Below are positions 1 through 64,000 of a stretch of DNA of 64,000 nt, piece after piece. Source of the DNA: Lentzea waywayandensis (GTDB lineage Bacteria > Actinomycetota > Actinomycetes > Mycobacteriales > Pseudonocardiaceae); NCBI RefSeq assembly GCF_900115955.1, contig NZ_FOYL01000002.1:1116001-1180000 (forward strand), written 5' to 3'. The notes under the pieces are model-generated. The model saw only the letters and a program-made list of their open reading frames with translations, ran no database searches and was not told the DNA's origin. A program made the translations under genes and the position numbers. Position 1 is the stretch's first letter. The number at the start of each line of letters is the position of its first letter.

Positions 1-852
1 GCCGAGCCCCAGGAACAGCGCGGAGTACGCGCGTTCGGTGGCCCGCTGCGCGACCAGCACGTCGGACGGCCTGCTGACCAGCACCTCGTTCGGACGCTCC
101 GGGTTGACCGTGCGTCCCAGCACCGCCTTCACCGCCTCGACGGCGTGCTCCGCCGCCCGCACGTAGACGAGACCCGGTGTGCCGTCGAAGCCGAGGTAGC
201 GCTGCGCGGCGGACCATCCCACCAGCGCGGAGCTGTCGAGCTCCGGCGCGAGCGGCACCGGCTCCAGCACTCCCGCCACCACGAACTGCCGGTCCGCGAT
301 CCACACCGAGGACGCGGCCCCGTCCTCACGCGGCTCGACCCCCAGCACGCGGGCGGCCCGGTCTCCCAGCACCACCACCGGGTACCCCTCGGTCGCGGTC
401 GAGAGGAACGCCCCGGCGCGGACCCGGCCCTGCACCACGGCGAGCAGGTCGAGCGCGCTCGCCGCGACCCTGATGCCGCCGTTCTCGTCGCGCGGAACCA
501 GATCGCTGCGCCGCACCGTCGCCGTCGTCGCGCCGGTGGCGGACACGGCCTGCACCGGCGGGATGCGCCGGATCATGGCCAGCGAGTCCGGCGGGAGCTT
601 GGCCTTGGACGAGCTGAGCAGGTCCTCGCCCGGCGCCACGGTCAGCAGGTTCGGTCCGAGCGCGGCGAGCTGCGCCCGGAGCGCGGCCTGGCTCGACGCC
701 GGCACGCCGACCACGGCGACCAGCGCGGCGATCCCGATGGAGATGCCGAGCGCGGCGAGCGCGGTGCGGGTCAGCCGGGTGCGCAATCCCGCGAGGCCCA
801 GCACCAGGACGTCGCGCGGTGGGAGGCGGTTGGGTTTCGGCAGCGGGATCAT
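1..852 (-). CDS. MacB-like ABC transporter permease (3' part beyond window)
   Basis: The start codon lies at 852 and the frame stays open to base 1, so only the N-terminal ~284 residues are present. After a basic N-terminus there is one membrane segment (about residues 18-40, rich in A/L/G/I/V), then a large extracytoplasmic MacB_PCD-like domain (about 45-260). It includes the stretch APGEDLL and the segment [15 protein letters not shown], typical of this periplasmic-core family. A second membrane segment begins at the very edge. The start overlaps the stop of the upstream ATPase gene by 4 bases (ATGA), so the pair is translationally coupled. Role by family: export or mechanotransmission across the envelope with the ATPase and the HlyD/PG-binding adaptor encoded upstream. 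Substrate unknown; the C-terminal three-helix bundle is outside the window. Confidence 0.88.
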
Positions 853-1529
853 GCTCGGCCTCCGGTGTCGAGGCTGATCCGGCCGTCGAGGACCTCCACG
901 CGCCGGGGCGTGGCCTCGGCGATGGCGCGGTCGTGCGTGATCAGCACGACCGTCGTGCCCGTGGCGTTCAGCTCCCGCAGCAACGCGAGCACCTCCGTGC
1001 CGGAGGCGGAGTCGAGGTTCCCGGTCGGTTCGTCGGCCAGCACGACGGCGGGCCGGTTCACCACCGCGCGGGCGATCGCGACCCGCTGCTTCTCGCCGCC
1101 GGACAGCTCGGAGGGGAAGTGGTCGGCCCGGTGGGTCAGCCCGACGCGGGCCAGTGCCTCGTCCGCGCGGGCGCGCCGTTCCCGCCTCGGCACGCCGCGG
1201 TAGACCTCGGCGGCCACCACGTTCTCCCGTGCGGTCAGTCCCTCGGTCAGGTGGAACTGCTGGAACACGAAGCCCAGCCACGACGCCCGCAGCGCGGACA
1301 GCCGCCGGTCGGTCAGCTCGCTCACGTCGTGCCCGTTGACCAGGACCCGGCCGGTGCTGGGCAGGTCGAGTGCGCCCAGCAGGTGCAGCATCGTCGACTT
1401 GCCGGAACCGGAGGGTCCGACGATGGCGACCAGTTCACCGGGGACCACCCGGATCGACGCGCCCCGCAGCGCCACCACCGGGCCGGGGTGGACCTTCGAC
1501 ACGTCGACCAGTTCGAGGACCGCCGTCAT
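849..1529 (-). CDS. MacB/LolD-type ABC transporter ATP-binding protein
   Basis: A 226-residue stand-alone nucleotide-binding domain. Walker A reads GPSGSGKST near residue 37, the signature is [14 protein letters not shown] near 143, Walker B is [13 protein letters not shown] near 163, and the H-loop is VLITHD. The ADEPTGNLD form of Walker B and the LSGGE signature mark the MacB/LolD/FtsE class. It powers the permease encoded next, with ATGA overlaps on both sides (1526-1529 with the adaptor gene, 849-852 with the permease). Cytoplasmic, membrane-associated. Identity as a LolD-class ATPase is firm; the transported substrate cannot be read from sequence. Confidence 0.95.
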
Positions 1530-2596
1530 GACGCGATCACCACCTCGGCGCCTTCGGCCAGGCCTTCACCCGACACCTCGACGAGGCCGGACGCGAACAT
1601 GCCCGGCTCGACCCTGATCAGGTCGCGCCGTCCGTCGCGCACGACCTCCACGGCGTAACCGCCACCGGCCGGAGCCACGAGCGCCCGCACCGGCACGGCG
1701 AGCACGCCGTCCCGTCGCGCGCCGGACAGCACGACCGACACCTGGCCGGACTCCGGGACCGCCGCCGGGTCGTCGAGGCCGATCACGGCCACCAGGTCGT
1801 TCTCCTGCTCCTTGCCGGTGCCCGTCGCCACCGAGAGCACCTTGCCCGGAACGGTCCGCGAGCCGGGCAGCACGACCTCCACCTTCGCTCCGACCGCGAC
1901 GTAGGCCCGGCGCGCCTGGTCGATCTTGGCGGTCACCAGCCGTCCGGTTCCGGTGACCTTCATCAGCTCGCCCTCCGCGGCCGCGCCGAGCTGCGCGGTG
2001 ACGGCGTCGACCCGCACCGCGGCCGGCAGCACCAGGGCGTCGCCGGGACCCAGCGTGCCGGTCTGCGGCAGCCCGGCCGCCTTCTGCCACTTCTTCAGCG
2101 CACGCTCGGTCTTCGCCCCGAACTCCCCGTCGGGCGGTCCCGCGTCCTTGTGCCCGAGCGCCACCAGGTTCTCCTGCAGCACGGTGACGTCCGGCCCCGG
2201 CGGCACGCCGGCGCGGATCTCCCGGTACAGCGGGGTCGTGCCGAGCAGCAGCTTCACGCCGACCGCGTCGACGGCGTAGAGCGACTCGCCGCGGCCGATC
2301 ACCTTGCCCTGCTCCGGCAGCCACGTCAGCGTGCCCGCCTTGCGCCCGGCCAGCGCGGTCGCGGTGCCGTGCCCCACGGTGCCGTCCACCTTGACCTGGT
2401 CGACCAGGTCGGTCTTCACGATCTTCGCCGTGGCCGGAGGCGGTGGCGCGGACTTCGGCGCGGACCGCGGCGAGGTCGCGACCCCGGTGGCCAGCACGAC
2501 GCCTCCCGTGGCGAGCACCACGAGCACGACGGTGGTCACCAGCAGCCGGCGCCGCACGCGTCTGCGGAGCGCTTCCCGTCCATCCGGCGCGGTCAC
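1526..2596 (-). CDS. Membrane-anchored adaptor with peptidoglycan-binding domain (MacA/HlyD-like)
   Basis: A 356-residue protein with an Arg-rich cytoplasmic N-terminus and one signal-anchor segment (about residues 17-37). Short beta-rich HlyD-like segments flank an inserted PG_binding_1 domain at about 135-190, recognisable from [13 protein letters not shown] and the following [15 protein letters not shown]. The C-terminal part (about 205-356) resembles the beta-barrel/membrane-proximal domains of periplasmic adaptors. In Gram-positive actinobacteria such adaptors join a MacB-type permease to the cell wall. It overlaps the lipoprotein gene before it and the ATPase gene after it by 4 bases each. 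The function is inferred from domain order and operon context. Confidence 0.88.
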
Positions 2597-3123
2597 TTGC
2601 CGCCCTCCGGGACGAGACCGCTCGACTCGCGCAGACAGGTCTTCATCTTCTCGCGGAACACGGGATCGTTGCCGTCCACACCCTCAGGAATTCGCACCGC
2701 CCCGTTTCCCGCACCGGCATTCGGATCAGGGTCGGGATAGTTCACGCCTTTGGCGCGCATGCACTTGGCGAATTCGACGGCCTTGCGCAACTCCTCCTCG
2801 CTCGCCTTCGGGTTCGTGCCACCGTCGGGCATGAACTTCCGGCATTTCTCCAGCGCCTGGTCGTACCGGCCCTGATCACCCGGCGACGAGGTGCTCTCCG
2901 ACTTCCCCTGCCCCTCCTGGTCGGGTGTGTTGACGTCGACCCCGTTCTCCTTCATGCACTTGGTGAACGCGTCCTCGCCGAGCGAGGAGGAGCCCGTGGA
3001 GGCTCCGCTGGAGGGGGCACCGGGCAGCGAGGGCACGCCGGCCGCCCCGTTGCCACTGGAGCAGGCACCCACGGTCAGCACGCATGCCAATGCGACGAGA
3101 ATACCGCCGGTACGGATACCCAT
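2593..3123 (-). CDS. Small lipoprotein of unknown function with conserved Cys-Met motifs
   Basis: A 176-residue lipoprotein. The signal peptide ends in lipobox TVGAC with Cys21 as the lipid-modified residue. A Gly/Ser-rich linker follows, then repeated short motifs around cysteines: FTKCMKENGV, LEKCRKFMPDGG, FAKCMRAKGV and MKTCLRES. Cys-x-x-Met pairs of this kind could bind a metal or a thiol-reactive ligand, but that is inference. The chosen ATG at 3123 places the lipobox 20 residues in; longer upstream reading frames lack any signal-peptide logic. It is the first gene of the exporter operon and diverges from the response-regulator gene across 117 bp, so the two-component system probably senses or controls this exporter. 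No function is known to me. Confidence 0.82.
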   Translation of the reverse strand: MGIRTGGILVALACVLTVGACSSGNGAAGVPSLPGAPSSGASTGSSSLGEDAFTKCMKENGVDVNTPDQEGQGKSESTSSPGDQGRYDQALEKCRKFMPDGGTNPKASEEELRKAVEFAKCMRAKGVNYPDPDPNAGAGNGAVRIPEGVDGNDPVFREKMKTCLRESSGLVPEGGK

Positions 3124-3240
3124 GAATCGCCTCCGAATGAGAAACCACCTTTGCGGACCAGTTCTACCGACGAGTGGATCTCTACCCCGTAAGGGGAATG
3201 CATATGGTTTGCTTACGGCCCGCTGCGCATAATGGGGCGC
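3124..3240. promoter_or_regulatory. Divergent promoter region between exporter operon and two-component system
   Basis: A 117-bp intergenic stretch, noticeably more AT-rich than the flanking genes, between the minus-strand lipoprotein start and the plus-strand response regulator. It must contain both divergent promoters. I could not single out a convincing -35/-10 pair or a symmetric operator. Base 3232 holds an alternative ATG for the regulator. Confidence 0.5.
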
Positions 3241-3900
3241 ATGCGAGTTCTGGTGGTCGAAGACGAGGAGATGCTCGCCGAAGCCATTGCCGAGGGGCTG
3301 AGGCAGCAGGCGATGGCCGTCGACGTGTGCTTCGACGGAGCGGCCGCGCTGGAACGCGTGGCGGTCAACCGCTACGACATCGTCGTGCTCGACCGCGACC
3401 TGCCGCACGTGCACGGCGACCAGGTGTGCCAGACGCTCGTGTCCTCGCACAGCACCACGCGAGTGATCATGCTGACCGCGGCCCGCAACGTCATGGAACG
3501 GGTGCACGGCCTCGGCATCGGCGCCGACGACTACCTGACGAAGCCGTTCGCCCTCGCGGAACTGGTCGCCAGGGTGCACGCGCTGGGCAGGCGCGCACAG
3601 CCCGCCCTGCCGCCCGTGCTGCGGTGGGGCGACATCGAGATGAACGTGCCGCGGCACCAGGTGTCGCGTGAGGACAGGTTCATCTACTTGTCCCGCAAGG
3701 AGTTCGCCGTCCTGGAAGTGCTCATGCGGGCGAACGGGTCCGTCGTCAGCGCCGAGGAGTTGCTGGAGCAGGCATGGGACGAGCACATCGACCCGTTCAC
3801 GAACGCGGTGCGGGTCACGATGGTCACGTTGCGCAGGAAACTGGGCCTGCCGGCGGTGATCAGGACCCTGCCGGGGGTGGGCTACCAGCTCGCCGGGTGA
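3241..3900 (+). CDS. OmpR-family response regulator
   Basis: A 219-residue protein (222 if the ATG at 3232 is used). The N-terminal receiver domain (1-115) has the acidic pair VVEDEEM, the phospho-acceptor Asp51 in VVLDRDLP, the conserved Thr in MLTA and the Lys in YLTKPF. The C-terminal winged-helix DNA-binding domain (about 125-219) carries LSRKEFAVLEVLM and ends in VIRTLPGVGYQL, as OmpR/PhoB members do. The gene overlaps the GTG start of the kinase gene by 4 bases. It is divergent from the MacAB-like operon, which is its likely target, as in many actinobacterial exporter/two-component pairs. Confidence 0.95.
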   Translation: MRVLVVEDEEMLAEAIAEGLRQQAMAVDVCFDGAAALERVAVNRYDIVVLDRDLPHVHGDQVCQTLVSSHSTTRVIMLTAARNVMERVHGLGIGADDYLTKPFALAELVARVHALGRRAQPALPPVLRWGDIEMNVPRHQVSREDRFIYLSRKEFAVLEVLMRANGSVVSAEELLEQAWDEHIDPFTNAVRVTMVTLRRKLGLPAVIRTLPGVGYQLAG

Positions 3901-5030
3901 AGCGGAAGCGGTTCTCGGTCAAGACCAGGCTGTCGTTGCTGATCGGCACGCTGCTGCTGTTCAGCGGCGCGCTGCTGCTGACGACGAACTACCTGCTCGT
4001 TCGCGGCGCGCTGCTGGAGGACGGCGGGCCGGCCGCCGCGGGATCGTCGAACGCCACCGACGCGCCGCAGACGCACGAGGACAGCGCGAACGCGCAGAGC
4101 GTCGTCCGTCCGATGACCATCGAGCAGTACCGGTCCGACGTGCTCCGGACGCTGCTCATCCAGTCGGGCATCGCCCTGGCCGGCGCGGGCGCGATCGCGC
4201 TGCTGCTGGGCAGGCTCGCCGCCGCGGGGATGCTGCGGCCGGTGCACCAGGTGGTGGCCACCGCCCGCAAGCTCAGCGCCGACAACCTCGACCAGCGCAT
4301 CCATCTGCCGGGGCCGAAGGACGAGCTGACCGAGCTGGCCGACACGTTCGACGAGATGCTCGACCGGCTGGCCCGCTCGTTCGACAGCCAACGGCGGTTC
4401 GTCGCCAACGCCTCGCACGAGCTGCGCACACCGTTGGCCACCCAGCGCACCATGGTCGAGGTCGCCCTGGTGAAGCTGGGCAAGGACCGGGCCACCAGGG
4501 AGCTGTGCGAGAAGCTCCTGGTGGTCAACGCGCGCAGCGAGGACCTGATCGAGGGGCTGCTCGTGCTGGCCAGTACCGACAGCGGGCTGGAGCACCTGGA
4601 GGACGTGCCGCTGGACCGGCTCGTGAGCCAGGTCCTCGTCGCCACCGGACCGGCGCTCGCCCAGGCCGGCGTGCGGCTGCACCCGGACATCGCGCGGCGC
4701 ACCGTGCGCGGCGACCCCGTCCTGCTCGAACGCCTGGTGACCAACCTCCTGGACAACGCGATCAAGTACAACAACGGCGGCACCGTCGAGGTCCGGGTCG
4801 GGGGCAGTCCCGCGATCGAGGTCGCCAACACCGGATGCCTGGTGCCCGCGGACCGCGCGGAGACGTTGTTCGAACCGTTCGTGCGGCTCGACAGGGACCG
4901 GTCAGGCCCGAACCGCGGGGTCGGACTCGGCCTGTCGATCGTCGCCTCGATCGCCCACGCCCACAGCGGTTCCGTGCGGGCGAAGCCCCGTGACGGTGGT
5001 GGCCTGGTCGTCTCGGTGACGCTGCCGTGA
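3897..5030 (+). CDS. Sensor histidine kinase, HAMP type
   Basis: A 377-residue protein from a GTG start that overlaps the regulator stop (GTGA). Two membrane segments (about 8-32 and 84-108) enclose a short ~50-residue extracytoplasmic loop. A HAMP linker (about 110-165) follows. The H-box FVANASHELRTPLA gives the phospho-acceptor His174. The N-box is LVTNLLDNAIKYNN and the G-box NRGVGLGLSIVASIAHAH. The tiny sensor loop resembles intramembrane or envelope-stress sensors rather than ligand receptors. Upstream in-frame starts at 3774 lie inside the regulator gene and were rejected. Confidence 0.94.
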   Translation: MKRKRFSVKTRLSLLIGTLLLFSGALLLTTNYLLVRGALLEDGGPAAAGSSNATDAPQTHEDSANAQSVVRPMTIEQYRSDVLRTLLIQSGIALAGAGAIALLLGRLAAAGMLRPVHQVVATARKLSADNLDQRIHLPGPKDELTELADTFDEMLDRLARSFDSQRRFVANASHELRTPLATQRTMVEVALVKLGKDRATRELCEKLLVVNARSEDLIEGLLVLASTDSGLEHLEDVPLDRLVSQVLVATGPALAQAGVRLHPDIARRTVRGDPVLLERLVTNLLDNAIKYNNGGTVEVRVGGSPAIEVANTGCLVPADRAETLFEPFVRLDRDRSGPNRGVGLGLSIVASIAHAHSGSVRAKPRDGGGLVVSVTLP

Positions 5031-5056
5031 ACCGCGCGCCCTGAGGCAAGCCTTCA

Positions 5057-5075
5057 TTAAGTAAGGTTGCCCTAT
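5057..5075. promoter_or_regulatory. Iron box (IdeR/DmdR-type) upstream of cchE
   Basis: TTAAGTAAGGTTGCCCTAT matches 13 of 19 bases of the actinobacterial DtxR-family consensus TTAGGTTAGGCTAACCTAA. It overlaps the cchE start codon (5074), so iron-loaded repressor bound here would block transcription or initiation. A second, weaker half-match lies just upstream at 5042-5060. Confidence 0.65.
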
Positions 5076-5907
5076 GACCGCGCTGCGCAACGACGCCGCC
5101 CGACTGGGCGCCAAGGGCGTCACGGTCGGGTACGCCGACCGGGTCGTGCTCGACAACCTGGACGTCGCCATCCCGACCGGGGTGATCACGACGGTCATCG
5201 GCCCCAACGGCTGCGGCAAGTCGACGTTGCTGCGGACGCTGTGCCGGCTGCTCAAACCGCGCCAGGGCACGGTGCTGCTCGACGGCGGCGACATCGCGCG
5301 CCTGAAGACCAAGGACGTCGCGAAGAGGATGGGCCTGCTCCCGCAGACCCCGATCGCGCCGGAGGGCCTCACCGTCGCCGACCTCGTGGCCCGCGGCCGG
5401 CACCCGCACCAGAGCTGGGTGCGGCAGTGGTCGAGCGACGACGCGGACGTCGTGGCCAAGGCGTTGCACATGACGGGCGTGGCCGATCTGGCCCACCGCC
5501 CGGTCGACTCGCTCTCGGGCGGGCAGCGGCAGCGGGTGTGGATCTCCATGACGCTCGCCCAGGGCACGGACCTGCTGCTGCTCGACGAGCCGACGACCTA
5601 CCTGGACCTCGCGCACGCGATCGACGTGATCGACCTCGTCGACGACCTGCACGAGGGCGGCTGCACGATCGTCATGGTCCTGCACGACCTGAACCTGGCC
5701 GTCCGCTACAGCGACAACCTGATCGTGATGAAGTCGGGATCCATTGTCGCGCAAGGACATCCGAGCGAAGTGATCACGAGCGGGTTGTTGCTGGAGACGT
5801 TCGGCCTGCAGGCGAAGGTCATCGACGACCCCGTCAGCGAGCGACCGTTGATCGTCCCCATCGGCCGGACCCACGTGGTATCGAAGAGTGACCAAGACGA
5901 AAGTTAG
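5074..5907 (+). CDS. cchE: Ferric-siderophore ABC importer ATP-binding protein
   Basis: A 277-residue FecE/FepC-type ATPase. Walker A is GPNGCGKST near residue 45, the signature is [13 protein letters not shown] near 147, Walker B is DLLLLDEPTTYLDL near 166, and the D/H-loop region has VMVLHDLNLA. TTYLDLAHAIDVIDLV is diagnostic of the iron-chelate importer class. It begins the siderophore transcription unit under an iron box, with only a weak AAGG 7 nt upstream of the ATG. In Streptomyces coelicolor the equivalent cchE is preceded by permease genes cchC and cchD. Here the gene before it is a histidine kinase, so the ATPase must work with permeases encoded elsewhere. Confidence 0.93.
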   Translation: MTALRNDAARLGAKGVTVGYADRVVLDNLDVAIPTGVITTVIGPNGCGKSTLLRTLCRLLKPRQGTVLLDGGDIARLKTKDVAKRMGLLPQTPIAPEGLTVADLVARGRHPHQSWVRQWSSDDADVVAKALHMTGVADLAHRPVDSLSGGQRQRVWISMTLAQGTDLLLLDEPTTYLDLAHAIDVIDLVDDLHEGGCTIVMVLHDLNLAVRYSDNLIVMKSGSIVAQGHPSEVITSGLLLETFGLQAKVIDDPVSERPLIVPIGRTHVVSKSDQDES

Positions 5908-5917
5908 CCTGCCCTAA
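5899..5917. promoter_or_regulatory. Iron box 1 upstream of cchF (reverse orientation)
   Basis: Read on the minus strand it is TTAGGGCAGGCTAACTTTC, 14 of 19 matches to the DtxR-family consensus TTAGGTTAGGCTAACCTAA, with the core AGGCTAAC intact. It overlaps the last codons of cchE and lies ahead of cchF. Confidence 0.68.
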
Positions 5918-5925
5918 CCGGGTGA

Positions 5926-5944
5926 TAAGGTTCGCCTGTCCTAA
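5926..5944. promoter_or_regulatory. Iron box 2 upstream of cchF
   Basis: TAAGGTTCGCCTGTCCTAA matches 14 of 19 consensus positions, with both outer half-sites (AAGGTT and CCTAA) well kept. It lies 8 bp after box 1, so this promoter has a tandem pair, about 40 bp upstream of the cchF ATG. Confidence 0.68.
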
Positions 5945-5983
5945 TTTCCCCCGCCGCGTGGGCAGCGAAGAACGAGGTGCCGA

Positions 5984-7030
5984 ATGGGCCAGAGAACGAC
6001 CATGACCTGGAAGCGACTGACAGCTGTGGCAGCAGCCGCCGTTGTCGGTGCCAGCGTCCTCGCCGGGTGCGGTTCTTCCACGCCTGCAACGACCCCCGCG
6101 ACGAACGGCGCCTCCGGTGGCACGTTCCCGACCAAGGTCGAGCACTTCTTCGGCACGACGGAGATCAAGGAAGCGCCCAAGCGCGTCGTCTCCCTCGGCT
6201 ACACCGACGAGCAGACGCTGCTGGCGCTGGGCGTCGTCCCGGTCGGCATGGTCGACCAGTACCCGAACCCCGAGGGCAAGACGCCCGACATCAACACCCA
6301 GTGGCCGTGGGTGAAGGACAAGTGGGGTACGACCACGCCCGAAGTCGTCATGAAGAACGGTGACACCGAGCCGAACTTCGAGAAGATCGCGCAGCTGCGT
6401 CCCGACCTGATCGTCGCCGTCTACTCCGAGGCGACCCAGGAGTGGTACGACAAGCTCTCCAAGATCGCGCCGGTGGTCGGCCGCACCAAGGAGGAGAAGG
6501 AGCCCTTCTCCGCCAAGTGGCAGGACAACGCGCTCCAGGTCGCGAAGGCGGTCGGCAAGGGTGACGAGGGCGCCAAGGCCATCAAGGCGATCGACGACAA
6601 GCTCGCCGAGGCCAAGAAAGCGAACCCGGCCTGGGCGAACGAGACCGCGGTCGTCGCGTCCTGGTACAAGGACGCCATCGGGCCGTTCTCCACGACCGAC
6701 GTGCGCAGCCAGGTCCTCACCGGCATCGGCTTCAAGGGCAACACGAAGGTCGACGAGCTCGCCGCCGGCAAGTTCTTCGTGTCCCTGTCCCCCGAGCGCA
6801 TCGACGTGATGAACGTCGACCGCATCTTCATCATCAACGACGAGGCGGACCTGAAGGCGCTCAAGGGTTTCGAGCTCTTCAACAACCTGCCCGCGGTCAA
6901 GGCCGGCAAGGTCCACTACATCCTCGACAGCGAGGGCGCGGCCGTCGGTGCCGCGATCTCGCAGGCGACCCTCGCGTCCATGCCGTACGCGGTGGACGAG
7001 CTCGTGAAGGCCGCCAAGTCCGTCGGCTGA
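5984..7030 (+). CDS. cchF: Ferric-siderophore-binding lipoprotein
   Basis: A 348-residue lipoprotein. The signal peptide ends in VLAGC with Cys29 as lipidation site. After a Thr/Ala-rich linker there is a class III periplasmic-binding-protein fold (FecB/FepB/BtuF type), with RVVSLGYTDEQTLLALGV in the first lobe, PDLIVAVYSE near the hinge and PAVKAGKVHYI near the C-terminus. ATG 5984 has a GAGG 7 nt upstream; the internal ATG at 6002 would also keep the signal peptide. The two iron boxes just upstream and the following NRPS/exporter genes assign it to uptake of the siderophore made by CchH. Membrane-anchored on the outer face. Confidence 0.93.
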   Translation: MGQRTTMTWKRLTAVAAAAVVGASVLAGCGSSTPATTPATNGASGGTFPTKVEHFFGTTEIKEAPKRVVSLGYTDEQTLLALGVVPVGMVDQYPNPEGKTPDINTQWPWVKDKWGTTTPEVVMKNGDTEPNFEKIAQLRPDLIVAVYSEATQEWYDKLSKIAPVVGRTKEEKEPFSAKWQDNALQVAKAVGKGDEGAKAIKAIDDKLAEAKKANPAWANETAVVASWYKDAIGPFSTTDVRSQVLTGIGFKGNTKVDELAAGKFFVSLSPERIDVMNVDRIFIINDEADLKALKGFELFNNLPAVKAGKVHYILDSEGAAVGAAISQATLASMPYAVDELVKAAKSVG

Positions 7031-7071
7031 TCTCGTTCTGACACAACAGTTCCAGCGAAAGGCCTCCCCTC

Positions 7072-8868
7072 GTGACCACGAGCGTCTCCGCCCCGCCGGC
7101 GAAGATCCTGCGCACGGCGTCCGGGCGGGAGGCCTCTCGCTGGGTGCTCGACCACTGCCGGTCCGCCCCCGGCCTGCCGATCGCCACCGTGCTGGCGACG
7201 GCGGCCGGGGCGGTGCTCCAGATCATCCCGGTGTTCCTGCTGGGCACCGTGGTGGACGGAGTCACCCAGGGCCGCGACGCGTCGATCCTCTGGTCGATCG
7301 GCATCGCCACCGTCGTCTCGGCTCTGGCCGGCGCGGTCATGACCGCGGTCTCCACCTATCTCGTCGGCCGGGTGGGCGCGGAGATGCTGGCGCGCCTGCG
7401 GGAGGGCGCGGTGCGCGCGGTGCTCGGGATGCCGAGCGCGCGCATCGAGGAGGTCGGCCGCGGTGACGTGCTTTCGCGCGTCGGTGACGACGTCGCGGTG
7501 ATCTCCAAGGGCTTCCGCACGGCCATTCCGACGATCTTCTCGGCGGTCGTGCTGGTCGTGATCGCGACCGCCGGCATGTTCGGCCTCGACTGGCGGCTCG
7601 GCCTCGCCGGTGCCTGCGCGCTGCCCGCCTACTGGCTGGCGTTGCGCTGGTACCTGCCCCGCTCGCAGCCTCTCTACCGCGCCCGTTCCGAGGCGCAGGC
7701 CGATCGCGCGCAGGCGTTGATCAGCGGCCTCGACGGCATCGCCACCGTGCGCGCGTACCGCCTGGAGAACGTCTTCCGGGACAAGGTGACCGCGGAGTCG
7801 TGGCGGGTGCGCAACATCGGCATCGACGTCTTCCGGTTCTTCGGCCGGTTCATCGGCAGGGAGAACCGTGCCGAGTTCATCGGACTCGGGCTGATCATCG
7901 TCGTCGGCTACTTCCTGGTGACCAACGAGCAGTCCTCGCTGGGCCAGGTCTCCGTCGCCGCGCTGCTGTTCCACAAGTTGTTCGTGCCGCTCGGCCTGAT
8001 CATGGCGTTCTTCGACGAAGCGCAGAAGTCCGGTGCCGGGCTGACGCGGCTGGTCGGCGTGACCACCGAGTCCGACGGCGACGAACTCGTCCGCAGCGCG
8101 GTGGCCGTCGACGCGGACGCACGACCACTTCCGGTGTCGGTGCGCGGGCTTTCCTTCCGCTATCCCGAATCCGAGCACGACGTGCTCCAGGACATCGACC
8201 TGGAGATCCCCGCCGGCACCTCACTCGCACTGGTCGGGGCGACCGGTGCGGGCAAGACGACGTTGGCTGCTTTGGTCGCCGGCACCGGCACTCCGCTGGC
8301 CGGGTCCGTGCACATCGGTTCCTCCGATCTCGTCGATCTGGACGAGGCAGGCGCACGCGCGTTGGTCAGCATCCTGACCCAGGAGGCCCACGTCTTCGCC
8401 GGTCCGCTGGCCGAGGATCTGCGTTTGGCAGCACCGGACGCGACCGACGACGAGCTCATGGACGCGTTGCGGACCGTTGGCGCGGACACGTGGGTCGAGG
8501 CGTTGCCTCTGGGCTTGCAGACCGACGTCGGCGAGGGTGGCGAACGCCTCGACGTGACCAAGATCGCCCAGATCGCGCTGGCCCGGCTGGTGCTCGGCCG
8601 CTCCCCCGTCGTCGTGCTGGACGAGTCGACGGCCGAGGCGGGCAGCCAGGGTGCCGCCGCGCTGGAACGAGCCGCGCTCGCGGCTTGCCGGGGCCGCACA
8701 ACACTTCTGGTCGCACACCGCCTGACCCAGGCCATCGCCGCGGACCGGATCGCCGTGCTCGACGCAGGTCGCGTGCTGGAACACGGAACGCACGAAGAAC
8801 TCGTGGCGCGTGATGGGCGTTACGCGGCTCTTTGGGCCGCTTGGCGATTCGGAACGGCAACTACTTAG
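7072..8868 (+). CDS. cchG: ABC exporter half-transporter with intact ATP site but degenerate signature motif
   Basis: A 598-residue fused transmembrane (about 1-320, six helices) and nucleotide-binding (about 345-590) half-transporter. GTG 7072 has RBS AAAGG about 10 nt upstream. Walker A GATGAGKTT, Walker B VVVLDEST and the H-loop VAHRL are intact. The ABC signature expected as LSGGQ reads LDVTK within GERLDVTKIAQIALARL. It should therefore bind ATP but cannot supply a normal signature to its partner. The partner is most likely CchI, encoded just after the NRPS, which shows the reverse pattern. By locus it corresponds to cchG of the coelichelin cluster, and export of the apo-siderophore is the probable job. 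Confidence 0.9.
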   Translation: MTTSVSAPPAKILRTASGREASRWVLDHCRSAPGLPIATVLATAAGAVLQIIPVFLLGTVVDGVTQGRDASILWSIGIATVVSALAGAVMTAVSTYLVGRVGAEMLARLREGAVRAVLGMPSARIEEVGRGDVLSRVGDDVAVISKGFRTAIPTIFSAVVLVVIATAGMFGLDWRLGLAGACALPAYWLALRWYLPRSQPLYRARSEAQADRAQALISGLDGIATVRAYRLENVFRDKVTAESWRVRNIGIDVFRFFGRFIGRENRAEFIGLGLIIVVGYFLVTNEQSSLGQVSVAALLFHKLFVPLGLIMAFFDEAQKSGAGLTRLVGVTTESDGDELVRSAVAVDADARPLPVSVRGLSFRYPESEHDVLQDIDLEIPAGTSLALVGATGAGKTTLAALVAGTGTPLAGSVHIGSSDLVDLDEAGARALVSILTQEAHVFAGPLAEDLRLAAPDATDDELMDALRTVGADTWVEALPLGLQTDVGEGGERLDVTKIAQIALARLVLGRSPVVVLDESTAEAGSQGAAALERAALAACRGRTTLLVAHRLTQAIAADRIAVLDAGRVLEHGTHEELVARDGRYAALWAAWRFGTATT

Positions 8869-8883
8869 GTTAGGCTTCCTTCA
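8865..8883. promoter_or_regulatory. Iron box upstream of the NRPS gene
   Basis: TTAGGTTAGGCTTCCTTCA: the first 12 bases are a perfect DtxR-family box and 15 of 19 match overall. It overlaps the stop of cchG and precedes the NRPS ATG by 15 nt, so the biosynthetic gene has its own iron-controlled promoter. Confidence 0.72.
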
Positions 8884-8897
8884 CCGATTGTGAAGGG

Positions 8898-11800
8898 ATG
8901 GCTGAGTCGTCGATGGAACAGATGGCCGACCGTGACGTACTTCTTTCGACCGCCCGGATCGCCTCCGTTCGGCGCCGTGCCGGTGAGTACCCGCAGCGGA
9001 CCATCGCCGTCGCGAGTGCCGTCGCACTGAACCACTGGGCGACCCCCGGTTTTCGGGTCGACGGCTTCGAGCTCACGCCCGCGACGCTGTTCAGCGACCT
9101 GCTCGTGTGGGCCGACAAGGGCCAGTCCTCCGACGTCACCGAACGACCGGACGGCTGGGCCGTTCCTGTTCCGGACGGCGTGGACCTGGCCGAGGCCGAG
9201 CGCGCGCTGGACGACCTGGCCGAGTTCCCCAACCGCGCCATCGGCACGCTGACCTCCCAGACGCTCGACGAGCGGCTCGCGGACCTGGCCCGCTGGAACG
9301 ACAACGAGTTCCCGCGTGACCGGCCGAGCATCGTGGAGCTGTTCCGCGAACAGGCCCGGCAGCGCCCGGACGCCGTCGCGATCAACGACGGTGACCGCGC
9401 CTTCACCTACGGCGAGGCGCTGACCCGTTCCAACCAGCTCGCCCGCCACCTGCTCGAACGCGGTCTCACCGCAGAGCAGGTCGTCGGCATCTCGCTGGAT
9501 CGCTCCGCCGAGATGGTGATCAGCCTGCTCGCCGTGCTCCAGGCCGGGGCGGCGTTCGTGCCGCTCGACCCGCAGTGGCCGGCCTCGCGCCGCGAGTCCG
9601 TGATCACCGACGCGCAGGTCGTCCTGCTTCTGGGCAGTGGCCAGGAAGGCGAGCCCGCGTCCGTCGCGGTCGACCTCTCCGACTGGGGTTTCCCGGACTA
9701 CTCGGGCGATCCCACCGATGTCACGATCCGCGGCGCGCAGCTCGCGTACGTGATGTTCACGTCCGGCTCGACCGGCCGCCCCAAGGGCGCGATGATCCGG
9801 CACGAGGCGATCAGCGAACGCCTGCTGTGGCAGGTCGACCAGATCCTCCACTTCGGACACTCCGACGCGTCGCTGTTCAAGGCACCGCTGTCGTTCGACA
9901 TCTCCATCAACGAGATCTTCCTGCCGCTCGTGTGCGGCGGCCGGACCGTCGTCGTGCGGTCCGGCGGCGAGCGCGACCCGCACCACCTGCTGCACACGAT
10001 CGACCGCCACCGCGTGACGTTCGTGTACCTGGTGTCCTCGATGCTGGACGTGCTGCTGAACATCGCGGGCCACGGCGAGCTGGCCAGCCTGCGGCACGTG
10101 TGGTGCGGCGGCGAGGTACTCACTCCCGAGCTGTACGACCGGTTCCGCACGCAGCTCGACATCCCGATGTACCACGGCTATGGCCCGGCCGAGGCGACGA
10201 TCGGCGTCTCGCACGTGATCTATCGCGGCGAGGCCGAGCGGCTGTCGACGTCGATCGGCAAGGCGAACCCGAACACCGACCTCTACGTGCTGGACGACGA
10301 GCTGCGGCCGTGCCCGGTCGGTGTCGGCGGCGAGCTGTACATCGGCGGTTTCCTGCTGGGGCGCGGGTATGTGAACGCTCCCGGCCTGACGGCGTCGCGG
10401 TTCGTGGCGAACCCGTTCGCCACCGACGGGTCACGCCTCTACCGGACCGGTGACCTGGCGCGGTTCGCGCCGGACGGGTCGCTCGACTTCCTCGGCCGCG
10501 TCGACAACCAGGTCAAGATCCGCGGCATGCGGCTCGAACTGGAGGACGTCGAGGTCGCGCTGGCCGAGCACCCGCAGGTCCGCCACACCTGTGTCGTGGT
10601 CAGGAAGAACTCGGCGGGCGGCAACTACCTCGTCGGGTACGTCGTGCCGTCCGACTCGGGCCTGACCTCGGACGCCGTGAAGCAGTGGGCGGTCGAGAAC
10701 CTCGTCGAGTACATGGTTCCCACGCACATCGTGGTGATGAGCGAGTTCCCTTTGACCGCCAACGGAAAGCTCGACCGGCGCGCCCTGCCGGAGCCCGTGG
10801 TGGAGACCGGGCCGGTGACGGCGGCGGCCAACGACGACGAGGCCGTGATCTGCGCCGCCGTCGCGTCGGTGCTGCGGGTCGAGCAGGTCGGCGCCGACCA
10901 GGACTTCTTCGAGCTGGGCGGCGACAGCATCCTGGCGATCTCGCTGCTCAGCGCGTTGCGGGCGGAGGGCGTGTTCGTCACCGCCACCCAGATCTTCGTG
11001 AACCGCACTCCCCGTGCGCTTGCCGCTGTCGCGTCACGTGACGGCGCTGCCGCGGTCGACCACGACGACGTTCCGACCGGTCCGGTCGCGGGGCTGCCGA
11101 TCGTGCAGTGGCTCGGGGAGACGACGGACGCGATCGACGGGTTCGTGCAGTCGGTCGTGCTCAACGCACCGGCTTCCTTGACCGCAGACGCGCTCACCCA
11201 GATCCTCGACGCGGTGGTCGCGCGGCACGACATGTTGCGCGCCAAGCTCGTTCGGGGCGAGCGGTGGTCGTTCGACATCCCTTCGGGCGGGAACGCGTTG
11301 TGGGAGGAGAGCGATGCTTCTCTCGAGGAGTGCGTCGCGGCGGCGACCGAGGGGCTGAACCCGGACGCGGGCGTCATGCTGCGCGCGGTGTGGCGCTCTG
11401 AGGCTCGGCAGCTCGTGATCGTGATCCACCACGTGGTGATCGACGGTGTCTCGTGGCGCATCCTCTTCGACGATCTCGCGCAGGCCTGGCAGCAGGTCTC
11501 CTCCGGGGTTCCGGTCGAGCTGCGGCCGGTCGGCACGTCGTTCCGGCGCTGGACCCAGCTGCTGGAGAAGGCCGGGTTCGAGGGCGACCGGTCGTACTAC
11601 GAGCGTGCGTTGCCGGGGGTGGATCAGCTGCTCGGCCGGCGTGAGCTGACCGACGCCGATGTCGTCGCGGGTGAACAGGTTCGCACGGTGATCGTTGGAT
11701 CCGCCGCCACAGCCGCGTTGCTGGGTGACGTGCCGGCGTTGTTCCACGCGAAGGTCAACGACGTGCTGCTGACGGGTCTCGCGGTCGCGCTTGCCCGGTG

Positions 11801-14800
11801 GCGCCGTGACAACGGGCAGGACCAGACGTTCGCGCACATCGAGCTGGAGGGACACGGCCGTGAAGGCCGGTTCGTGCCGCTCGACCCCGACCTGTCGCGC
11901 ACGGTCGGCTGGTTCACGACGCTGTTCCCGGTGACGGTGGATCCGGGTTCGGCCGATGACCTGGGTGCGGCTTTGAAGCGGGTCAAGGAGGACCTCGCTC
12001 GGGTGCCGAGCAACGGTGTCTCGTACGGCGCGTTGAAGTACCTGGGGCGCGCGGAGTTCGACGCGTCCCGGCCGCAGGTGCTGTTCAACTACCTCGGCCG
12101 GTTCGCCGGTGGTGCGACCGGTGACTGGCAGCTCGCGGAGAACGCCGGTCAGCTCGGCGAGAAGCGCGACCCGGCGATGCGGCTGCCCCGGGCGCTGGAG
12201 TTCAACGCATCGGCCGAGCCCGGCGCGGACGGCGACCTGGAACTGGTCACGGTGATCTCGTGGCCGTCCGGGGTGTTCAGCGACGAGGACACCGCGCGGA
12301 TCGGCGCGTACTTCGTGGCCGCGCTGGAGGGGCTCGCCGCGTTGACGCAGGGCGGCCACTCCCCCAGCGACTTCGACCTGCTGCCGCTCACTCAGTCCGA
12401 TGTGGACTCGCTGGATTCCGCTGTTCTGCGCGACATCCTGCCGTTGACGCCGTTGCAGGAGGGCCTCTACTTCCACTCGGTGTTCGACGACGAGTCGGCG
12501 CACCGGTACGTCGAGCAGCAGCTGCTCACCCTGACCGGGCCCGTGGACGCGCGCAGGCTCGAGGCGGCCGCGACCCGCGTGCTGGAGCTGTTCCCGAACC
12601 TCGCCGCCCGGTTCGTCGGTCTCGCCGACGGGCGGGTCGTCTCGGTGCTGGAGTCCGGTGTCCGGCCGGAGTTCTCCACTGTGGACGGTCAGGGCATGAC
12701 CGACGAGGAGATCGGGGAGTACGCCGAACGAGACCGCGTCGCCGGGTTCGATCTCGCGCGCGGCCCGTTGATGCGCTTCACGCTGATCCGGGTGGCACCG
12801 CAACGTTTTGTGCTGGTGCAGACCGTGCACCACATCATCGCGGACGGCTGGTCGGTGCCGCCGATGCTGCGCGCGCTGCTGGCCGAGTACGCCACACCGG
12901 GTTCGGTGCACCCGCGTGGCGGTTACGCCGACTACGTGCGCTGGCTGGTGAACGCCGACGCCTCGGAGAGCGACCGGGTCTGGTCCGAGGAGCTCGCCGG
13001 GCTTGCGGCGCCTTCGTTCGTGGCGGAGGGGCACACGCCGTCCGAGCTGTTCGACGACGTGGTGATCGACGCGGCTCCCGACCTGGACGCCGCGGCGCGT
13101 GCGGCCGGTGTGTCGCTGAGCGTCGCCGTGCACAGCGCGTGGGGCGTGACGCTGGGCGGCATCCTGGGCAGCCAGGACGTCGTGTTCGGGTCGACGGTGT
13201 CCGGTCGTGACGCCGACGTTCCCGGCATCGCCGAGATGGTCGGACTGTTCATCAACACGATTCCCGTGCGCGTCGGCTGGTCTGGTTCTTCCGCGCGTTC
13301 GTTGCTGGAATCGGTGCGGGCGCACCAGACCGCGGTGCTGCCGCATCAGCACGTGTCGCTGACCCGGATCGGGCGCCAGGCACCGCACGGTTCGGCGTTC
13401 GACACGCTCGTCGTCTTCGACGTCGCCACGGACGTGACCGCGTTGGAGGGCCCGTTCACGATCGCCGAGGTCGTGAACGAGGGCGCGCCGCACTACCCGT
13501 TGACGCTGGTGGTCGAGCGGTCCCTCGACGGCGCGCTGCGGTTCAATCTGATCTACGACACGACGGTCGTGCGCGCGGACGGCGCCCGCACGATCTTGCG
13601 GGCCTTCTCGGACACGCTGAACTCGTTGCTGCACGAGGAGAACATCCCCGCGGTCTCGCTCTCGTCCGCGCGGGCCGCGGCCTCGGTTGAGCCTGTGACG
13701 CTGGCTCAGCTGTTCGACGCCGCCGCGGTGCGTGACCCGTCCGCGCGGGCCGTGACGATGTGCCACCTCGACGGCAGTGCCGAGGGTCTGTCGTACGGGA
13801 TGCTGGCCGACGCCAAGAACCGGCTCGCTCGTAGTTTGGTGAACGCGGGAGTCGTTCCGCGCCAACGGGTCGCGGTCGCGATCGGGCGTTCGTTGCAGCA
13901 GGTCGTCGCGCTCGTCGGCATCGTGTCGGCGGGTGGCGCGTACGTGCCTTTGGATCTTGCCTACCCGGACGAGCGGCTTCAGTACGTCCTCGCCGACTCC
14001 GCGCCACAGGTGGTGCTGGTCGAGGCTGAGCATCGCGAACGCTTCGAGCGTCTGCTTGTCGCGGCCGGCGTGCCGGCGCGGGTGCTGGTGTACGGCGAGG
14101 AAGTGCCCGGCGAGGCGCAGGTGCCGTCGTTCGACTGGCGCAACCCGGCCTACGTGATCTACACGTCCGGCTCGACCGGCCGCCCCAAGGGCGTCGTCGT
14201 GTCGCACGCCGGCGTGGTGTCGCTGCTGGCGAACACCCAGCCGGACATGAACTTCGGGCCGGACGACGTGTGGACGCAGTTCCACTCGTACTCGTTCGAC
14301 TTCGCGGTCTGGGAGCTGTGGGGCGCGCTGCTCCACGGCGGCGAGCTGCTCGTCCCCGACCACGGCCTGACCCGCTCGCCGGTCGACTTCCACAAGCTGG
14401 TTCGCCGGCGTGGTGTCACCGTGCTGAACCAGACTCCGTCGGCGTTCTACCAGTTCATCGAGGCGGACCGGCTGGACGAGCCGCTGCCCGCGTTGCGGCG
14501 GGTGATCTTCGGCGGCGAGGCGCTGGAGCTGTCGCGGATGCGTGGCTGGGTCGAGCGCTACGGCGCCGCGCGGCCCGAACTGGTCAACATGTACGGCATC
14601 ACCGAGACCACGGTCCATGTGACGCATCGGGTGCTGGACTCCGCGGACTTCGCATCAGGGCGCGAGGTCAGCCCGATCGGCGGCCCGATCCCCGGTCTGC
14701 GCACGTACCTGCTGGACTCGTCGTTGCGTCCGGTCGCTCCCGGACAGGTCGGCGCGATCTACGTGGCGGGCGCGCAGCTCGCTCTGGGCTATCACAACCG

Positions 14801-17800
14801 GCCGGATCTGACGTGCAGCCGGTTCGTGGCGGACCCTTTTGCCGCTGATGGTTCGCGGATGTACAACTCGGGCGACCTGGCCCGGCGCACGGTGGACGGC
14901 TCGTTGGAGTTCGTCGGACGGGCCGACAACCAGGTGCAGCTCAAGGGATTCCGGATCGAACTGGGCGAGGTCGAGTCGGCTGTTCGCTCGGTGCCCGGCG
15001 TGGTCGACGTGGCCGTGACGGTGGCGGACACCGCCGACCACCTGATCGCGCACGTGGTGGGGTCGCCTGCTTCCGATGTTCTCGCCGTGCTCGGGTCGAA
15101 GCTGCCGGTGCACATGGTGCCGCAGCGGGTTCTCCCGCTGGACGCCTTGCCTTTGACGGTCAACGGCAAGCTCGACCGCAAGGCGTTGGAAGAGCGTGCC
15201 CGTGTGTCTGAGGACGCGCCGGTTGCTGCCGGTGACTCGCCTGCCTTGGACTCGCTGGTCGGCATCTTCGCGGACGTGCTGCCTGGCGCTGTGGTGGACG
15301 CGGACACGGACTTCTTCGTGGCCGGTGGGGACAGCATCATCGCGATCGGGGTGGTGAACCGGGCTCGGGCTTGCGGCGTGCGGATCGCGCCTCGGGACCT
15401 GTTCCTGCACAAGACTCCGCGGGCGTTGGCTGCGAAGTTCGCGGTGGCGCCTGCCGCCGCGCCGGTCGTGGTCGCGGAGCAGGACGGGCCGGTGGTGCCG
15501 ACGCCGATCGTGCTGCGGCAGCGGGAGCTGGGCGGGGAGCTGAACCTGTTCGCCCAGGCGCGGCAGGTCGAGTGCGCGAGCCTGGCAGACGCGCAACGTG
15601 CCGCCGACGCCGTGGTGAAGGCTCACGCCGCCCTGCGGATGCGGCTGACGGTCACGGACGGGGTGTGGGCGCTCGGAATCGATTCCGACTCGCAGACCCC
15701 CAGGGGGGATCGGGTCCCCACTCCAATCGTCTCAAGCGGGTCTGACAGGTCTGATGATCTTGAAGCGGCCGCCGACGAGGCCGCTCGTCGCCTAGCCCCC
15801 GAAGCCGGTGTGATGGCCGCCTTCACGTGGCTCGAATCCACCCAGACCCTCGTCGTCGTGGTCCACCACCTGGCCGTGGACGCCGTCTCATGGCTGATCC
15901 TGCTCGACGACATCAACGCGGTCATGCGAGGCGAAACTCTCGCACCCGCCACCACCCCGTTCAGCGCCTACACCAGGGCCCTCACGCTCCAGGCCCAGTC
16001 CGGCACCGGCCTGCGCCACTGGATCGAGGTGCTCGACACCCCGTCCCTCACCCCGCAGATCGGTGACCAGCGCGAGGTCACGGTCAACCTGTCCGCCGAC
16101 ATCACCGACCGCGTCGTGCACACCGCGCCGACCGCGCTCGGCATCGGCCTGACCGAGCTGCTGGCAGGCGCGCTGCGCACCGCACTCACCGAGATCCAGG
16201 GCACGCCCACAGACCTGGTGGTCGAACTGGAGCGTCACGGCCGTGTCCCGGTGCTGGAGCATCACGACTACACGCGCACGGTCGGCTGGTTCACCTCCAT
16301 CGCGCCCGTGAAGCTCAGCCCGCACACCAACCCCGTCGATGCCGCACGCGAGCTCGTGCAGCGTCAGCCGGACGAGGAGCAGCACGTCGGGTACGGCCGG
16401 CTGCGGTACCTGAACCCGCAGACCGCGCCCGTGCTGGCCGCGCTGCCGAGGCCGCAGGTGCTGTTCAATTACCTCGGCCGGGGCAGCGAGTCGCAGGCAA
16501 TAAACCTCGACATGGGCTCGCAGCCGAGCCCGTACGCCGTCGAGGTCAACTGCTGGGTCGACACGGGCACGGGCAGTCTGCGGGCGACGTTCGCGCTCAG
16601 CGAGGACGTGTCGGACGAGATCGCGGCGCGCTGGCTGCTCGCGCTGGAACGGATCGCGGACACCTCGGTCACCGCGACCCGTACCGCGCCGGTGTCACCG
16701 TTGCAACGCGGTCTGTACTTCCAGGCCGCACTGAGCGCGGCCGGACATTACGTGGCGCAGAGCTACTTCACGTTCGACCGCCGCCTCGACGCCGACAAGC
16801 TCGGCAAGGCGATGGCGCACGTCATCGCCAAGCATCCGGTCGTCGGCGCGGGCTTCGCGGACGAGGACGGCACGCCGGTCCAGGTCCTCACGTCCGGTGG
16901 CCAGGTCGAGGTCCGCACGGTCGACGTGCTGAACCAGGACGCGGTGGACGCGCTGCGGATCGAGGACCGCGGCACGGGCTTCGACCTCGAACGGCCCCCG
17001 CTGGTCCGGCTCACCGTGCTGCGGCTGCCGGACGGCCGGGACGCGTTGCTGTTCAGCTACCACCTGCTGCTGTGGGACGGCTGGTCGCGCGAGATCGTGC
17101 TGCGCGACCTGTTCGGCGCCTACCAGTCGCTCCTCGCGGGCGAGCCGGTCGACTCCACGCCCGCGACGCCGAGCTTCGAGAACTACTGCCGGGCGCTGGC
17201 GGCCAAGGACCAGCAGGCTGCCGAACAGTTCTGGGCCCGGTACCTGGCGGAGCTTCCCGGTCCGACGCTGCTCGGCGACGGGTCCACTTCGGACACTCTG
17301 CCGACGAAGATCGTGCGGACGCTGTCCGAAGAGGACTCCAGCCGCCTCCGTGAGGCGGCGAGCAGGCACGGCGTCACGCTCAACTCGGTCGTCACCGGCG
17401 CGCTCGGGCTGATGCTCGGCAGCGAGACCGGGCGGGGCGACGCGGTCTTCGGCGTCACGGTCTCCGGGCGTGAAGAAGAGGGCACCGAGAACATCGTCGG
17501 CGTGCTGCTCAACACCGTGCCAATGCGGGTGTCGGCCAAGCCGGGCGACACCGCGGCCGAGTTCCTCGCGAACGTGCAGGCCTCCCGGGTCGACGCCATG
17601 GAGCACGAGCACGTCGGGCTCGGCGAGATCCAGCGGGCGAGCGGGCACGACCAGCTGTTCGACAACCTGTTCGTGCTCCAGAACTTCCTGGACGACAGCA
17701 CGTTCGACGAGCTCAACGCGCGCAACGGGATCGTCGACCACGAGTCGGAGGACTCGACGCACTACCCGTTCACCTGGGTCGTGACGCCGGGCCGTCAGCT

Positions 17801-19730
17801 CACGGTCAAGCTGGAGTACCGGCCGCAGGTCACCGACCCCGCGCTGGCCGAGCGGCTGTTCGACGACTACCTGCGGATCCTCGGCGACCTCGCCACCACC
17901 GAAGGTCCGCTGGGCACGATCCGCGGCACGGGACCGGAGCCGGAACTCAACCCCGCCAACGACTTCGGCAACCTGACCGTCGTCGACCTGTTCGACCAGG
18001 CCGCCGACCGCGACCCGAGCCGAACGGCTTTGGTCGCGCACGGCAAGACGATGACGTTCGCGGAGCTCAGGGACCGCAGCCGTCATCTGGCCGGAGTGCT
18101 GGCGGGCAAGGGAATCGGCGTCGAGACGTCGGTCGCCATCGCGGTGCCGCGGTCGCTGGACTGGGTCGTCGCGCTGTTCGGGATCCTGCGCTGCGGGGCG
18201 GCGTACGTGCCGCTGGAGCTGGACCACCCGGACGAGCGGATCGCCGCGATCATCGAGGACGCCCAGCCGTCGTTGATCATCACGACCAGCGCCGTAGCAC
18301 CGAGGATCCAGAGCGAGACCTTCAACCTGGACGAGCCGTGGCCGGACGCCGAACCGGTGGTCACGTTCGCGCCCGAGGATCCGAACAGGCTCAAGCACGC
18401 GGCCTACACGATCTACACCTCGGGTTCGACCGGCAAGCCCAAGGGCGTCGTGACCGAGTACGCCGGCCTGACGAACATGCTGGTCAACCACCAGCGGCGG
18501 ATCTTCGAGCCGGTGCTGGCCGAGCACGGGCACCGGACGTTCCGGATCGCGCACACCGTGTCGTTCGCCTTCGACATGTCGTGGGAGGAGCTGCTCTGGC
18601 TCGCCGACGGCCACGAGGTGCACATCTGCGACGAGGAGCTGCGCCGCGACGCCACCGGGCTGGTCGAGTACTGCCTCCGGCACGAGATCGACGTCATCAA
18701 CGTGACGCCGACCTACGCGCAGCAACTGGTAGCCGAAGGCCTGCTCGCGGCAGAGCACAGGCCCGCGCTGGTGCTGCTGGGCGGTGAGGCCGTCACGCCG
18801 ACGTTGTGGCAGCAGCTCGCGGACACCCCCGGGACGATCGGCTACAACCTTTACGGGCCAACGGAGTACACGATCAACACGCTGGGCGTCGGCACGTTCG
18901 ACTGCGTCGACCCAGTGGTCGGCGTGGCGATCGACAACACCGACGTCTACGTCCTGGACCCGTGGCTGCGGCACGTGCCGGACGGTGTCGCGGGCGAGCT
19001 GTACGTGTCGGGCGTGGGCATCGCGCGGGGCTACCTCGGGCAGCCGGGGCAGTCCGCCGAACGGTTCGTGGCCTGCCCGTGGGTGCCCGGTGAGCGGATG
19101 TACCGGACCGGCGACCTGGTCATCCGGCGCCCGGACGGCAACCTGCTCTACCTGGGCCGCACCGACAAGCAGGTCAAGATCCGCGGGCACCGCGTGGAGC
19201 TGGGCGAGGTCGAGGCGCGGTTCGCCGCCCACGACGGCGTCCGGTTCGTCGCGGCCGTCGCGCAGGCCGACCCGCAGGTCGACGGCGCGTACCGGCTCGC
19301 CGCCTACCTCGTACTCGCGGACGGTGCGGACATCCCGTCGATCGCGGCGGAGGTCGGGGCCGGCCTGCCCGACTACCTGCGGCCCTCGCACTACGCCGCG
19401 GTGGACGCGATCCCGCTCACGGTCAACGGCAAGGCGGACACGTCTGCCTTGCCCGAGGCCCGTCCGCTCGGCACGCTGATGACCAAGGTCGAGGAACGCG
19501 AACTGACCGAGACCGAGATCGTCGTCCGCGAGATGTTCGCGGAGGCGCTCGATCTCGACGACGACGAGGTGGGCATGACGAGCGGCTTCACCGACCTGGG
19601 CGGGCACTCGATGCTCGCGGTCCGGCTGATCGGTCTGCTCCGCCGCGAGTTCGGTCCCGTGGTCACGATCCGCGACCTGCTGTCCCTCTCCACCCCCGAA
19701 GCGATTGCGCGGCACGTTGACGAACACTGA
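8898..19730 (+). CDS. cchH: Coelichelin-type trimodular non-ribosomal peptide synthetase
   Basis: A 3,610-residue NRPS. Visible domain order with approximate core positions: N-terminal partial condensation-like stub (1-125), A1 (core 284), T1 (LGGDSI, Ser ~676), E1 ([10 protein letters not shown] ~843), C2 (HHIIADG ~1311), A2 (~1755), T2 (GGDSII ~2143), E2 ([10 protein letters not shown] ~2322), C3 (YHLLLWDG ~2721), A3 (~3173), T3 (GGHSM ~3569). No thioesterase. Specificity codes read by aligning to GrsA: A1 DINYWGGIG(K), A2 DFWNIGMVH(K), A3 DMENLGLIN(K). These equal the published codes for N5-formyl-N5-hydroxy-Orn, Thr and N5-hydroxy-Orn in CchH. With epimerisation in modules 1 and 2 and reuse of module 1, the product should be coelichelin or a close relative. 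GAAGGG directly abuts ATG 8898, so initiation at ATG 8913 or 8922 is also possible. Release probably needs CchJ. Confidence 0.95.
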
Positions 19731-21408
19731 AGTCCGCACCGGCAAGGAGATCCTGCGGGTCGCCCTGCGCCGCAACCGAGGCGCCATGGCGTCCGGGACC
19801 CTGCTGATGGGGTCCTACCAGGCCGCCGAGACCGCCGTGCCGATCCTGCTCGGCGTGATCGTCGAGTACGCGTTGCGCGGCGGGCGGCTCAGCTCGCTCG
19901 GGCTGGCGCTGCTCGCGCTCGGCCTCGTGATGGCCACGGTGTCGTACTCGTGGCGGTTCGGCATGCGCATCCTGCAGAAGGCGAACACGACCGAGGCACA
20001 CCGCTGGCGGGTCGAGGTCGCGGACCGCGGCCTGCAGCCGGTGGCGCGCGAGGTCGACGTGAAGTCCGGCGAGGTGCTCACCATCGCCACCGAGGACGCC
20101 GACCAGACCGCGGACATCATCGAGGTGGTGCCGCTGCTGATCAGCTCGCTGGTGTCGGTGGTGATCACGGGTGTCGTGCTGGCGGTGATCAGCGTGCCGC
20201 TCGGCGTGCTGGTGTTCGTCGGCACGGCCGCGATCCTGAGCGTGCTCAGCGTGATGTCGCGGCGGATCGGCACGAACACCCAGGTGCAGCAGGCGAAGGT
20301 CGCGCGGGCCGGGGCGAAGGTGTCCGACCTGATCGCCGGACTGCGGCCGCTGCACGGGTTCGGCGGCAGCTACGCGGCTTTCCAGGCCTACCGCCGGGTC
20401 AGCACCGAGGCGAAGAAGCAGTCGATCGTCGTGGCCCGCGTGAACGGTGTCTACGCCGGGCTGGCGCTGGCGCTGAACTCGTTGCTGGCGGCGGCGGTGA
20501 CGCTGTGGGCGGGCCTGCTGACGTTCCAGGGCGAGATCACCATCGGTCAGCTCGTGATGGCGGTCGGCCTGGCGCAGTTCCTGATCGAGCCGCTGAAGCT
20601 GTTCTCGGAGATGCCCAAGTACGTGATGATCGCGCGGGCCTCGGCGGAACGGATGGCGTTGATCCTGGCGGCCCCCGCGCTGATGACGCCCGGTGTCGAA
20701 GAACCCGGTCCGGAGAGCGGGCTCGAGGTTTCCGGCGTCACGCACGGAACGTTGCGGGACTTGACGTTCTCCGTGCAGCCCGGCGAGTTCGTGGCGATCG
20801 CGGCCTACCAGCCACAGGCGGCGGCCGAACTGGCGTCGGTGCTGTCGGTCGACGTGCCGCCGGCTTCCTACGAAGGCGTTGTGCGCGTGGGCAAGCAGGA
20901 GGTCGCGTCGCTGACGATCGAGAGCGTGCGCACCCACCTGCTGGTCAACCCGTCGCACCACGAGGTGTTCGCGGGAACGTTGCGGGAGAACGTGGATCCG
21001 GCCGGTTCCAGCGCACTGTTGGAGGAAGCGGTGTCCGCCGCGATGCTGACCGACGTCGTGGCCCTGCACTCCGACGGCCTCGACTACGCCGTGCGCGACC
21101 GGGGTGCGAACCTGTCCGGCGGGCAGCGGCAGCGGTTGTCGCTGGCCCGTGCGTTGGCCGCGAACCCGGAGATCCTGGTGCTGCACGACCCGACCACGGC
21201 GGTCGACGCGGTGACCGAGCAGCTCATCGCCCGCAACCTCACCGCGTTGCGCCGCGGCCGCACGACGATCGTGATCACCAGCAGCCCGGCGTTGCTCGAC
21301 GTGGCCGACCGGGTGATCGTGCTCGACGACGGCTCGGTGACGTCCGAGGGCACGCACCGCGAACTGCTCGGCCGTGACTCCTCCTACCAGCTGGCGGTGG
21401 CCCGATGA
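19705..21408 (+). CDS. cchI: ABC exporter half-transporter with degenerate ATP site but intact signature
   Basis: A 567-residue half-transporter with six membrane helices (about 25-310) and an ABC domain (about 340-560). The Walker A position reads [11 protein letters not shown] with no GKS/T. Walker B is LVLHDPTT (Asp to His, Glu to Asp) and the H-loop is ITSSP (His lost), but the signature [15 protein letters not shown] is perfect. This complements CchG, whose Walker motifs are intact and signature broken, and predicts a CchG-CchI heterodimer with one working ATP site. TTG 19705 or TTG 19717 are the only starts; both overlap the NRPS end (stop 19728-19730), so translation is coupled. Equivalent to cchI of Streptomyces. 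Confidence 0.88.
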
Positions 21409-22358
21409 CGAGGTTCGAGTGGCGTGGCGGCCCGGCGTCGGTGCGGTTCGAGAGCGTGCTGGAGCCGGTCGAGCTGACCCACGAGAAGGACGACCTCTGG
21501 TCCGCCGAGGTCGAGATGCCGGCCCGGCTGCGGGTGACGTACCACTTCTTCGACGGCGACGAACACGCCGATCCGTCGAATCCGTCCGGCGCGGGCCCGA
21601 ACCGGTCGATCTTCGCCACCCCTGATCTCGAACCGCAGCCGCACTGGCCGGTCGTCGGCCCGGACGAGGTGCTGGACGTGCCTTCACTGCGCATCCGGTG
21701 GAACGGAGCGTTGGGGCGCAAGACAGTTCGCGTGCACCAGGGCGGTGAGCCGGTCGTGCTGCTGCTCGACGGCGACGACTGGATGTACGTGCACCCGGCC
21801 GTGGCCGCGTTCGAGTCGGCGGTGAAGAACGGCGAGATGCCGCCCGCCACGCTGGTCTTCCTTCCCACACCTCGTGATCGCGATGCCGAGTACAGCTCTT
21901 CCGCGCTGTGGCAGGCGATCAGGGACGAGCTGCTGCCGTTGCTCTCGGAGAACGGCGTGACCGTGGACCTGGCGCGGTTCGTGGTCGCGGGTCAGAGTCT
22001 GGGCGGGCTCAGCGCGTTCCGTGCCGCACTGGACTTCCCGGACCTGGTGTCGAAGGTGGCCTGCCAGTCCGGGTCGTTCTGGTGGGCGCGTGACCTGCCC
22101 GAACACGGTCTTTCGCTCGACGGCCCGGCCGGCGGTGACACGGCCGAACGCCTGGGAGCCCTGCCGGATCTGTCCGGGCTGCGCGTCGCGTTCGACGTCG
22201 GCGAGCACGAGCCGAGGATGCACCGGCACTGCGAGGCCGTGGAAGAGCTTGCGGCGCAGGCGGGTGCGACGGTGCGGGTGAACCGCTCCCCCGCCGGGCA
22301 CGACCGGGCGGGCTGGCGGCACGCGCTGGTGCGCGACGTCGCTTGGCTGCTGAGTTAG
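21405..22358 (+). CDS. cchJ: Siderophore esterase/thioesterase (Fes/IroE family)
   Basis: A 317-residue alpha/beta hydrolase of the enterochelin-esterase family. It has an N-terminal beta-sandwich-like region (about 1-95), a catalytic nucleophile in VAGQSLGGLSAF (Ser ~197), LLLDGDDWMY near 125, and a likely catalytic His in the C-terminal SPAGHDRAGW. The ATG overlaps the cchI stop (ATGA). In the coelichelin model a CchJ-like enzyme hydrolyses the product from the TE-less NRPS; in enterobactin systems its relatives cleave the ferric ester. Either role fits here. It ends the siderophore transcription unit; the next gene starts 72 bp later with no functional link. Confidence 0.9.
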   Translation: MTRFEWRGGPASVRFESVLEPVELTHEKDDLWSAEVEMPARLRVTYHFFDGDEHADPSNPSGAGPNRSIFATPDLEPQPHWPVVGPDEVLDVPSLRIRWNGALGRKTVRVHQGGEPVVLLLDGDDWMYVHPAVAAFESAVKNGEMPPATLVFLPTPRDRDAEYSSSALWQAIRDELLPLLSENGVTVDLARFVVAGQSLGGLSAFRAALDFPDLVSKVACQSGSFWWARDLPEHGLSLDGPAGGDTAERLGALPDLSGLRVAFDVGEHEPRMHRHCEAVEELAAQAGATVRVNRSPAGHDRAGWRHALVRDVAWLLS

Positions 22359-22430
22359 GTCCCAGGACAAGCGGTTGCGTCGCCGTTGATCGTCCGGCGA
22401 TCCGTGAGCTGATCCGGCAGGCTGAGCGCC

Positions 22431-22814
22431 ATGTCGACACCTCCGGTGATCTCGGTGATGCTGATCGTTCCGGACGCCGACGCGGCCGTTGCCTGGTACA
22501 AGGCCGCGTTGGGCGCCACGGAGCTGTGGAACCTCGGCGGCGTCGCCGGTCTGGAGATCGGCGGCGCGCCGTTCTTCGTCCACGCGGTCAACCCGGACAA
22601 CCCCGCGGAGTCCAGTCCCGGCGGAGTCACCAGCGTGCGGATCGAGCTGTTCACCGACGACCCCGACGGCGTCGTCGCCCAGGCCGTGGCCGCGGGAGCA
22701 GCTGGTTCCGCGGTCGTGAGTCATGAAGCGCCTTGGGGCACCCACCGGCAGGGCGGCTTCACGGATCCGTTCGGCCACAAGTGGTCCGTGGGCGACCGAT
22801 CACCCCTGGGCTGA
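22431..22814 (+). CDS. VOC-family (glyoxalase/PhnB-like) protein
   Basis: A 127-residue single-domain vicinal-oxygen-chelate protein. It shows the paired beta-alpha-beta-beta-beta pattern: IPDADAAVAWYKAALG-type start near residue 12 and GGFTDPFGHKWSVGDR at the C-terminus, as in PhnB/YdcE-like members. Possible metal ligands are few, so catalysis (lyase, dioxygenase or resistance protein) cannot be assigned. The last 15 bases overlap the 3' end of the convergent YCII gene. Confidence 0.85.
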   Translation: MSTPPVISVMLIVPDADAAVAWYKAALGATELWNLGGVAGLEIGGAPFFVHAVNPDNPAESSPGGVTSVRIELFTDDPDGVVAQAVAAGAAGSAVVSHEAPWGTHRQGGFTDPFGHKWSVGDRSPLG

Positions 22815-23132
22815 TTGCAGCGGCCACACCTCGACGACTCCGTGCGCGACCGCGCACGGAGTCCCGGCCACCATGCGCACAGCCTCTTCCACGGACTCCG
22901 CCTCGATGATCGCGAAACCCGCGATCGGCAGGTCGGACTTGAGGAACGGACCGTCCTCCACGGTCGTGCCGGCGTTGCCGTGGTTGCGGACCTGGACCGG
23001 TGCTCCGGCGATCCCCATCTCGACCCCCGCCGCCCTCAGTCGTTCGTCGTGGGCGTGCGCCTCATCGCGAACGGCCGGCGCCGTTCGGTCATAGTCCGCA
23101 CGCTCTCCGTAGCCGATCGTCACGAACTTCAT
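22800..23132 (-). CDS. YCII/DGPF-domain protein
   Basis: A 110-residue protein starting MKFVTIGYGERADYDRT. It contains the diagnostic VEDGPFLKS motif and the following AGFAIIEAESVEEA strand-helix typical of the YCII-related (DGPF) family, small ferredoxin-like-fold proteins often paired with ECF sigma factors. No sigma factor is adjacent here. A strong RBS (GAGGAGG) precedes the ATG at 23132. Convergent with the VOC gene, overlapping by 15 bp. Biochemical function unknown. Confidence 0.86.
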   Translation of the reverse strand: MKFVTIGYGERADYDRTAPAVRDEAHAHDERLRAAGVEMGIAGAPVQVRNHGNAGTTVEDGPFLKSDLPIAGFAIIEAESVEEAVRMVAGTPCAVAHGVVEVWPLQSAQG

Positions 23133-23200
23133 CGTGGAACCTCCTCGATTCGGACTCTTCAGCCATACCGACTCCTGAGCCTCCCGAAACTCGTCGGTCC

Positions 23201-23222
23201 GTTCACCGACTGTTCACCTCAC
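23201..23222 (+). promoter_or_regulatory. Candidate PhoP-binding PHO box
   Basis: Two exact direct repeats of GTTCACC start at 23201 and 23212, 11 bp apart (GTTCACCGACTGTTCACCTC). In Streptomyces the PhoP response regulator binds direct 11-nt repeat units whose conserved heptamer is GTTCACC. The site is about 80-100 nt upstream of the GTG of the downstream binding-protein gene and in the same orientation. This suggests induction under phosphate limitation. Confidence 0.7.
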
Positions 23223-23303
23223 GATTGCGACGACCCACCCCGGCCGGGCGTCCAAGTCACGAAAGATCTGTTCCCTGACAGGGCTTTTCGGCAGAGGTGG
23301 ACA

Positions 23304-24377
23304 GTGAAGAGAACGCTCGGCATCGGTCTTGCGGTCGTGCTGCTCGTGGGTGTCGTGACAGCCATCGTCCTGGGACAGGGCGGCGGCGAACCGGCCCAGC
23401 TCCAGACCGTGCGCGGGGTGATCGGCTCGGAGAAGCTCGCCTTCTTCGCCGACCAGCGGGTCAAGGACGTGTTCGCGAAGCACGGGCTCAAGGTCGAGGT
23501 GGATCCGGCCGGGTCGCGCCAGATCGCGACCGCCACGGACCTGAACTCGTACGACTTCGCGTTTCCCTCGAGCGCCCCGGCGGCGGAGAAGATCCAGCGC
23601 GATCGCAAGGCCGCGCGGACGTACGCGCCGTTCTCGTCGCCGATGGTGGTCGCCACGTTCGACCCGATCGTCGACCTGCTGACGAAGGCGGGCGTGGTGA
23701 AGTCCGGGCCGGGCTACCCGACGTTCGACGTGCAGGCCTACCTGGAGCTCGCGGCGAAGGGCACGCGCTGGGACCAGTTGCCGGGCAACACCTCCTATCC
23801 CGCGCGCAAGAACCTGCTGGTCACCACGACCGATCCGCGTGACTCGAACTCGGCGGCGATGTACCTGGCGATCACGTCGTTCGTCGCCAACGGCGGGGTG
23901 GTGTCGTCGCAGGACGCCGAGGCCAGGGTGGTGCCGGCGGTGTCGAAGCTGTTCCTGGACCAGGGATACACGCAGAGCAGCACCGAGGGACCGTTCGAGG
24001 ACTACCTGTCCGCGGGGATGGGCAAGACGCCGCTGGTGCTGGCGTACGAGGCGCAGTTCGTGGACAGGGTGGTGCGGGGCGACTCCTCGATCCGGCCGGA
24101 CATGAAGCTGCTCTACCCGGCGCCGACGGTGCTGTCCAAGCACACGCTCGTGCCGTTGCGCGAGTCCGGTGACCGCGTCGGGCAGCTGCTGCAGAGCGAC
24201 GCCGAACTGGGCAGGCTCGCCGCGACGTTCGGGTTCCGCACCGCCGATCCCAAGCACTTCAACGACATCGTCAAGGAGAAGAGCCTGACCGTGCCGCAGA
24301 CGATCGTGGACGTGGTCGAACCGCCCGCGCACGAGACGCTGGAGCGGATGCTCGAAGCGATCGCGAAGCAGTATTGA
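23304..24377 (+). CDS. Membrane-anchored extracellular solute-binding-like protein
   Basis: A 357-residue protein from GTG 23304 (RBS AGAGG 6 nt upstream). One N-terminal membrane segment (about 6-25) has no lipobox Cys, so it is a signal-anchor protein facing outward. The rest resembles a type II periplasmic-binding fold: VRGVIGSEKLAFFADQRV, then NSYDFAFPSSAPAAEKI and a C-terminal LVPLRESGDRVGQLLQ segment. No ABC permease or ATPase is nearby, so it is probably not an importer component. It is followed at once by a TelA-family gene and then by a second binding-fold protein fused to a VWA domain, all downstream of the PHO-box candidate. Function unknown. Confidence 0.83.
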   Translation: MKRTLGIGLAVVLLVGVVTAIVLGQGGGEPAQLQTVRGVIGSEKLAFFADQRVKDVFAKHGLKVEVDPAGSRQIATATDLNSYDFAFPSSAPAAEKIQRDRKAARTYAPFSSPMVVATFDPIVDLLTKAGVVKSGPGYPTFDVQAYLELAAKGTRWDQLPGNTSYPARKNLLVTTTDPRDSNSAAMYLAITSFVANGGVVSSQDAEARVVPAVSKLFLDQGYTQSSTEGPFEDYLSAGMGKTPLVLAYEAQFVDRVVRGDSSIRPDMKLLYPAPTVLSKHTLVPLRESGDRVGQLLQSDAELGRLAATFGFRTADPKHFNDIVKEKSLTVPQTIVDVVEPPAHETLERMLEAIAKQY

Positions 24378-24379
24378 CC

Positions 24380-25522
24380 ATGACCGATTTCGTTCTGACA
24401 CCACCGGATCCCGTCGAGCCCGTGCCGGTCGACCGCGCGGCCGGGCTCATCCCCGTCGCCGACGACGCCAAGGTCGAGCTGTCGTCGCGCGCCGAGGCCT
24501 TCATCTCGGCGTTGGGTGCCGTCGACCCGCAGTCACCGGACTTCAGCCGCATCGCCGACGAGGCACTGGTGCTCGGTGAGGCGGAGATGCGGCTGGCGGC
24601 GCAGATCGCGGGCCGGCTGCTCGACCGCACGCTCGCGTCCGTCTCGTCACCGCACGGCGCCCAGGTCTCGACCAGCCTGACCGAGCTGCGGCGGTCCGTT
24701 CGCGAGCTCGACCCGCAGGACCTGAGCAAGCTGACCGGCCGGAAGATCCTCGGGTTCATCCCCGGCGGCAACTCGGCCCGCGGTCTGCTGGCACGGCTGC
24801 GCGCGGCCGACGAGCCGCTCAACCGCATCGTGCTGAAGCTGCGGTCCGGCCAGGACGCGCTGAAGCGCGACAACGCCGCGATCAAGGGCGAGCGGCAGCG
24901 GTTGTGGGACCTGATGACCAAGCTGTCGCAGGACGCCGCGCTGGCCGCCGAGATGGACGAGGCCGTCGAACGGCAGGTCGCGATCCTGGACCTGGCCGAG
25001 CCCGGCCGCGCCCAGGCGTTGCGTGCCGACGTGCTTTTCGGGCTGCGGCAACGGCATCAGGACCTGCTCACCCAGCTCGCCGTGTGCGCGCAGGGGTACA
25101 TGGCGCTGGACGTGGTGCGCCGCAACAACGACGAGCTGGTCAAGGGCATCGAACGGGCGGTCAGCACGACCGTCACGGCGTTGCGGATCGGCGTGGCGGT
25201 GGCGGCGGCACTGGCCGGGCAGCGCGAGGTGATCGACCAGGTCGACGCCGTGCGCGGCCTCACCGACTCGATCCTGCGCTCGAACGCGACGCTGATGTCG
25301 TTGCAGGGCGAGGAGATCCAGCGCATCGCCTCGACCCCGGCCGTGGGCATCGACGCGGTGCGGACCTCGTTCGACCAGATCTACGCGGCGATCGACGCGA
25401 TCGACACGTTCAAGGCCCGCGCCGCCGACTCCATGTCCAGCACGGTCTCCGCGCTGGACACCGAGATCCGGCGCGCCCACGACCACCTGAGCCGCGTGCG
25501 GGAAGCCGAGGGGCCGACGTGA
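24380..25522 (+). CDS. TelA/KlaA family (toxic anion resistance) protein
   Basis: A 380-residue, largely helical cytoplasmic protein. Family-like segments include FSRIADEALVLGEAEMRLAA near 55-75, LTGRKILGFIPGGNSARGLL near 115-135, and a long central coiled helix region with LIKLRSG-like and DLMTKLSQDAALAAEMD stretches. Near the C-terminus VSTTVTALRIGVAVAAALA aligns with the conserved TelA core. Members are tied to tellurite and other envelope stresses and often sit beside TerD or VWA proteins; their biochemistry is unsettled. A TTG at 24374 would overlap the previous stop, but ATG 24380 is the better start. Part of a co-directional four-gene set. Confidence 0.88.
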   Translation: MTDFVLTPPDPVEPVPVDRAAGLIPVADDAKVELSSRAEAFISALGAVDPQSPDFSRIADEALVLGEAEMRLAAQIAGRLLDRTLASVSSPHGAQVSTSLTELRRSVRELDPQDLSKLTGRKILGFIPGGNSARGLLARLRAADEPLNRIVLKLRSGQDALKRDNAAIKGERQRLWDLMTKLSQDAALAAEMDEAVERQVAILDLAEPGRAQALRADVLFGLRQRHQDLLTQLAVCAQGYMALDVVRRNNDELVKGIERAVSTTVTALRIGVAVAAALAGQREVIDQVDAVRGLTDSILRSNATLMSLQGEEIQRIASTPAVGIDAVRTSFDQIYAAIDAIDTFKARAADSMSSTVSALDTEIRRAHDHLSRVREAEGPT

Positions 25523-25610
25523 CCCGCCGCGGGCCACGGGCACGCCCCCACCAGCACCTCCTCCACCGCGGGCCGCACGCCCGCACCCGACTCCGCGCCA
25601 AGGAGCCAGC

Positions 25611-27212
25611 ATGATCCGCCGTCTCATCCCCGCGGTCGCCGTCGTGGCGGTGCTGGCGGGATGTTCCGACGCAGCCGACCCGGCCAAACCCGTCGGCGAC
25701 GCCACCCCCGGCACCCTCCGCGTCCTCGCGGGCAGCGAGCTCGCCGACCTCCAGCCGATCCTCGACGAGGCCGCCAAGGCCACCGGGATCTCCGTGAAGT
25801 TCAGCTTCACCGGCACCATCGAGGGCGCCGAGAAGGTCGCCGGCGGCACCGCCGAGCAGGGCTTCGACGCCGTCTGGTTCTCCTCCAACCGCTACCTGGA
25901 ACTCGTGCCGGAGGCCCAGAAACGGCTCGGCACGCCGACCAAGGTGATGTCCTCCCCCGTCGTACTCGGCCTGCCCGCCGCGAAGGTCAAGGAACTGGGC
26001 TGGGAGGGCAAACGCGTCGGCTGGTCGGAGATCGCCGCGGCGGCCGGGGCGCAGAAGTTCACCTACGGCATGACCGATCCGTCCGCGTCCAACTCCGGGT
26101 TCTCCGCGCTGGTCGGGGTCGCGGCGGCGTTGTCGGGGTCGGGCTCGGCGCTGGACGCGGCGAAGATCGACGCCGTGGCGCCACAGCTCAAGCAGTTCTT
26201 CTCGGCCCAGACGCTGTCGGCGGGCTCGTCCGGCTGGCTGTCGGAGGCCTACCAGCGCAGGGCCAGGGGCGAGGATCCGGGCGCCAAAGTGGACGGTCTG
26301 ATCAACTACGAGTCGGTGCTGCTGTCGTCGCCCGAACCGTTGACGCTGGTCTACCCGAGCGACGGCGTGGTGACGGCGGACTACCCGCTCACGCTGCTCA
26401 CGTCGGCGTCCTCGGAAGCCCGTGAGGCGCACCAGAAGCTGTCCGATCACCTGCGCGGCGCGGACGTCCAACGCAAGATCATGGAGACCACGCATCGCCG
26501 CCCCGCCGTGCCGCAGGTGCAGCCGGACGGGCAGTTCACGGTGAAGGACCTCGTGGAACTCCCGTTCCCCGGCAGCCAGTCCGCTGTAGACGGTCTGATC
26601 ACCACGTACTTCGACCAGCTGCGCCGCCCGTCCCGCACGCTGTACGTGCTCGACACGTCCGGGTCGATGCAGGGCGACCGCATCGACGGCCTGCGCCAGG
26701 CATTGGTCGGGCTGACCGGCGCCGACGAGTCGCTCGCGGGCAAGTTCAGCCGGTTCCACGGCCGCGAGCAGGTGACGTTGCTGCCGTTCAGCAGCAGCGC
26801 GCGGCCGGCGTTGAAGTACGAGGTGCCGCAGGACGACCCGCGGCCGATCCTCGACCAGATCCGCAACACCGCCACGTCGCTCGACGCGTCCGGCGGGACG
26901 GCGATCTACAGCAGCCTGCGCGGCGGCTACGACGTGCTGCGCCAGCAGATCGACGCCGACCCCGACCGGTTCACGTCGATCGTGCTGATGACCGACGGCG
27001 AGAACACCGGCAGCGAGGACGTCACCGACTTCCAGCTGTTCCACCAAGGTCTGCCGCAGAACCTGAAGGGCATCCCGATCTTCCCGGTGCTGTTCGGCGA
27101 GAGCGCCACGGCCGAGATGGAACAGGTGGCGAAGATGAGCGGCGGCAAGGTGTTCGACGCCCGCAACCGCTCGCTGTCGTCCGCCTTCAAGGAGATCCGT
27201 GGCTATCAGTAG
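25611..27212 (+). CDS. Lipoprotein with solute-binding domain fused to a VWA domain
   Basis: A 533-residue lipoprotein with lipobox VLAGC (Cys18). The N-terminal part (about 30-310) is a type II binding-protein fold (LRVLAGSELADLQPILDEA at the first strand, then GFDAVWFSSNRYLEL). The C-terminal part (about 335-520) is a von Willebrand A domain with a complete MIDAS: LDTSGSMQG, GGTAIYSS and LMTDGENTG. Such fusions are expected outside the membrane, where the MIDAS could bind a divalent metal and a partner protein. The gene lies between telA and a small membrane-protein gene whose GTG start overlaps its end by 14 bp. Ligand and partner unknown. Confidence 0.87.
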   Translation: MIRRLIPAVAVVAVLAGCSDAADPAKPVGDATPGTLRVLAGSELADLQPILDEAAKATGISVKFSFTGTIEGAEKVAGGTAEQGFDAVWFSSNRYLELVPEAQKRLGTPTKVMSSPVVLGLPAAKVKELGWEGKRVGWSEIAAAAGAQKFTYGMTDPSASNSGFSALVGVAAALSGSGSALDAAKIDAVAPQLKQFFSAQTLSAGSSGWLSEAYQRRARGEDPGAKVDGLINYESVLLSSPEPLTLVYPSDGVVTADYPLTLLTSASSEAREAHQKLSDHLRGADVQRKIMETTHRRPAVPQVQPDGQFTVKDLVELPFPGSQSAVDGLITTYFDQLRRPSRTLYVLDTSGSMQGDRIDGLRQALVGLTGADESLAGKFSRFHGREQVTLLPFSSSARPALKYEVPQDDPRPILDQIRNTATSLDASGGTAIYSSLRGGYDVLRQQIDADPDRFTSIVLMTDGENTGSEDVTDFQLFHQGLPQNLKGIPIFPVLFGESATAEMEQVAKMSGGKVFDARNRSLSSAFKEIRGYQ

Positions 27213-27765
27213 ATATCTCGCCTCCTGGAAGAACCTCGCGGGCTGCGCCGGCGGGCTGATCGGCCTCGGCCTGCACTTCGCCGGACTGGCAGGCTCCTAC
27301 TGGGTTCTGGTCGTGATCGGCCTCTACGGCGTGGGGGCCCTGGCCGCGCCGCCCGAACGCGTCACGCTGGTGACCGACCCGGTGGAGGAAGCCGGCGCGC
27401 TGCGGGCCGAACTGGACGCGCTGGTCGAGCGGGTGCGGGGATTCCGGGTGCCGGACGAGGTCGCGCCGAGGTTCGCGGAGATCGCCGAGGTCCTGCGCGG
27501 GATGCTGGACCGCCCGCGTGAGCTGCGCGCCGACCCGGACGCCCTGCACGCCGTCACCCGGCTCGTCGGGACCGACCTGCCGCTGTCCGTGCAGAGCTAC
27601 CTGAACCTGCCGTGGTGGTACGCCGCCGCGCGTGGCTCGGGAGCGGAACTGGTGCGGCAGCTGGACCTGCTGCACGCCGACGCCGTCCGGACCGCGGAAC
27701 GGTTCCACGCGGCCGACGCGCAACGGCAGGCCGACCACACCCGCTACCTGGAAGATCGCGGGTAG
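27199..27765 (+). CDS. Small membrane protein of unknown function
   Basis: A 188-residue protein starting with GTG 27199, preceded by a strong AAGGAG inside the end of the VWA gene. Two closely spaced hydrophobic stretches (about 13-32 and 35-50) form a membrane hairpin. A hydrophilic, probably helical cytoplasmic domain (about 55-188) follows, rich in Arg, Asp and Leu, with LPLSVQSYLNLPWWYAA near 135. Not recognised. The 14-bp overlap with the VWA gene and the same direction make it part of the PHO-box/TelA/VWA module, perhaps its membrane relay. Confidence 0.78.
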   Translation: MAISRYLASWKNLAGCAGGLIGLGLHFAGLAGSYWVLVVIGLYGVGALAAPPERVTLVTDPVEEAGALRAELDALVERVRGFRVPDEVAPRFAEIAEVLRGMLDRPRELRADPDALHAVTRLVGTDLPLSVQSYLNLPWWYAAARGSGAELVRQLDLLHADAVRTAERFHAADAQRQADHTRYLEDRG

Positions 27766-27882
27766 CCTCGGGCCCATTTCCCGCGACCAGCGGCGCGCGC
27801 TGCTGTCCTTTGAGGACACCGAAGGCGAAGGCCACCTCTCCACGCCGCTCACCGGAGACCTGTCGTACGCGATGTTCCCGCA

Positions 27883-28719
27883 TCAGCCCGTGTGACCCAG
27901 CGCGCCCGACAGATCCCGGGCCGCACCGGCGACGATCCGGCCCAGCTTGTCGAGCTGCGCACCGATCCGTTCCTTGGGCGCCGACACGTTCAGCGCCGCG
28001 ACCACCCGTGACGTGAAGTCGTACACCGGCGCCGAAGCCGCGACCACGCCCCGTTCCAGTTCCTCGTCCGACGTCGCGTAGCCCCGCTCCCGCACCCGGC
28101 GAAGCTCGGCGACCAGCGCGTCCAGGTCGGTGATCGAGTTGGGCCGCGGTGACGGCTGCTCCAGCACCGCGAACGTCGAATCGGCCCGCTCCCCCGCCTC
28201 CAGCACGCCTTCGTCGTGGCCGTGCTCGGCGTACCAGACACCGAGCGACCCGGCGTCCCAGTCGCTGAGCAACGCCCGCCCGGACGGCGTCCGCCACGCC
28301 GCCGTCGTCACGCCCTCCCAACCGGTGGTGTGGAAGCGGTTCGGGCTCAGTTCGCTCAGCAACGTCAGCACGTTCCCGCCGCGCAGCACGCACAGGTGAG
28401 CGGTCTCGCGGGTCACCTGTGCCAGGTGCTTCAGGTGCCCGCGCGCGTTCCAGGCCAACGCGCCCTCGGCGGTCCGGGCGGCCAGCGCGTACAGCCGCGA
28501 CCCCAGCCGGTACGCCTGGGAGTCCGGGTCGCGGTCGACGAGCCCGGCCTCGCCCAGCGTCGCGAGCGTGCGCGACACGACGGTCTTGTCCCTGCCGACG
28601 AGGGTGGCGATCCGGACGACGCCGAGCCCGCCTGCCTGCACGGCTTCTGGTCGGCCGAGCACCTCCAGCACCTCGATGTCGCGTGCCAGGCCTGCGGAGT
28701 TGCGTCGAGATCCCTGCAT
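27883..28719 (-). CDS. IclR-family transcriptional regulator
   Basis: A 278-residue protein from ATG 28719 (MQGSRRNSAGLARDIEVLEV). The N-terminal winged helix (about 10-75) is followed by the IclR effector-binding domain (about 90-275), with conserved stretches HLKHLAQVTRETAHLCVL, TPSGRALLSDWD and RERGYATSDEELERGV; ASAPVYDF and AALNVSAP close the ligand pocket. A longer frame could start at 28749, but a candidate operator covers that codon and the MQGSRR start is the usual IclR form. It diverges from the transporter/catabolic operon at 28830 and is its probable substrate-responsive repressor or activator. Confidence 0.9.
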   Translation of the reverse strand: MQGSRRNSAGLARDIEVLEVLGRPEAVQAGGLGVVRIATLVGRDKTVVSRTLATLGEAGLVDRDPDSQAYRLGSRLYALAARTAEGALAWNARGHLKHLAQVTRETAHLCVLRGGNVLTLLSELSPNRFHTTGWEGVTTAAWRTPSGRALLSDWDAGSLGVWYAEHGHDEGVLEAGERADSTFAVLEQPSPRPNSITDLDALVAELRRVRERGYATSDEELERGVVAASAPVYDFTSRVVAALNVSAPKERIGAQLDKLGRIVAGAARDLSGALGHTG

Positions 28720-28741
28720 GGCGGGGCACTCTACGAGGGGC

Positions 28742-28758
28742 GTTGCCATATTGCCAAC
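28742..28758. promoter_or_regulatory. Candidate IclR operator in divergent promoter
   Basis: GTTGCCATATTGCCAAC is an imperfect 17-bp palindrome (arms GTTGnCA / TGnCAAC) in the 110 bp between the IclR start and the operon start at 28830. IclR proteins usually bind short palindromes in their own divergent promoter region. Assignment is by position and symmetry only. Confidence 0.5.
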
Positions 28759-28829
28759 ACCTGTTGTGCATAAGACCACGCCAAATCTACCGTTCCCGGC
28801 CATCGGCACCGACGCCGAAAGGAGGCCCC

Positions 28830-29483
28830 GTGTCCGGTTCTCTCGACGTGTTCCTGGCCCGCCGCTGGGAAGACCTCGTCACGCTGACGCTGCAACACCT
28901 CGCCGTGGTGGCCCTGAGTCTCGCCATCGCCACCGTTCTCGGCGTTCTGATCGGACTTCTGGTGTGGGACAAGAACGTCCCGCGCACCGCGGCGCTCACC
29001 GCCGCCGGCATCGCGATCACCATTCCGTCGCTGGCCCTGCTCGCGCTGCTGAGCCCCGTGCTCGGGCTCGGGTGGGCGCCCACGGTGGTGTCGCTGGTCT
29101 TCTACTCGTTGCTGCCGATCGTGCGGAACACCGTGGTCGGCCTGCGTGAGGTGCCCGCACACCTCATCGAGTCGGCCAGGGGCATGGGCATGACCCCCGC
29201 GAAGACCCTCATCAGCATCCAGCTTCCGCTCGCCTGGCCGGTCATCGTCACCGGCATCCGGGTCGCGGCGCAGCTCACCGTCGGCATCGCGGCGATCGCG
29301 GCCTACGTCGCCGGTCCCGGTCTCGGCCTCTACATCTTCAAGGGCCTGTCCTCGCTCGGCTCGGTCAACGCGCTGAACTTCACGCTCACCGGCACGATCT
29401 GCGTCGTGCTGCTGGCCCTGCTCCTCGACGGCGCCTTCGTCCTCATCGCCCGCTACAGCACTTCTAGGGGTCTCCGTGTCTGA
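28830..29483 (+). CDS. Quaternary-amine-type ABC importer permease 1
   Basis: A 217-residue permease of the OpuB/OpuC/ProW class. GTG 28830 follows a strong GAAAGGAGG. About six membrane helices. The EAA-like loop reads ESARGMGMTPAKTLISIQLPLA, close to the glycine betaine/choline permease consensus, and TIPSLALLALL lies in the second helix region. The gene overlaps the ATPase gene by 8 bp. It is the first gene of a ten-gene operon that ends at 38665. Likely substrate class: a quaternary ammonium or similar small zwitterion, by family; the true substrate is unknown. Confidence 0.9.
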   Translation: MSGSLDVFLARRWEDLVTLTLQHLAVVALSLAIATVLGVLIGLLVWDKNVPRTAALTAAGIAITIPSLALLALLSPVLGLGWAPTVVSLVFYSLLPIVRNTVVGLREVPAHLIESARGMGMTPAKTLISIQLPLAWPVIVTGIRVAAQLTVGIAAIAAYVAGPGLGLYIFKGLSSLGSVNALNFTLTGTICVVLLALLLDGAFVLIARYSTSRGLRV

Positions 29484-30447
29484 GCCTGGAGTCGGCATCG
29501 AACTGAGCCACGTCACCAAGCTGTACGCGGGCCAGCAGCAGGCCGCCGTCGAGGACTTCTCGCTGTCGGTCCACCCCGGCGAGCTGGTCATGTTCGTCGG
29601 CCCGTCCGGCTGCGGCAAGACCACGACGATGAAGATGATCAACCGGATCATCGAGCCGTCCTCGGGGTCGATCACGATCGACGGCCAGGACGTGCTGTCG
29701 TTGGACCCCAACGAACTGCGCCGCCACATCGGGTACGTGATCCAGCAGATCGGCCTGTTCCCGCACATGACGATCGCGGAGAACATCGCCACCGTGCCGA
29801 AGCTCCTCGGCTGGTCCAAGGAGCGCACGAACGACCGCGTCGACGAGCTGTTGCGGACCGTCCAGCTCGATCCCGCGGTGTTCGCCCACCGCTACCCCAA
29901 GCAGCTCTCGGGCGGGCAGCAGCAACGCGTCGGTGTCGCACGGGCGTTGGCCGCCGACCCGCCGGTGATGCTGATGGACGAACCGTTCGGCGCCACCGAC
30001 CCGATCACCCGGCAGAAGCTCCAGGCCGAGTTCCTCAAGCTGCAGGCCGACATCGGCAAGACGATCATCTTCGTCACGCACGACTTCGACGAGGCCATCC
30101 GGCTCGGCGACCGGATCGCGGTACTGAGCGAACGCAGCCAGATCGAGCAGTTCGACACGCCCGCGAACATCCTCGCCAACCCCGCCAACGACTACGTGTC
30201 GAGCTTCATCGGCCACGGCGCGGGCCTCATGCGGCTCGCCCTGATCCCGATCGGCGACGTCGAGCTCGACGCACCGGACTCGACCGCGCCGGCGGTCGAC
30301 GCGGACGCCTCGCTGCGGGACGCGCTGGACCTGCTGATGGTCACGGGAGCGGAGCGGGTGAACGTGTCCGGAGGCGGCGGGTCGTTGACCCACGCGAGGA
30401 TCTCGGCCGCGCTGAGCAAGGCCAGGCAGCCGGTGGAGGCGTCATGA
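29476..30447 (+). CDS. Quaternary-amine-type ABC importer ATP-binding protein
   Basis: A 323-residue ATPase from GTG 29476. Walker A is GPSGCGKTT (~40), the Q-loop YVIQQIGLFPHMT, signature LSGGQQQRVGVARA (~135), Walker B VMLMDEPFGATDP (~158), H-loop IIFVTHD. Q-loop and signature match OpuCA/ProV enzymes. The C-terminal ~80 residues (SLRDALDLLMVTGAERV) are a shortened CBS-like regulatory region rather than the full tandem CBS pair of OpuCA. Overlaps both neighbouring permease genes. Confidence 0.93.
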   Translation: MSEPGVGIELSHVTKLYAGQQQAAVEDFSLSVHPGELVMFVGPSGCGKTTTMKMINRIIEPSSGSITIDGQDVLSLDPNELRRHIGYVIQQIGLFPHMTIAENIATVPKLLGWSKERTNDRVDELLRTVQLDPAVFAHRYPKQLSGGQQQRVGVARALAADPPVMLMDEPFGATDPITRQKLQAEFLKLQADIGKTIIFVTHDFDEAIRLGDRIAVLSERSQIEQFDTPANILANPANDYVSSFIGHGAGLMRLALIPIGDVELDAPDSTAPAVDADASLRDALDLLMVTGAERVNVSGGGGSLTHARISAALSKARQPVEAS

Positions 30448-31262
30448 GCACCCGGCCCTCGGCCTCGCGCAAACCCGCCGCCGCACCCCAACCCGCCGCC
30501 GCACCTCAACCCACGGCCGCACCCCAACCCACCACCGCACCCCGGCTCTCCCTGCGCCGGTTCGCGACCCCGCTGGCCGTGGCCGGAGCCCTGGCCGTCC
30601 TGTTCCTCTGGCTCAACACCCTGACGCTCGACTCGATCGAGCAGCGCACGCTCAACACGAGCTACCTCCTCGACCGCACGCAGGAACACCTGATCCTCAC
30701 CGTCGTCTCGTCCGCCCTGGTCGCACTGCTCGCCATCCCGGCGGGAATCGCCGCCTACCGAGTCCGGTCGAAGGCCGTGCGGGCGTTCGTGATCGCCCTG
30801 GGCAACATCGGCCAGGCCACGCCCGCGGTCGGTGTGGTGATCCTGCTGGCGATCGTGTGGCAGACGGGCTTCTACACCGCCCTGATCTCGCTGGTCGCCT
30901 ACTGCTTCCTGCCCGTGCTGCGCAACACCCTGACCGGCCTCGAACAGGTCGACCACGCCACCCGCGAGGCCGCCAGGGGCATGGGCATGACCCCGCGCCA
31001 GGTCCTCTGGCGCATCGAGCTTCCGCTGGCCTCACCGGTGATCCTGGCCGGGCTGCGGACCGCTCTCGTGTTCTCCGTCGGTGTCGCGACCATCGCGACG
31101 TTCATCAACGCAGGCGGCCTCGGCGACATGATCGTCAACGGCCTGAAGCTCCAGCGCTACCCCGTGATCGTCGTCGGCGCCGTGCTCGTCGCCGCGATCG
31201 CCGTCCTCATCGACTGGGCCGCCGGTCTCGTCGAGGACCTCGTCCGCCCCCGCGGTCTTTGA
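30444..31262 (+). CDS. Quaternary-amine-type ABC importer permease 2
   Basis: A 272-residue permease starting with an ATGA overlap at 30444. An N-terminal low-complexity tail of Ala/Pro/Gln/Thr repeats (about 8-32) precedes five to six membrane helices. The EAA-type loop is EAARGMGMTPRQVLWRIELP, and the C-terminal LGDMIVNGLKLQRYPVIVVG resembles OpuCD. With the permease at 28830 it should form the heteromeric channel. The Ala-Pro tail is absent from typical relatives and is encoded by an 18-bp tandem repeat. Confidence 0.9.
   Translation: MSTRPSASRKPAAAPQPAAAPQPTAAPQPTTAPRLSLRRFATPLAVAGALAVLFLWLNTLTLDSIEQRTLNTSYLLDRTQEHLILTVVSSALVALLAIPAGIAAYRVRSKAVRAFVIALGNIGQATPAVGVVILLAIVWQTGFYTALISLVAYCFLPVLRNTLTGLEQVDHATREAARGMGMTPRQVLWRIELPLASPVILAGLRTALVFSVGVATIATFINAGGLGDMIVNGLKLQRYPVIVVGAVLVAAIAVLIDWAAGLVEDLVRPRGL
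30477..30545 (+). repeat. 18-bp tandem repeat coding for Ala-Pro-Gln tail
   Basis: About four imperfect copies of a unit like GCCGCACCCCAACCCGCC at the start of the second permease gene give the repeating AAPQP peptide. Copy number is likely to vary between strains by slippage. Confidence 0.6.
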
Positions 31263-31290
31263 AACACACCTCCGCCGTAAGGAACATTCC

Positions 31291-32211
31291 ATGTACAAGC
31301 GCGCCCTCGTCGGCGTGCTGGCCCTCGGGCTGGCCGCCTGTTCGAGCTCCCCGTCCGCCGACACCGCCGCGAAGACCAGTGATCTCGCGGGCCTGTCCGG
31401 CCAGATCGGCTCGAAGGACTTCGCCGAGCAGTACGTCCTCGCCCACCTCACCACCAAGCTGCTCAACGCACACGGCGCGACGCTGGAGGCCAACACGAAG
31501 CTGGTCGGTTCGGCGAACGTGCGGCAGGCGTTGGAGAACAAGCAGTTCGTGGGCTACTGGGAGTACACCGGCACGTCCTGGATCACCTACAACAAGCAGA
31601 CGCAGCCGATCAAGACCGAGCAGGAGCAGTTCGACGCGGTGAAGAAGGCCGACGAGGCCAAGAGCATCGCGTGGGTCGCGCCCGCGCCGTTCAACAACAC
31701 CTACACCTTCGCGATCCGCAACGAGAAGGCGAAGGAACTCAACGTCACGAAGATGAGCGACATCGCCAAACTCCCCGCGAACGAGCGGACGTTCTGCATC
31801 GAGAGCGAGTTCTCCACGCGCGACGACGGCTGGCCCGGCGTCTCGAAGACCTACAGCTTCGACGCGCCCAAGGACAACGTGAAGCTGCTCGACACCGGCG
31901 TCATCTACACCGCGACCAAGGACGGCAAGGACTGCAACTTCGGCGAGGTGTTCGCCACCGACGGCCGCATCGCCGCGCTCGGGCTGACCGTGCTCCAGGA
32001 CGACAAGGCGTTCTTCCCGATCTACCAGGGCGGTTTCACGCTGCAGGCCGACGTGCTCAAGAGCCACCCGAAGATCGCGGACGTGCTCAAGCCGATGGCG
32101 GACAAGCTGACCACCGAGGAGATGCAGAAGCTCAACGCCAAGGTCGACGTCGACGGTGACGAGCCGGACGAGGTCGCGCAGGAGTGGCTGACCGCGCAGG
32201 GGCTGATCTGA
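31291..32211 (+). CDS. Substrate-binding lipoprotein of the quaternary-amine importer
   Basis: A 306-residue lipoprotein with lipobox LGLAAC (Cys17). The mature part is an OpuAC/ProX-type binding domain: GQIGSKDFAEQYVLAHLTTK at the start, GYWEYTGTSW near residue 90, FCIESEFSTRDDGWPG near 170, and DTGVIYTATKDG. The family binds choline, betaine, carnitine or ergothioneine in an aromatic box; W and Y residues here fit that. Its stop shares one base with the ATG of the Fae-like gene (TGATG), so importer and enzymes are clearly one operon. Confidence 0.92.
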   Translation: MYKRALVGVLALGLAACSSSPSADTAAKTSDLAGLSGQIGSKDFAEQYVLAHLTTKLLNAHGATLEANTKLVGSANVRQALENKQFVGYWEYTGTSWITYNKQTQPIKTEQEQFDAVKKADEAKSIAWVAPAPFNNTYTFAIRNEKAKELNVTKMSDIAKLPANERTFCIESEFSTRDDGWPGVSKTYSFDAPKDNVKLLDTGVIYTATKDGKDCNFGEVFATDGRIAALGLTVLQDDKAFFPIYQGGFTLQADVLKSHPKIADVLKPMADKLTTEEMQKLNAKVDVDGDEPDEVAQEWLTAQGLI

Positions 32212-32711
32212 TGCAGATCGGAGAGAGCTTCGTCGGCGAAGGCGTCAACGCCGCCCACATCAACACGGTTCTGGGCCATCGCGAAGGACCGGCGGGCACC
32301 GCGTGGGCAACGGCTCTGGCCACACCGTCAGCGGGTCACGTCCCGTTCGTCGCGGTCCTGCGGCCTTCGTTGCCGGTCAAGCCGATGACGTTGTTCGTCA
32401 CCAAGGCCGCGCCCGCGAACGACGACCACGGGCTGCTGATCTGGGGTCCCGCGCAGGCCGGCGTCGCCGCCGGTGTCGCCGACGCGATCGCCGAGGGCAG
32501 CGTCTCGGAACCGGACACCTCGACGCACGTGCTGATCGCGGCGGTATGGGTCAATCCCGGCGCCGACGACGCGGACACCGTGTACCGCAACAACCGTGAG
32601 GCCACGCGGACCGCGCTGGCCAACGGAGCGCAGGACCTGCCGCTTCTCAAGGACGTGCTGGCGGCCTCCCCGAGCAACCCCTTCTACACGCCCCCAGAGG
32701 AGAGAGCGTGA
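32211..32711 (+). CDS. fae: Formaldehyde-activating enzyme (Fae) homologue
   Basis: A 166-residue protein, full length for Fae. The N-terminus IGESFVGEGVNAAHINTVLG carries the catalytic His (His15 here) in the family motif, and GPAQAGVAAGVADAIAEG matches the second conserved block. A YRNNREATRTAL segment fits the C-terminal helix. Known Fae condenses formaldehyde with tetrahydromethanopterin. Actinomycetes are not known to make that cofactor, so the carrier may differ here or the enzyme may act on another aldehyde/amine pair. One-base overlap upstream and 4-base overlap downstream place it in the middle of the operon. Confidence 0.9.
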   Translation: MQIGESFVGEGVNAAHINTVLGHREGPAGTAWATALATPSAGHVPFVAVLRPSLPVKPMTLFVTKAAPANDDHGLLIWGPAQAGVAAGVADAIAEGSVSEPDTSTHVLIAAVWVNPGADDADTVYRNNREATRTALANGAQDLPLLKDVLAASPSNPFYTPPEERA

Positions 32712-33601
32712 GTCTCACCGTCGGTTTCATCGGCCTGGGCAGCATGGGGTCCGGCATGACCCGCAACCTGCAGAAGGCCGGGTTCTCCCTGGTGGTCAAC
32801 GACATCCGCCGCGAGTCGGCGGACGAGCTGATCGACGGTGGCGCCAAGTGGGCGGACACGCCCGCCGAGGTCGCCGCCGACAGCGACCTCGTGATCACCA
32901 TGCTGCCCACGCCCAAGCACGTGCACGAGGTCATGAACGGCCAGGCCGGTGTGCTCGCCGGAATGGTGCCCAGCGGCACGTGGATCGACATGTCCACTTC
33001 GGTGCCCGAGGTGGCCGACGAGATCCGCAAGAAGAACCCCGGCCTGCACGTGCTGGACGCGCCGGTCAGCGGCATGTCCGTGGGCGCCGCGAACGGCACG
33101 TTGCAGATCTTCGTCGGCGGCGATCCCGATGACGTGAACCGCCTCCGGCCTGTGTTTGACGCCATGGGAGACCGGGAACGCATCCTGCACGTCGGCGCAC
33201 ACGGTGCGGGCTACACCGTGAAGCTGATGCTGAACCAACTGTGGTTCTCGCACCTGGTCGCGACGGCCGAGGTGCTGGCGATCGGCGTGAAGGCGGGTGT
33301 CGAGCTGGGTGTGCTGCGCAACGCGCTCGTCAACAGCCCTGCCCAGAGCAACTTCGTGGAACACGACGTGCTGTCCGTGCTGGACCACGGTGACTACGAC
33401 GAGGGCTTCGCGATCGCGCTGGCGTGCAAGGACCTCGGCCTGTCGACCGATCTCGCGGCGTCCGTCGGAGTGCCCGCCGAGCTGTCCGCGCTCGTCGAGC
33501 AGATCTTCCGCCGTGCCCGCGCCAGCTACGGCGACCGGGCCGGCGAGATGACCCCGATGAAGCTCTACGAGGACCTCGTCGGGGTCGACCTGAGGCTGTG
33601 A
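32708..33601 (+). CDS. 3-hydroxyisobutyrate dehydrogenase-family oxidoreductase
   Basis: A 297-residue beta-hydroxyacid dehydrogenase. The N-terminal Rossmann domain has VGFIGLGSMGSGM, the substrate-binding signature is LDAPVSGMSVGA, and the catalytic Lys lies in GYTVKLMLNQLW (~172). The all-helical C-terminal domain is complete. Substrates in the family include 3-hydroxyisobutyrate, tartronate semialdehyde, 2-hydroxy-3-oxoadipate and glyoxylate; the specific one cannot be told. ATGA-type overlap with the Fae gene, and only 11 bp to the aldehyde dehydrogenase gene. Confidence 0.9.
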   Translation: MSLTVGFIGLGSMGSGMTRNLQKAGFSLVVNDIRRESADELIDGGAKWADTPAEVAADSDLVITMLPTPKHVHEVMNGQAGVLAGMVPSGTWIDMSTSVPEVADEIRKKNPGLHVLDAPVSGMSVGAANGTLQIFVGGDPDDVNRLRPVFDAMGDRERILHVGAHGAGYTVKLMLNQLWFSHLVATAEVLAIGVKAGVELGVLRNALVNSPAQSNFVEHDVLSVLDHGDYDEGFAIALACKDLGLSTDLAASVGVPAELSALVEQIFRRARASYGDRAGEMTPMKLYEDLVGVDLRL

Positions 33602-33612
33602 GGGGACACGCC

Positions 33613-35025
33613 ATGCTCACCAAGTTGTACATCGACGGCAAGTGGCTCGATTCGAGCGACGGCCGCACGTTCGAGGTGCTGGATCCGTCCACAGAGGAGG
33701 TTCTGGCGCAGGTCGCCGAAGCCACGCCTCAAGATGGCGTGAAAGCACTCGATGCCGCCGTCGCCGCTCAGGCCGCGTGGGGCAGGACCGCTCCACGGGT
33801 GCGGGCCGAGATCCTGCGCAAGGCCTTCGAGCTGGTGACCGCGCGGACCGAGGAGTTCGCGCGGCTCATCACCTCGGAGATGGGCAAGCCGCTGGCCGAG
33901 TCACGGGCCGAGGTCGCGTACGGCGCGGAGTTCCTGCGGTGGTTCTCGGAGGAGGCGCCGCGGATCTCCGGCCGGTTCACGACCGCGCCGGACGGCCGCA
34001 ACCGCCTGGTCACGGTGAAACGACCGGTCGGGCCGTGCCTGTTCGTGACACCGTGGAACTTCCCGCTCGCCATGGCCACCCGCAAGATCGCCCCGGCGAT
34101 CGCGGCGGGCTGCACCATGGTGCTCAAGCCCGCCGAGCTCACCCCGTTGACGGCGTTGCTGTTCGCCGAGGTGCTGGCCGAGGCCGGACTTCCGGCGGGC
34201 GTGCTCAACGTGATCACCACGACCGATCCGGGCGCGGTCACCGGCCCGCTGCTCACCGATCCGCGGCTGCGCAAGCTGTCGTTCACCGGGTCGACGGCCG
34301 TCGGCAAGAAGCTGATCGCGCAGTCCGCCGACCAGGTGCTGCGGGTCTCGATGGAACTGGGCGGCAACGCACCGTTCCTCGTCTTCGCCGACGCCGACAT
34401 CGACGCGGCGGCTGACGGAGCGGTGCTGGCCAAGCTGCGCAACGGCGGCGAGGCCTGCGTGGCGGCGAACCGGTTCCTGGTGCATTCCTCGGTCGCCGGG
34501 GAGTTCACGGCGAAGCTGGCCGAACGCATGAAGGACTACCCGCTCGGACCGCTGGTCGACGCCAAGACCCGCGCGAAGGTGACCGAACTGGTCGACGACG
34601 CCCTGGACCACGGGGCTCAGCTCGCACTCGGCGGAGTCGCGTTGGAGGGCAAGGGTTTCTTCTACGAGGCGACCGTGCTCACCGACGTGCCCGCCGACGC
34701 CCGCCTGCTGAAGGAGGAGATCTTCGGGCCGGTCGCGCCGATCGTCACGTTCGAGACCGAGGAAGAAGCGGTCCGGCTGGCCAACGCCACCGAGTACGGC
34801 CTGGTGTGCTTCGCCTACACCCGTGACCTCGATCGAGGTCTGCGGCTCGCCGAGTCCCTGGAGACCGGGATGCTCGGCCTCAACACGGGAATCGTGTCGA
34901 ACCCCGCCGCGCCGTTCGGCGGGGTCAAGCACTCGGGCATCGGCCGCGAAGGCGGCGCCGAGGGCATCGAGGAGTACCTCGAAACCACTTATGTCGCTGT
35001 GTCCGACCCGTTTGGGAGCATCTGA
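33613..35025 (+). CDS. Aldehyde dehydrogenase (succinate-semialdehyde dehydrogenase-like)
   Basis: A 470-residue NAD(P)-dependent aldehyde dehydrogenase. It has the FVTPWNFPLAMATRKIAPA motif, the general base in VSMELGGNAPF, the catalytic Cys in NGGEACVAANRF (~283) and the C-terminal PFGGVKHSGIGREGG. The GGEAC form of the active site and GIGREGG tail are typical of GabD-type enzymes. ATG 33613 has GAGGGG upstream. The stop shares one base with the next ATG. It probably oxidises an aldehyde produced from the imported compound. Confidence 0.93.
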   Translation: MLTKLYIDGKWLDSSDGRTFEVLDPSTEEVLAQVAEATPQDGVKALDAAVAAQAAWGRTAPRVRAEILRKAFELVTARTEEFARLITSEMGKPLAESRAEVAYGAEFLRWFSEEAPRISGRFTTAPDGRNRLVTVKRPVGPCLFVTPWNFPLAMATRKIAPAIAAGCTMVLKPAELTPLTALLFAEVLAEAGLPAGVLNVITTTDPGAVTGPLLTDPRLRKLSFTGSTAVGKKLIAQSADQVLRVSMELGGNAPFLVFADADIDAAADGAVLAKLRNGGEACVAANRFLVHSSVAGEFTAKLAERMKDYPLGPLVDAKTRAKVTELVDDALDHGAQLALGGVALEGKGFFYEATVLTDVPADARLLKEEIFGPVAPIVTFETEEEAVRLANATEYGLVCFAYTRDLDRGLRLAESLETGMLGLNTGIVSNPAAPFGGVKHSGIGREGGAEGIEEYLETTYVAVSDPFGSI

Positions 35026-35792
35026 TGGACTTCGGGTTGGACCTGTTCTCCCTCAAGGGGAAGAACGCGATCGTCACCGGCGGCAACACGGGGCTGGGCC
35101 AGGCGTTCGCGCTCGGCCTGGCCGCCGCCGGGGCCGACGTGTTCGTGCCGAGCCTGGTGTCCGACGACGGCGAGACGCAGAAACTCGTGGAAGCGCAAGG
35201 ACAGCGGTTCGCCGAGATGACCGCCGACATCACGGCACCGGGCGCGTGCGCGTCCGTTGTGGACGCGTGCTTCGAGCAGTTCGGATCCGTCGACATCGTC
35301 GTCAACTCGGCCGGCATCAGCCTGCTCGACGACGTGGAGAACTTCGACCGCGCCAAGTGGGACCCGATGATCGCGATCAACCTGACCGCGGCCTTCGAAC
35401 TGGCCCACGAGGCGACCAGGTACATGATCCCGCAGCGGTCCGGGAAGATCATCAACATCGCGTCGCTGTTCTCGTTCCTGGGCGGCCGCCAGTCCCCCGC
35501 CTACGCCGCGACCAAGCACGGCATCGCCGGGTTCACCAAGGCCTACTGCGACGAGCTGGCACAGCACAACATCCAGGTCAACGCGCTGGCGCCGGGTTAC
35601 TTCGCCACGAAGATCACCGAGGCCACCCGGTCCGATCCCGAGACCAACCAGCGCGTGATCGACCACATCCCGGCCGGTCGCTGGGGCGATCCGAGCGACC
35701 TCATGGGCGCGCTGGTGTTCCTCGCCTGCCGCGCCTCCGACTACGTCAACGGCCACACGCTGGTGGTCGACGGCGGATACCTCGTTCGCTGA
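35025..35792 (+). CDS. Short-chain dehydrogenase/reductase (KduD-like)
   Basis: A 255-residue classical SDR. The cofactor motif is TGGNTGLGQAF, NSAG is present at NAG position, the catalytic Ser lies in NIASLFSF, the Tyr/Lys pair in YAATKHG, and the C-terminal VVDGGY closes the fold. Best resemblance is to gluconate 5-dehydrogenase/2-deoxygluconate 3-dehydrogenase types, which oxidise a secondary alcohol on a polyol or sugar acid. One-base overlap with the preceding gene. Confidence 0.92.
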   Translation: MDFGLDLFSLKGKNAIVTGGNTGLGQAFALGLAAAGADVFVPSLVSDDGETQKLVEAQGQRFAEMTADITAPGACASVVDACFEQFGSVDIVVNSAGISLLDDVENFDRAKWDPMIAINLTAAFELAHEATRYMIPQRSGKIINIASLFSFLGGRQSPAYAATKHGIAGFTKAYCDELAQHNIQVNALAPGYFATKITEATRSDPETNQRVIDHIPAGRWGDPSDLMGALVFLACRASDYVNGHTLVVDGGYLVR

Positions 35793-35810
35793 CTCTCTGA
35801 AGGCAGAGCC

Positions 35811-37286
35811 ATGTTTCCTGCACCGCCGCCCTCCGTCCCCTCCGCCTCCGACCTGAGCCGCGAGCAGATCGTCGCCGGGCTCACCGACCTGCTCGGCTCC
35901 GAAAAGGTCGACACCGACGAGCACGAACTGCGGGACGCGAGCGTCGACAGGTTCCGCAAGTACACCTCCGTGCACGGCATCTTCACCGGCCCGATCCCGG
36001 CCGCGATCGTGAAGCCTTCGACCACCGACGAGGTCTCGAAGGTGCTGGCGTTCGCCAACGACCACCGGATCAACGTCGTCCCGCGCACCGGCCGCACCGC
36101 GACCGAGGGCGGGCTGGAGACGTTGGTGGAGAACACCGTCGTGCTCGACGGTTCCACAATGGACGCCATCGTCCGGATCGACCCGGTGAACATGATGGTC
36201 ACCGCGCAGTGCGGCGTTCCGTTGCAGCAGCTGGAGGACGCGCTGCGCGAACGGGGACTGACGACCGGCCACTCGCCGCAGTCCAAGCCGCTCGCGCAGA
36301 TGGGCGGCCTGGTCGCGACCCGGTCGATCGGCCAGTTCTCCACGCTGTACGGCGGGATCGAGGACATGGTCGTGGGCCTGGAGGCGGTGTTCCCGGACGG
36401 CACGGTCACCCGGATCAAGAACGTCCCGCGCCGCGCGGCCGGCCCGGACATCCGGCACGTCGTGATCGGCAACGAGGGCGCGCTGTGCGTGATCACCGAG
36501 GTCACCGTGAAGCTGTTCCGCTACCAGCCGGAGCACAACCACTACTTCGGCTTCCTCACCGACGACTTCGGTGACGCGGTCGAGAGGCTGCGGACGTTGA
36601 TCACCGATGGCTACCGGCCGAGCGTGTGCCGTGTCTACTCGCCCGAGGACGCGAACCAGCACTTCAGCCACTTCTCGAACGACAAGAACGTCGTCGTGCT
36701 CGTCGCGGAGGGCCCCGAGGGCATCGCGCGCGCCACCGCCGAGGCGATCGAGAAGACGTTCGCGGGCACCGAGGCCGTCGACCCGAAGCTGATCGTCGAG
36801 TGGTTCGACAACCTCAACTGGGGCCAGGACAAGATCGACGCCGAGAAGCGCGCGATGCTGGAGACGCGGCACCTCGGCTACACCACCGAGGTCTCGGTCG
36901 ACTGGTCCAACGTCACGCCGCTGTACGACGCGATCATGAACCGGGTGCGGACCGAGTTCCCGCGCTTCGCCGACCTCACGATGCTCGGCGCGCACTCGTC
37001 GCACAGCTACCAGACCGGCACGAACCTCTACTTCGTCTACGACTACGACATCACCTGCGAGCCGGAGCAGGAGATCACCGAGTACCACATCCCACTCAAC
37101 GCGATCATCGTCGAGGAGTCGCTGCGGCTGGGCGGTTCGATGGTGCACCACCACGGTATCGGCAAGTACCGCACGCCGTGGACGCGCGCGGAGCACGGGA
37201 GCGCCTACCACCTCCTGGAGGTGCTCAAGCGCGGCTTCGACCCGAACGGGATCATGAACGCCGGCACGATCTTCCCGGTGTCATGA
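35811..37286 (+). CDS. FAD-linked oxidase, alkyl-DHAP-synthase-like (VAO family)
   Basis: A 491-residue flavoprotein. The FAD-binding PCMH domain (about 55-235) has PAAIVKPSTTDEVSKVLAFA, then PRTGRTATEGG and the AGPS-like block ATRSIGQFSTLYGGIEDMV. A C-terminal FAD-oxidase domain (about 250-490) contains VHHHGIGKYRTPW, whose His pair resembles the active-site His motif of alkylglycerone-phosphate synthase, and ends PNGIMNAGTIF. No peroxisomal or signal sequence. In a bacterial catabolic operon it more likely acts as a 2-hydroxyacid or glycerol-phosphate-type dehydrogenase. ATGA overlap with the kinase gene. Confidence 0.88.
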   Translation: MFPAPPPSVPSASDLSREQIVAGLTDLLGSEKVDTDEHELRDASVDRFRKYTSVHGIFTGPIPAAIVKPSTTDEVSKVLAFANDHRINVVPRTGRTATEGGLETLVENTVVLDGSTMDAIVRIDPVNMMVTAQCGVPLQQLEDALRERGLTTGHSPQSKPLAQMGGLVATRSIGQFSTLYGGIEDMVVGLEAVFPDGTVTRIKNVPRRAAGPDIRHVVIGNEGALCVITEVTVKLFRYQPEHNHYFGFLTDDFGDAVERLRTLITDGYRPSVCRVYSPEDANQHFSHFSNDKNVVVLVAEGPEGIARATAEAIEKTFAGTEAVDPKLIVEWFDNLNWGQDKIDAEKRAMLETRHLGYTTEVSVDWSNVTPLYDAIMNRVRTEFPRFADLTMLGAHSSHSYQTGTNLYFVYDYDITCEPEQEITEYHIPLNAIIVEESLRLGGSMVHHHGIGKYRTPWTRAEHGSAYHLLEVLKRGFDPNGIMNAGTIFPVS

Positions 37287-38665
37287 GCTACCTGATCGCG
37301 ATCGACAACGGCTCGCAGAGCACGAAGGTGTCGATCGTCGACGAGTTCGGGCGGGTGCACGCCTCGGCCCAGCGCCCACTGCGGCCGTACGAGCACCCGC
37401 GGCCGGGCCAGGTCGTGCACCCGGACGACGACGTGTGGGACTCGATCGCCGAGGCCTGCACCGAGGCCATGCAACGGTTCACCGGCGCGTCGGGCGAGAT
37501 CGCGGGCGTCGGGCTGTGCACGATCCGCTTCTGCCGGGCGTTGCTCCAAGCTGACGGGACGCTGGCGGAGCCGTTGCTGAGCTGGATGGACGACAGACTC
37601 GGCCGGCCGCAGTGGGACGACAAGGCGATCCGGTACGTCACGACCTCCTCGGGACACGTGACGCTCCGGCTCACCGGCGAGCGGCGCGACACGGCCGGCA
37701 ACTACGAAGGCATGTGGCCGATCGACCACGAGACCTGGCTCTGGCCGGATTCATCACCGTCCTATGCGGACACCGGCATGCGCCGCGAGCAGCTGTTCGA
37801 CCTCGTCGACCCCGGCGCGCTGCTCGGGAACGTCACGGTGGAGGCCTCCGAAGCGACCGGTCTCCCGGCCGGGCTGCCGGTGTACGCGACCTCGAACGAC
37901 AAGGCGGTCGAGGCGCTGGGCAGCGGGCTCGGCGACGAGCTGCTGGTGTCGCTGGGCACCTACATCGCCGCGATGACCACCGGAGACCGGCACACCGTCG
38001 ACCCGGAAGGCCGCTTCTGGTCGAACTTCGGCTCCGTACCGGGGAAGTACCTGTACGAGAGCAACGGAATCCGGCGCGGCATGTGGACGGTCAGCTGGTA
38101 CCGCCAGCTGGTCGACTCCGACCTGGGCGAGCTGGAGGCAGGTGCGGCGAACGTCGAACCGGGCTGCGGCGGGCTGATGACCGTTCTGGACTGGCTCGCA
38201 CCCGGCGACCACCCATACCGGCGCGGCGCACTCCTCGGGTTCGACGGCACCCAAGGCCGCTACCACGTGTACCGGTCGATCCTGGAGGGCATCGCTCTGA
38301 CCATGAACCGGCACAGCACGTCGATGGCCGAGGCGTTGGGTCGCGAGTTCCCCGAGCTGATCGTGTCCGGCGGCGGGTCGCGGTCCGACCTGGTGATGCA
38401 GATCTTCGCCGACGTGTTCGGACGGCCGGTGCGGCGCACGAGGATGAGCGACGCCGCCGGTCTGGGCGCCGCGATCTGCGCGGCGGTCGGCAGCGGCGTG
38501 CACCCCGACTGGGACAGCGCCGTCAAGGCGATGGTCACGACGGCCGACGTCTTCACGCCCTCCCCCGCAGCCTCGGCATATCAGCAGATCGCGCGGGACC
38601 ATGCCCGCATCACGGACTACACCGATCCGCTGTTCGCATCAACGCACCAGAACCTTCATCCTTAA
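37283..38665 (+). CDS. FGGY-family carbohydrate kinase
   Basis: A 460-residue sugar/polyol kinase. It has the N-terminal phosphate-1 motif IAIDNGSQSTKVSIVD, the middle region with WMDDRLGRP, and the C-terminal ATP-binding segment LIVSGGGSRSDLVMQIFADV followed by SDAAGLGAAICAA. It phosphorylates a polyol, ketose or related hydroxyl compound. With the AGPS-like oxidase it recalls a kinase/flavin dehydrogenase pair such as GlpK/GlpD, but neither is the true glycerol enzyme. Last gene of the operon; a new promoter region follows. Confidence 0.9.
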   Translation: MSYLIAIDNGSQSTKVSIVDEFGRVHASAQRPLRPYEHPRPGQVVHPDDDVWDSIAEACTEAMQRFTGASGEIAGVGLCTIRFCRALLQADGTLAEPLLSWMDDRLGRPQWDDKAIRYVTTSSGHVTLRLTGERRDTAGNYEGMWPIDHETWLWPDSSPSYADTGMRREQLFDLVDPGALLGNVTVEASEATGLPAGLPVYATSNDKAVEALGSGLGDELLVSLGTYIAAMTTGDRHTVDPEGRFWSNFGSVPGKYLYESNGIRRGMWTVSWYRQLVDSDLGELEAGAANVEPGCGGLMTVLDWLAPGDHPYRRGALLGFDGTQGRYHVYRSILEGIALTMNRHSTSMAEALGREFPELIVSGGGSRSDLVMQIFADVFGRPVRRTRMSDAAGLGAAICAAVGSGVHPDWDSAVKAMVTTADVFTPSPAASAYQQIARDHARITDYTDPLFASTHQNLHP

Positions 38666-38752
38666 ATGCGTGTTGACCGCGTACGTGCCGGTCGCCGTCC
38701 TCCGCTAGGTTTCCCCAGTCCTGGCTGAAGAAGTGCATTCGAGGGTGAAGCG

Positions 38753-40960
38753 GTGCTGGTGCCGGAGTCGGCGTTCGAACGGGCGAAACTGGGGTCTGGG
38801 CAGCTCGTCGCGGTCACCCGGCCGCCGGGCGCCGAACGGACGCAGTACCTGGTCCAGGCCGTGGAGCAGGCACAGGCGCAGGGGCTGGCCGTCGTCTGGA
38901 CGACCTGCCGCGCGGACGCTCCGGCGTACTGGCCGTGGCACGCGATCCTCGCCGGCCTCGGTGGCGACGCGGCGGCGCTGGACGCCGAACCCGACGTCTG
39001 CGCGCAGAAGGTCGTCGACGTCCTCAAGCGCACGCCCGCGTTGATCCTGATCGACGACGTCGACGTGGCGGGCGAAGAAGCGTTCCAGCTGACCCGGCTG
39101 GTGGCCGGGAACGTGCATCACCTACCGGTCGTCATCGTTGTCACCTCCACCGGCAGCACCGCGCTGGACGACGCGGTCCGGCTCGTGGAACGAGCGCACG
39201 CCGCGCTGGCCAGGGGCAGGATCACCGAGGCACGGGACCTGCTCGACCAGGCCGCGCGCGACGGTGACCCGGAGGCGGCACTCGGGCTGCCGGGCATGTG
39301 GGTCAACAAGTTCCGCGGCCGGGCCGACCGCGCGCTGGCGATCGCCCGGCTGCGCGAGGCCGTCGCCGCACAGCCTCCCGAACCGCTGCACACCCGGCTG
39401 GTCACGAGGCTCGCGGCCGAGCAGGCCTACGACCGGCGCGAGACCGAGTGCGTGCTGGAAGCGTTGGAGCAGGCCAGGAACACCGGTGACCAGCTGACCT
39501 TGGCCGAGGCCTTGTCGTTGGCACATCACGCGTTGTGGTCTCCGGAGCACACGGCCCACCGGCTGGCGCTGGCCGACGAGCTGATCGCCGTGGCCTCGGC
39601 GGCGGGGCTGGACCTGTTGGCGCTCAGCGGCCTGTGCCGCCGCACGATGGACCTGTTCTGCCTGGGCGATCCGCACGCGGAACGGTCGCAGGTCGAGCTG
39701 GCCCGGCGGGCGTCCGGCTATCCGGGGCTGCTGTTCTTCCACGCCGCGATGGACGTCATGCGGACGATCCGCGCCGGCCGGTTCGCCGAGGCCGAGCAGA
39801 AGTCCCTGGCCTGTCTGAGGCTCGGGCTCGAGGCGGGCGACGTGGACGCGGAGACGTTCCACAGCACGCATCTGTTCGCGATCCGCTGGTTGCAGGGCCG
39901 CGGCGGCGAACTCGTCGACCTGGCCGAGCAGGTCACGCACTCCCCTACGCTGCCGGACCTGGAGTTCAGCTTCGAGGCCGCGCTCGCGTTGCTGGCACTC
40001 GAGGCGGGACAACGGGATCGCGCGCGGTCGGCGTTGCATCGGCTGACCATCAACGGACTCACGGCGGTTCCGTTGTCCAGCACCTGGATCACCTGCATGT
40101 TCTGCGTGGTGCACGTGGCCGCAGCGCTGGGCGAGGCGGACATCGCCCGCGAGGCCTACCGGCTGCTCGAACCGTTCGCGCCACTGCCCGTCGTGCCGGC
40201 GACGGCGATCGTCTGCTTCGGCTCGACCGAACTGCTGCTGGGCATCGCCGCCACGACGTTCGGCGAGCCCTCGCTCGCCACCGAACACCTGGAACGCGCC
40301 GTCACCACGAACATCCGGCTCGGCAACCTGCCGATGACCGCCTACGCCCGCGCCACGCTGGCCCAGACGGTCGGTGGCGAGCGGGGCAGGGCGTTGTTCG
40401 ACGTCGCCATCAGCGACGCGAACGCGATCGGCATGACCGCGCGCGCCGCGATGTGGGCGAAGACCCGCGACGGGCTGTCCGGCCGGATCGTGATCCGCCG
40501 GGAGAACGCGTGGTGGATCGTCTCCCACCAGGGCAAGGAAACCCGCGTCGAGGACCTCGTGGGCATGCGCTACCTCGCGCGGCTCGTCGCTGATCCGGGC
40601 GTCGAGATCGCCGCGCTGGAACTCGTGGGAGGACAGGACAGCGGCAACCAGCCGGTGCTCGACCCGGTGGCTCGCGCCGCCTATCTCACGCGCATCCGCG
40701 ACCTTCGCGCGCAGCTCGACGACAACCCCACGCCGCGCGCCGAGGCCGAGTTGGAGGCGTTGCTCAGCCATCTCGAACGCGAGACCGGCATGGGTGGCCG
40801 CGGCCGGAACTTCGCGGGCCCGGCCGAACGCGCCAGAACCGCCGTGCGCAAGGCGATCCGCCGCGCCATCGACACCATCGCGGCGACCGACCAGTCGACG
40901 GCGGACGCGTTGCGCGAGGCCGTGACCACGGGTTACCACTGTTCGTACCAGCCCAGCTGA
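38753..40960 (+). CDS. Large ATPase-like/TPR regulatory protein with degenerate P-loop
   Basis: A 735-residue protein from GTG 38753 (GAGGG 7 nt upstream). The N-terminal ~130 residues look like an AAA/STAND module, but the Walker A position reads TRPPGAERTQYL with no GK, while the Walker B-like ALILIDDVD is kept. Helical repeats of TPR type cover about 145-560. The last ~170 residues (GMRYLARLVADPGVEIAALEL and a terminal TGYHCSYQ) form the winged-helix-like domain seen at the C-terminus of many actinobacterial LuxR/guanylate-cyclase-like ATPases. Probably a regulator without ATP hydrolysis. It converges on the SARP gene at 41154. Confidence 0.8.
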   Translation: MLVPESAFERAKLGSGQLVAVTRPPGAERTQYLVQAVEQAQAQGLAVVWTTCRADAPAYWPWHAILAGLGGDAAALDAEPDVCAQKVVDVLKRTPALILIDDVDVAGEEAFQLTRLVAGNVHHLPVVIVVTSTGSTALDDAVRLVERAHAALARGRITEARDLLDQAARDGDPEAALGLPGMWVNKFRGRADRALAIARLREAVAAQPPEPLHTRLVTRLAAEQAYDRRETECVLEALEQARNTGDQLTLAEALSLAHHALWSPEHTAHRLALADELIAVASAAGLDLLALSGLCRRTMDLFCLGDPHAERSQVELARRASGYPGLLFFHAAMDVMRTIRAGRFAEAEQKSLACLRLGLEAGDVDAETFHSTHLFAIRWLQGRGGELVDLAEQVTHSPTLPDLEFSFEAALALLALEAGQRDRARSALHRLTINGLTAVPLSSTWITCMFCVVHVAAALGEADIAREAYRLLEPFAPLPVVPATAIVCFGSTELLLGIAATTFGEPSLATEHLERAVTTNIRLGNLPMTAYARATLAQTVGGERGRALFDVAISDANAIGMTARAAMWAKTRDGLSGRIVIRRENAWWIVSHQGKETRVEDLVGMRYLARLVADPGVEIAALELVGGQDSGNQPVLDPVARAAYLTRIRDLRAQLDDNPTPRAEAELEALLSHLERETGMGGRGRNFAGPAERARTAVRKAIRRAIDTIAATDQSTADALREAVTTGYHCSYQPS

Positions 40961-41025
40961 TCTTGACCACCGCGCGGCAGCCGGTTGGCCACCGCGGTTG
41001 CGCAGCATTGGTACCAGTTCGGGCC

Positions 41026-41063
41026 GGGTCGTGGCTCGCACCCCCCAGGGCGAGCCACGACCC
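41026..41063. terminator. Strong hairpin terminator
   Basis: Perfect 14-bp inverted repeat, GGGTCGTGGCTCGC / GCGAGCCACGACCC, with a 10-nt loop. It lies 65 bp after the stop of the ATPase/TPR gene. No T-tract follows, as is usual in actinomycetes. Confidence 0.75.
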
Positions 41064-41105
41064 ACCTCCGGCGAGTGCCTCCGAGGGGGAAGCACTGACC
41101 GGTCG

Positions 41106-41151
41106 CTGAAGTGCCGTGGCCCGCACCCCCGACACGGGCCACGGCGCTTCA
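41106..41151. terminator. Second strong hairpin, bidirectional terminator
   Basis: An 18-bp inverted repeat (arms 41106-41123 and 41134-41151, one G-U position) with a 10-nt loop, ending 3 bp before the stop of the minus-strand SARP gene. It can stop transcription from both sides of this convergent junction. Confidence 0.75.
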
Positions 41152-41153
41152 GC

Positions 41154-41855
41154 TCACCCGGCGAGGACCGCGGCCTCCCTGCGCCGCAACGCCGAACCGG
41201 GTTCCATGCCGAACTCCTCCACCAGCAGCGCCCGCACCCGCCGATAGGTCCGCAGCGCGTCACCGGCGCGGCCCGCCCGGTGCTGGGCCTCCATCAGCAG
41301 CTCCCACAGCGACTCCCGCAGCGGGTAGAGCGTGACCAGCCGTTGGAGCTGCGTGATCGCCTCGGCGTACCGGCCGTCCAGGCACAGCGCCGCCGCCTGG
41401 TTCTCCTCCGCGAACGCCACCGCCTCCCGCAGCCGCACGATCTCGGCGCCCGCCCAGCCCTCGACCGGGCAGTCCGCCAGCGGATCGCCGCGATGCAACG
41501 CCAGCGCCTCCGCATATCTGCCACAGCGCAGGTGTTCGTCGAACTCCTCGACGTCGACCACGACCTGCGTGACGTCGAGCAGGTAGCCGGGTTCGCGCGT
41601 CAGCACCACGCCGTCCGCGCCGGCCAGCTCCAGCGCTCTTCGGACCTTCGCGATGTGCCCCTGCAGCGTCTTGGTCCCCGTGGGTGGCACGTCCTCGCCC
41701 CACAGGCCGTCGACCAGCGCCGATCTCGACACCAACCGGCCGGTCCGCAACGCCAGCAACGCGAACACGGCCCGCCGCCGCGCCCCGGTGAAGTGCACCG
41801 GCCCGTTCGGTCCGCGCACCTCGAGCGGCCCGAGCAGCCGCACCTCGATCTTCAT
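41154..41855 (-). CDS. Short SARP-type regulator (wHTH plus BTAD)
   Basis: A 233-residue protein from ATG 41855 (MKIEVRLLGPLEV; GGGAGGGG about 8 nt upstream). The N-terminal OmpR-like winged helix (about 5-95) has RRRAVFALLALR and LQGHIAKVRRAL. The bacterial transcriptional activation domain (about 100-233) ends with RALLVEEFGMEPG. It has only the DNA-binding and BTAD parts, like ActII-ORF4 and RedD, which are pathway-specific activators. Nearest clusters are the catabolic operon and, 7 kb away, the thiopeptide genes; its target is not evident. Alternative start 41861. Confidence 0.9.
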   Translation of the reverse strand: MKIEVRLLGPLEVRGPNGPVHFTGARRRAVFALLALRTGRLVSRSALVDGLWGEDVPPTGTKTLQGHIAKVRRALELAGADGVVLTREPGYLLDVTQVVVDVEEFDEHLRCGRYAEALALHRGDPLADCPVEGWAGAEIVRLREAVAFAEENQAAALCLDGRYAEAITQLQRLVTLYPLRESLWELLMEAQHRAGRAGDALRTYRRVRALLVEEFGMEPGSALRRREAAVLAG

Positions 41856-41958
41856 CACCATTCCCCTCCCCTTGGACATAGGTAGAGGCGTGCCACGGGT
41901 GTGCCGCGTGGCGTCACATCACCGCGAGGTAACCGAGCGATAACAGGAAGATGTACCG

Positions 41959-41976
41959 ACCGACCACTCAGTCGGT
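41959..41976. promoter_or_regulatory. Candidate TetR operator upstream of GH3 gene
   Basis: ACCGACCACTCAGTCGGT has 6-bp arms ACCGAC/GTCGGT around a 6-bp centre and resembles the ACCGAC-type palindromes bound by many AcrR/TetR repressors. It lies 22-39 bp before the GH3 ATG (41998). The TetR gene at 44335 is co-transcribed with the GH3 gene, so self-repression is plausible. Confidence 0.6.
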
Positions 41977-41997
41977 CCTTCTGGTGTGCTCGGACGC

Positions 41998-44325
41998 ATG
42001 GACATCGAGAAGGTGCTTGCGAGCCTGGACCTGCCTCGCAAGGTCCGGCTGCTGACCGGTTCCGCGCTGTTCGCGCTGCACCCGGAGCCGGAGATCGGCC
42101 TGGCATCGCTGAAGGTGTCCGACGGCCCGACCGGTGTCCGCGGCGCCGAACTGCGGGGCGGCACGATCGCGTGCGTGCTGCCGAACGCCACGTTGCTCGC
42201 CCAGCACTGGGACCCGGCGCTGGCCCGCGAGGTCGGCGAGGTGCTCGCGGACGAGGCGGCGGCACAACAGGTCCACGTCGTGCTCGGCCCGACGATCAAC
42301 CTGCACCGGACGGCTCTCGGCGGCCGGCTGTTCGAGGCCTACAGCGAAGATCCGCTGCTCACCGGCGTGATCGCCGCCGCGTACGTGCACGGGTTGCAGG
42401 ACAAGGGCATCGGGGCGACGCCGAAGCACTACGTCGCGAACGAGTCCGAGACCGAGCGGCGCACGGCGAGCATGGTGCTGGACGAGAAGACGTTGCGCGA
42501 GATCTACCTGCTGCCGTTCGAGATCGTGGTCGAGGACTCCGCGCCGTGGGCGATCATGGCGGCCTACAACAACATCAACGGCATCCCCGCGACCGAGCAC
42601 ACCGAACTGGTCGAGGGCGTGCTGAAGGGCGAGTGGGGGTTCGACGGCCTGCTCATGTCCGACTGGTTCGCCACGAAGTCCACGGCGGCGAGCGCGAACG
42701 GCGGCCTCGACCTGGTCATGCCCGGTCCGGGCGGTCCGTGGGAGGACAAGCTGGTCGCGGCCGTGAAAGCCGGCGAGGTCGCCGAGTCGGTCATCGACGA
42801 CCACCTGGGCCGGTTGCTGCTCCTGGCGTCGCGGACCGGGGCGCTGGGTGAGCAGCGCGCCTGGCCGCAGGACCTGCCCGCGCCGGACAGCGAGGTTCGC
42901 CGCGAGCAGCTGCGGAGGTTCGCGGCGGGTGGCATGACCGTGCTGAAGAACTCCGGCGTGCTGCCGTTGCGGGATTCCAGCGTGGCGCTGATCGGACGGC
43001 ACGCGATCGACACCGTCGCGCAGGGCGGCGGTTCGGCCGGGGTGCGGCCACCGCACGTCATCAGCATCGCGGACGGCCTGACCTCGCGGCTCGGCTCGGC
43101 GGTGTCCGTTGTGGACGGTGTGGAGGTCCGGCTGCGGTACGCCGCTCCCGGTCCCGGGGTGCTCAAGGACATCCGCGCCACGACGTACGACGCGGACGGC
43201 GAGGTGCTGGCGTCACGCGAGATGGAGATCGCCGAACTCGCGGCGTACGGCGGATGGGCGCAGGGCGCGTCGTCGATCGAGGTGTCCGGCGAGGTCGTGC
43301 TGGACGAGCCGACGCGGATGCTGATCGGCGTGCGCGGGTTCGGCGACTGGACGCTCGACGTCGCCGGGGGTCAGTACGCCACGCTTCTGGCCTGGGCCAA
43401 CGGCATCGTCGAGGAGGCGCTGCTGAAGCCGCCGCACTGGACGGCCGAGGTCGTGCTGTCTCCCGGCGACCGGATCACGGCCCGCGTCCGCGAGGCCAGC
43501 GCGCTGGTCGGCCTGATCACCCAGCCGGTCCCCCGCGCTCCCGCCGACGCGATCGGTGCCGCGGTGCGGGCCGCGCGCGAGGCCGACGTGGCGGTCGTGG
43601 TCGTCGGCCTCACCGAGGAGCAGGAGACCGAGGGCTTCGACAAGGCCACGCTCGCGTTGCCCGGCGAGCAGGACGCGCTGGTCGCGGCGGTGGCGGCGGC
43701 CGCACAGCGCACGGTCGTCGTGGTGAACGCCGCCACGCCGGTGCTCATGCCGTGGCTCGCACAGGTCGACGCCGTGCTGTGGGCAGGGTTGCCCGGACAG
43801 GAGGCCGGGGACGCCGTGGCAGCCGCGTTGCTCGGCCACATCGAACCGGCAGGGCGCCTGGTGACGACGTTCCCTCGCACCGACTTCGACGCGTTGCCGC
43901 TGATTCCGTCCAACGGCGAACTGGTGTACTCCGAAGGCACCGCCATCGGCTACCGGGGCGCGACCGATCCGCTGTTCTGGTTCGGCCACGGCCTCGGCTA
44001 CACGACCTGGGAGTACGGCGCCGCCTCTCAGTCCACTGTGGATGGTGTGATCGGCTCGGTGTCGGTGGAGCTCACCAACACCGGCGAACGCCCCGGACGC
44101 GAGGTCGTGCAGGTCTACCTGCGGCCGGCCGGCGAACCCGTCCGGCTCATCGGCTGGGCGGTCGCGGACGTCGCCGCGGGCGAGACCGTGCAGGTCGACG
44201 TGTCGTGCTCCCGGCGTGTGCAACGGGTCTGGGCGGACGGCTGGCAGCCGATCGGCGGCGGCGAGGTGCTGATCGCCCGCGGGCTCGGCGACGTCCGCGT
44301 TACCCTGCCCGCTGATCAGGAGTGA
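41998..44325 (+). CDS. GH3 beta-glucosidase with inserted PA14 domain
   Basis: A 775-residue cytoplasmic enzyme (no signal peptide). The GH3 N-terminal barrel (about 20-290) has PNATLLAQHWD, GPTINLHRT, KHYVANESETERR and the nucleophile motif LLMSDWFATKS. The GH3 C-terminal domain (about 300-690) is interrupted by a PA14-like insert (about 370-510) as in KmBglI/DesR-type enzymes. A fibronectin-III-like domain (about 690-775) ends the chain. GTG 41986 is an alternative start four codons upstream. It probably hydrolyses a beta-glucoside inside the cell. DesR-type relatives reactivate glucosylated macrolides, but nothing here shows such a role. Confidence 0.9.
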   Translation: MDIEKVLASLDLPRKVRLLTGSALFALHPEPEIGLASLKVSDGPTGVRGAELRGGTIACVLPNATLLAQHWDPALAREVGEVLADEAAAQQVHVVLGPTINLHRTALGGRLFEAYSEDPLLTGVIAAAYVHGLQDKGIGATPKHYVANESETERRTASMVLDEKTLREIYLLPFEIVVEDSAPWAIMAAYNNINGIPATEHTELVEGVLKGEWGFDGLLMSDWFATKSTAASANGGLDLVMPGPGGPWEDKLVAAVKAGEVAESVIDDHLGRLLLLASRTGALGEQRAWPQDLPAPDSEVRREQLRRFAAGGMTVLKNSGVLPLRDSSVALIGRHAIDTVAQGGGSAGVRPPHVISIADGLTSRLGSAVSVVDGVEVRLRYAAPGPGVLKDIRATTYDADGEVLASREMEIAELAAYGGWAQGASSIEVSGEVVLDEPTRMLIGVRGFGDWTLDVAGGQYATLLAWANGIVEEALLKPPHWTAEVVLSPGDRITARVREASALVGLITQPVPRAPADAIGAAVRAAREADVAVVVVGLTEEQETEGFDKATLALPGEQDALVAAVAAAAQRTVVVVNAATPVLMPWLAQVDAVLWAGLPGQEAGDAVAAALLGHIEPAGRLVTTFPRTDFDALPLIPSNGELVYSEGTAIGYRGATDPLFWFGHGLGYTTWEYGAASQSTVDGVIGSVSVELTNTGERPGREVVQVYLRPAGEPVRLIGWAVADVAAGETVQVDVSCSRRVQRVWADGWQPIGGGEVLIARGLGDVRVTLPADQE

Positions 44326-44334
44326 GGTGACGCC

Positions 44335-44958
44335 GTGTCGGTCCCGCCCCGGTACCGGGCCAAGTCGCGGGTGGACGTCTCCGGTGAGGAGTCCCGGGCC
44401 AAAGCGGTGGCCGTCGCGACCGAACTGTTCGCGCTGACCGGTTTCAAGGGAACCTCGGTGGCGGCCGTGGCCGCCAGGACGGGGCTCTCGCAGTCCGGTC
44501 TGCTGCACCACTTCCCGAGCAAGGCGGCGTTGCTGACGGCCGTGCTGGAGGAACGCGACAGGCAGGACGGCGACTTCCTGGCCGGGAGCGCGGGTCCTCC
44601 GCTGGGCTGGGCGGCGTTCGACGCGCTGGCCGCACTGGTGGCGCGCAACTCGACGCGGCCGCACCTGGTCGGCCTGTTCGTGCGACTGGCCGCCGAGGCG
44701 ACCGAACCCGCCCACCCCGCGCACACGTGGGTGCGGGAGCACTACAGCGGATTGCAGCGATGGCTGGGCGATGCCGTGCGTTCAGGCCAGGAACGCGGCG
44801 AGATCGCGGCGGACGCCCCGGTCGGTTCGATCGTGCGCACGACGATCGCGGTGATCGACGGATTGCAGCAGCAGTGGCTGCTCCAACCGGACGAAGTGTC
44901 GATGACGGCCGAATTCGAGGCTTTCGCGGGAACTCTGCGCGCCCGCTGGGCTCGCTGA
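44335..44958 (+). CDS. TetR/AcrR-family repressor
   Basis: A 207-residue protein from GTG 44335 (GAGG upstream), 9 bp after the GH3 stop. The N-terminal HTH (about 20-66) has ATELFALTGFKGTSVAAVA and SGLLHHFPSKAALL; the C-terminal ligand domain (about 85-205) is all helical. Co-transcribed with the glucosidase and the likely binder of the ACCGAC palindrome at 41959-41976. A terminator follows directly. Confidence 0.92.
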   Translation: MSVPPRYRAKSRVDVSGEESRAKAVAVATELFALTGFKGTSVAAVAARTGLSQSGLLHHFPSKAALLTAVLEERDRQDGDFLAGSAGPPLGWAAFDALAALVARNSTRPHLVGLFVRLAAEATEPAHPAHTWVREHYSGLQRWLGDAVRSGQERGEIAADAPVGSIVRTTIAVIDGLQQQWLLQPDEVSMTAEFEAFAGTLRARWAR

Positions 44959-44967
44959 GAGCCCGAT

Positions 44968-45023
44968 CGCAAGGTGGTGGCCCGGTGCAGTCTGGGGGAC
45001 CCGTCCGGGCCACCGGTCTTGCG
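44968..45023. terminator. Terminator after the GH3-TetR unit
   Basis: Arms 44968-44985 and 45005-45023 pair over GGTGGCCCGG and CGCAAG with a one-base bulge; loop about 19 nt. It begins 10 bp after the TetR stop. Confidence 0.7.
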
Positions 45024-45029
45024 AAAGGT

Positions 45030-45063
45030 GGCCGACGTGCGCGGTGACTTTCACACGTCGGCC
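45030..45063. terminator. Perfect 10-bp hairpin
   Basis: GGCCGACGTG pairs with CACGTCGGCC across a 14-nt loop. It may be a second terminator stem or part of the structured leader of the regulator gene. Confidence 0.5.
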
Positions 45064-45077
45064 GGGTTCTGGGGGAA

Positions 45078-45150
45078 CCAGATCCGGCAACTGCGCCGAC
45101 CCCCAATCCCGGGAGTTTCTCGGGCCCGGCGGCGCAGGTACCGGATCTGG
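45078..45150. repeat. Long inverted repeat (21-nt arms)
   Basis: Arms 45078-45098 and 45130-45150 match at 19 of 21 positions, separated by 31 bp that contain a further CCCG/CGGG mini-stem. No coding potential. Such a stem in RNA would be very stable; in DNA it could extrude or bind a dimeric protein. Confidence 0.65.
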
Positions 45151-45169
45151 ACACAAAGATGACAGGCGG

Positions 45170-45201
45170 CGTGCACAGATTTCGCCCAGGCCGTGCACAG
45201 A
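45170..45201 (+). promoter_or_regulatory. Candidate SARP binding site (direct repeats, 22-bp spacing)
   Basis: Two exact copies of CGTGCACAGA start at 45170 and 45192, exactly 22 bp apart. SARP/AfsR regulators bind direct repeats with 11- or 22-bp periodicity near their target promoters. A partial third copy (TGTGCAC) is at 45227. The gene downstream is itself a SARP, so autoregulation is the simplest reading. Confidence 0.6.
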
Positions 45202-45267
45202 CGTTCAGGAAGTGCGCGAGGATGGCTGTGCACCCCAACGCCTGGATCATCGAGGAGCGATATACCC

Positions 45268-47952
45268 GTGGAGTTCCTGCTGCTCGGTTCGCTGGCGGTA
45301 CGGCGGACGGGCACACTGCTGGAGCTGGGCGGACCCCGGCAGCGCGCGGTGCTCACCATGCTGTTGCTGCACGCGAACGAGGCGGTCAGCGTCGCACAGC
45401 TGACAGACGCCGTCTGGGATTCGCCGCCGGTGTCACCCGAGTCGAACCTGCGCACGTACGTCGCCGGGTTGCGCAAGGTCCTCGGTGAACGACTGATAAC
45501 GCATCCGGGCCACGGCTACCAGCTCGTGGTCGAACCCGGCGAGCTGGACCTCGACGCGTTCGACCAGCTCGTGCGCGACGGCGAGAACGCCCTGGCGGAC
45601 ACCGACACGGAAGCGGCGGCGGACCTCTTCGGCCAGGCGCTGGGCCGGTGGCACGGCATCCCGACCGCCGAGCTCAACGCGGGACCGTTGCTGCGCGCCG
45701 AGTTCACCCGGATCCAGGAACGCCGCCTCACCGCCGTCGAGCGGTTCGCGAAGACCTCGCTGGAGCTCGGCCGGATCGACGACGTGATCGACCGGCTGCG
45801 GCGGGAGACCGCGCTGCACCCGTTGCGCGAGGAGCTCTGGGTCCAGCTGATGCTGGCGCTGGACCGCTCGGGCCGTCGCAGCGAGGCGCTCGAAGCCTTT
45901 GCGACGGCCCGCAAGCACATGGTCGAGCAGGTCGGCGTCGAGCCGGGCGCGCGATTGCGCCAGTTGCAGCAGGTGATCCTCGAAAGCCGGGTGCCCTCGC
46001 CCGCGGCTTTGAACGCGCATCGCCAGCTGCCGATGGACATCGCCGAGTTCACCGGCCGGGAGTCCGAGCTGCGGCGGCTGTGCGAACCGGGGCCGCAGAC
46101 CACCGTCGTGATCTCCGCGATCGAGGGCATGGCCGGGGTCGGCAAGACGAAGCTGGCCGTCCGTGCGGCGCACCAGCTCGTTCAGCGTTATCCGGATGTG
46201 CAACTGTGGGCCGACTTGCACGGCTTCGACGCCGACGAGCTGCCCGCGGACCCGTCCGCCGTGCTGGAGAGCTTCCTGCGGCTGCTCGGCGTACCCGGCG
46301 GGCAGATCCCGGCGTCGCTGGAGGAACGGGCCGCGCTCTACCGCGACCGGCTGACGGGCAAGCGCGCGTTGGTGCTGCTCGACAACGCCGCCGGCGAGGA
46401 CCAGGTGCGGCCGTTGCTGCCGGGCAGCTCCACCTGCATGGTGCTGATCACCAGCCGCCGCACGCTCCTGCGGCTGGACGGCGTGAGGTCACTCTTCCTC
46501 GACGTCTTCACCTCCGGTGAGGCGCTCGCGCTGCTCTCCAGGATCGCCGGCGAGGACCGCGTGCAGGCCGATCTCGAGGCAGCGGAACAGATCGCGGAGC
46601 TGTGCGGGCACCTGCCGATCGCCGTCGCGCTGGCCGCCAAACGGCTCGCCCGTCGTCCACAGTGGACGATGCGCGACCTGGTGGACCGGCTCGAGCGGGG
46701 AGGGGGTCTCGGTGTCCGGGGCGTGTTCGACCTCTCGTACCAGGCGCTGCCGGACAACCAGAGGCGCCTGTTTCGACTCCTCGGACTCCATCCGGGGGAG
46801 GACTTCTCCGCCGACTCGGCCGCCGCACTCGCCGGGCTGACCCCGCACGAGGCGGGCGACCTGCTGGAGACGTTGCTCGACGAACACCTGTTGCAGCAAC
46901 ACACCCCCGGCCGCTACAGCCTGCACGACCTGCTGCGCACGTACGCCGTCGAGCAGGTCACCGCCGCCGAACCGCCGCCCGTTCGCACGTTGGCGCGGCG
47001 CCGCGTGCTCGACTGGTACGTGCACACGTCGTGGCAGAGCGCGCAGCAGCTCAACCCGCAGCGCAAGCTGGAGATCAGCCCCGCGGACCCGGTCGTGCAC
47101 GCACGTTCGTTCGCCGACCGCGACGCCGCTCTGCTGTGGTGCGACACCGAACGCGCGAACCTCGTCGCGGCGGTGCGCGACGCCGCCGGGCACGAGCTGC
47201 CGGAGCACTCCTGGAGCCTCGCTCAATGCCTGTGGGACTTCTTCAACCTGCGCAAGCACTGGGCGGACTGGATCGACACGCACGGCGTCGCGCTGGCCGC
47301 CGCACGATCGGTCGGTGACCGCAGCGCCGAGGGCAGGATGCTGATCACGCTGGGCATCGCGCTGCGCGAGGTCCGGCGGCACGACGAGTCCATCGAGTGC
47401 AACCAGCAGGCGCTCGCGATCTTCCGCGCGACCGGCGACAGGTCCCGTCAGGAACCGACGCTCAACAACCTCGGCATCGTCTACATGGTGCTGGGCCGGG
47501 CCGAGGACGCGCTGGCGTGCTACGAGCAGTCCGCCGAGATCGCCCGCGAACTGGGCAACCGGCACTCGGAAGCCGTGACGCTGAACAACATCGCGCTGCT
47601 GCACGCCGACGCGGGCCGGTTCGACGTCGCGCTGGCGCGGTACCTGCGGGCGTTGGAGATCCGCCAGGACATCAAGGACCCGTACAGCGAGGCGATCCTG
47701 CTCAACAACATCGGCGAGGTGTACCGGGGCCTGCTCGACTTCCCCGAGGCCGTGTCGTACGTCGACCGGGCGCTGGAGACGTTCCGGGCGATCGGCGACC
47801 TCTACGGGCAGGCCGAGTCGCTGGACAACCTCGGGCTGGCGCTGGACGGGCTCGGCGACCGCCGGGGCGCGGAGAAGTGCTGGCTGGAGTCCGTGACGTT
47901 GTTCGAGGAACTGGGCGAACCCAAGGCCGACGAGGTGCGCGGCCGCCTGTAG
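45268..47952 (+). CDS. AfsR-type SARP regulator with NB-ARC and TPR domains
   Basis: An 894-residue protein from GTG 45268 (GAGGAG 10 nt upstream; longer frames start inside the structured leader). Order: winged helix (1-90; GPRQRAVLTMLLLHAN and LRTYVAGLRKVLGER), BTAD (95-245; EQVGVEPGARLRQLQ), NB-ARC/STAND ATPase (about 265-560; P-loop GMAGVGKTKLAV ~288, Walker B ALVLLDNA, LCGHLPIAVALA), and C-terminal TPRs (about 680-890; repeated LNNLGIVY/LNNIALLH/LNNIGEVY motifs). Resembles AfsR. It sits just upstream of the thiopeptide genes in the same direction, 110 bp before the precursor, and is the prime candidate for their activator. Confidence 0.93.
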   Translation: MEFLLLGSLAVRRTGTLLELGGPRQRAVLTMLLLHANEAVSVAQLTDAVWDSPPVSPESNLRTYVAGLRKVLGERLITHPGHGYQLVVEPGELDLDAFDQLVRDGENALADTDTEAAADLFGQALGRWHGIPTAELNAGPLLRAEFTRIQERRLTAVERFAKTSLELGRIDDVIDRLRRETALHPLREELWVQLMLALDRSGRRSEALEAFATARKHMVEQVGVEPGARLRQLQQVILESRVPSPAALNAHRQLPMDIAEFTGRESELRRLCEPGPQTTVVISAIEGMAGVGKTKLAVRAAHQLVQRYPDVQLWADLHGFDADELPADPSAVLESFLRLLGVPGGQIPASLEERAALYRDRLTGKRALVLLDNAAGEDQVRPLLPGSSTCMVLITSRRTLLRLDGVRSLFLDVFTSGEALALLSRIAGEDRVQADLEAAEQIAELCGHLPIAVALAAKRLARRPQWTMRDLVDRLERGGGLGVRGVFDLSYQALPDNQRRLFRLLGLHPGEDFSADSAAALAGLTPHEAGDLLETLLDEHLLQQHTPGRYSLHDLLRTYAVEQVTAAEPPPVRTLARRRVLDWYVHTSWQSAQQLNPQRKLEISPADPVVHARSFADRDAALLWCDTERANLVAAVRDAAGHELPEHSWSLAQCLWDFFNLRKHWADWIDTHGVALAAARSVGDRSAEGRMLITLGIALREVRRHDESIECNQQALAIFRATGDRSRQEPTLNNLGIVYMVLGRAEDALACYEQSAEIARELGNRHSEAVTLNNIALLHADAGRFDVALARYLRALEIRQDIKDPYSEAILLNNIGEVYRGLLDFPEAVSYVDRALETFRAIGDLYGQAESLDNLGLALDGLGDRRGAEKCWLESVTLFEELGEPKADEVRGRL

Positions 47953-48062
47953 GGCCGCCGTGCGATCAAGCAAAGCGCGATCCGTGCCGTATCGCGTTTC
48001 TTCAGCCTGACTGAACAGCCCCTGGGCGAGTTCAACAACAACTGAAGACGTGAGGACACGGC
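47953..48062 (+). promoter_or_regulatory. Intergenic promoter region of the thiopeptide cluster
   Basis: 110 bp between the AfsR-like gene and the precursor. It has short inverted repeats (CGCGAT/ATCGCG about 47977-47996; TTCAG/CTGAA 48001-48015) and a GAGG RBS at 48050-48053, about 9 nt before the precursor ATG. I could not define a -35/-10 pair or a copy of the CGTGCACAGA element. Confidence 0.5.
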
Positions 48063-48236
48063 ATGAAGGATCTCTCTTTCGACCCTGACGACCTGGAGCT
48101 CGGCGACCTCGCGGTCACCTCCCTGCGCGACTCGGTCGCGCTGCCGGAGTCCGGCGCTTCCGGAGGCGCCTCGTCGTGCTCGTGCGGCAGCTCGTCGTGC
48201 AGCAGCTGCACCCAGCCTCCCGTCCAGAACGCATGA
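48063..48236 (+). CDS. lazA: Lactazole-type thiopeptide precursor peptide
   Basis: A 57-residue precursor. The acidic leader contains LELGDLAVTSLRDSVALPES (11-30), which closely resembles the lactazole leader as I recall it (LDLSELTVTSLRDTVALPEN). After ESGA comes a Ser/Cys-rich core (residues 33-57): SGGASSCSCGSSSC then SSCTQPPVQNA, with five Cys and many Ser. The C-terminal TQPPVQNA tail parallels the AQPQDM tail of LazA. Cys residues would become thiazolines/thiazoles and Ser residues dehydroalanines; two dehydroalanines condense into the central pyridine. The stop overlaps the ATG of the dehydratase gene (ATGA). Identity as a thiopeptide precursor is supported by all five following genes. 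Confidence 0.95.
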   Translation: MKDLSFDPDDLELGDLAVTSLRDSVALPESGASGGASSCSCGSSSCSSCTQPPVQNA

Positions 48237-50650
48237 GCGATCGCGTGCAGGGAGAAACAGCGCCATACGCACTCGTGCGCCTGGCGGCCCTGCCGCACCC
48301 GGACGGCGCTGCGACGGCAGCGCCGTTCCGGCGGGCGGTGGAGACGTTGGCGGCGCTCGAAGCCTCGCTGCTGTCACTGGCCGGCCCGGTGTCGGACCTG
48401 CTGCACGACAGCGCAGGCACGCACTCCGACACCTACCACCGCACGGTCGTGCTGCCGTTGCGCCGCGACGTCCACAACGGACGGTTGCCCCGGCCTTCCC
48501 TTCGCGCGGAGGTTGACGGGCTGGTGTCGCGGTTTCCGCAGCTCGGCGAATGGCTGTCGGCCATGGATCAACGCGCTGACGTGACCGCGGAGATCGAGCG
48601 ACTTCTCCCGGACGCGCTCGCCGCCGAACGCGAGGTGCTCGCGTCGTTGTGCGGCAACGAGTCCGTGCGGAAGGCCGCCGTCTTCAGCGGCCGCGACCTC
48701 TGGCAGGGCCTCGCCCGCGCCGGCGCCGGCGACAAGCGTTCCCGCAAGGCGGAACCCACCGTGCTGCGCTACGCCCTGCGCGCGACGTCGAAGACCAGTC
48801 CCCTGTCCTGGTACGCGGCGGTCGGCTGGGCCACCTGGTCCCCCGACGCCCCCGCGCCGGACTTCGGCACACCGGTCGCCGTCACGCGGGTCAACCAGGT
48901 GCTGCTGACCCGGCTGATCACCGCTCTCCTCGCCGATCGCAGTCATCTCTTCGACCACCCCCACCGCCTCGCGCCCGACGTGCACGCCGACGGCGGCCAG
49001 GTGAAGTTCCGTCGTGACATTCCCGCCCGCGGACCGTTGCGCGCCAACGTCGGCATCGAGGAGGACGTCGAACTGGCGTCCAGCCCGCCGCTGCAGTTCC
49101 TGGTCGGCCTCACCGGCGCCAACCCCAAGGGCATCAGCCCCGCCGAGCTCGCCAGCGCCCTCGCGACCCGCCTGCCCGACGGCGAGTCCGGCCGGGCGCA
49201 GCACTACGTCGCGTTGCTGCTCGACATCAAGCTCCTCGTGCCGGTGCTGCCCGCCGACCCGCAGGACCCCGAGGCCTGTCCCGCGCTGGCCTCGTGGCTG
49301 CGCGACACCGGCAGGTCCGAGCTCGCCGACCGGGTGATCTCGATCTACCGGGACACCCTGGCGTTCGCCGAGATCGACGCAGCCGCAAGGCCCGCCGCGC
49401 TCGCCGCCCTGTTCACGTCGTGGGAGGAGCTGGGCTCGATCGTCGGCACGGAGCTCGGTGACGTGACGCCGTTGAGCGAGGACGTCGTGCTGCCGTTGCC
49501 CGTTCGGCTCGGCCGTGCGCACGGATACGACGGCGTGCGGTCGCTGGCCGGCCTGACTCCGTTGCTGATGCTGTTCGACCGGCACCTCGCGATCCGGCGG
49601 CACTCACGCGACCTGTTCGTCACGGAGTTCGGTCACGGCGGCTCCGCCCGCCTCGCCGCCTGCGCGCCGCTGATCCACGAGGCCATGTCCGGCGCGCCGA
49701 CCGGCGGTCTCGGGGCGAGCCGGGCCCAGGTGGCCGATCTGGTGCGGGACGGCGTGATCACCGACGAGGTCGTCACGGCCGCCGCGGACCTGCTGCCCGC
49801 GTGGATGAAGACCAGGCCGACCTCGTACTCGTTCTTCGCCCAGCCGTCACCGGACGGCCTGGTGGTGAACCACATCTACGACGGCTTCGGCCGTTTCCCC
49901 GGCCGGTTCCTCGATCTGCTGCCACCCGAGGCGTACGCGACCGTCCGGGCCACTTTGGACGGTGTGTTCCCGCGCGGTTTCGTGGAGTACCGCCCGGTAC
50001 AGGGCTTCAACCCGAACCTGCACCCTCTGCTCGGACGCGCGGAGATCGGCGAGGACCCGCGCTGGGCCGACTACACCCCGGACGCGCTGGAAGTCTTCCA
50101 CGACCAGCAGAACGACGAACTGCGACTGCGCCGCCGCGACAACGGCGCGGTGCTGGACGTGCTCTACCTCGGCTACCTCATGCCGATCTCGCTACCCGAC
50201 CGCGTCGCCGCCCTGTACTCCGACCTCACCTGCGGCGCGGCCGACCTCTCCCCGTTGCAGCCGGTCTCGGTGGCCGGTGATGTCCGCGTCGCCGATCGGC
50301 TGCGCTACCGCGACGTCGTGCTCGGCCGCCGCTACTGGGACTTCCCGGCTTCTTCCTTGACGGAGGCGTTCTCGTCGGTGGCCGGCGCGACGTCTCTGCG
50401 CGCCCGGTACGGCATGCCCGCGGAGCTGTTCGCGGGCATGGGTGGCGTCATCACGTCCCGCGAGGACTTCGAGGCCCGCGTGAACGGCCCGAAACCGCAG
50501 TACGCCGACCTCACCAACGCACTGCACCTGCGCTGCCTGCCGCGCCTGACGTCCCGCTACGGCGACCACGTCCGACTGACCGAGGCACTTCCCGTGCCCT
50601 CCGGCCAGGTGCTCGAAGTGGTGGCGGAGACCTACCGGAGGGCCGGATGA
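48233..50650 (+). CDS. lazB: tRNA-Glu-dependent LanB-type dehydratase (glutamylation enzyme)
   Basis: An 805-residue protein of the lantibiotic-dehydratase N-terminal class, starting at the ATG that overlaps the precursor stop (ATGA); a longer frame at 48176 runs through the precursor gene and was rejected. Typical blocks are GRDLWQGLARAG with KAEPTVLRYALRATSKTSP (about 165-195), a central RRHSRDLFVTEFG (~455), and NPNLHPLLGRAEIG (~595). It should transfer Glu from glutamyl-tRNA to core Ser side chains. The separate elimination domain is in LazF, as in lactazole biosynthesis. About 805 residues fits the family. Confidence 0.92.
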   Translation: MSDRVQGETAPYALVRLAALPHPDGAATAAPFRRAVETLAALEASLLSLAGPVSDLLHDSAGTHSDTYHRTVVLPLRRDVHNGRLPRPSLRAEVDGLVSRFPQLGEWLSAMDQRADVTAEIERLLPDALAAEREVLASLCGNESVRKAAVFSGRDLWQGLARAGAGDKRSRKAEPTVLRYALRATSKTSPLSWYAAVGWATWSPDAPAPDFGTPVAVTRVNQVLLTRLITALLADRSHLFDHPHRLAPDVHADGGQVKFRRDIPARGPLRANVGIEEDVELASSPPLQFLVGLTGANPKGISPAELASALATRLPDGESGRAQHYVALLLDIKLLVPVLPADPQDPEACPALASWLRDTGRSELADRVISIYRDTLAFAEIDAAARPAALAALFTSWEELGSIVGTELGDVTPLSEDVVLPLPVRLGRAHGYDGVRSLAGLTPLLMLFDRHLAIRRHSRDLFVTEFGHGGSARLAACAPLIHEAMSGAPTGGLGASRAQVADLVRDGVITDEVVTAAADLLPAWMKTRPTSYSFFAQPSPDGLVVNHIYDGFGRFPGRFLDLLPPEAYATVRATLDGVFPRGFVEYRPVQGFNPNLHPLLGRAEIGEDPRWADYTPDALEVFHDQQNDELRLRRRDNGAVLDVLYLGYLMPISLPDRVAALYSDLTCGAADLSPLQPVSVAGDVRVADRLRYRDVVLGRRYWDFPASSLTEAFSSVAGATSLRARYGMPAELFAGMGGVITSREDFEARVNGPKPQYADLTNALHLRCLPRLTSRYGDHVRLTEALPVPSGQVLEVVAETYRRAG

Positions 50651-51726
50651 CCGACGTCGTCTGCTACTACCACGACCCGATCAAGGCACCGCTGCTGCGC
50701 GACGGCGTCCTACCGGCCCTCGCCGCCGCCGAATCCACTTTCGCCGACGTCGTGGGCCACGTCGAACGCCACTGGCTGCACGGCCCGCACGTCCGCGTCG
50801 TGCTGACCGGCCCGTCCGCCCCGACCGCGGCGTTGCTGGTGGCGACCCTGCTCCGCTCCTACCTGGCTTCGAGCCCGTCCACAGTGGAGCTTTCGGAGTC
50901 CGAGCTGCTCGCGCACGCCGAGTCCGCGGCCGTGGCCGAGCTGCTCCTGCCGCCGTTCACTCCGTTCCACCCCAACAACTCCGTGCGCATCGAGCCGACC
51001 GACGACTCTCGCGCCCGCGACTTCCTCCCTCCAGCACACGTCGCTCTGCGCGCGGAAGGCCTCCGCCTGGGCCTGCCCGCCCTGCGCCACTCGCTGTCCG
51101 TGCCACGCCCGACACTCGCCCTGACCGCGATGGCCGTCCACGCCAGCCGCTACCCGGCCGGCCTGCAGTACGGCTACCACTCGTTCCTCTCGCACGTAGA
51201 GGACTTCCTGCTGGCCAGCGACCCCGACGGCGTCATCCGGTCCAAACTGGACTCGATCTGGACCGCAAACGCTTCCGCCGCCTGTGCCCTGGTCGAACAG
51301 GTAGCCCTGGGTCACCCCACCACACACCTGGAAGCAGCCTGGCAGACCTGGACCATCGCCCTGCGCCTGACCGCCCAGGAAAGCTACGACGCGGGGCAGC
51401 TCACCTCCGACCCCAACCCACGCCACGGCGAACGCGCCCACGAGGTAGGCGACCAGGACGCCATCCGCCGCTACAACTACGGCGAGCGCACCAAGTTCAC
51501 CGACTACCACACCGCCATGTGGACCGTGGACCTCTCCGACCCGGCGATCGCACGCTCGATGACCGTCTACCGCCTGGGCACCAACGTCCTCTACCAACTG
51601 CTGGCGATCTGCGACGTCACCCCGATGGAGCGCTACGCCGCCGCCCACCTCCTGGCCAACGCCGCGCAGAAGGTCCTCGGCACCACCTGGGCCGAGCAGT
51701 TCGCCGCCCTCCCGAAGGTGGGGTGA
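50647..51726 (+). CDS. lazC: Pyridine synthase (formal [4+2] cycloaddition enzyme)
   Basis: A 359-residue protein of the LazC/TclM group, distantly related to the LanB elimination domain. It begins VVCYYHDPIKAPLLRDGVLP; HWLHGPHVRVVLTG resembles the leader-binding/elimination fold, and AGLQYGYHSFLSHVEDFL contains residues conserved in pyridine synthases. It would join two dehydroalanines to form the six-membered ring, expel the leader peptide and close the macrocycle. ATGA overlap with lazB; GTGA overlap with lazD. No other enzyme in the window could do this step. Confidence 0.9.
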   Translation: MTDVVCYYHDPIKAPLLRDGVLPALAAAESTFADVVGHVERHWLHGPHVRVVLTGPSAPTAALLVATLLRSYLASSPSTVELSESELLAHAESAAVAELLLPPFTPFHPNNSVRIEPTDDSRARDFLPPAHVALRAEGLRLGLPALRHSLSVPRPTLALTAMAVHASRYPAGLQYGYHSFLSHVEDFLLASDPDGVIRSKLDSIWTANASAACALVEQVALGHPTTHLEAAWQTWTIALRLTAQESYDAGQLTSDPNPRHGERAHEVGDQDAIRRYNYGERTKFTDYHTAMWTVDLSDPAIARSMTVYRLGTNVLYQLLAICDVTPMERYAAAHLLANAAQKVLGTTWAEQFAALPKVG

Positions 51727-53450
51727 CGCGCGTGCTCGTACGGCTGCGCCCAGTCGTCACCGCCACCCAGACCGCCGACGGCCTGCACCTGCGCGGCTGG
51801 GCGTCCAGCTGCACCCTGTCCGGCGGAACCGGCCTGTGGAAGGTGTGGCAACGCCTGGCCCCACAGTTGGAAGCCGGGATCCCACGGTCCGCGCTGGAGG
51901 TGCCGTCCGATGCCGCTCCGGCCGTGCGGGCGGCGGTCTCGTTGATCCTGGAGCAGTTGTGGGAGCACGACATGCTGGTCGAGATGCCGGCGTGGGGAGC
52001 CGACGCGCCCGCGCCGAACGTGGCGGCCTGGCTGGAGTCCGCGGCCGCGGCACCGGTGGAGGCTTGGCAGCGGCTTCGCGCGGCCACGGTCGTCGTGTCG
52101 GGGCCTGGGCCGTTGGAGAGCGCGGCCGTTCGGGCGGCGGAGGCGGTGGGGCTGACGGTTCGGTGGTCAGGGACAGCCGCGCAGGCGGCGGAAGCCGGGC
52201 AAACGGCGGAAGCCGCGCAGACGACGGAAGCCGGGCACACGACCACGCTCGCGCCAATCACCCCGCACGCGAACAAAAGCGAGCCGGCCGCCGGACTCCT
52301 CCACGGAAGCGACGCGCCCATCCCACCCGCCGGCAGGGAACTCGTCGTCTCCGCGGGCACCCTCGCCGTCCTGGCGGGTTGCGGAACCGAAGTCGGCTAC
52401 GTCCTCCCGCCCACCACTGGAAGCCTCTCTTCACTCAACACTGAAGTAACTATGCGCACCGCAGCAAGACTGGGCATCACCGGCGAACCATCCGAGATCC
52501 TGGCCACCCTCATCGGATCCGCCGCCATCCACCGCCTCGCCTGTGCCATCGCCGGCCTGCCCGACCCGGCCGCGGAACTCGCCACCACCGGCCCAGCCAC
52601 CACGCCCGCGACCACCACCGGCCCGGCCACCACCGGCCCGGCCACCACGCCCGCGACCACCGAGCCCACACCCACCTATCCGATGGCCCTGGTCGCCCAC
52701 GCGACCCCGCTCCGCGCCACCTACCACCCGCTCCTACAAGGCCCGCCGACAGCGGACCCGTGGCGAGCCCTCGAAGCCCTCACGGACAACGAACTCGGCC
52801 CGGTCGACACCCCGGCGTTCGGCCCCCTCGCCCAGGTCCCGGCCAACCTCGCCACCTCAGGCGACGCCCTCGGCATCGGCACCACAGCCGACGCCGCCCG
52901 CCTCAACGCGGCCCTCAACGCCCTCAAGACCGACGGCGTGATCGGCATCGACGAGACCCACGCCCGCGGCGCGGCACTGCGCCAGGCCGCGCGCCACCAC
53001 CGCGGCGAGCCGGCTGACGCACACGAGTGGACCGGCGACCCGACCGCGCACCGGTGGTGGAAGGCGTTGACCGCGAGGTTCGGTGTCCCGGCGGTCGTCC
53101 GGGTCGAGCGGCTCGCATCTGGCGTGCACAAGGCGGAGATCAGCAACGGCAGGCAGATCCTCGCGTGGGCCGTTGAGGCAACGGCCGCGGACGCGGTGGC
53201 GTTCGCGGCCCTCGCCGCCACCGGCTACGCGCAGGCAGGTCGCACCGGCACCGCACACCTCAACGGCGCGACCCCGTGCAGGGCCACCGACAACCCCGAC
53301 TGGGTCACCAGGCAATGGCATTGGCCCGCCGACGTGCGAGACCGCGAAGAACGGCTCCAGCAGGCGATCGCGAGGCTGCCGGGAGTCCGGGTCGTGCCGC
53401 TCCGGCTCGACCCGGAACTCCGCTCCGCCGGTCTGAAGGCGTACCGATGA
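51723..53450 (+). CDS. lazD: Ocin-ThiF-like/RRE partner of the YcaO cyclodehydratase
   Basis: A 575-residue protein from GTG 51723. The N-terminal ~100 residues (LVRLRPVVTATQTADGLHLRGW and VRAAVSLILEQLWEHDML) fit the peptide-recognition winged helix of F/ThiF-like RiPP proteins; the rest is a degenerate ThiF-like scaffold (VVVSGPGPLESAAVRAAEAVGL near 122) with no adenylation motif. Two low-complexity inserts interrupt it: an Ala/Glu/Thr segment (about 155-178) and an Ala-Thr-Pro segment (about 288-315), both from DNA tandem repeats. It should deliver the leader to LazE. ATGA overlap with lazE. Confidence 0.88.
   Translation: MTRVLVRLRPVVTATQTADGLHLRGWASSCTLSGGTGLWKVWQRLAPQLEAGIPRSALEVPSDAAPAVRAAVSLILEQLWEHDMLVEMPAWGADAPAPNVAAWLESAAAAPVEAWQRLRAATVVVSGPGPLESAAVRAAEAVGLTVRWSGTAAQAAEAGQTAEAAQTTEAGHTTTLAPITPHANKSEPAAGLLHGSDAPIPPAGRELVVSAGTLAVLAGCGTEVGYVLPPTTGSLSSLNTEVTMRTAARLGITGEPSEILATLIGSAAIHRLACAIAGLPDPAAELATTGPATTPATTTGPATTGPATTPATTEPTPTYPMALVAHATPLRATYHPLLQGPPTADPWRALEALTDNELGPVDTPAFGPLAQVPANLATSGDALGIGTTADAARLNAALNALKTDGVIGIDETHARGAALRQAARHHRGEPADAHEWTGDPTAHRWWKALTARFGVPAVVRVERLASGVHKAEISNGRQILAWAVEATAADAVAFAALAATGYAQAGRTGTAHLNGATPCRATDNPDWVTRQWHWPADVRDREERLQQAIARLPGVRVVPLRLDPELRSAGLKAYR
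52186..52243 (+). repeat. 18-bp tandem repeat in lazD
   Basis: About three imperfect copies of a unit like GCGGAAGCCGGGCAAACG encode the AEAGQT-type repeats. Lies in a linker of the protein, so copy changes would be tolerated. Confidence 0.55.
52581..52668 (+). repeat. Ala-Thr-Pro coding tandem repeats in lazD
   Basis: Interleaved repeats of GCCACCACCGGCCCG and GCCACCACGCCCGCGACC encode ATTGPATTPATT. Likely an unstructured linker. Confidence 0.6.
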
Positions 53451-54973
53451 TCCGCGTGGACGGCGGCCTGACCCTCATCGGCCCGACCACGAACGTCTGC
53501 GTCGACTGCGCCGAGAACGCACGGCTGGCGACCGCCCGGGCTCCACGCCAGAACCTGCGTCTGAAAGGCCTGATCGCACCGGCGTTCCAGCCTCTGGTCG
53601 CAGCACTCCAGGGCCAGGAGCGCGACACCGTGATCGCGATCCGCACCGACCTCGGGCTGGTGTCCACCCACCGGATCACGCCCGGAAACTGCTGTTCCCC
53701 GGAACCCGTGTCCCACAAGGACACCTCGACCCCCGCCGGCGAGCTCCGCACCCCGAACGACAAGACCACAGTGGACGGACTGAAGGACGCGGTGGTCGAC
53801 TTCCGGCACGGACCGGTCACCGCCCTGTTCCGCACCGGAAACCTGCCCCTCGCCACCGTCACCGCCGAACTCGACTCCCACACCGCCGGCTACGGCCGCA
53901 CCACGTCGTTCGAGGAGGCGGAACGGGTAGCGATCTTCGAGGCGATCGAACGCCTCAACGGCATGCGCCCCCGCGTCCCGAGCACCCTCGAAGCCTCGTT
54001 CGCCGAGCTGGGACCGGACCAGGCGCTCGACCCGGAACGCCTGGGCCTCAACGACTTCGGCAACACCTACCACCCAGACCTCCGAATTCGCTGGACCCCA
54101 GGATGGTCGTACACCCGGCGCAAGCCGATCCAGGTGCCGGAGCAGGTCGCGTACTGGGGCGCGCACACACCGCCAGAGCAACGGTTCCTCCACGAGACGT
54201 CCAACGGCTGCGGGCTCGGCAACAGCCTGACCGAGGCAGTGCTGCACGGCCTGTTCGAGGTGGCCGAACGCGACGCGTTCCTGATGGCCTGGTACGCCCA
54301 AACTCCTCTGAGAAAGATCAAGCTCCCGAACGAACCGCTGCTGCACCACCTCACCGACCGGCTGGCGGAACTCGGCTACGAGCTCCTGTTCCTCGACGCC
54401 ACCAACGACCTGGGCATCCCGGCCGTGCTGAGCCTGGCCAGAGCCAGAAGAAGCGACCTGCCCCAGGCGTTCTTCGCCGCCGGAGCCAGCCCGGACCCCA
54501 CCAAAGCCATGCGGTCGGCGGCGGTAGAGGTGGCCGTGGACGTCGAGGCGTTCGCCGACCGCGCACGCGAGAACCCCGAGAACTACCAAAGAGAACGCCT
54601 GCTCAGCCTCCTCCACGACCCGACGCAGGTCAGAAGCATGGACGACCACGTCGCGGTCAACACGCTGCCAGAGGCCAAAACCCGATACGCGTCCCTCGTA
54701 AGCGACGAACCCCCGCAAGCCCTGAACAACCAGCCACGCCACACAGATCTCAAAGAACTGCTCGACCACTACACGGAAGACCTGAAGGCCAAAGGCCTGG
54801 AGCTGATCGCGGTCGACCAGTCCGACCCGCACACCGCGAACACCCTCGGGCTGCACTCCGCCAAGGTCATCGTGCCGGGAACGCTGCCCATGACGTTCGG
54901 CCACCTGCACCGCCGGACACGTGGTCTTCCCCGGCTGGACCTCCAGGCCGGACATCCCCACCCGTTCCCCTGA
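53447..54973 (+). CDS. lazE: YcaO azoline cyclodehydratase
   Basis: A 508-residue YcaO protein. N-terminal VDCAENARLATARAPRQNL precedes the YcaO domain (about 125-508). ATP/Mg-binding segments are SFEEAERVAIFEAIERLNG (~155) and NSLTEAVLHGLFEVAERDAF (~264). The chain ends in HPHPFP, the proline-rich C-terminus conserved in azoline-forming YcaO enzymes. It phosphorylates peptide amides so that core Cys (and some Ser) cyclise to azolines, guided by LazD. ATG 53447 overlaps the lazD stop; an upstream in-frame start at 53276 lies inside lazD. Confidence 0.93.
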   Translation: MIRVDGGLTLIGPTTNVCVDCAENARLATARAPRQNLRLKGLIAPAFQPLVAALQGQERDTVIAIRTDLGLVSTHRITPGNCCSPEPVSHKDTSTPAGELRTPNDKTTVDGLKDAVVDFRHGPVTALFRTGNLPLATVTAELDSHTAGYGRTTSFEEAERVAIFEAIERLNGMRPRVPSTLEASFAELGPDQALDPERLGLNDFGNTYHPDLRIRWTPGWSYTRRKPIQVPEQVAYWGAHTPPEQRFLHETSNGCGLGNSLTEAVLHGLFEVAERDAFLMAWYAQTPLRKIKLPNEPLLHHLTDRLAELGYELLFLDATNDLGIPAVLSLARARRSDLPQAFFAAGASPDPTKAMRSAAVEVAVDVEAFADRARENPENYQRERLLSLLHDPTQVRSMDDHVAVNTLPEAKTRYASLVSDEPPQALNNQPRHTDLKELLDHYTEDLKAKGLELIAVDQSDPHTANTLGLHSAKVIVPGTLPMTFGHLHRRTRGLPRLDLQAGHPHPFP

Positions 54974-54991
54974 ACCACCGTTGGAGCAGCT

Positions 54992-56491
54992 GTGACCTGG
55001 ACCGGCCTGCACTGCAGGGTCAACTGGAACCGAGCGGACCTCGACACGTTCGTCGCCGAGACGCTGGCCCCCGCGATGGCCGGCCAGGAGTGGTACTTCC
55101 TGCGCTACTGGGAGACCGGGCCGCATCTCCGCGTCAGGATCAAGAACGCGCAGAACGTCGACAAACTCCAGCGGCAACTGGAGGAACTCATCGCGGCCCA
55201 GGACTTCCAGCAAGAACAAGGCGAACCGGACTGGCTCCCTCACGGCGACGTCCGCGAGGTCGAGTACGTCCCGGAGACCGAACGGTACGGCGGCCCGGAC
55301 GCGCTGCCGATCGCCGAGGAAGTGTTCTGCCACAGCACCGAGGTCGCCGTCGCGGTGCTCAAGGCGACCCACACCGACAGCGCTCGTCTCACCGCCGCCA
55401 TCGACCTGACGATCGCGACGGCGAAGGCGCTCGACCTGAACCTGCCGCAGGCCGCGAGCTGGCTGCGCAGCCTGGGCTCCGGCTGGCGCAACGTCCAGGA
55501 GCGGGCCCCCGCACCCACCATCGGATCCCAGCACGCCGCCAACCAGTTGCTCGCCAAACGCGGCCGCGACCTCGCCGCTCGGTGGCACCGCGAACCACGA
55601 GGTGCCATCGCGCATTGGCGCACCACGATCAACGAAGCCAAGCAGCGCCTCGACGTCTGGCTGCCGTACGTCTGGGCCTCGCAGCTGCACATGCTGCTCA
55701 ACCGCATGGGCATCACACCCAACGAAGAGCGCATGATCTGCTGGACGACCGCGGCCGCCGCCATGTCCCCCAACGGTTTGACGGACTTCCACGACGACGG
55801 CGAGACCGCGCCGGACCGCCGTTACCTGGAGGCGAGCAAGTTCCTGCCGGGCTTCAACGACCAACTGCCCCGCAAGTCGGCGGCACCAAGGCAGTCCTGG
55901 CCCGCCACCACCTCATTGCCATCCACAGTGGACACCGACACGCTCAGAGCCCGCAGGACGAGCCGCGACCTCACCGGCGAGCTCGACGCCGGGCAGCTCG
56001 GCACCCTGCTGTGGAACGCGATGTCCCCGAAGGACGGCAGGTGGCCGTACCCGAGCGCGGGCGCCCAGTACTGCGCCCGGATCAGGCTCATCGCCCTGAA
56101 CGTCGACGGCCTGGCCCGCGGACGGTATGAGGTCAACGAGGTCGAGCGAGCTCTCACCTGGTTCGGCGAGGCGCCGTCGATCGAGGACCTGGAAGCGACC
56201 TCGATGTGGTTCGGCCAGGGCACCACCGAACTCGGCGGAACCCCGGCCGTCCTGGCTCTTTACATCAGGCTGGGCGCACTGCGGCAGACGTACGGGTTGA
56301 GGGCGCTGCGGTTCGCGTTCACCGAAGCCGGTCACCTGGCCCAGAACCTGACGGTGACGGCCGCGAACCACGGCATCAAGACAGGACTCGTGGGCGGGTT
56401 CTACGACGACATCGCCCACGACGTCATCGGGCTCGACGGCGTGAACGACGCACTCGTCTACTTCCTGCCGCTGGCCTCAGAGCTCGACTGA
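54992..56491 (+). CDS. lazF: Bifunctional glutamate-elimination / azoline dehydrogenase
   Basis: A 499-residue fusion from GTG 54992 (GGAG upstream). The N-terminal half (about 1-285) is a SpaB_C/thiopeptide elimination domain: EWYFLRYWETGPHLRVRIK, then LHMLLNRMGITPNEE. The C-terminal half (about 305-499) is an FMN SagB-type dehydrogenase: RRTSRDLTGELDAGQLGTLL, WPYPSAGAQY, and FTEAGHLAQNLTVTAANHGI. The same fusion defines LazF. It removes Glu from glutamyl-Ser to give dehydroalanine and oxidises azolines to azoles. Its 3' end overlaps the convergent acyl-CoA-dehydrogenase-like gene by 15 bp. Last gene of the cluster; no exporter or immunity gene follows. Confidence 0.93.
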   Translation: MTWTGLHCRVNWNRADLDTFVAETLAPAMAGQEWYFLRYWETGPHLRVRIKNAQNVDKLQRQLEELIAAQDFQQEQGEPDWLPHGDVREVEYVPETERYGGPDALPIAEEVFCHSTEVAVAVLKATHTDSARLTAAIDLTIATAKALDLNLPQAASWLRSLGSGWRNVQERAPAPTIGSQHAANQLLAKRGRDLAARWHREPRGAIAHWRTTINEAKQRLDVWLPYVWASQLHMLLNRMGITPNEERMICWTTAAAAMSPNGLTDFHDDGETAPDRRYLEASKFLPGFNDQLPRKSAAPRQSWPATTSLPSTVDTDTLRARRTSRDLTGELDAGQLGTLLWNAMSPKDGRWPYPSAGAQYCARIRLIALNVDGLARGRYEVNEVERALTWFGEAPSIEDLEATSMWFGQGTTELGGTPAVLALYIRLGALRQTYGLRALRFAFTEAGHLAQNLTVTAANHGIKTGLVGGFYDDIAHDVIGLDGVNDALVYFLPLASELD

Positions 56492-57463
56492 GTCCAGCAT
56501 GACGTCGACCGTCGGCTCGATCGCGGCCGCCGCCCGCGCGTCCCGGAACCGGCGCTCGATGCCCAGGTCCCGGCGGAAGGCCGCGTCCCCGCACACCTTC
56601 ATCGCCAGGTCCGTCACCGCGACGGCGGCCTCGGTCGCGGTGACCGCCAGCAGCCGGACGCGGTCGGCCGATCGTTCCGGATGCCACGTCACGGCGGACA
56701 GCGTGTCGTTGTACAGCACCCTGAGCGCGTCGGTCCGCAACCGCATCCGGGCCAGATCGGACCGTGTGCGCGGATCGCCGCCGCCCAGATGCCCGATCGC
56801 CGCCGCCAGCGCGCCCTCCATCAGCCCCAGCGACACCGCGGCCCCGAGCACCATGAACCACGGGAACGCGAGTTCCTCCGACCACAGCAGATTGGAAGCG
56901 GGTACCCGTACGGGATCCGCCTCCACGCAGGTGGCGACGGTGCCCCGCAGGCCCATCCCGGCATGATCGGCCGGGACCAGCAGGCCCGGTGCCTCGGCGG
57001 GAACGAGCACCAACTCCGAGCCGCACGACCAGACGTAGCTGTCCGCCTCGCCGGCCGCGATCACCCAGGTCTTGCGCGCCCGCACCTGAACCACGTCACC
57101 GTGCGTCGACATCTCGCCCGGCGGACCGAAAGCCGCCAGCGTCGACAGGTGCCGGCCCGCCGCGATCTCGGCACGCAACCAGTGCGGGCCGGAGCGGTCC
57201 AGCACGGCGGCGGCGGAGTAGTGCGAGCGCAGCACGGAAGCCGTTGCGCCGCAAACCTTCGCGACCTCTTCGACCACGCGTCCTGCCGATCGGACGTCCT
57301 GGCCTCCTCCGCCGACCGTGCGGGAGATCGTCATTCCCAGCAGGCCGCGCGCGCCCAGGGCGTTCAGGGCTGCGCGCGGGAATCTGGAGTGCTGGTCGAT
57401 GTCGGCGGCGTTCGGCGCCACCACGGTCTGCACGATGCGGAGCAGGTCCGCCCGGTACGTCAC
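56477..57463 (-). CDS. Acyl-CoA dehydrogenase-like flavoprotein
   Basis: A 328-residue protein from GTG 57463, overlapping the previous stop (GTGA). N-terminal helices have ALGARGLLGMTISRTVGGGG and VEEVAKVCGATASVLRSHYS, then a beta domain with ARKTWVIAAGEADSYVWSC and a C-terminal helical bundle (AVTDLAMKVCGDAAFRRDLG, then RRFRDARAAA). This is the order of acyl-CoA dehydrogenase/HpaB-like flavoenzymes, but somewhat short, and I cannot locate a clear catalytic Glu. Substrate unknown. Last gene of the formate dehydrogenase operon and convergent with lazF. Confidence 0.83.
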   Translation of the reverse strand: MTYRADLLRIVQTVVAPNAADIDQHSRFPRAALNALGARGLLGMTISRTVGGGGQDVRSAGRVVEEVAKVCGATASVLRSHYSAAAVLDRSGPHWLRAEIAAGRHLSTLAAFGPPGEMSTHGDVVQVRARKTWVIAAGEADSYVWSCGSELVLVPAEAPGLLVPADHAGMGLRGTVATCVEADPVRVPASNLLWSEELAFPWFMVLGAAVSLGLMEGALAAAIGHLGGGDPRTRSDLARMRLRTDALRVLYNDTLSAVTWHPERSADRVRLLAVTATEAAVAVTDLAMKVCGDAAFRRDLGIERRFRDARAAAAIEPTVDVMLDSVEL

Positions 57464-59001
57464 GTGGGTGGGTAGAGCGAGTAGGAGGGGAAGTTGCCGT
57501 ACGGGCGTTCGTCGGGCGGCCCCTCCGTCACGGCGTGCACGAGTAACGAGCCACCGACGAACGCGCCGCGCCACGAAGCGCCTCGGCCGCCGAACACCTC
57601 GTCCCGGTCACCCCGCGACCGCGGCTTGTTGATGCCGACCTTGAACGCCTGGACGTCCTCGCTCAGCCGACGAGCCGTGGCCTCGTCGTCGCAGGCCAGA
57701 GAGGCGACCAGGGCGCCGTTCGAGGCGTTCATCGCGGCCAGCAGCTCGGCCTCGGTGTCCACCAGGACGATCGTGTCGACCGGCCCGAACGGCTCCGCGT
57801 GGTGCAGCACCGACGAGCGCGGCGGGTCGAGGATCGCGACCGGTGCCAGGTAGGCGGCGGTCTGCTGGCCCGGCAGGAACCGGCCGGAGTCCGGCGATCC
57901 CCGGTACAGCGGCACGCCACCGGCCCGGACCGCCTCGTCCACGACGTCGCCGAGCTCCTTGGCCTTCGCGTCGTTGATCAACGGACCGAAGTCCAGTTCA
58001 GGCAGCTCGTCGCCGGGCGAGGCGACGGCGAGCGGGTGGCCGAACTTCACGTCCCGCACCGCGGGCAGGTAGACGCTCAGGAACTTGTCGAACAGCGACC
58101 GCTGCACGACGTAGCGCGGGTAGGCGGTGCAGCGCTGCTTGCCGTAGTCGAAGGCCTTGCGGATCTGCGCGCCGAGCATGTCCCAGGAGTCGGTCTCCCA
58201 GACGCCCCAGCAGTTCAGGCCCTCCTGCTCCAGGACGTGCCGCCGGTTCGAGTCGACCAGGCGCGTCGCAATGGCACCACCGACGTCGCGACCGCCCACA
58301 AAGGACACACAGCCCAGGAACGACGACCCGACCAGCACCGGTGCGAGTTCCGCTCCGCTTCCCGACACCAGCGTCAACGGCAGCCCCGACCGCACGGCCA
58401 GCGCGGTCGCGAGCGTCAGGCAGCTCACGCCGCCGTCCGTCGGCGCCTTGGCGATGACGGCGTTTCCCGCCAGCGCCTGCACCAGCATCGCGTGCATCAG
58501 CACGCTCATCGGGTAGTTCCAGGAGGCGATGTTGCTGACCGGGCCGTTGAGCGGCGCCCGGCCGGCCAGCATCGAGTCGATCTCCTCGACGTACCAGCGC
58601 ACGCCCTCGATGCAGCGGTCGACGTCGGCCGTCGCGAGCCGCCACGGCTTGCCGATCTCCCACACCAGCAGCAACGACAACAGATCGCGGTGCTCGGTGA
58701 GCGCGTCCAAGGCCTCTGACACACGCGCCTTGCGTTCCGCCAGTGGCACGTTGCGCCACTCGATGTGCTGGTCGACGGCCGCGACCACGGCTCGTCCCGC
58801 GACGTCGAAGTCGAGGAACGGCGGGCCCGCGATGGTGGAGCCGTCGACCGGCGTGGTGGCGGGCATCGGTTCGCCGGAACGGCTCCACTCGCCGCCGAAG
58901 TGGTTGAGCAGCCGATCGTCGTGGAACGCTTCGGGTGCGGCCTTCACACACTGCGAGTAGACGTCGTTCCACGACGTGCCGGGCTTGAGGATCAACGGCA
59001 T
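57460..59001 (-). CDS. Aldehyde dehydrogenase-family protein
   Basis: A 513-residue ALDH-superfamily protein from ATG 59001 (GGAGGG 7 nt upstream). A ~60-residue N-terminal extension precedes the ALDH fold. The NAD-binding region includes NIASWNYPMSVLMHAMLVQA, AKAPTDGG and FVGGRDVGGAIATRL. The general-base position reads EQEGLNCW and the catalytic Cys probably lies in YGKQRCTAYPRYV. The GKQRC form is unusual against GQxC of typical ALDHs. By context it may supply or consume an aldehyde linked to formate; unproven. Followed by an overlapping acyl-CoA-dehydrogenase-like gene. Confidence 0.86.
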   Translation of the reverse strand: MPLILKPGTSWNDVYSQCVKAAPEAFHDDRLLNHFGGEWSRSGEPMPATTPVDGSTIAGPPFLDFDVAGRAVVAAVDQHIEWRNVPLAERKARVSEALDALTEHRDLLSLLLVWEIGKPWRLATADVDRCIEGVRWYVEEIDSMLAGRAPLNGPVSNIASWNYPMSVLMHAMLVQALAGNAVIAKAPTDGGVSCLTLATALAVRSGLPLTLVSGSGAELAPVLVGSSFLGCVSFVGGRDVGGAIATRLVDSNRRHVLEQEGLNCWGVWETDSWDMLGAQIRKAFDYGKQRCTAYPRYVVQRSLFDKFLSVYLPAVRDVKFGHPLAVASPGDELPELDFGPLINDAKAKELGDVVDEAVRAGGVPLYRGSPDSGRFLPGQQTAAYLAPVAILDPPRSSVLHHAEPFGPVDTIVLVDTEAELLAAMNASNGALVASLACDDEATARRLSEDVQAFKVGINKPRSRGDRDEVFGGRGASWRGAFVGGSLLVHAVTEGPPDERPYGNFPSYSLYPPT

Positions 59002-59036
59002 TGGGCGGCCCTCCACTCCGGAAGAGATGTCACTGC

Positions 59037-59894
59037 TCAGCGATTTTGCACGTGCTGCCAGCCGAAGCGGCCCTTGATGCACAGGTTTCCGTGCGTGACC
59101 GTGCTTTCGTGCGGCGACGTGACCTTCACGATCTCGTTGTCCTGCACGTGCAGGGTGAGGTTGCACCCGACACCGCAGAACGTGCAGATGGTCGTGGTCT
59201 GGGTCTGGGCCTCTTCGTCCCAGGTGCCGTCTTCGCGCTTGTCGTGCTCGCGCTTGAAGCTCAACGCACCGGTCGGGCAGACCTCGATGCAGTTTCCGCA
59301 GTAGACGCATGCGCTTTCGGGCAGTGGCACGGAGAACTCCGTGGAGATCCGCGAGTCGAAGCCGCGGCCGGCCACCGAGATCGCGAAGGTGTTCTGCCAC
59401 TGATCACCGCATGCGTCCACGCACTTGTAACACATGATGCACTTGCCCAGGTCGCGGACGTACAGCGGATTGTCCACTTTGATCGGTTGTGCCACGGTGG
59501 CGGCGTCCGGACCGAAGCGAGCGGGGTCGGCGCCGCACGCGGACATCCACTCGTCCACGTGCGGCGTGGTGGAGAGGTCCGTGGCGGACCCGAGAAGTTC
59601 CAGCACCAGCTTGCGGCTGTGTCGCGTGCGTTCGGAGTCCGTGCGCACGACCATGCCCGGCTCGACCTTGCGCGAGCACGACGGCACGAGCGTGCGAGCA
59701 CCCTCGACCTCGACCATGCAGACGCGGCAAGCGTTTGCGGGCTTCAGGGTGTCGCCGTAGCAGAGCGTCGGGATCGATTTCCCTTGCGCTGTACAGGCAT
59801 CCAGGATCGTCGCGCCCTCCGGCACCCGCACGGACTCGCCGTCCAAAGTCAGCTCGACCAGTCGCTTCGGAAGGCCGATCTCCACGATGGTCAT
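59037..59894 (-). CDS. Iron-sulfur subunit of formate dehydrogenase carrying the split-off Fe4S4 module
   Basis: A 285-residue ferredoxin-like protein with the N-terminal NuoG-type layout: [2Fe-2S] domain (about 10-80; PTLCYGDTLKPANACRVCMV), a His/Cys cluster region (~90-120), two [4Fe-4S] clusters (CIMCYKCVDAC ~151 and CVYCGNCIEVCPTG ~193), then at 235-285 a molybdopterin-oxidoreductase Fe4S4 domain (CTFCGVGCNL and GNLCIKGRFGW). That last domain normally begins the catalytic FdsA/FdhF chain directly ahead of the molybdopterin domain. The catalytic gene at 61661 lacks it. The start overlaps the previous stop (ATGA). Confidence 0.92.
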   Translation of the reverse strand: MTIVEIGLPKRLVELTLDGESVRVPEGATILDACTAQGKSIPTLCYGDTLKPANACRVCMVEVEGARTLVPSCSRKVEPGMVVRTDSERTRHSRKLVLELLGSATDLSTTPHVDEWMSACGADPARFGPDAATVAQPIKVDNPLYVRDLGKCIMCYKCVDACGDQWQNTFAISVAGRGFDSRISTEFSVPLPESACVYCGNCIEVCPTGALSFKREHDKREDGTWDEEAQTQTTTICTFCGVGCNLTLHVQDNEIVKVTSPHESTVTHGNLCIKGRFGWQHVQNR

Positions 59895-61660
59895 GACGCC
59901 GCCTCCTCCGCGTAACCGAGCCGGTCAAGTGCTGATTCGATGGCGTTCCAGGCGGTCTGGCCCAGTCCGCAGATGGACGAGTCGCGCATGACCTGTCCGA
60001 CTTCCCGCAGCAGTTGGAGATCCTCGGCCGACGTGCTCAGCGGACGCTTGCCCACCAGCCGGTGCATCGCTTCCTCCTGGCGCACGGTGCCGATCCGGCA
60101 CGGCACGCACTGCCCGCACGACTCGTCGCGGAAGAACGCGGCGATGCGCAACAGGAAGCTGCCCAGGTCGGCCGTGTCGTCCAGCACCAGCACGACACCG
60201 GAGCCGAGCGTGGTCCCGGCGGCGCGCGCGTCCTCCATGGTGAGCGGCAGGTCGAGCTCGTCCGGGCGGACGAACCCGCCTGCCGCCCCGCCGAGCAGTA
60301 CCGCTCGCAGCTCCCGGCCTGGCGGCACGCCACCCGCCAGATCGAGGAGTTCTCCGAGCGTGGTGCCGAACGGCACCTCGTACACGCCCGGACGACTCAC
60401 GTTGCCCGACAGGCAGAAGAGCTTCGGGCCCGTCGAGGCCTCGGTGCCGATGCGGGTGTAGGCCTCGCATCCCTCCGTGAGGATCACCGGCACGTTGACC
60501 AGCGTCTCCACGTTGTTGACCACCGTCGGTTTGCCGAAGAGCCCCGACTCCACCGGGAACGGCGGCTTCGAGCGCGGCTCACCGCGGAAGCCCTCGATGG
60601 AGTTGAAGATCGCCGTTTCCTCGCCGCAGATGTACGCGCCCGCGCCGCGGCGGATCTCGATGTCGAACGAGAAACCCTCGTGGCCCATGATGTTCTCGCC
60701 GAGGAAGTTGCGCTCACGAGCCCGTGCGATGGCGTTGCGCAGCAGGTGCAGCGCCCTCGGGTACTCGCCGCGCAGGTAGAGGTAACCGCGCGAGCAGCCG
60801 GCCGCGAACCCGGCGATCGTCATCGACTCGATCACCGCGAACGGGTCGCCCTCCATCAGCAACCGGTCCTTGAACGTGCCGGGCTCGCTCTCGTCCGCGT
60901 TGCAGACCAGGTAGTGCGGCCGGACGGGTCGGCGGGCGGTCGCGTCCCACTTGCGTCCCGTCGGGAACGCCGCGCCGCCGCGGCCCATCAGCTTGGCGTC
61001 GGTGACCTCGCGGATCACCCCGGACGGGCCCAGGAGGAGGGCAGTCCGCAACGCCGCGTAGCCGCCCGTCGCCCGGTAGTCGTCGAGCGACTCCGGATCG
61101 ACGACACCCACCCGTTTGAGCAGCCGCAGGCCGGCCGCACCGGCCTGCGGCACCTCCGCGCGCTCACCGTCCACAGGAGAGGGACCGCCGGCCGCCACCG
61201 CGATCACCTCGCCGGCGTGGGTGGGCGCCAGGAGCTGCTCCTTCGCCACCTCCCCCGCCTCGAACGCGAGCGCGGCCGGAGCCTTCTCGCACACCCCGAG
61301 ACACGGGCTGCGCAACCAGCCGCTGCGCGCCCCGGCCGGGCCGAGCTCGTCGGTCAGCCTGTCGCACAACGCCTTCGCGCCGTTGACCTGGCAGGCCAGG
61401 TCGACGCAGACGTGCACGATCTTCGCAGGCCGTTCGGTCAGCGAGAACAGCGAGTAGAAGCTCGCCACCCCGTACGCCTCGGCCGGTGGGACGTGCAGGA
61501 CGCGGCAGATGTGGTTCAGCGCGCCCTGGCTGATCCAGCCGACCCGGTCGTTGACCGCGTGCAGGGCGGGCAGCAACTGGTCCCGGCCCGTGCCGGTGAA
61601 CAGGTCCACGACGACGCGTTCGGCCTCGGACGGCTCGACGTCGAGCAGTTTGAGATCCAC
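59891..61660 (-). CDS. NAD-binding diaphorase subunit of formate dehydrogenase (NuoE-NuoF fusion)
   Basis: A 589-residue fusion. Residues 1-155 are NuoE/FdsG-like, with [2Fe-2S] ligands in VCVDLACQ and SPCLGVCEKAP. Residues about 200-585 are NuoF/FdsB-like, with the NADH/FMN motif LMGRGGAAFPTGRKW, the Gly-rich GAGAYICGEETAIFNSIEG and the [4Fe-4S] ligands in ESCGQCVPCRIGT and SSICGLG. It passes electrons from formate oxidation to NAD+. GTG 61660 follows the catalytic-subunit stop with no gap. Cytoplasmic, part of a soluble FDH complex. Confidence 0.93.
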   Translation of the reverse strand: MDLKLLDVEPSEAERVVVDLFTGTGRDQLLPALHAVNDRVGWISQGALNHICRVLHVPPAEAYGVASFYSLFSLTERPAKIVHVCVDLACQVNGAKALCDRLTDELGPAGARSGWLRSPCLGVCEKAPAALAFEAGEVAKEQLLAPTHAGEVIAVAAGGPSPVDGERAEVPQAGAAGLRLLKRVGVVDPESLDDYRATGGYAALRTALLLGPSGVIREVTDAKLMGRGGAAFPTGRKWDATARRPVRPHYLVCNADESEPGTFKDRLLMEGDPFAVIESMTIAGFAAGCSRGYLYLRGEYPRALHLLRNAIARARERNFLGENIMGHEGFSFDIEIRRGAGAYICGEETAIFNSIEGFRGEPRSKPPFPVESGLFGKPTVVNNVETLVNVPVILTEGCEAYTRIGTEASTGPKLFCLSGNVSRPGVYEVPFGTTLGELLDLAGGVPPGRELRAVLLGGAAGGFVRPDELDLPLTMEDARAAGTTLGSGVVLVLDDTADLGSFLLRIAAFFRDESCGQCVPCRIGTVRQEEAMHRLVGKRPLSTSAEDLQLLREVGQVMRDSSICGLGQTAWNAIESALDRLGYAEEAAS

Positions 61661-63586
61661 TCAGCCCACCTTCACCGGAAGCTTGTCGATGCGAATGGCC
61701 GCGGCCTTGTACTCGGCCGTTCCCGCGATCGGGCAGGTCGCCTCGATCGTGATGATGTTGACGTCGATCTCGTCCGGGAAGTGGAACGTCATGAACACCA
61801 GACCCGGCGTCAGTCCGTCGTCGATCCGCACCGGCGCCTGGATCTGCCCGCGCCTGCTGGTGATCGCCACCTCCTCGCCGGCTTCCACTCCGAGCATCAG
61901 AGCGTCCTGCGGGCACAGGTCGAGCGTCTCGCCCATGCGCAGCGGCGACTCGAAGCCGCTCGACTGCACCCCGGTGTTGTAGGAGTCGAGCCGGCGCCCG
62001 GTGGTGAGCCGGAACGGGAACTCGTTGGTCAGCTCGTCTACGGGCGGGCTGTGCGGCACCGGCGAGAACGTCGCGGGCATGCCGCGCTTGACGGGGTCCT
62101 CCTCCCAGAGCCTGCCGTGCAGGAAGCTGGGTTCGAGGGAGTCCTCGCTCGGACACGGCCACTGGATGCCGCCGAGCGCCTCCAGCCGGTCGTAGGTCAT
62201 GCCGGTGTGGATGGGCGACAGGCTGCGCAGCTCGTCCCACACGTCCTGGCCGGTCTTGTGCTGCCAGTCCGCGCCGAGCCGTGTCGCGATCTCACCCATG
62301 ATCTCGATGTCGTCGCGCGCGCCCTCGGGCGGTGTGAGTGCTTTCCTGACCCGCTGGACCCTGCGCTCGCTGTTCGTGAACGTGCCGTCGGTCTCGCACC
62401 ACGCCGCCGCGGCGGGAAGCACGACGTGCGCGAGCTGCGCGGTCTTGGTGAGGAAGATGTCCTGCACCACGACGTGGTCCAAGTTGGACAGTCGTTTGAT
62501 CGTGTGCTCGCAGTCGGCCTCGGACTGCACCGGGTTCTCGCCGATGATGTACACGGTGGTCATGTCACCGCGTTCCATCGCCTCCAGCATCTGGGTGAGG
62601 TTCCAGCCCTTGGCTGCCTTGAAGTTCGAACCCCACGCGTCGTTGAACTTCTTGGCAACGCTCGGGTCCGTGATGTCCTGGAAGCCGGGCAACCGGTCGG
62701 GGATGGCGCCCATGTCGCCGCCACCCTGCACGTTGTTCTGCCCGCGCAACGGGTTCAGCCCCGCGCCGTAACGTCCGACCTGGCCGGTCAGCAGCGACAG
62801 GTTGATGAGGCTCAGCACGTTGTTGGTGCCGTTGTGGTGCTCGGTGATGCCGAGCGTCCAGCTCAGCTGACCGCGATCCGCCTTGGCGTAGGCATGTGCG
62901 AGCTCGCGAATGAGCGCGGCCGGCACCCCGGTCTCCAGTTCGGCGACCGGCAACGTCCACGGCTCGACGGCCTTCACGAACTCCTGGAAGCCCTCGGTCG
63001 CGCGCTCGACGAACGACATGTTGGTGAGGTTCGAAGCGATGATCTCCCGCGCGATGGCGTGCGCCAGCGGGATGTCCGTACCGACCTTGAGCCGCAACCA
63101 CCCGTGCGCCCACTTGCCGGTGCTGGTCAGCCGCGGGTCGACCACGTAGAGCTTCGCGCCCTTGTTGACCGCCCTCAGCACGTGCTGGAAGAAGATCGGG
63201 TGCGCCTCCCGCGCGTTCGAGCCCCACAGCACGATCAGGTCGGCGTCCTCGATCTCCTGGTAGGAGGAGGTACCGCCACCACTGCCGAACACCTTGGCCA
63301 GTCCGGCCACGCTGGGCGCGTGACAGGTGCGGTTGCACGAGTCGACGTTGTTCGTGCCGATCACCGCACGCGTGAACTTCTGGGCCATGTAGTTCATCTC
63401 GTTGGTGGCCCGCGCACAGGAGAACATGCCGAACGCGTCCGGACCACCGTTGGCCACGTTCCTGCGGAAGCCCTCTGCTGCCTTGTCCAGCGCCTCGTCC
63501 CAGGTGGCCGGCCGCAGGACTCCCGCGTCGCGCACCAGTGGCTGGGTCAGCCGCACGTAGGGCTCGGTCTTCTTCCGCCTGCTCAT
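61661..63586 (-). CDS. Formate dehydrogenase catalytic subunit (molybdopterin), lacking its Fe4S4 domain
   Basis: A 641-residue molybdopterin oxidoreductase from ATG 63586 (GGAGG upstream). It starts directly in the molybdopterin region: LRPATWDEALDKAAEGF, FSCARATNEMNYMAQKFTRA, and the active-site Cys-His pair in NRTCHAPSVAGLAKVF (Cys ~88), equivalent to Sec140-His141 of E. coli FdhF. The enzyme is thus the Cys type. The C-terminal molydop-binding domain (about 525-641) has FRLTTGRRLDSYNTG. The N-terminal Fe4S4 domain that should precede WDEAL is missing and is found on the separate iron-sulfur protein at 59037. Oxidises formate to CO2 using a bis-MGD Mo/W centre. Confidence 0.92.
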   Translation of the reverse strand: MSRRKKTEPYVRLTQPLVRDAGVLRPATWDEALDKAAEGFRRNVANGGPDAFGMFSCARATNEMNYMAQKFTRAVIGTNNVDSCNRTCHAPSVAGLAKVFGSGGGTSSYQEIEDADLIVLWGSNAREAHPIFFQHVLRAVNKGAKLYVVDPRLTSTGKWAHGWLRLKVGTDIPLAHAIAREIIASNLTNMSFVERATEGFQEFVKAVEPWTLPVAELETGVPAALIRELAHAYAKADRGQLSWTLGITEHHNGTNNVLSLINLSLLTGQVGRYGAGLNPLRGQNNVQGGGDMGAIPDRLPGFQDITDPSVAKKFNDAWGSNFKAAKGWNLTQMLEAMERGDMTTVYIIGENPVQSEADCEHTIKRLSNLDHVVVQDIFLTKTAQLAHVVLPAAAAWCETDGTFTNSERRVQRVRKALTPPEGARDDIEIMGEIATRLGADWQHKTGQDVWDELRSLSPIHTGMTYDRLEALGGIQWPCPSEDSLEPSFLHGRLWEEDPVKRGMPATFSPVPHSPPVDELTNEFPFRLTTGRRLDSYNTGVQSSGFESPLRMGETLDLCPQDALMLGVEAGEEVAITSRRGQIQAPVRIDDGLTPGLVFMTFHFPDEIDVNIITIEATCPIAGTAEYKAAAIRIDKLPVKVG

Positions 63587-63683
63587 CGTCTGCACCTCCT
63601 CCGCCCATACTGTATGCAATCTTCGGTATGCGCTAGCCCCAGATGCGGTTCTGTTGCCCAGCGGCCCGAAGACGGACGGCGGG
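63587..63683 (-). promoter_or_regulatory. Promoter/operator region of the formate dehydrogenase operon
   Basis: 97 bp, AT-richer than surroundings. It holds a perfect short palindrome CATAC-T-GTATG at 63606-63616 and a second GTATGC at 63626-63631, 20-46 nt upstream of the start codon. Candidate binding site for the TetR-like protein encoded immediately upstream or another regulator. Confidence 0.5.
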
Positions 63684-64000
63684 TCAGGAGCGCGCGATCG
63701 ACTCCTCGATCGACCGCAGCGTGGACTGGAGAACGGCGTCGCGGTGCGCTCCGGCGGGCAGTGCGCGCGCGACCGACACCGCGCCGACGATGGCGGCGAC
63801 GAGCGCCCAGGCACGCCGCCGCTGCTCCTCGAAGTCACCGGGCATGGCGGGCAGAACGAGTGCGACCATGCGGGAGATCTGCAGCTGGTAGACCTCGCGC
63901 ACCGAGTCGCCCGCTCTGGCCACGTCCGCCGTGAGCGCCGTCAGCACGCAGCCGTCGGCGACGCCCTCGCAGTGCTCCTCACTCAGGTAGCTGTAGACGA
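63684..64000 (-). CDS. TetR-family regulator, C-terminal part (5' end beyond window)
   Basis: The frame is open from the right edge to the stop at 63684, giving about 105 residues. The segment HCEGVADGCVLTALTADVA and REVYQLQISRMVALVLP, followed by RRAWALVAAIVGAVSVARAL, matches the C-terminal ligand-binding domain of a TetR subgroup. The HTH is outside the window. Same direction as the formate dehydrogenase operon and 97 bp upstream of it, so it may control that operon. Confidence 0.8.
   Translation of the reverse strand, partial: VYSYLSEEHCEGVADGCVLTALTADVARAGDSVREVYQLQISRMVALVLPAMPGDFEEQRRRAWALVAAIVGAVSVARALPAGAHRDAVLQSTLRSIEESIARS

Follow-up and report, generated by a model that had tools for sequence, protein, structure and literature searches.

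A lactazole-type thiopeptide cluster at a fixed site in the genus Lentzea and its predicted 35-membered ring

Six consecutive genes of Lentzea waywayandensis very probably constitute a functional, largely vertically inherited cluster for a thiopeptide of the lactazole type. They lie within a stretch of 64,000 nucleotides that was analyzed as a whole and is called the window here. The genes, their conservation and the alignments described below were computed, while the enzyme roles are drawn from lactazole biochemistry and the modification pattern and ring size are deduced. The block comprises:

48063..48236, + strand: lazA, precursor peptide of 57 residues, with a leader of residues 1-32 and a core of residues 33-57 (SGGASSCSCGSSSCSSCTQPPVQNA)
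48233..50650, + strand: lazB, 805 residues, putative Glu-tRNA-dependent Ser/Thr glutamylation domain of a split LanB-type dehydratase (PF04738)
50647..51726, + strand: lazC, 359 residues, putative pyridine synthase for [4+2] cyclization and leader elimination, by homology to TbtD/PbtD
51723..53450, + strand: lazD, 575 residues, GTG start, putative leader-binding partner in a split cyclodehydratase, assigned from its place in the block and its homology to D genes in relatives
53447..54973, + strand: lazE, 508 residues, YcaO cyclodehydratase (PF02624, TIGR03604)
54992..56491, + strand: lazF, 499 residues, putative glutamate-elimination domain fused to an FMN azoline dehydrogenase (PF14028 and PF00881)

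The first-pass annotation of this DNA had described six open reading frames in this order, linked by ATGA or GTGA overlaps and with a short gap before lazF, and each element of that description holds at 48063-56491: ATGA overlaps join A/B, B/C and D/E, GTGA joins C/D, and 18 bp separate E from F. Its delineation of the core as residues 33-57 is likewise right. The further claim of a complete lactazole-type cluster is borne out by the gene set, the gene order, the leader, the fused LazF and a block free of transport genes, all of which match the lactazole cluster.

Family searches support five of the six genes, LazD being the exception. The precursor scores 41.8 bits against PF19409 in Pfam (curated cut-off 23.5) and 37.7 bits against NF033400 in NCBIfam (cut-off 30); its 19.7 bits against TIGR03892 fall under the cut-off of 25. 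PF19409 finds this single match in the complete genome and none in 14 control genomes. The leader is acidic and ends in ALPE(x)GA, and the core starts with Ser1; that ending served as the search pattern in relatives, hence its recurrence there is not independent evidence. LazB matches PF04738 at 79.1 bits (cut-off 28) and nothing in NCBIfam, whereas LazF carries PF14028 at residues 13-253 and PF00881 at residues 318-493 in Pfam and scores over the cut-off of TIGR03891 and under that of TIGR03605. Between them, these domains make up a split LanB-type dehydratase with its elimination domain fused to an azoline dehydrogenase. LazE matches PF02624 at 269.6 bits and TIGR03604 at 247.4 (cut-off 219.25). 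LazC is homologous across most of its length to TbtD and PbtD, which we take to be the thiomuracin and GE2270 pyridine synthases, and these are its only matches in the PDB (TbtD 5wa3, E 5.2e-10; PbtD 5w98, E 4.6e-8). Against the corresponding model NF045556 it scores 139.7 bits (E 1.3e-40), far under the equivalog cut-off of 325, and so is not classed as an equivalog. By these searches, the genome holds one LazC and one thiopeptide precursor. PADLOC returned no matches with LazB, LazC, LazE or LazF, and viral contigs contained no LazC relative and thus no sign of a phage-borne copy.

LazD itself matches nothing in Pfam, NCBIfam or the PDB, and its role is therefore assigned from its position and from homologs in relatives. 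By analogy it is the putative leader-binding partner of LazE in the split cyclodehydratase, an RRE role described for LazD of the lactazole system (PMC7210931). A resemblance to ribosomal protein S11 was discarded, the sequence matches being at chance level only. LazD also contains a Thr/Pro/Ala-rich, repeat-like low-complexity insert, and its 575 residues compare with 490-497 in four close Lentzea relatives.

Conservation in relatives indicates how the cluster has been maintained. Scanning genome contigs with a LazC profile (ten-row alignment) yielded 67 loci, in 62 of which the leader-end pattern located precursors (none by pattern in L060, L066, L082, L088 and L094). For the comparison of cores, 118 precursor-like frames were collected, two were dropped as not leader-like (L045, L051) and 116 were kept, 101 of them distinct, some loci having been fetched twice. 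The order A-F is kept in the eight further Lentzea loci whose cluster is complete; most of these share the border genes, and variation is seen in the LazD insert and at the extreme C-terminus of the precursor. Identity to six named Lentzea is 84-89% for LazC, and LazB is 86-91% identical in six close Lentzea loci. In Lentzea californiensis (L029) all 57 precursor residues are identical, lazA differing by seven synonymous and no nonsynonymous changes, and dN/dS for lazB-F against the same species ranges from 0.11 to 0.34. Judged from these sequences, purifying selection is acting on all six genes.

Among the nine intact Lentzea clusters, the precursor is near-constant through core residue 20. 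Five other Lentzea precursors diverge solely beyond that residue, by substitutions and small insertions, and those of L. fradiae and L. xinjiangensis have additional changes at core positions 3-4 and at a few leader positions, the latter also at 18. Across the nine lazA genes the same residue is coded at 28 of 32 leader codons and at 12 of the 14 codons for core residues 1-14, with many silent changes; the leader and the macrocycle are therefore held by purifying selection, in contrast to the far C-terminal tail, which drifts, as would fit its being trimmed. Together, the recurrence across Lentzea, the family scores and the silent-only changes in lazA argue that the reading frames are not products of chance.

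Two genes border the block:

45265..47952, + strand: AfsR/SARP-like regulator with BTAD, NB-ARC and TPR domains, directly upstream, start codon uncertain
56477..57574, - strand: acyl-CoA dehydrogenase by Pfam, the conserved right-hand border, convergent with lazF

The block consists of the six genes only and holds no tailoring, export or resistance genes, as far as the partial scan of the flanks extends; the earlier statement that it lacks an exporter or immunity gene thus stands for the six genes. Upstream, ten selected frames at 29476-44955 were scanned, and no transporter gene was seen there other than an ABC set of the osmolyte type (ABC_tran, BPD_transp_1, OpuAC), which occupies 29476-32208 and is roughly 16 kb away from lazA. 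Downstream, the family scan covered the next two genes. Within 56477-63838 of the window, reverse-strand genes for the acyl-CoA dehydrogenase and an aldehyde dehydrogenase (Pfam) are followed by genes for formate/NADH dehydrogenase-like subunits named from their translations; of 22 other Lentzea regions, 18 have the iron-sulfur subunit gene next to the site.

The SARP gene was first favored as a cluster-specific regulator, lying as it does about 105-110 bp upstream of lazA in intact Lentzea loci. It is not cluster-specific, because 23 of 24 Lentzea genomes, counting that of the window, have an ortholog (at 82-92% identity in the remaining 22), and 13 of these genomes lack lazC; G413 is the one lazC-less genome of 14 without it. 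The regulator may influence lazA.

Its ubiquity makes the SARP gene a landmark for the site. While lazC occurs in 10 of the 24 Lentzea genomes, with lazA in the same 10, lazB occurs in 13. We surveyed the region downstream of the SARP gene in 13 of the 14 lazC-less genomes, and in seven of them the SARP and acyl-CoA dehydrogenase genes adjoin, separated by 11-514 bp that contain no laz match. Elsewhere remnants persist: lazB alone at the site in L097 and L108, lazB fragments in L102 and the final 28 lazB codons in L104. L106, covered over 5 kb, gave a partial dehydrogenase match (59% identical), and L107 gave none. One of the 10 genomes with lazC, L. atacamensis (L058), bears, at 10250-10660, a deletion through which the first part of lazC runs straight into the last part of lazF; lazA and lazB are kept. 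In a midpoint-rooted SARP tree, seven of the nine full clusters, including that of the window, form one supported group; the remaining two (L035, L038) are placed outside that group, with weak support, and L097 and L108 branch together. The most economical interpretation is of an old, site-fixed cluster lost on several occasions.

The solitary lazB genes of the sister genomes L108 (3301-5574) and L097 (3525-5720) are open frames of 757 and 731 codons, the latter without about residues 138-193. Both sites lack lazA and lazC-F, and no lazA or lazC was found elsewhere in either genome. Their dN/dS is 0.27 when compared with each other and 0.39 and 0.41 against the window, versus 0.15-0.34 for lazB where lazA is kept. 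This could reflect relaxed decay, or else a glutamylation domain that was orphaned and kept for another substrate.

How might the product be made? By analogy with lactazole, LazD and LazE, guided by the leader, would cyclize Cys residues and Ser12, which LazF, through its dehydrogenase half, would then oxidize to azoles. LazB would glutamylate Ser using Glu-tRNA, the elimination half of LazF would remove the glutamate to leave dehydroalanine (Dha), and LazC would join Dha1 and Dha13 as a pyridine, closing a 35-membered ring and releasing the leader as an amide. Because LazC would expel the leader in this way, no protease for leader removal would be needed. These roles (azoles, Dha, pyridine closure, leader amide) were demonstrated for lactazole, for whose production in vitro five enzymes with tRNA-Glu and GluRS suffice (PMC7210931, in part). 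For the Lentzea core, the sequence predicts thiazoles at Cys7, 9, 14 and 17, an oxazole at Ser12 and Dha at 8 and 11; modification of Ser5, 6, 15 and 16 and of Thr18 is uncertain. The masses calculated for such products are 3374.655 (monoisotopic) for the leader amide with Met retained and M 2083.645 for a macrocycle with five azoles and four Dha, counting the two that would form the pyridine, or values lower in steps of 18 or 20 Da; trimming after Pro20 would give M 1574.386. The L. atacamensis core has Gly at 12, where the oxazole Ser is expected. Trp2 and Ala14 are important for the lactazole enzymes (PMC7210931, in part), and the Lentzea core has Gly2 and Ser15 in their places, a departure that weighs against the preferred reading, though position 2 varies in relatives too.

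The size of the ring depends on which Ser completes the pyridine. In lactazole the pyridine arises from Ser1 and Ser12, the latter within the pyridine-forming SSSC motif Ser10-Ser11-Ser12-Cys13; S1A, S10A, S11A and S12A each abolish the product, Cys13 is needed for efficiency, and the ring has 32 members as against 35 in berninamycin (PMC7210931, in part). At three atoms per residue, Ser1-Ser12 gives 32 members and Ser1-Ser13 gives 3x12-1 = 35. The core SGGASSCSCGSSSCSSCTQPPVQNA has Ser-Cys at 6, 8, 13 and 16, and SSSC at 11-14 only. The macrocycle part, SxxxSSCSCGSSSC, is matched without change by 14 distinct Streptomycetaceae cores, which have SSCSCGSSSC at the same spacing from Ser1, and two others (L056/L067 and L063) depart from it at a single position; none of these 16 cores has a Cys beyond position 14. 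We place the pyridine at Ser13 because of this alignment to cores without a later Cys and because of the sole SSSC, and so predict a Ser1-Ser13 pyridine in a 35-membered ring, compared with 32 in lactazole, and an azole-rich tail. The lactazole numbering used here is that of a 16-residue core, which reproduces the published m/z of 701.20 (calculated 701.203) and whose positions match those discussed in PMC7210931; masses for Dha4 and Ser10 agree too, but follow from the first value and are not independent checks. A 19-residue core gave 888.27 against the published 701.20, an excess of three residues, and was rejected. If the same rule holds, the spacing from Ser1 to the last Ser-Cys in relatives would correspond to rings of about 20 to more than 40 members. 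Saccharothrix obliqua (L042) encodes five different precursors in tandem (stops at 6655-7428), and many Streptomyces loci have two.

Several other readings of the same data deserve weighing. LazC might use Ser16, in the stretch Cys14-Ser15-Ser16-Cys17, to give a 44-membered ring or a 35/44 mixture from one precursor. All nine intact Lentzea cores carry Ser16-Cys17 as a second candidate pair; followed by xQP, it resembles Ser12-Cys13-Ala-x-Pro of lactazole, Ser15 could be the preceding oxazole, and the Laz enzymes accept rings of up to 62 members in vitro (PMC7210931, in part). We nevertheless regard closure at Ser16 as unlikely, given that the gap-free alignment with Streptomyces second precursors and with the Kibdelosporangium and Actinocrispum cores (SSCSCGSSSCCCC) places residues 15-17 in the tail, that the motif tested in lactazole ends at residue 14, and that 44 members exceed the 26-35 of known thiopeptides (PMC7210931, in part).

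A slightly less probable alternative is that the cluster is decaying or silent, its frames open and its product not made. The cluster is dispensable, with 14 of 24 Lentzea genomes devoid of lazC and one more truncated, which counts against function, and both the repeated losses that left remnants (L058, L097, L108, L102, L104) and the longer LazD insert of the window can be enlisted for decay. Set against this are six intact frames and, in the comparison with L. californiensis, selection on lazB-F and the absence of any amino-acid change in the precursor. Least probable is a linear azole- and Dha-containing peptide or another non-macrocyclic product: goadsporin, a linear azole-containing peptide, is called a distant relative of the lactazole route (PMC7210931, in part), but the cluster includes a full-length pyridine synthase that is under selection (dN/dS 0.19 for lazC). 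The functional lactazole-type cluster remains our preferred reading.

Comparison beyond Lentzea draws attention to an additional gene after lazE in Saccharothrix, Kibdelosporangium, Actinocrispum, two Streptosporangiaceae and two Micromonosporaceae loci, for example:

L036:14113-15561 and L037:14472-15473: SagB/nitroreductase-like gene, after lazE

Of three copies scanned, one is over the Pfam nitroreductase cut-off and two match under it; hhalign matches a profile of the gene to LazF's dehydrogenase half (probability 89.6, E 1.9e-6). The Kibdelosporangium and Actinocrispum loci (L036, L037) have the closest LazC outside Lentzea (58% identity) and share the macrocycle motif, but their cores continue with CCC where Lentzea has SSC, giving a CCCC rather than a CSSC tail, and they carry the extra gene between lazE and lazF. 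Lentzea has neither the gene nor adjacent Cys in the core. Among 57 judged loci, adjacent Cys occur in at least one core in 17 of 17 loci with the gene and in 1 of 40 without it, the exception being the distant L091. The 57 come from 63 precursor loci (62 and the window), omitting L046, L048, L051, L058, L077 and L085, where the lazE-lazF region is not visible or the cluster is incomplete; L046, L048 and L051 combine Cys runs with no sign of the extra gene, and would oppose the correlation if the gene is truly absent. Among loci added afterwards, the gene was not seen in any of four with Streptomyces-type single-Cys cores (L111-L114). Among the four with TSGSSSCTSTSCC cores, a weak match lies between lazE and lazF in L117 and L118, L115 has a gap of the gene's size with no match, and L116 ends short of lazE.

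In a LazC tree (68 LazC, quick method), Lentzea falls within a group whose other judged members carry the extra gene, so that in Lentzea the loss of the gene and that of the Cys run seem to have gone hand in hand. With only two to three independent transitions, a sign test cannot reach significance. We offer as a tentative and still rather doubtful proposal that Lentzea is a natural knock-out, in which an ancestral extra enzyme for adjacent thiazoles was lost, CCCC became CSSC, and precursor and enzyme set shrank together; the gene would then encode an azoline oxidase dedicated to contiguous azoles, or a partner of the dehydrogenase in making them.

The nearest characterized system is lactazole A (laz of Streptomyces lactacystinaeus; AB820694, BGC0000606), which has five enzymes of the same functions, a fused LazF, the SSSC motif and no ancillary genes (PMC7210931, in part). 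The Lentzea core differs from it in having 25 residues, Gly2, a larger predicted ring and an SSC tail that adds one Cys after the pyridine-forming Ser-Cys. LazC is 37-41% identical to that of lactazole-type Streptomyces loci, among which laz itself was not found. The second lactazole-type precursor of Streptomyces (for example SNGGSSCSCGSSSCAHPQLPELPV, L095) is identical to that of Lentzea in core residues 5-14 and in Ser1-Ser13 spacing; its tail has no further Cys, and it mostly accompanies another precursor of the SWGSCSC type.

The first-pass annotation had called the precursor new, which is true only in part: the product is apparently uncharacterized, but the same 57 residues are found in L. 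californiensis and core residues 5-14 recur in many Streptomyces. No identical core already tied to a product turned up in open-access full text, a weak negative because lactazole's own core string was missed there as well. Titles and abstract beginnings on lactazole or Lentzea thiopeptides, macrocycle size and Saccharothrix dehydrogenases name neither the predicted product nor the extra gene. A Lentzea genome survey lists low-similarity (4-25%) lactazole clusters in a species group including L. pudingi (PMC9120177, in part), and some Lentzea strains carry thiopeptide clusters (PMC12300779, in part). Lactazole-like clusters reportedly account for roughly half of the thiopeptide clusters predicted (251 of 508), of which by 2020 laz alone was characterized, with the function of lactazole unknown (PMC7210931, in part). 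The Lentzea cluster is a new, apparently uncharacterized member of this very common family and not a new kind.

A cluster fixed at one site with a near-constant precursor, accompanied in the same genus by remnants and empty sites, provides related strains with and without it in which the compound's role may be probed. Likewise, the five Lentzea enzymes would offer a naturally distinct toolkit with which larger thiopeptide rings might be built.
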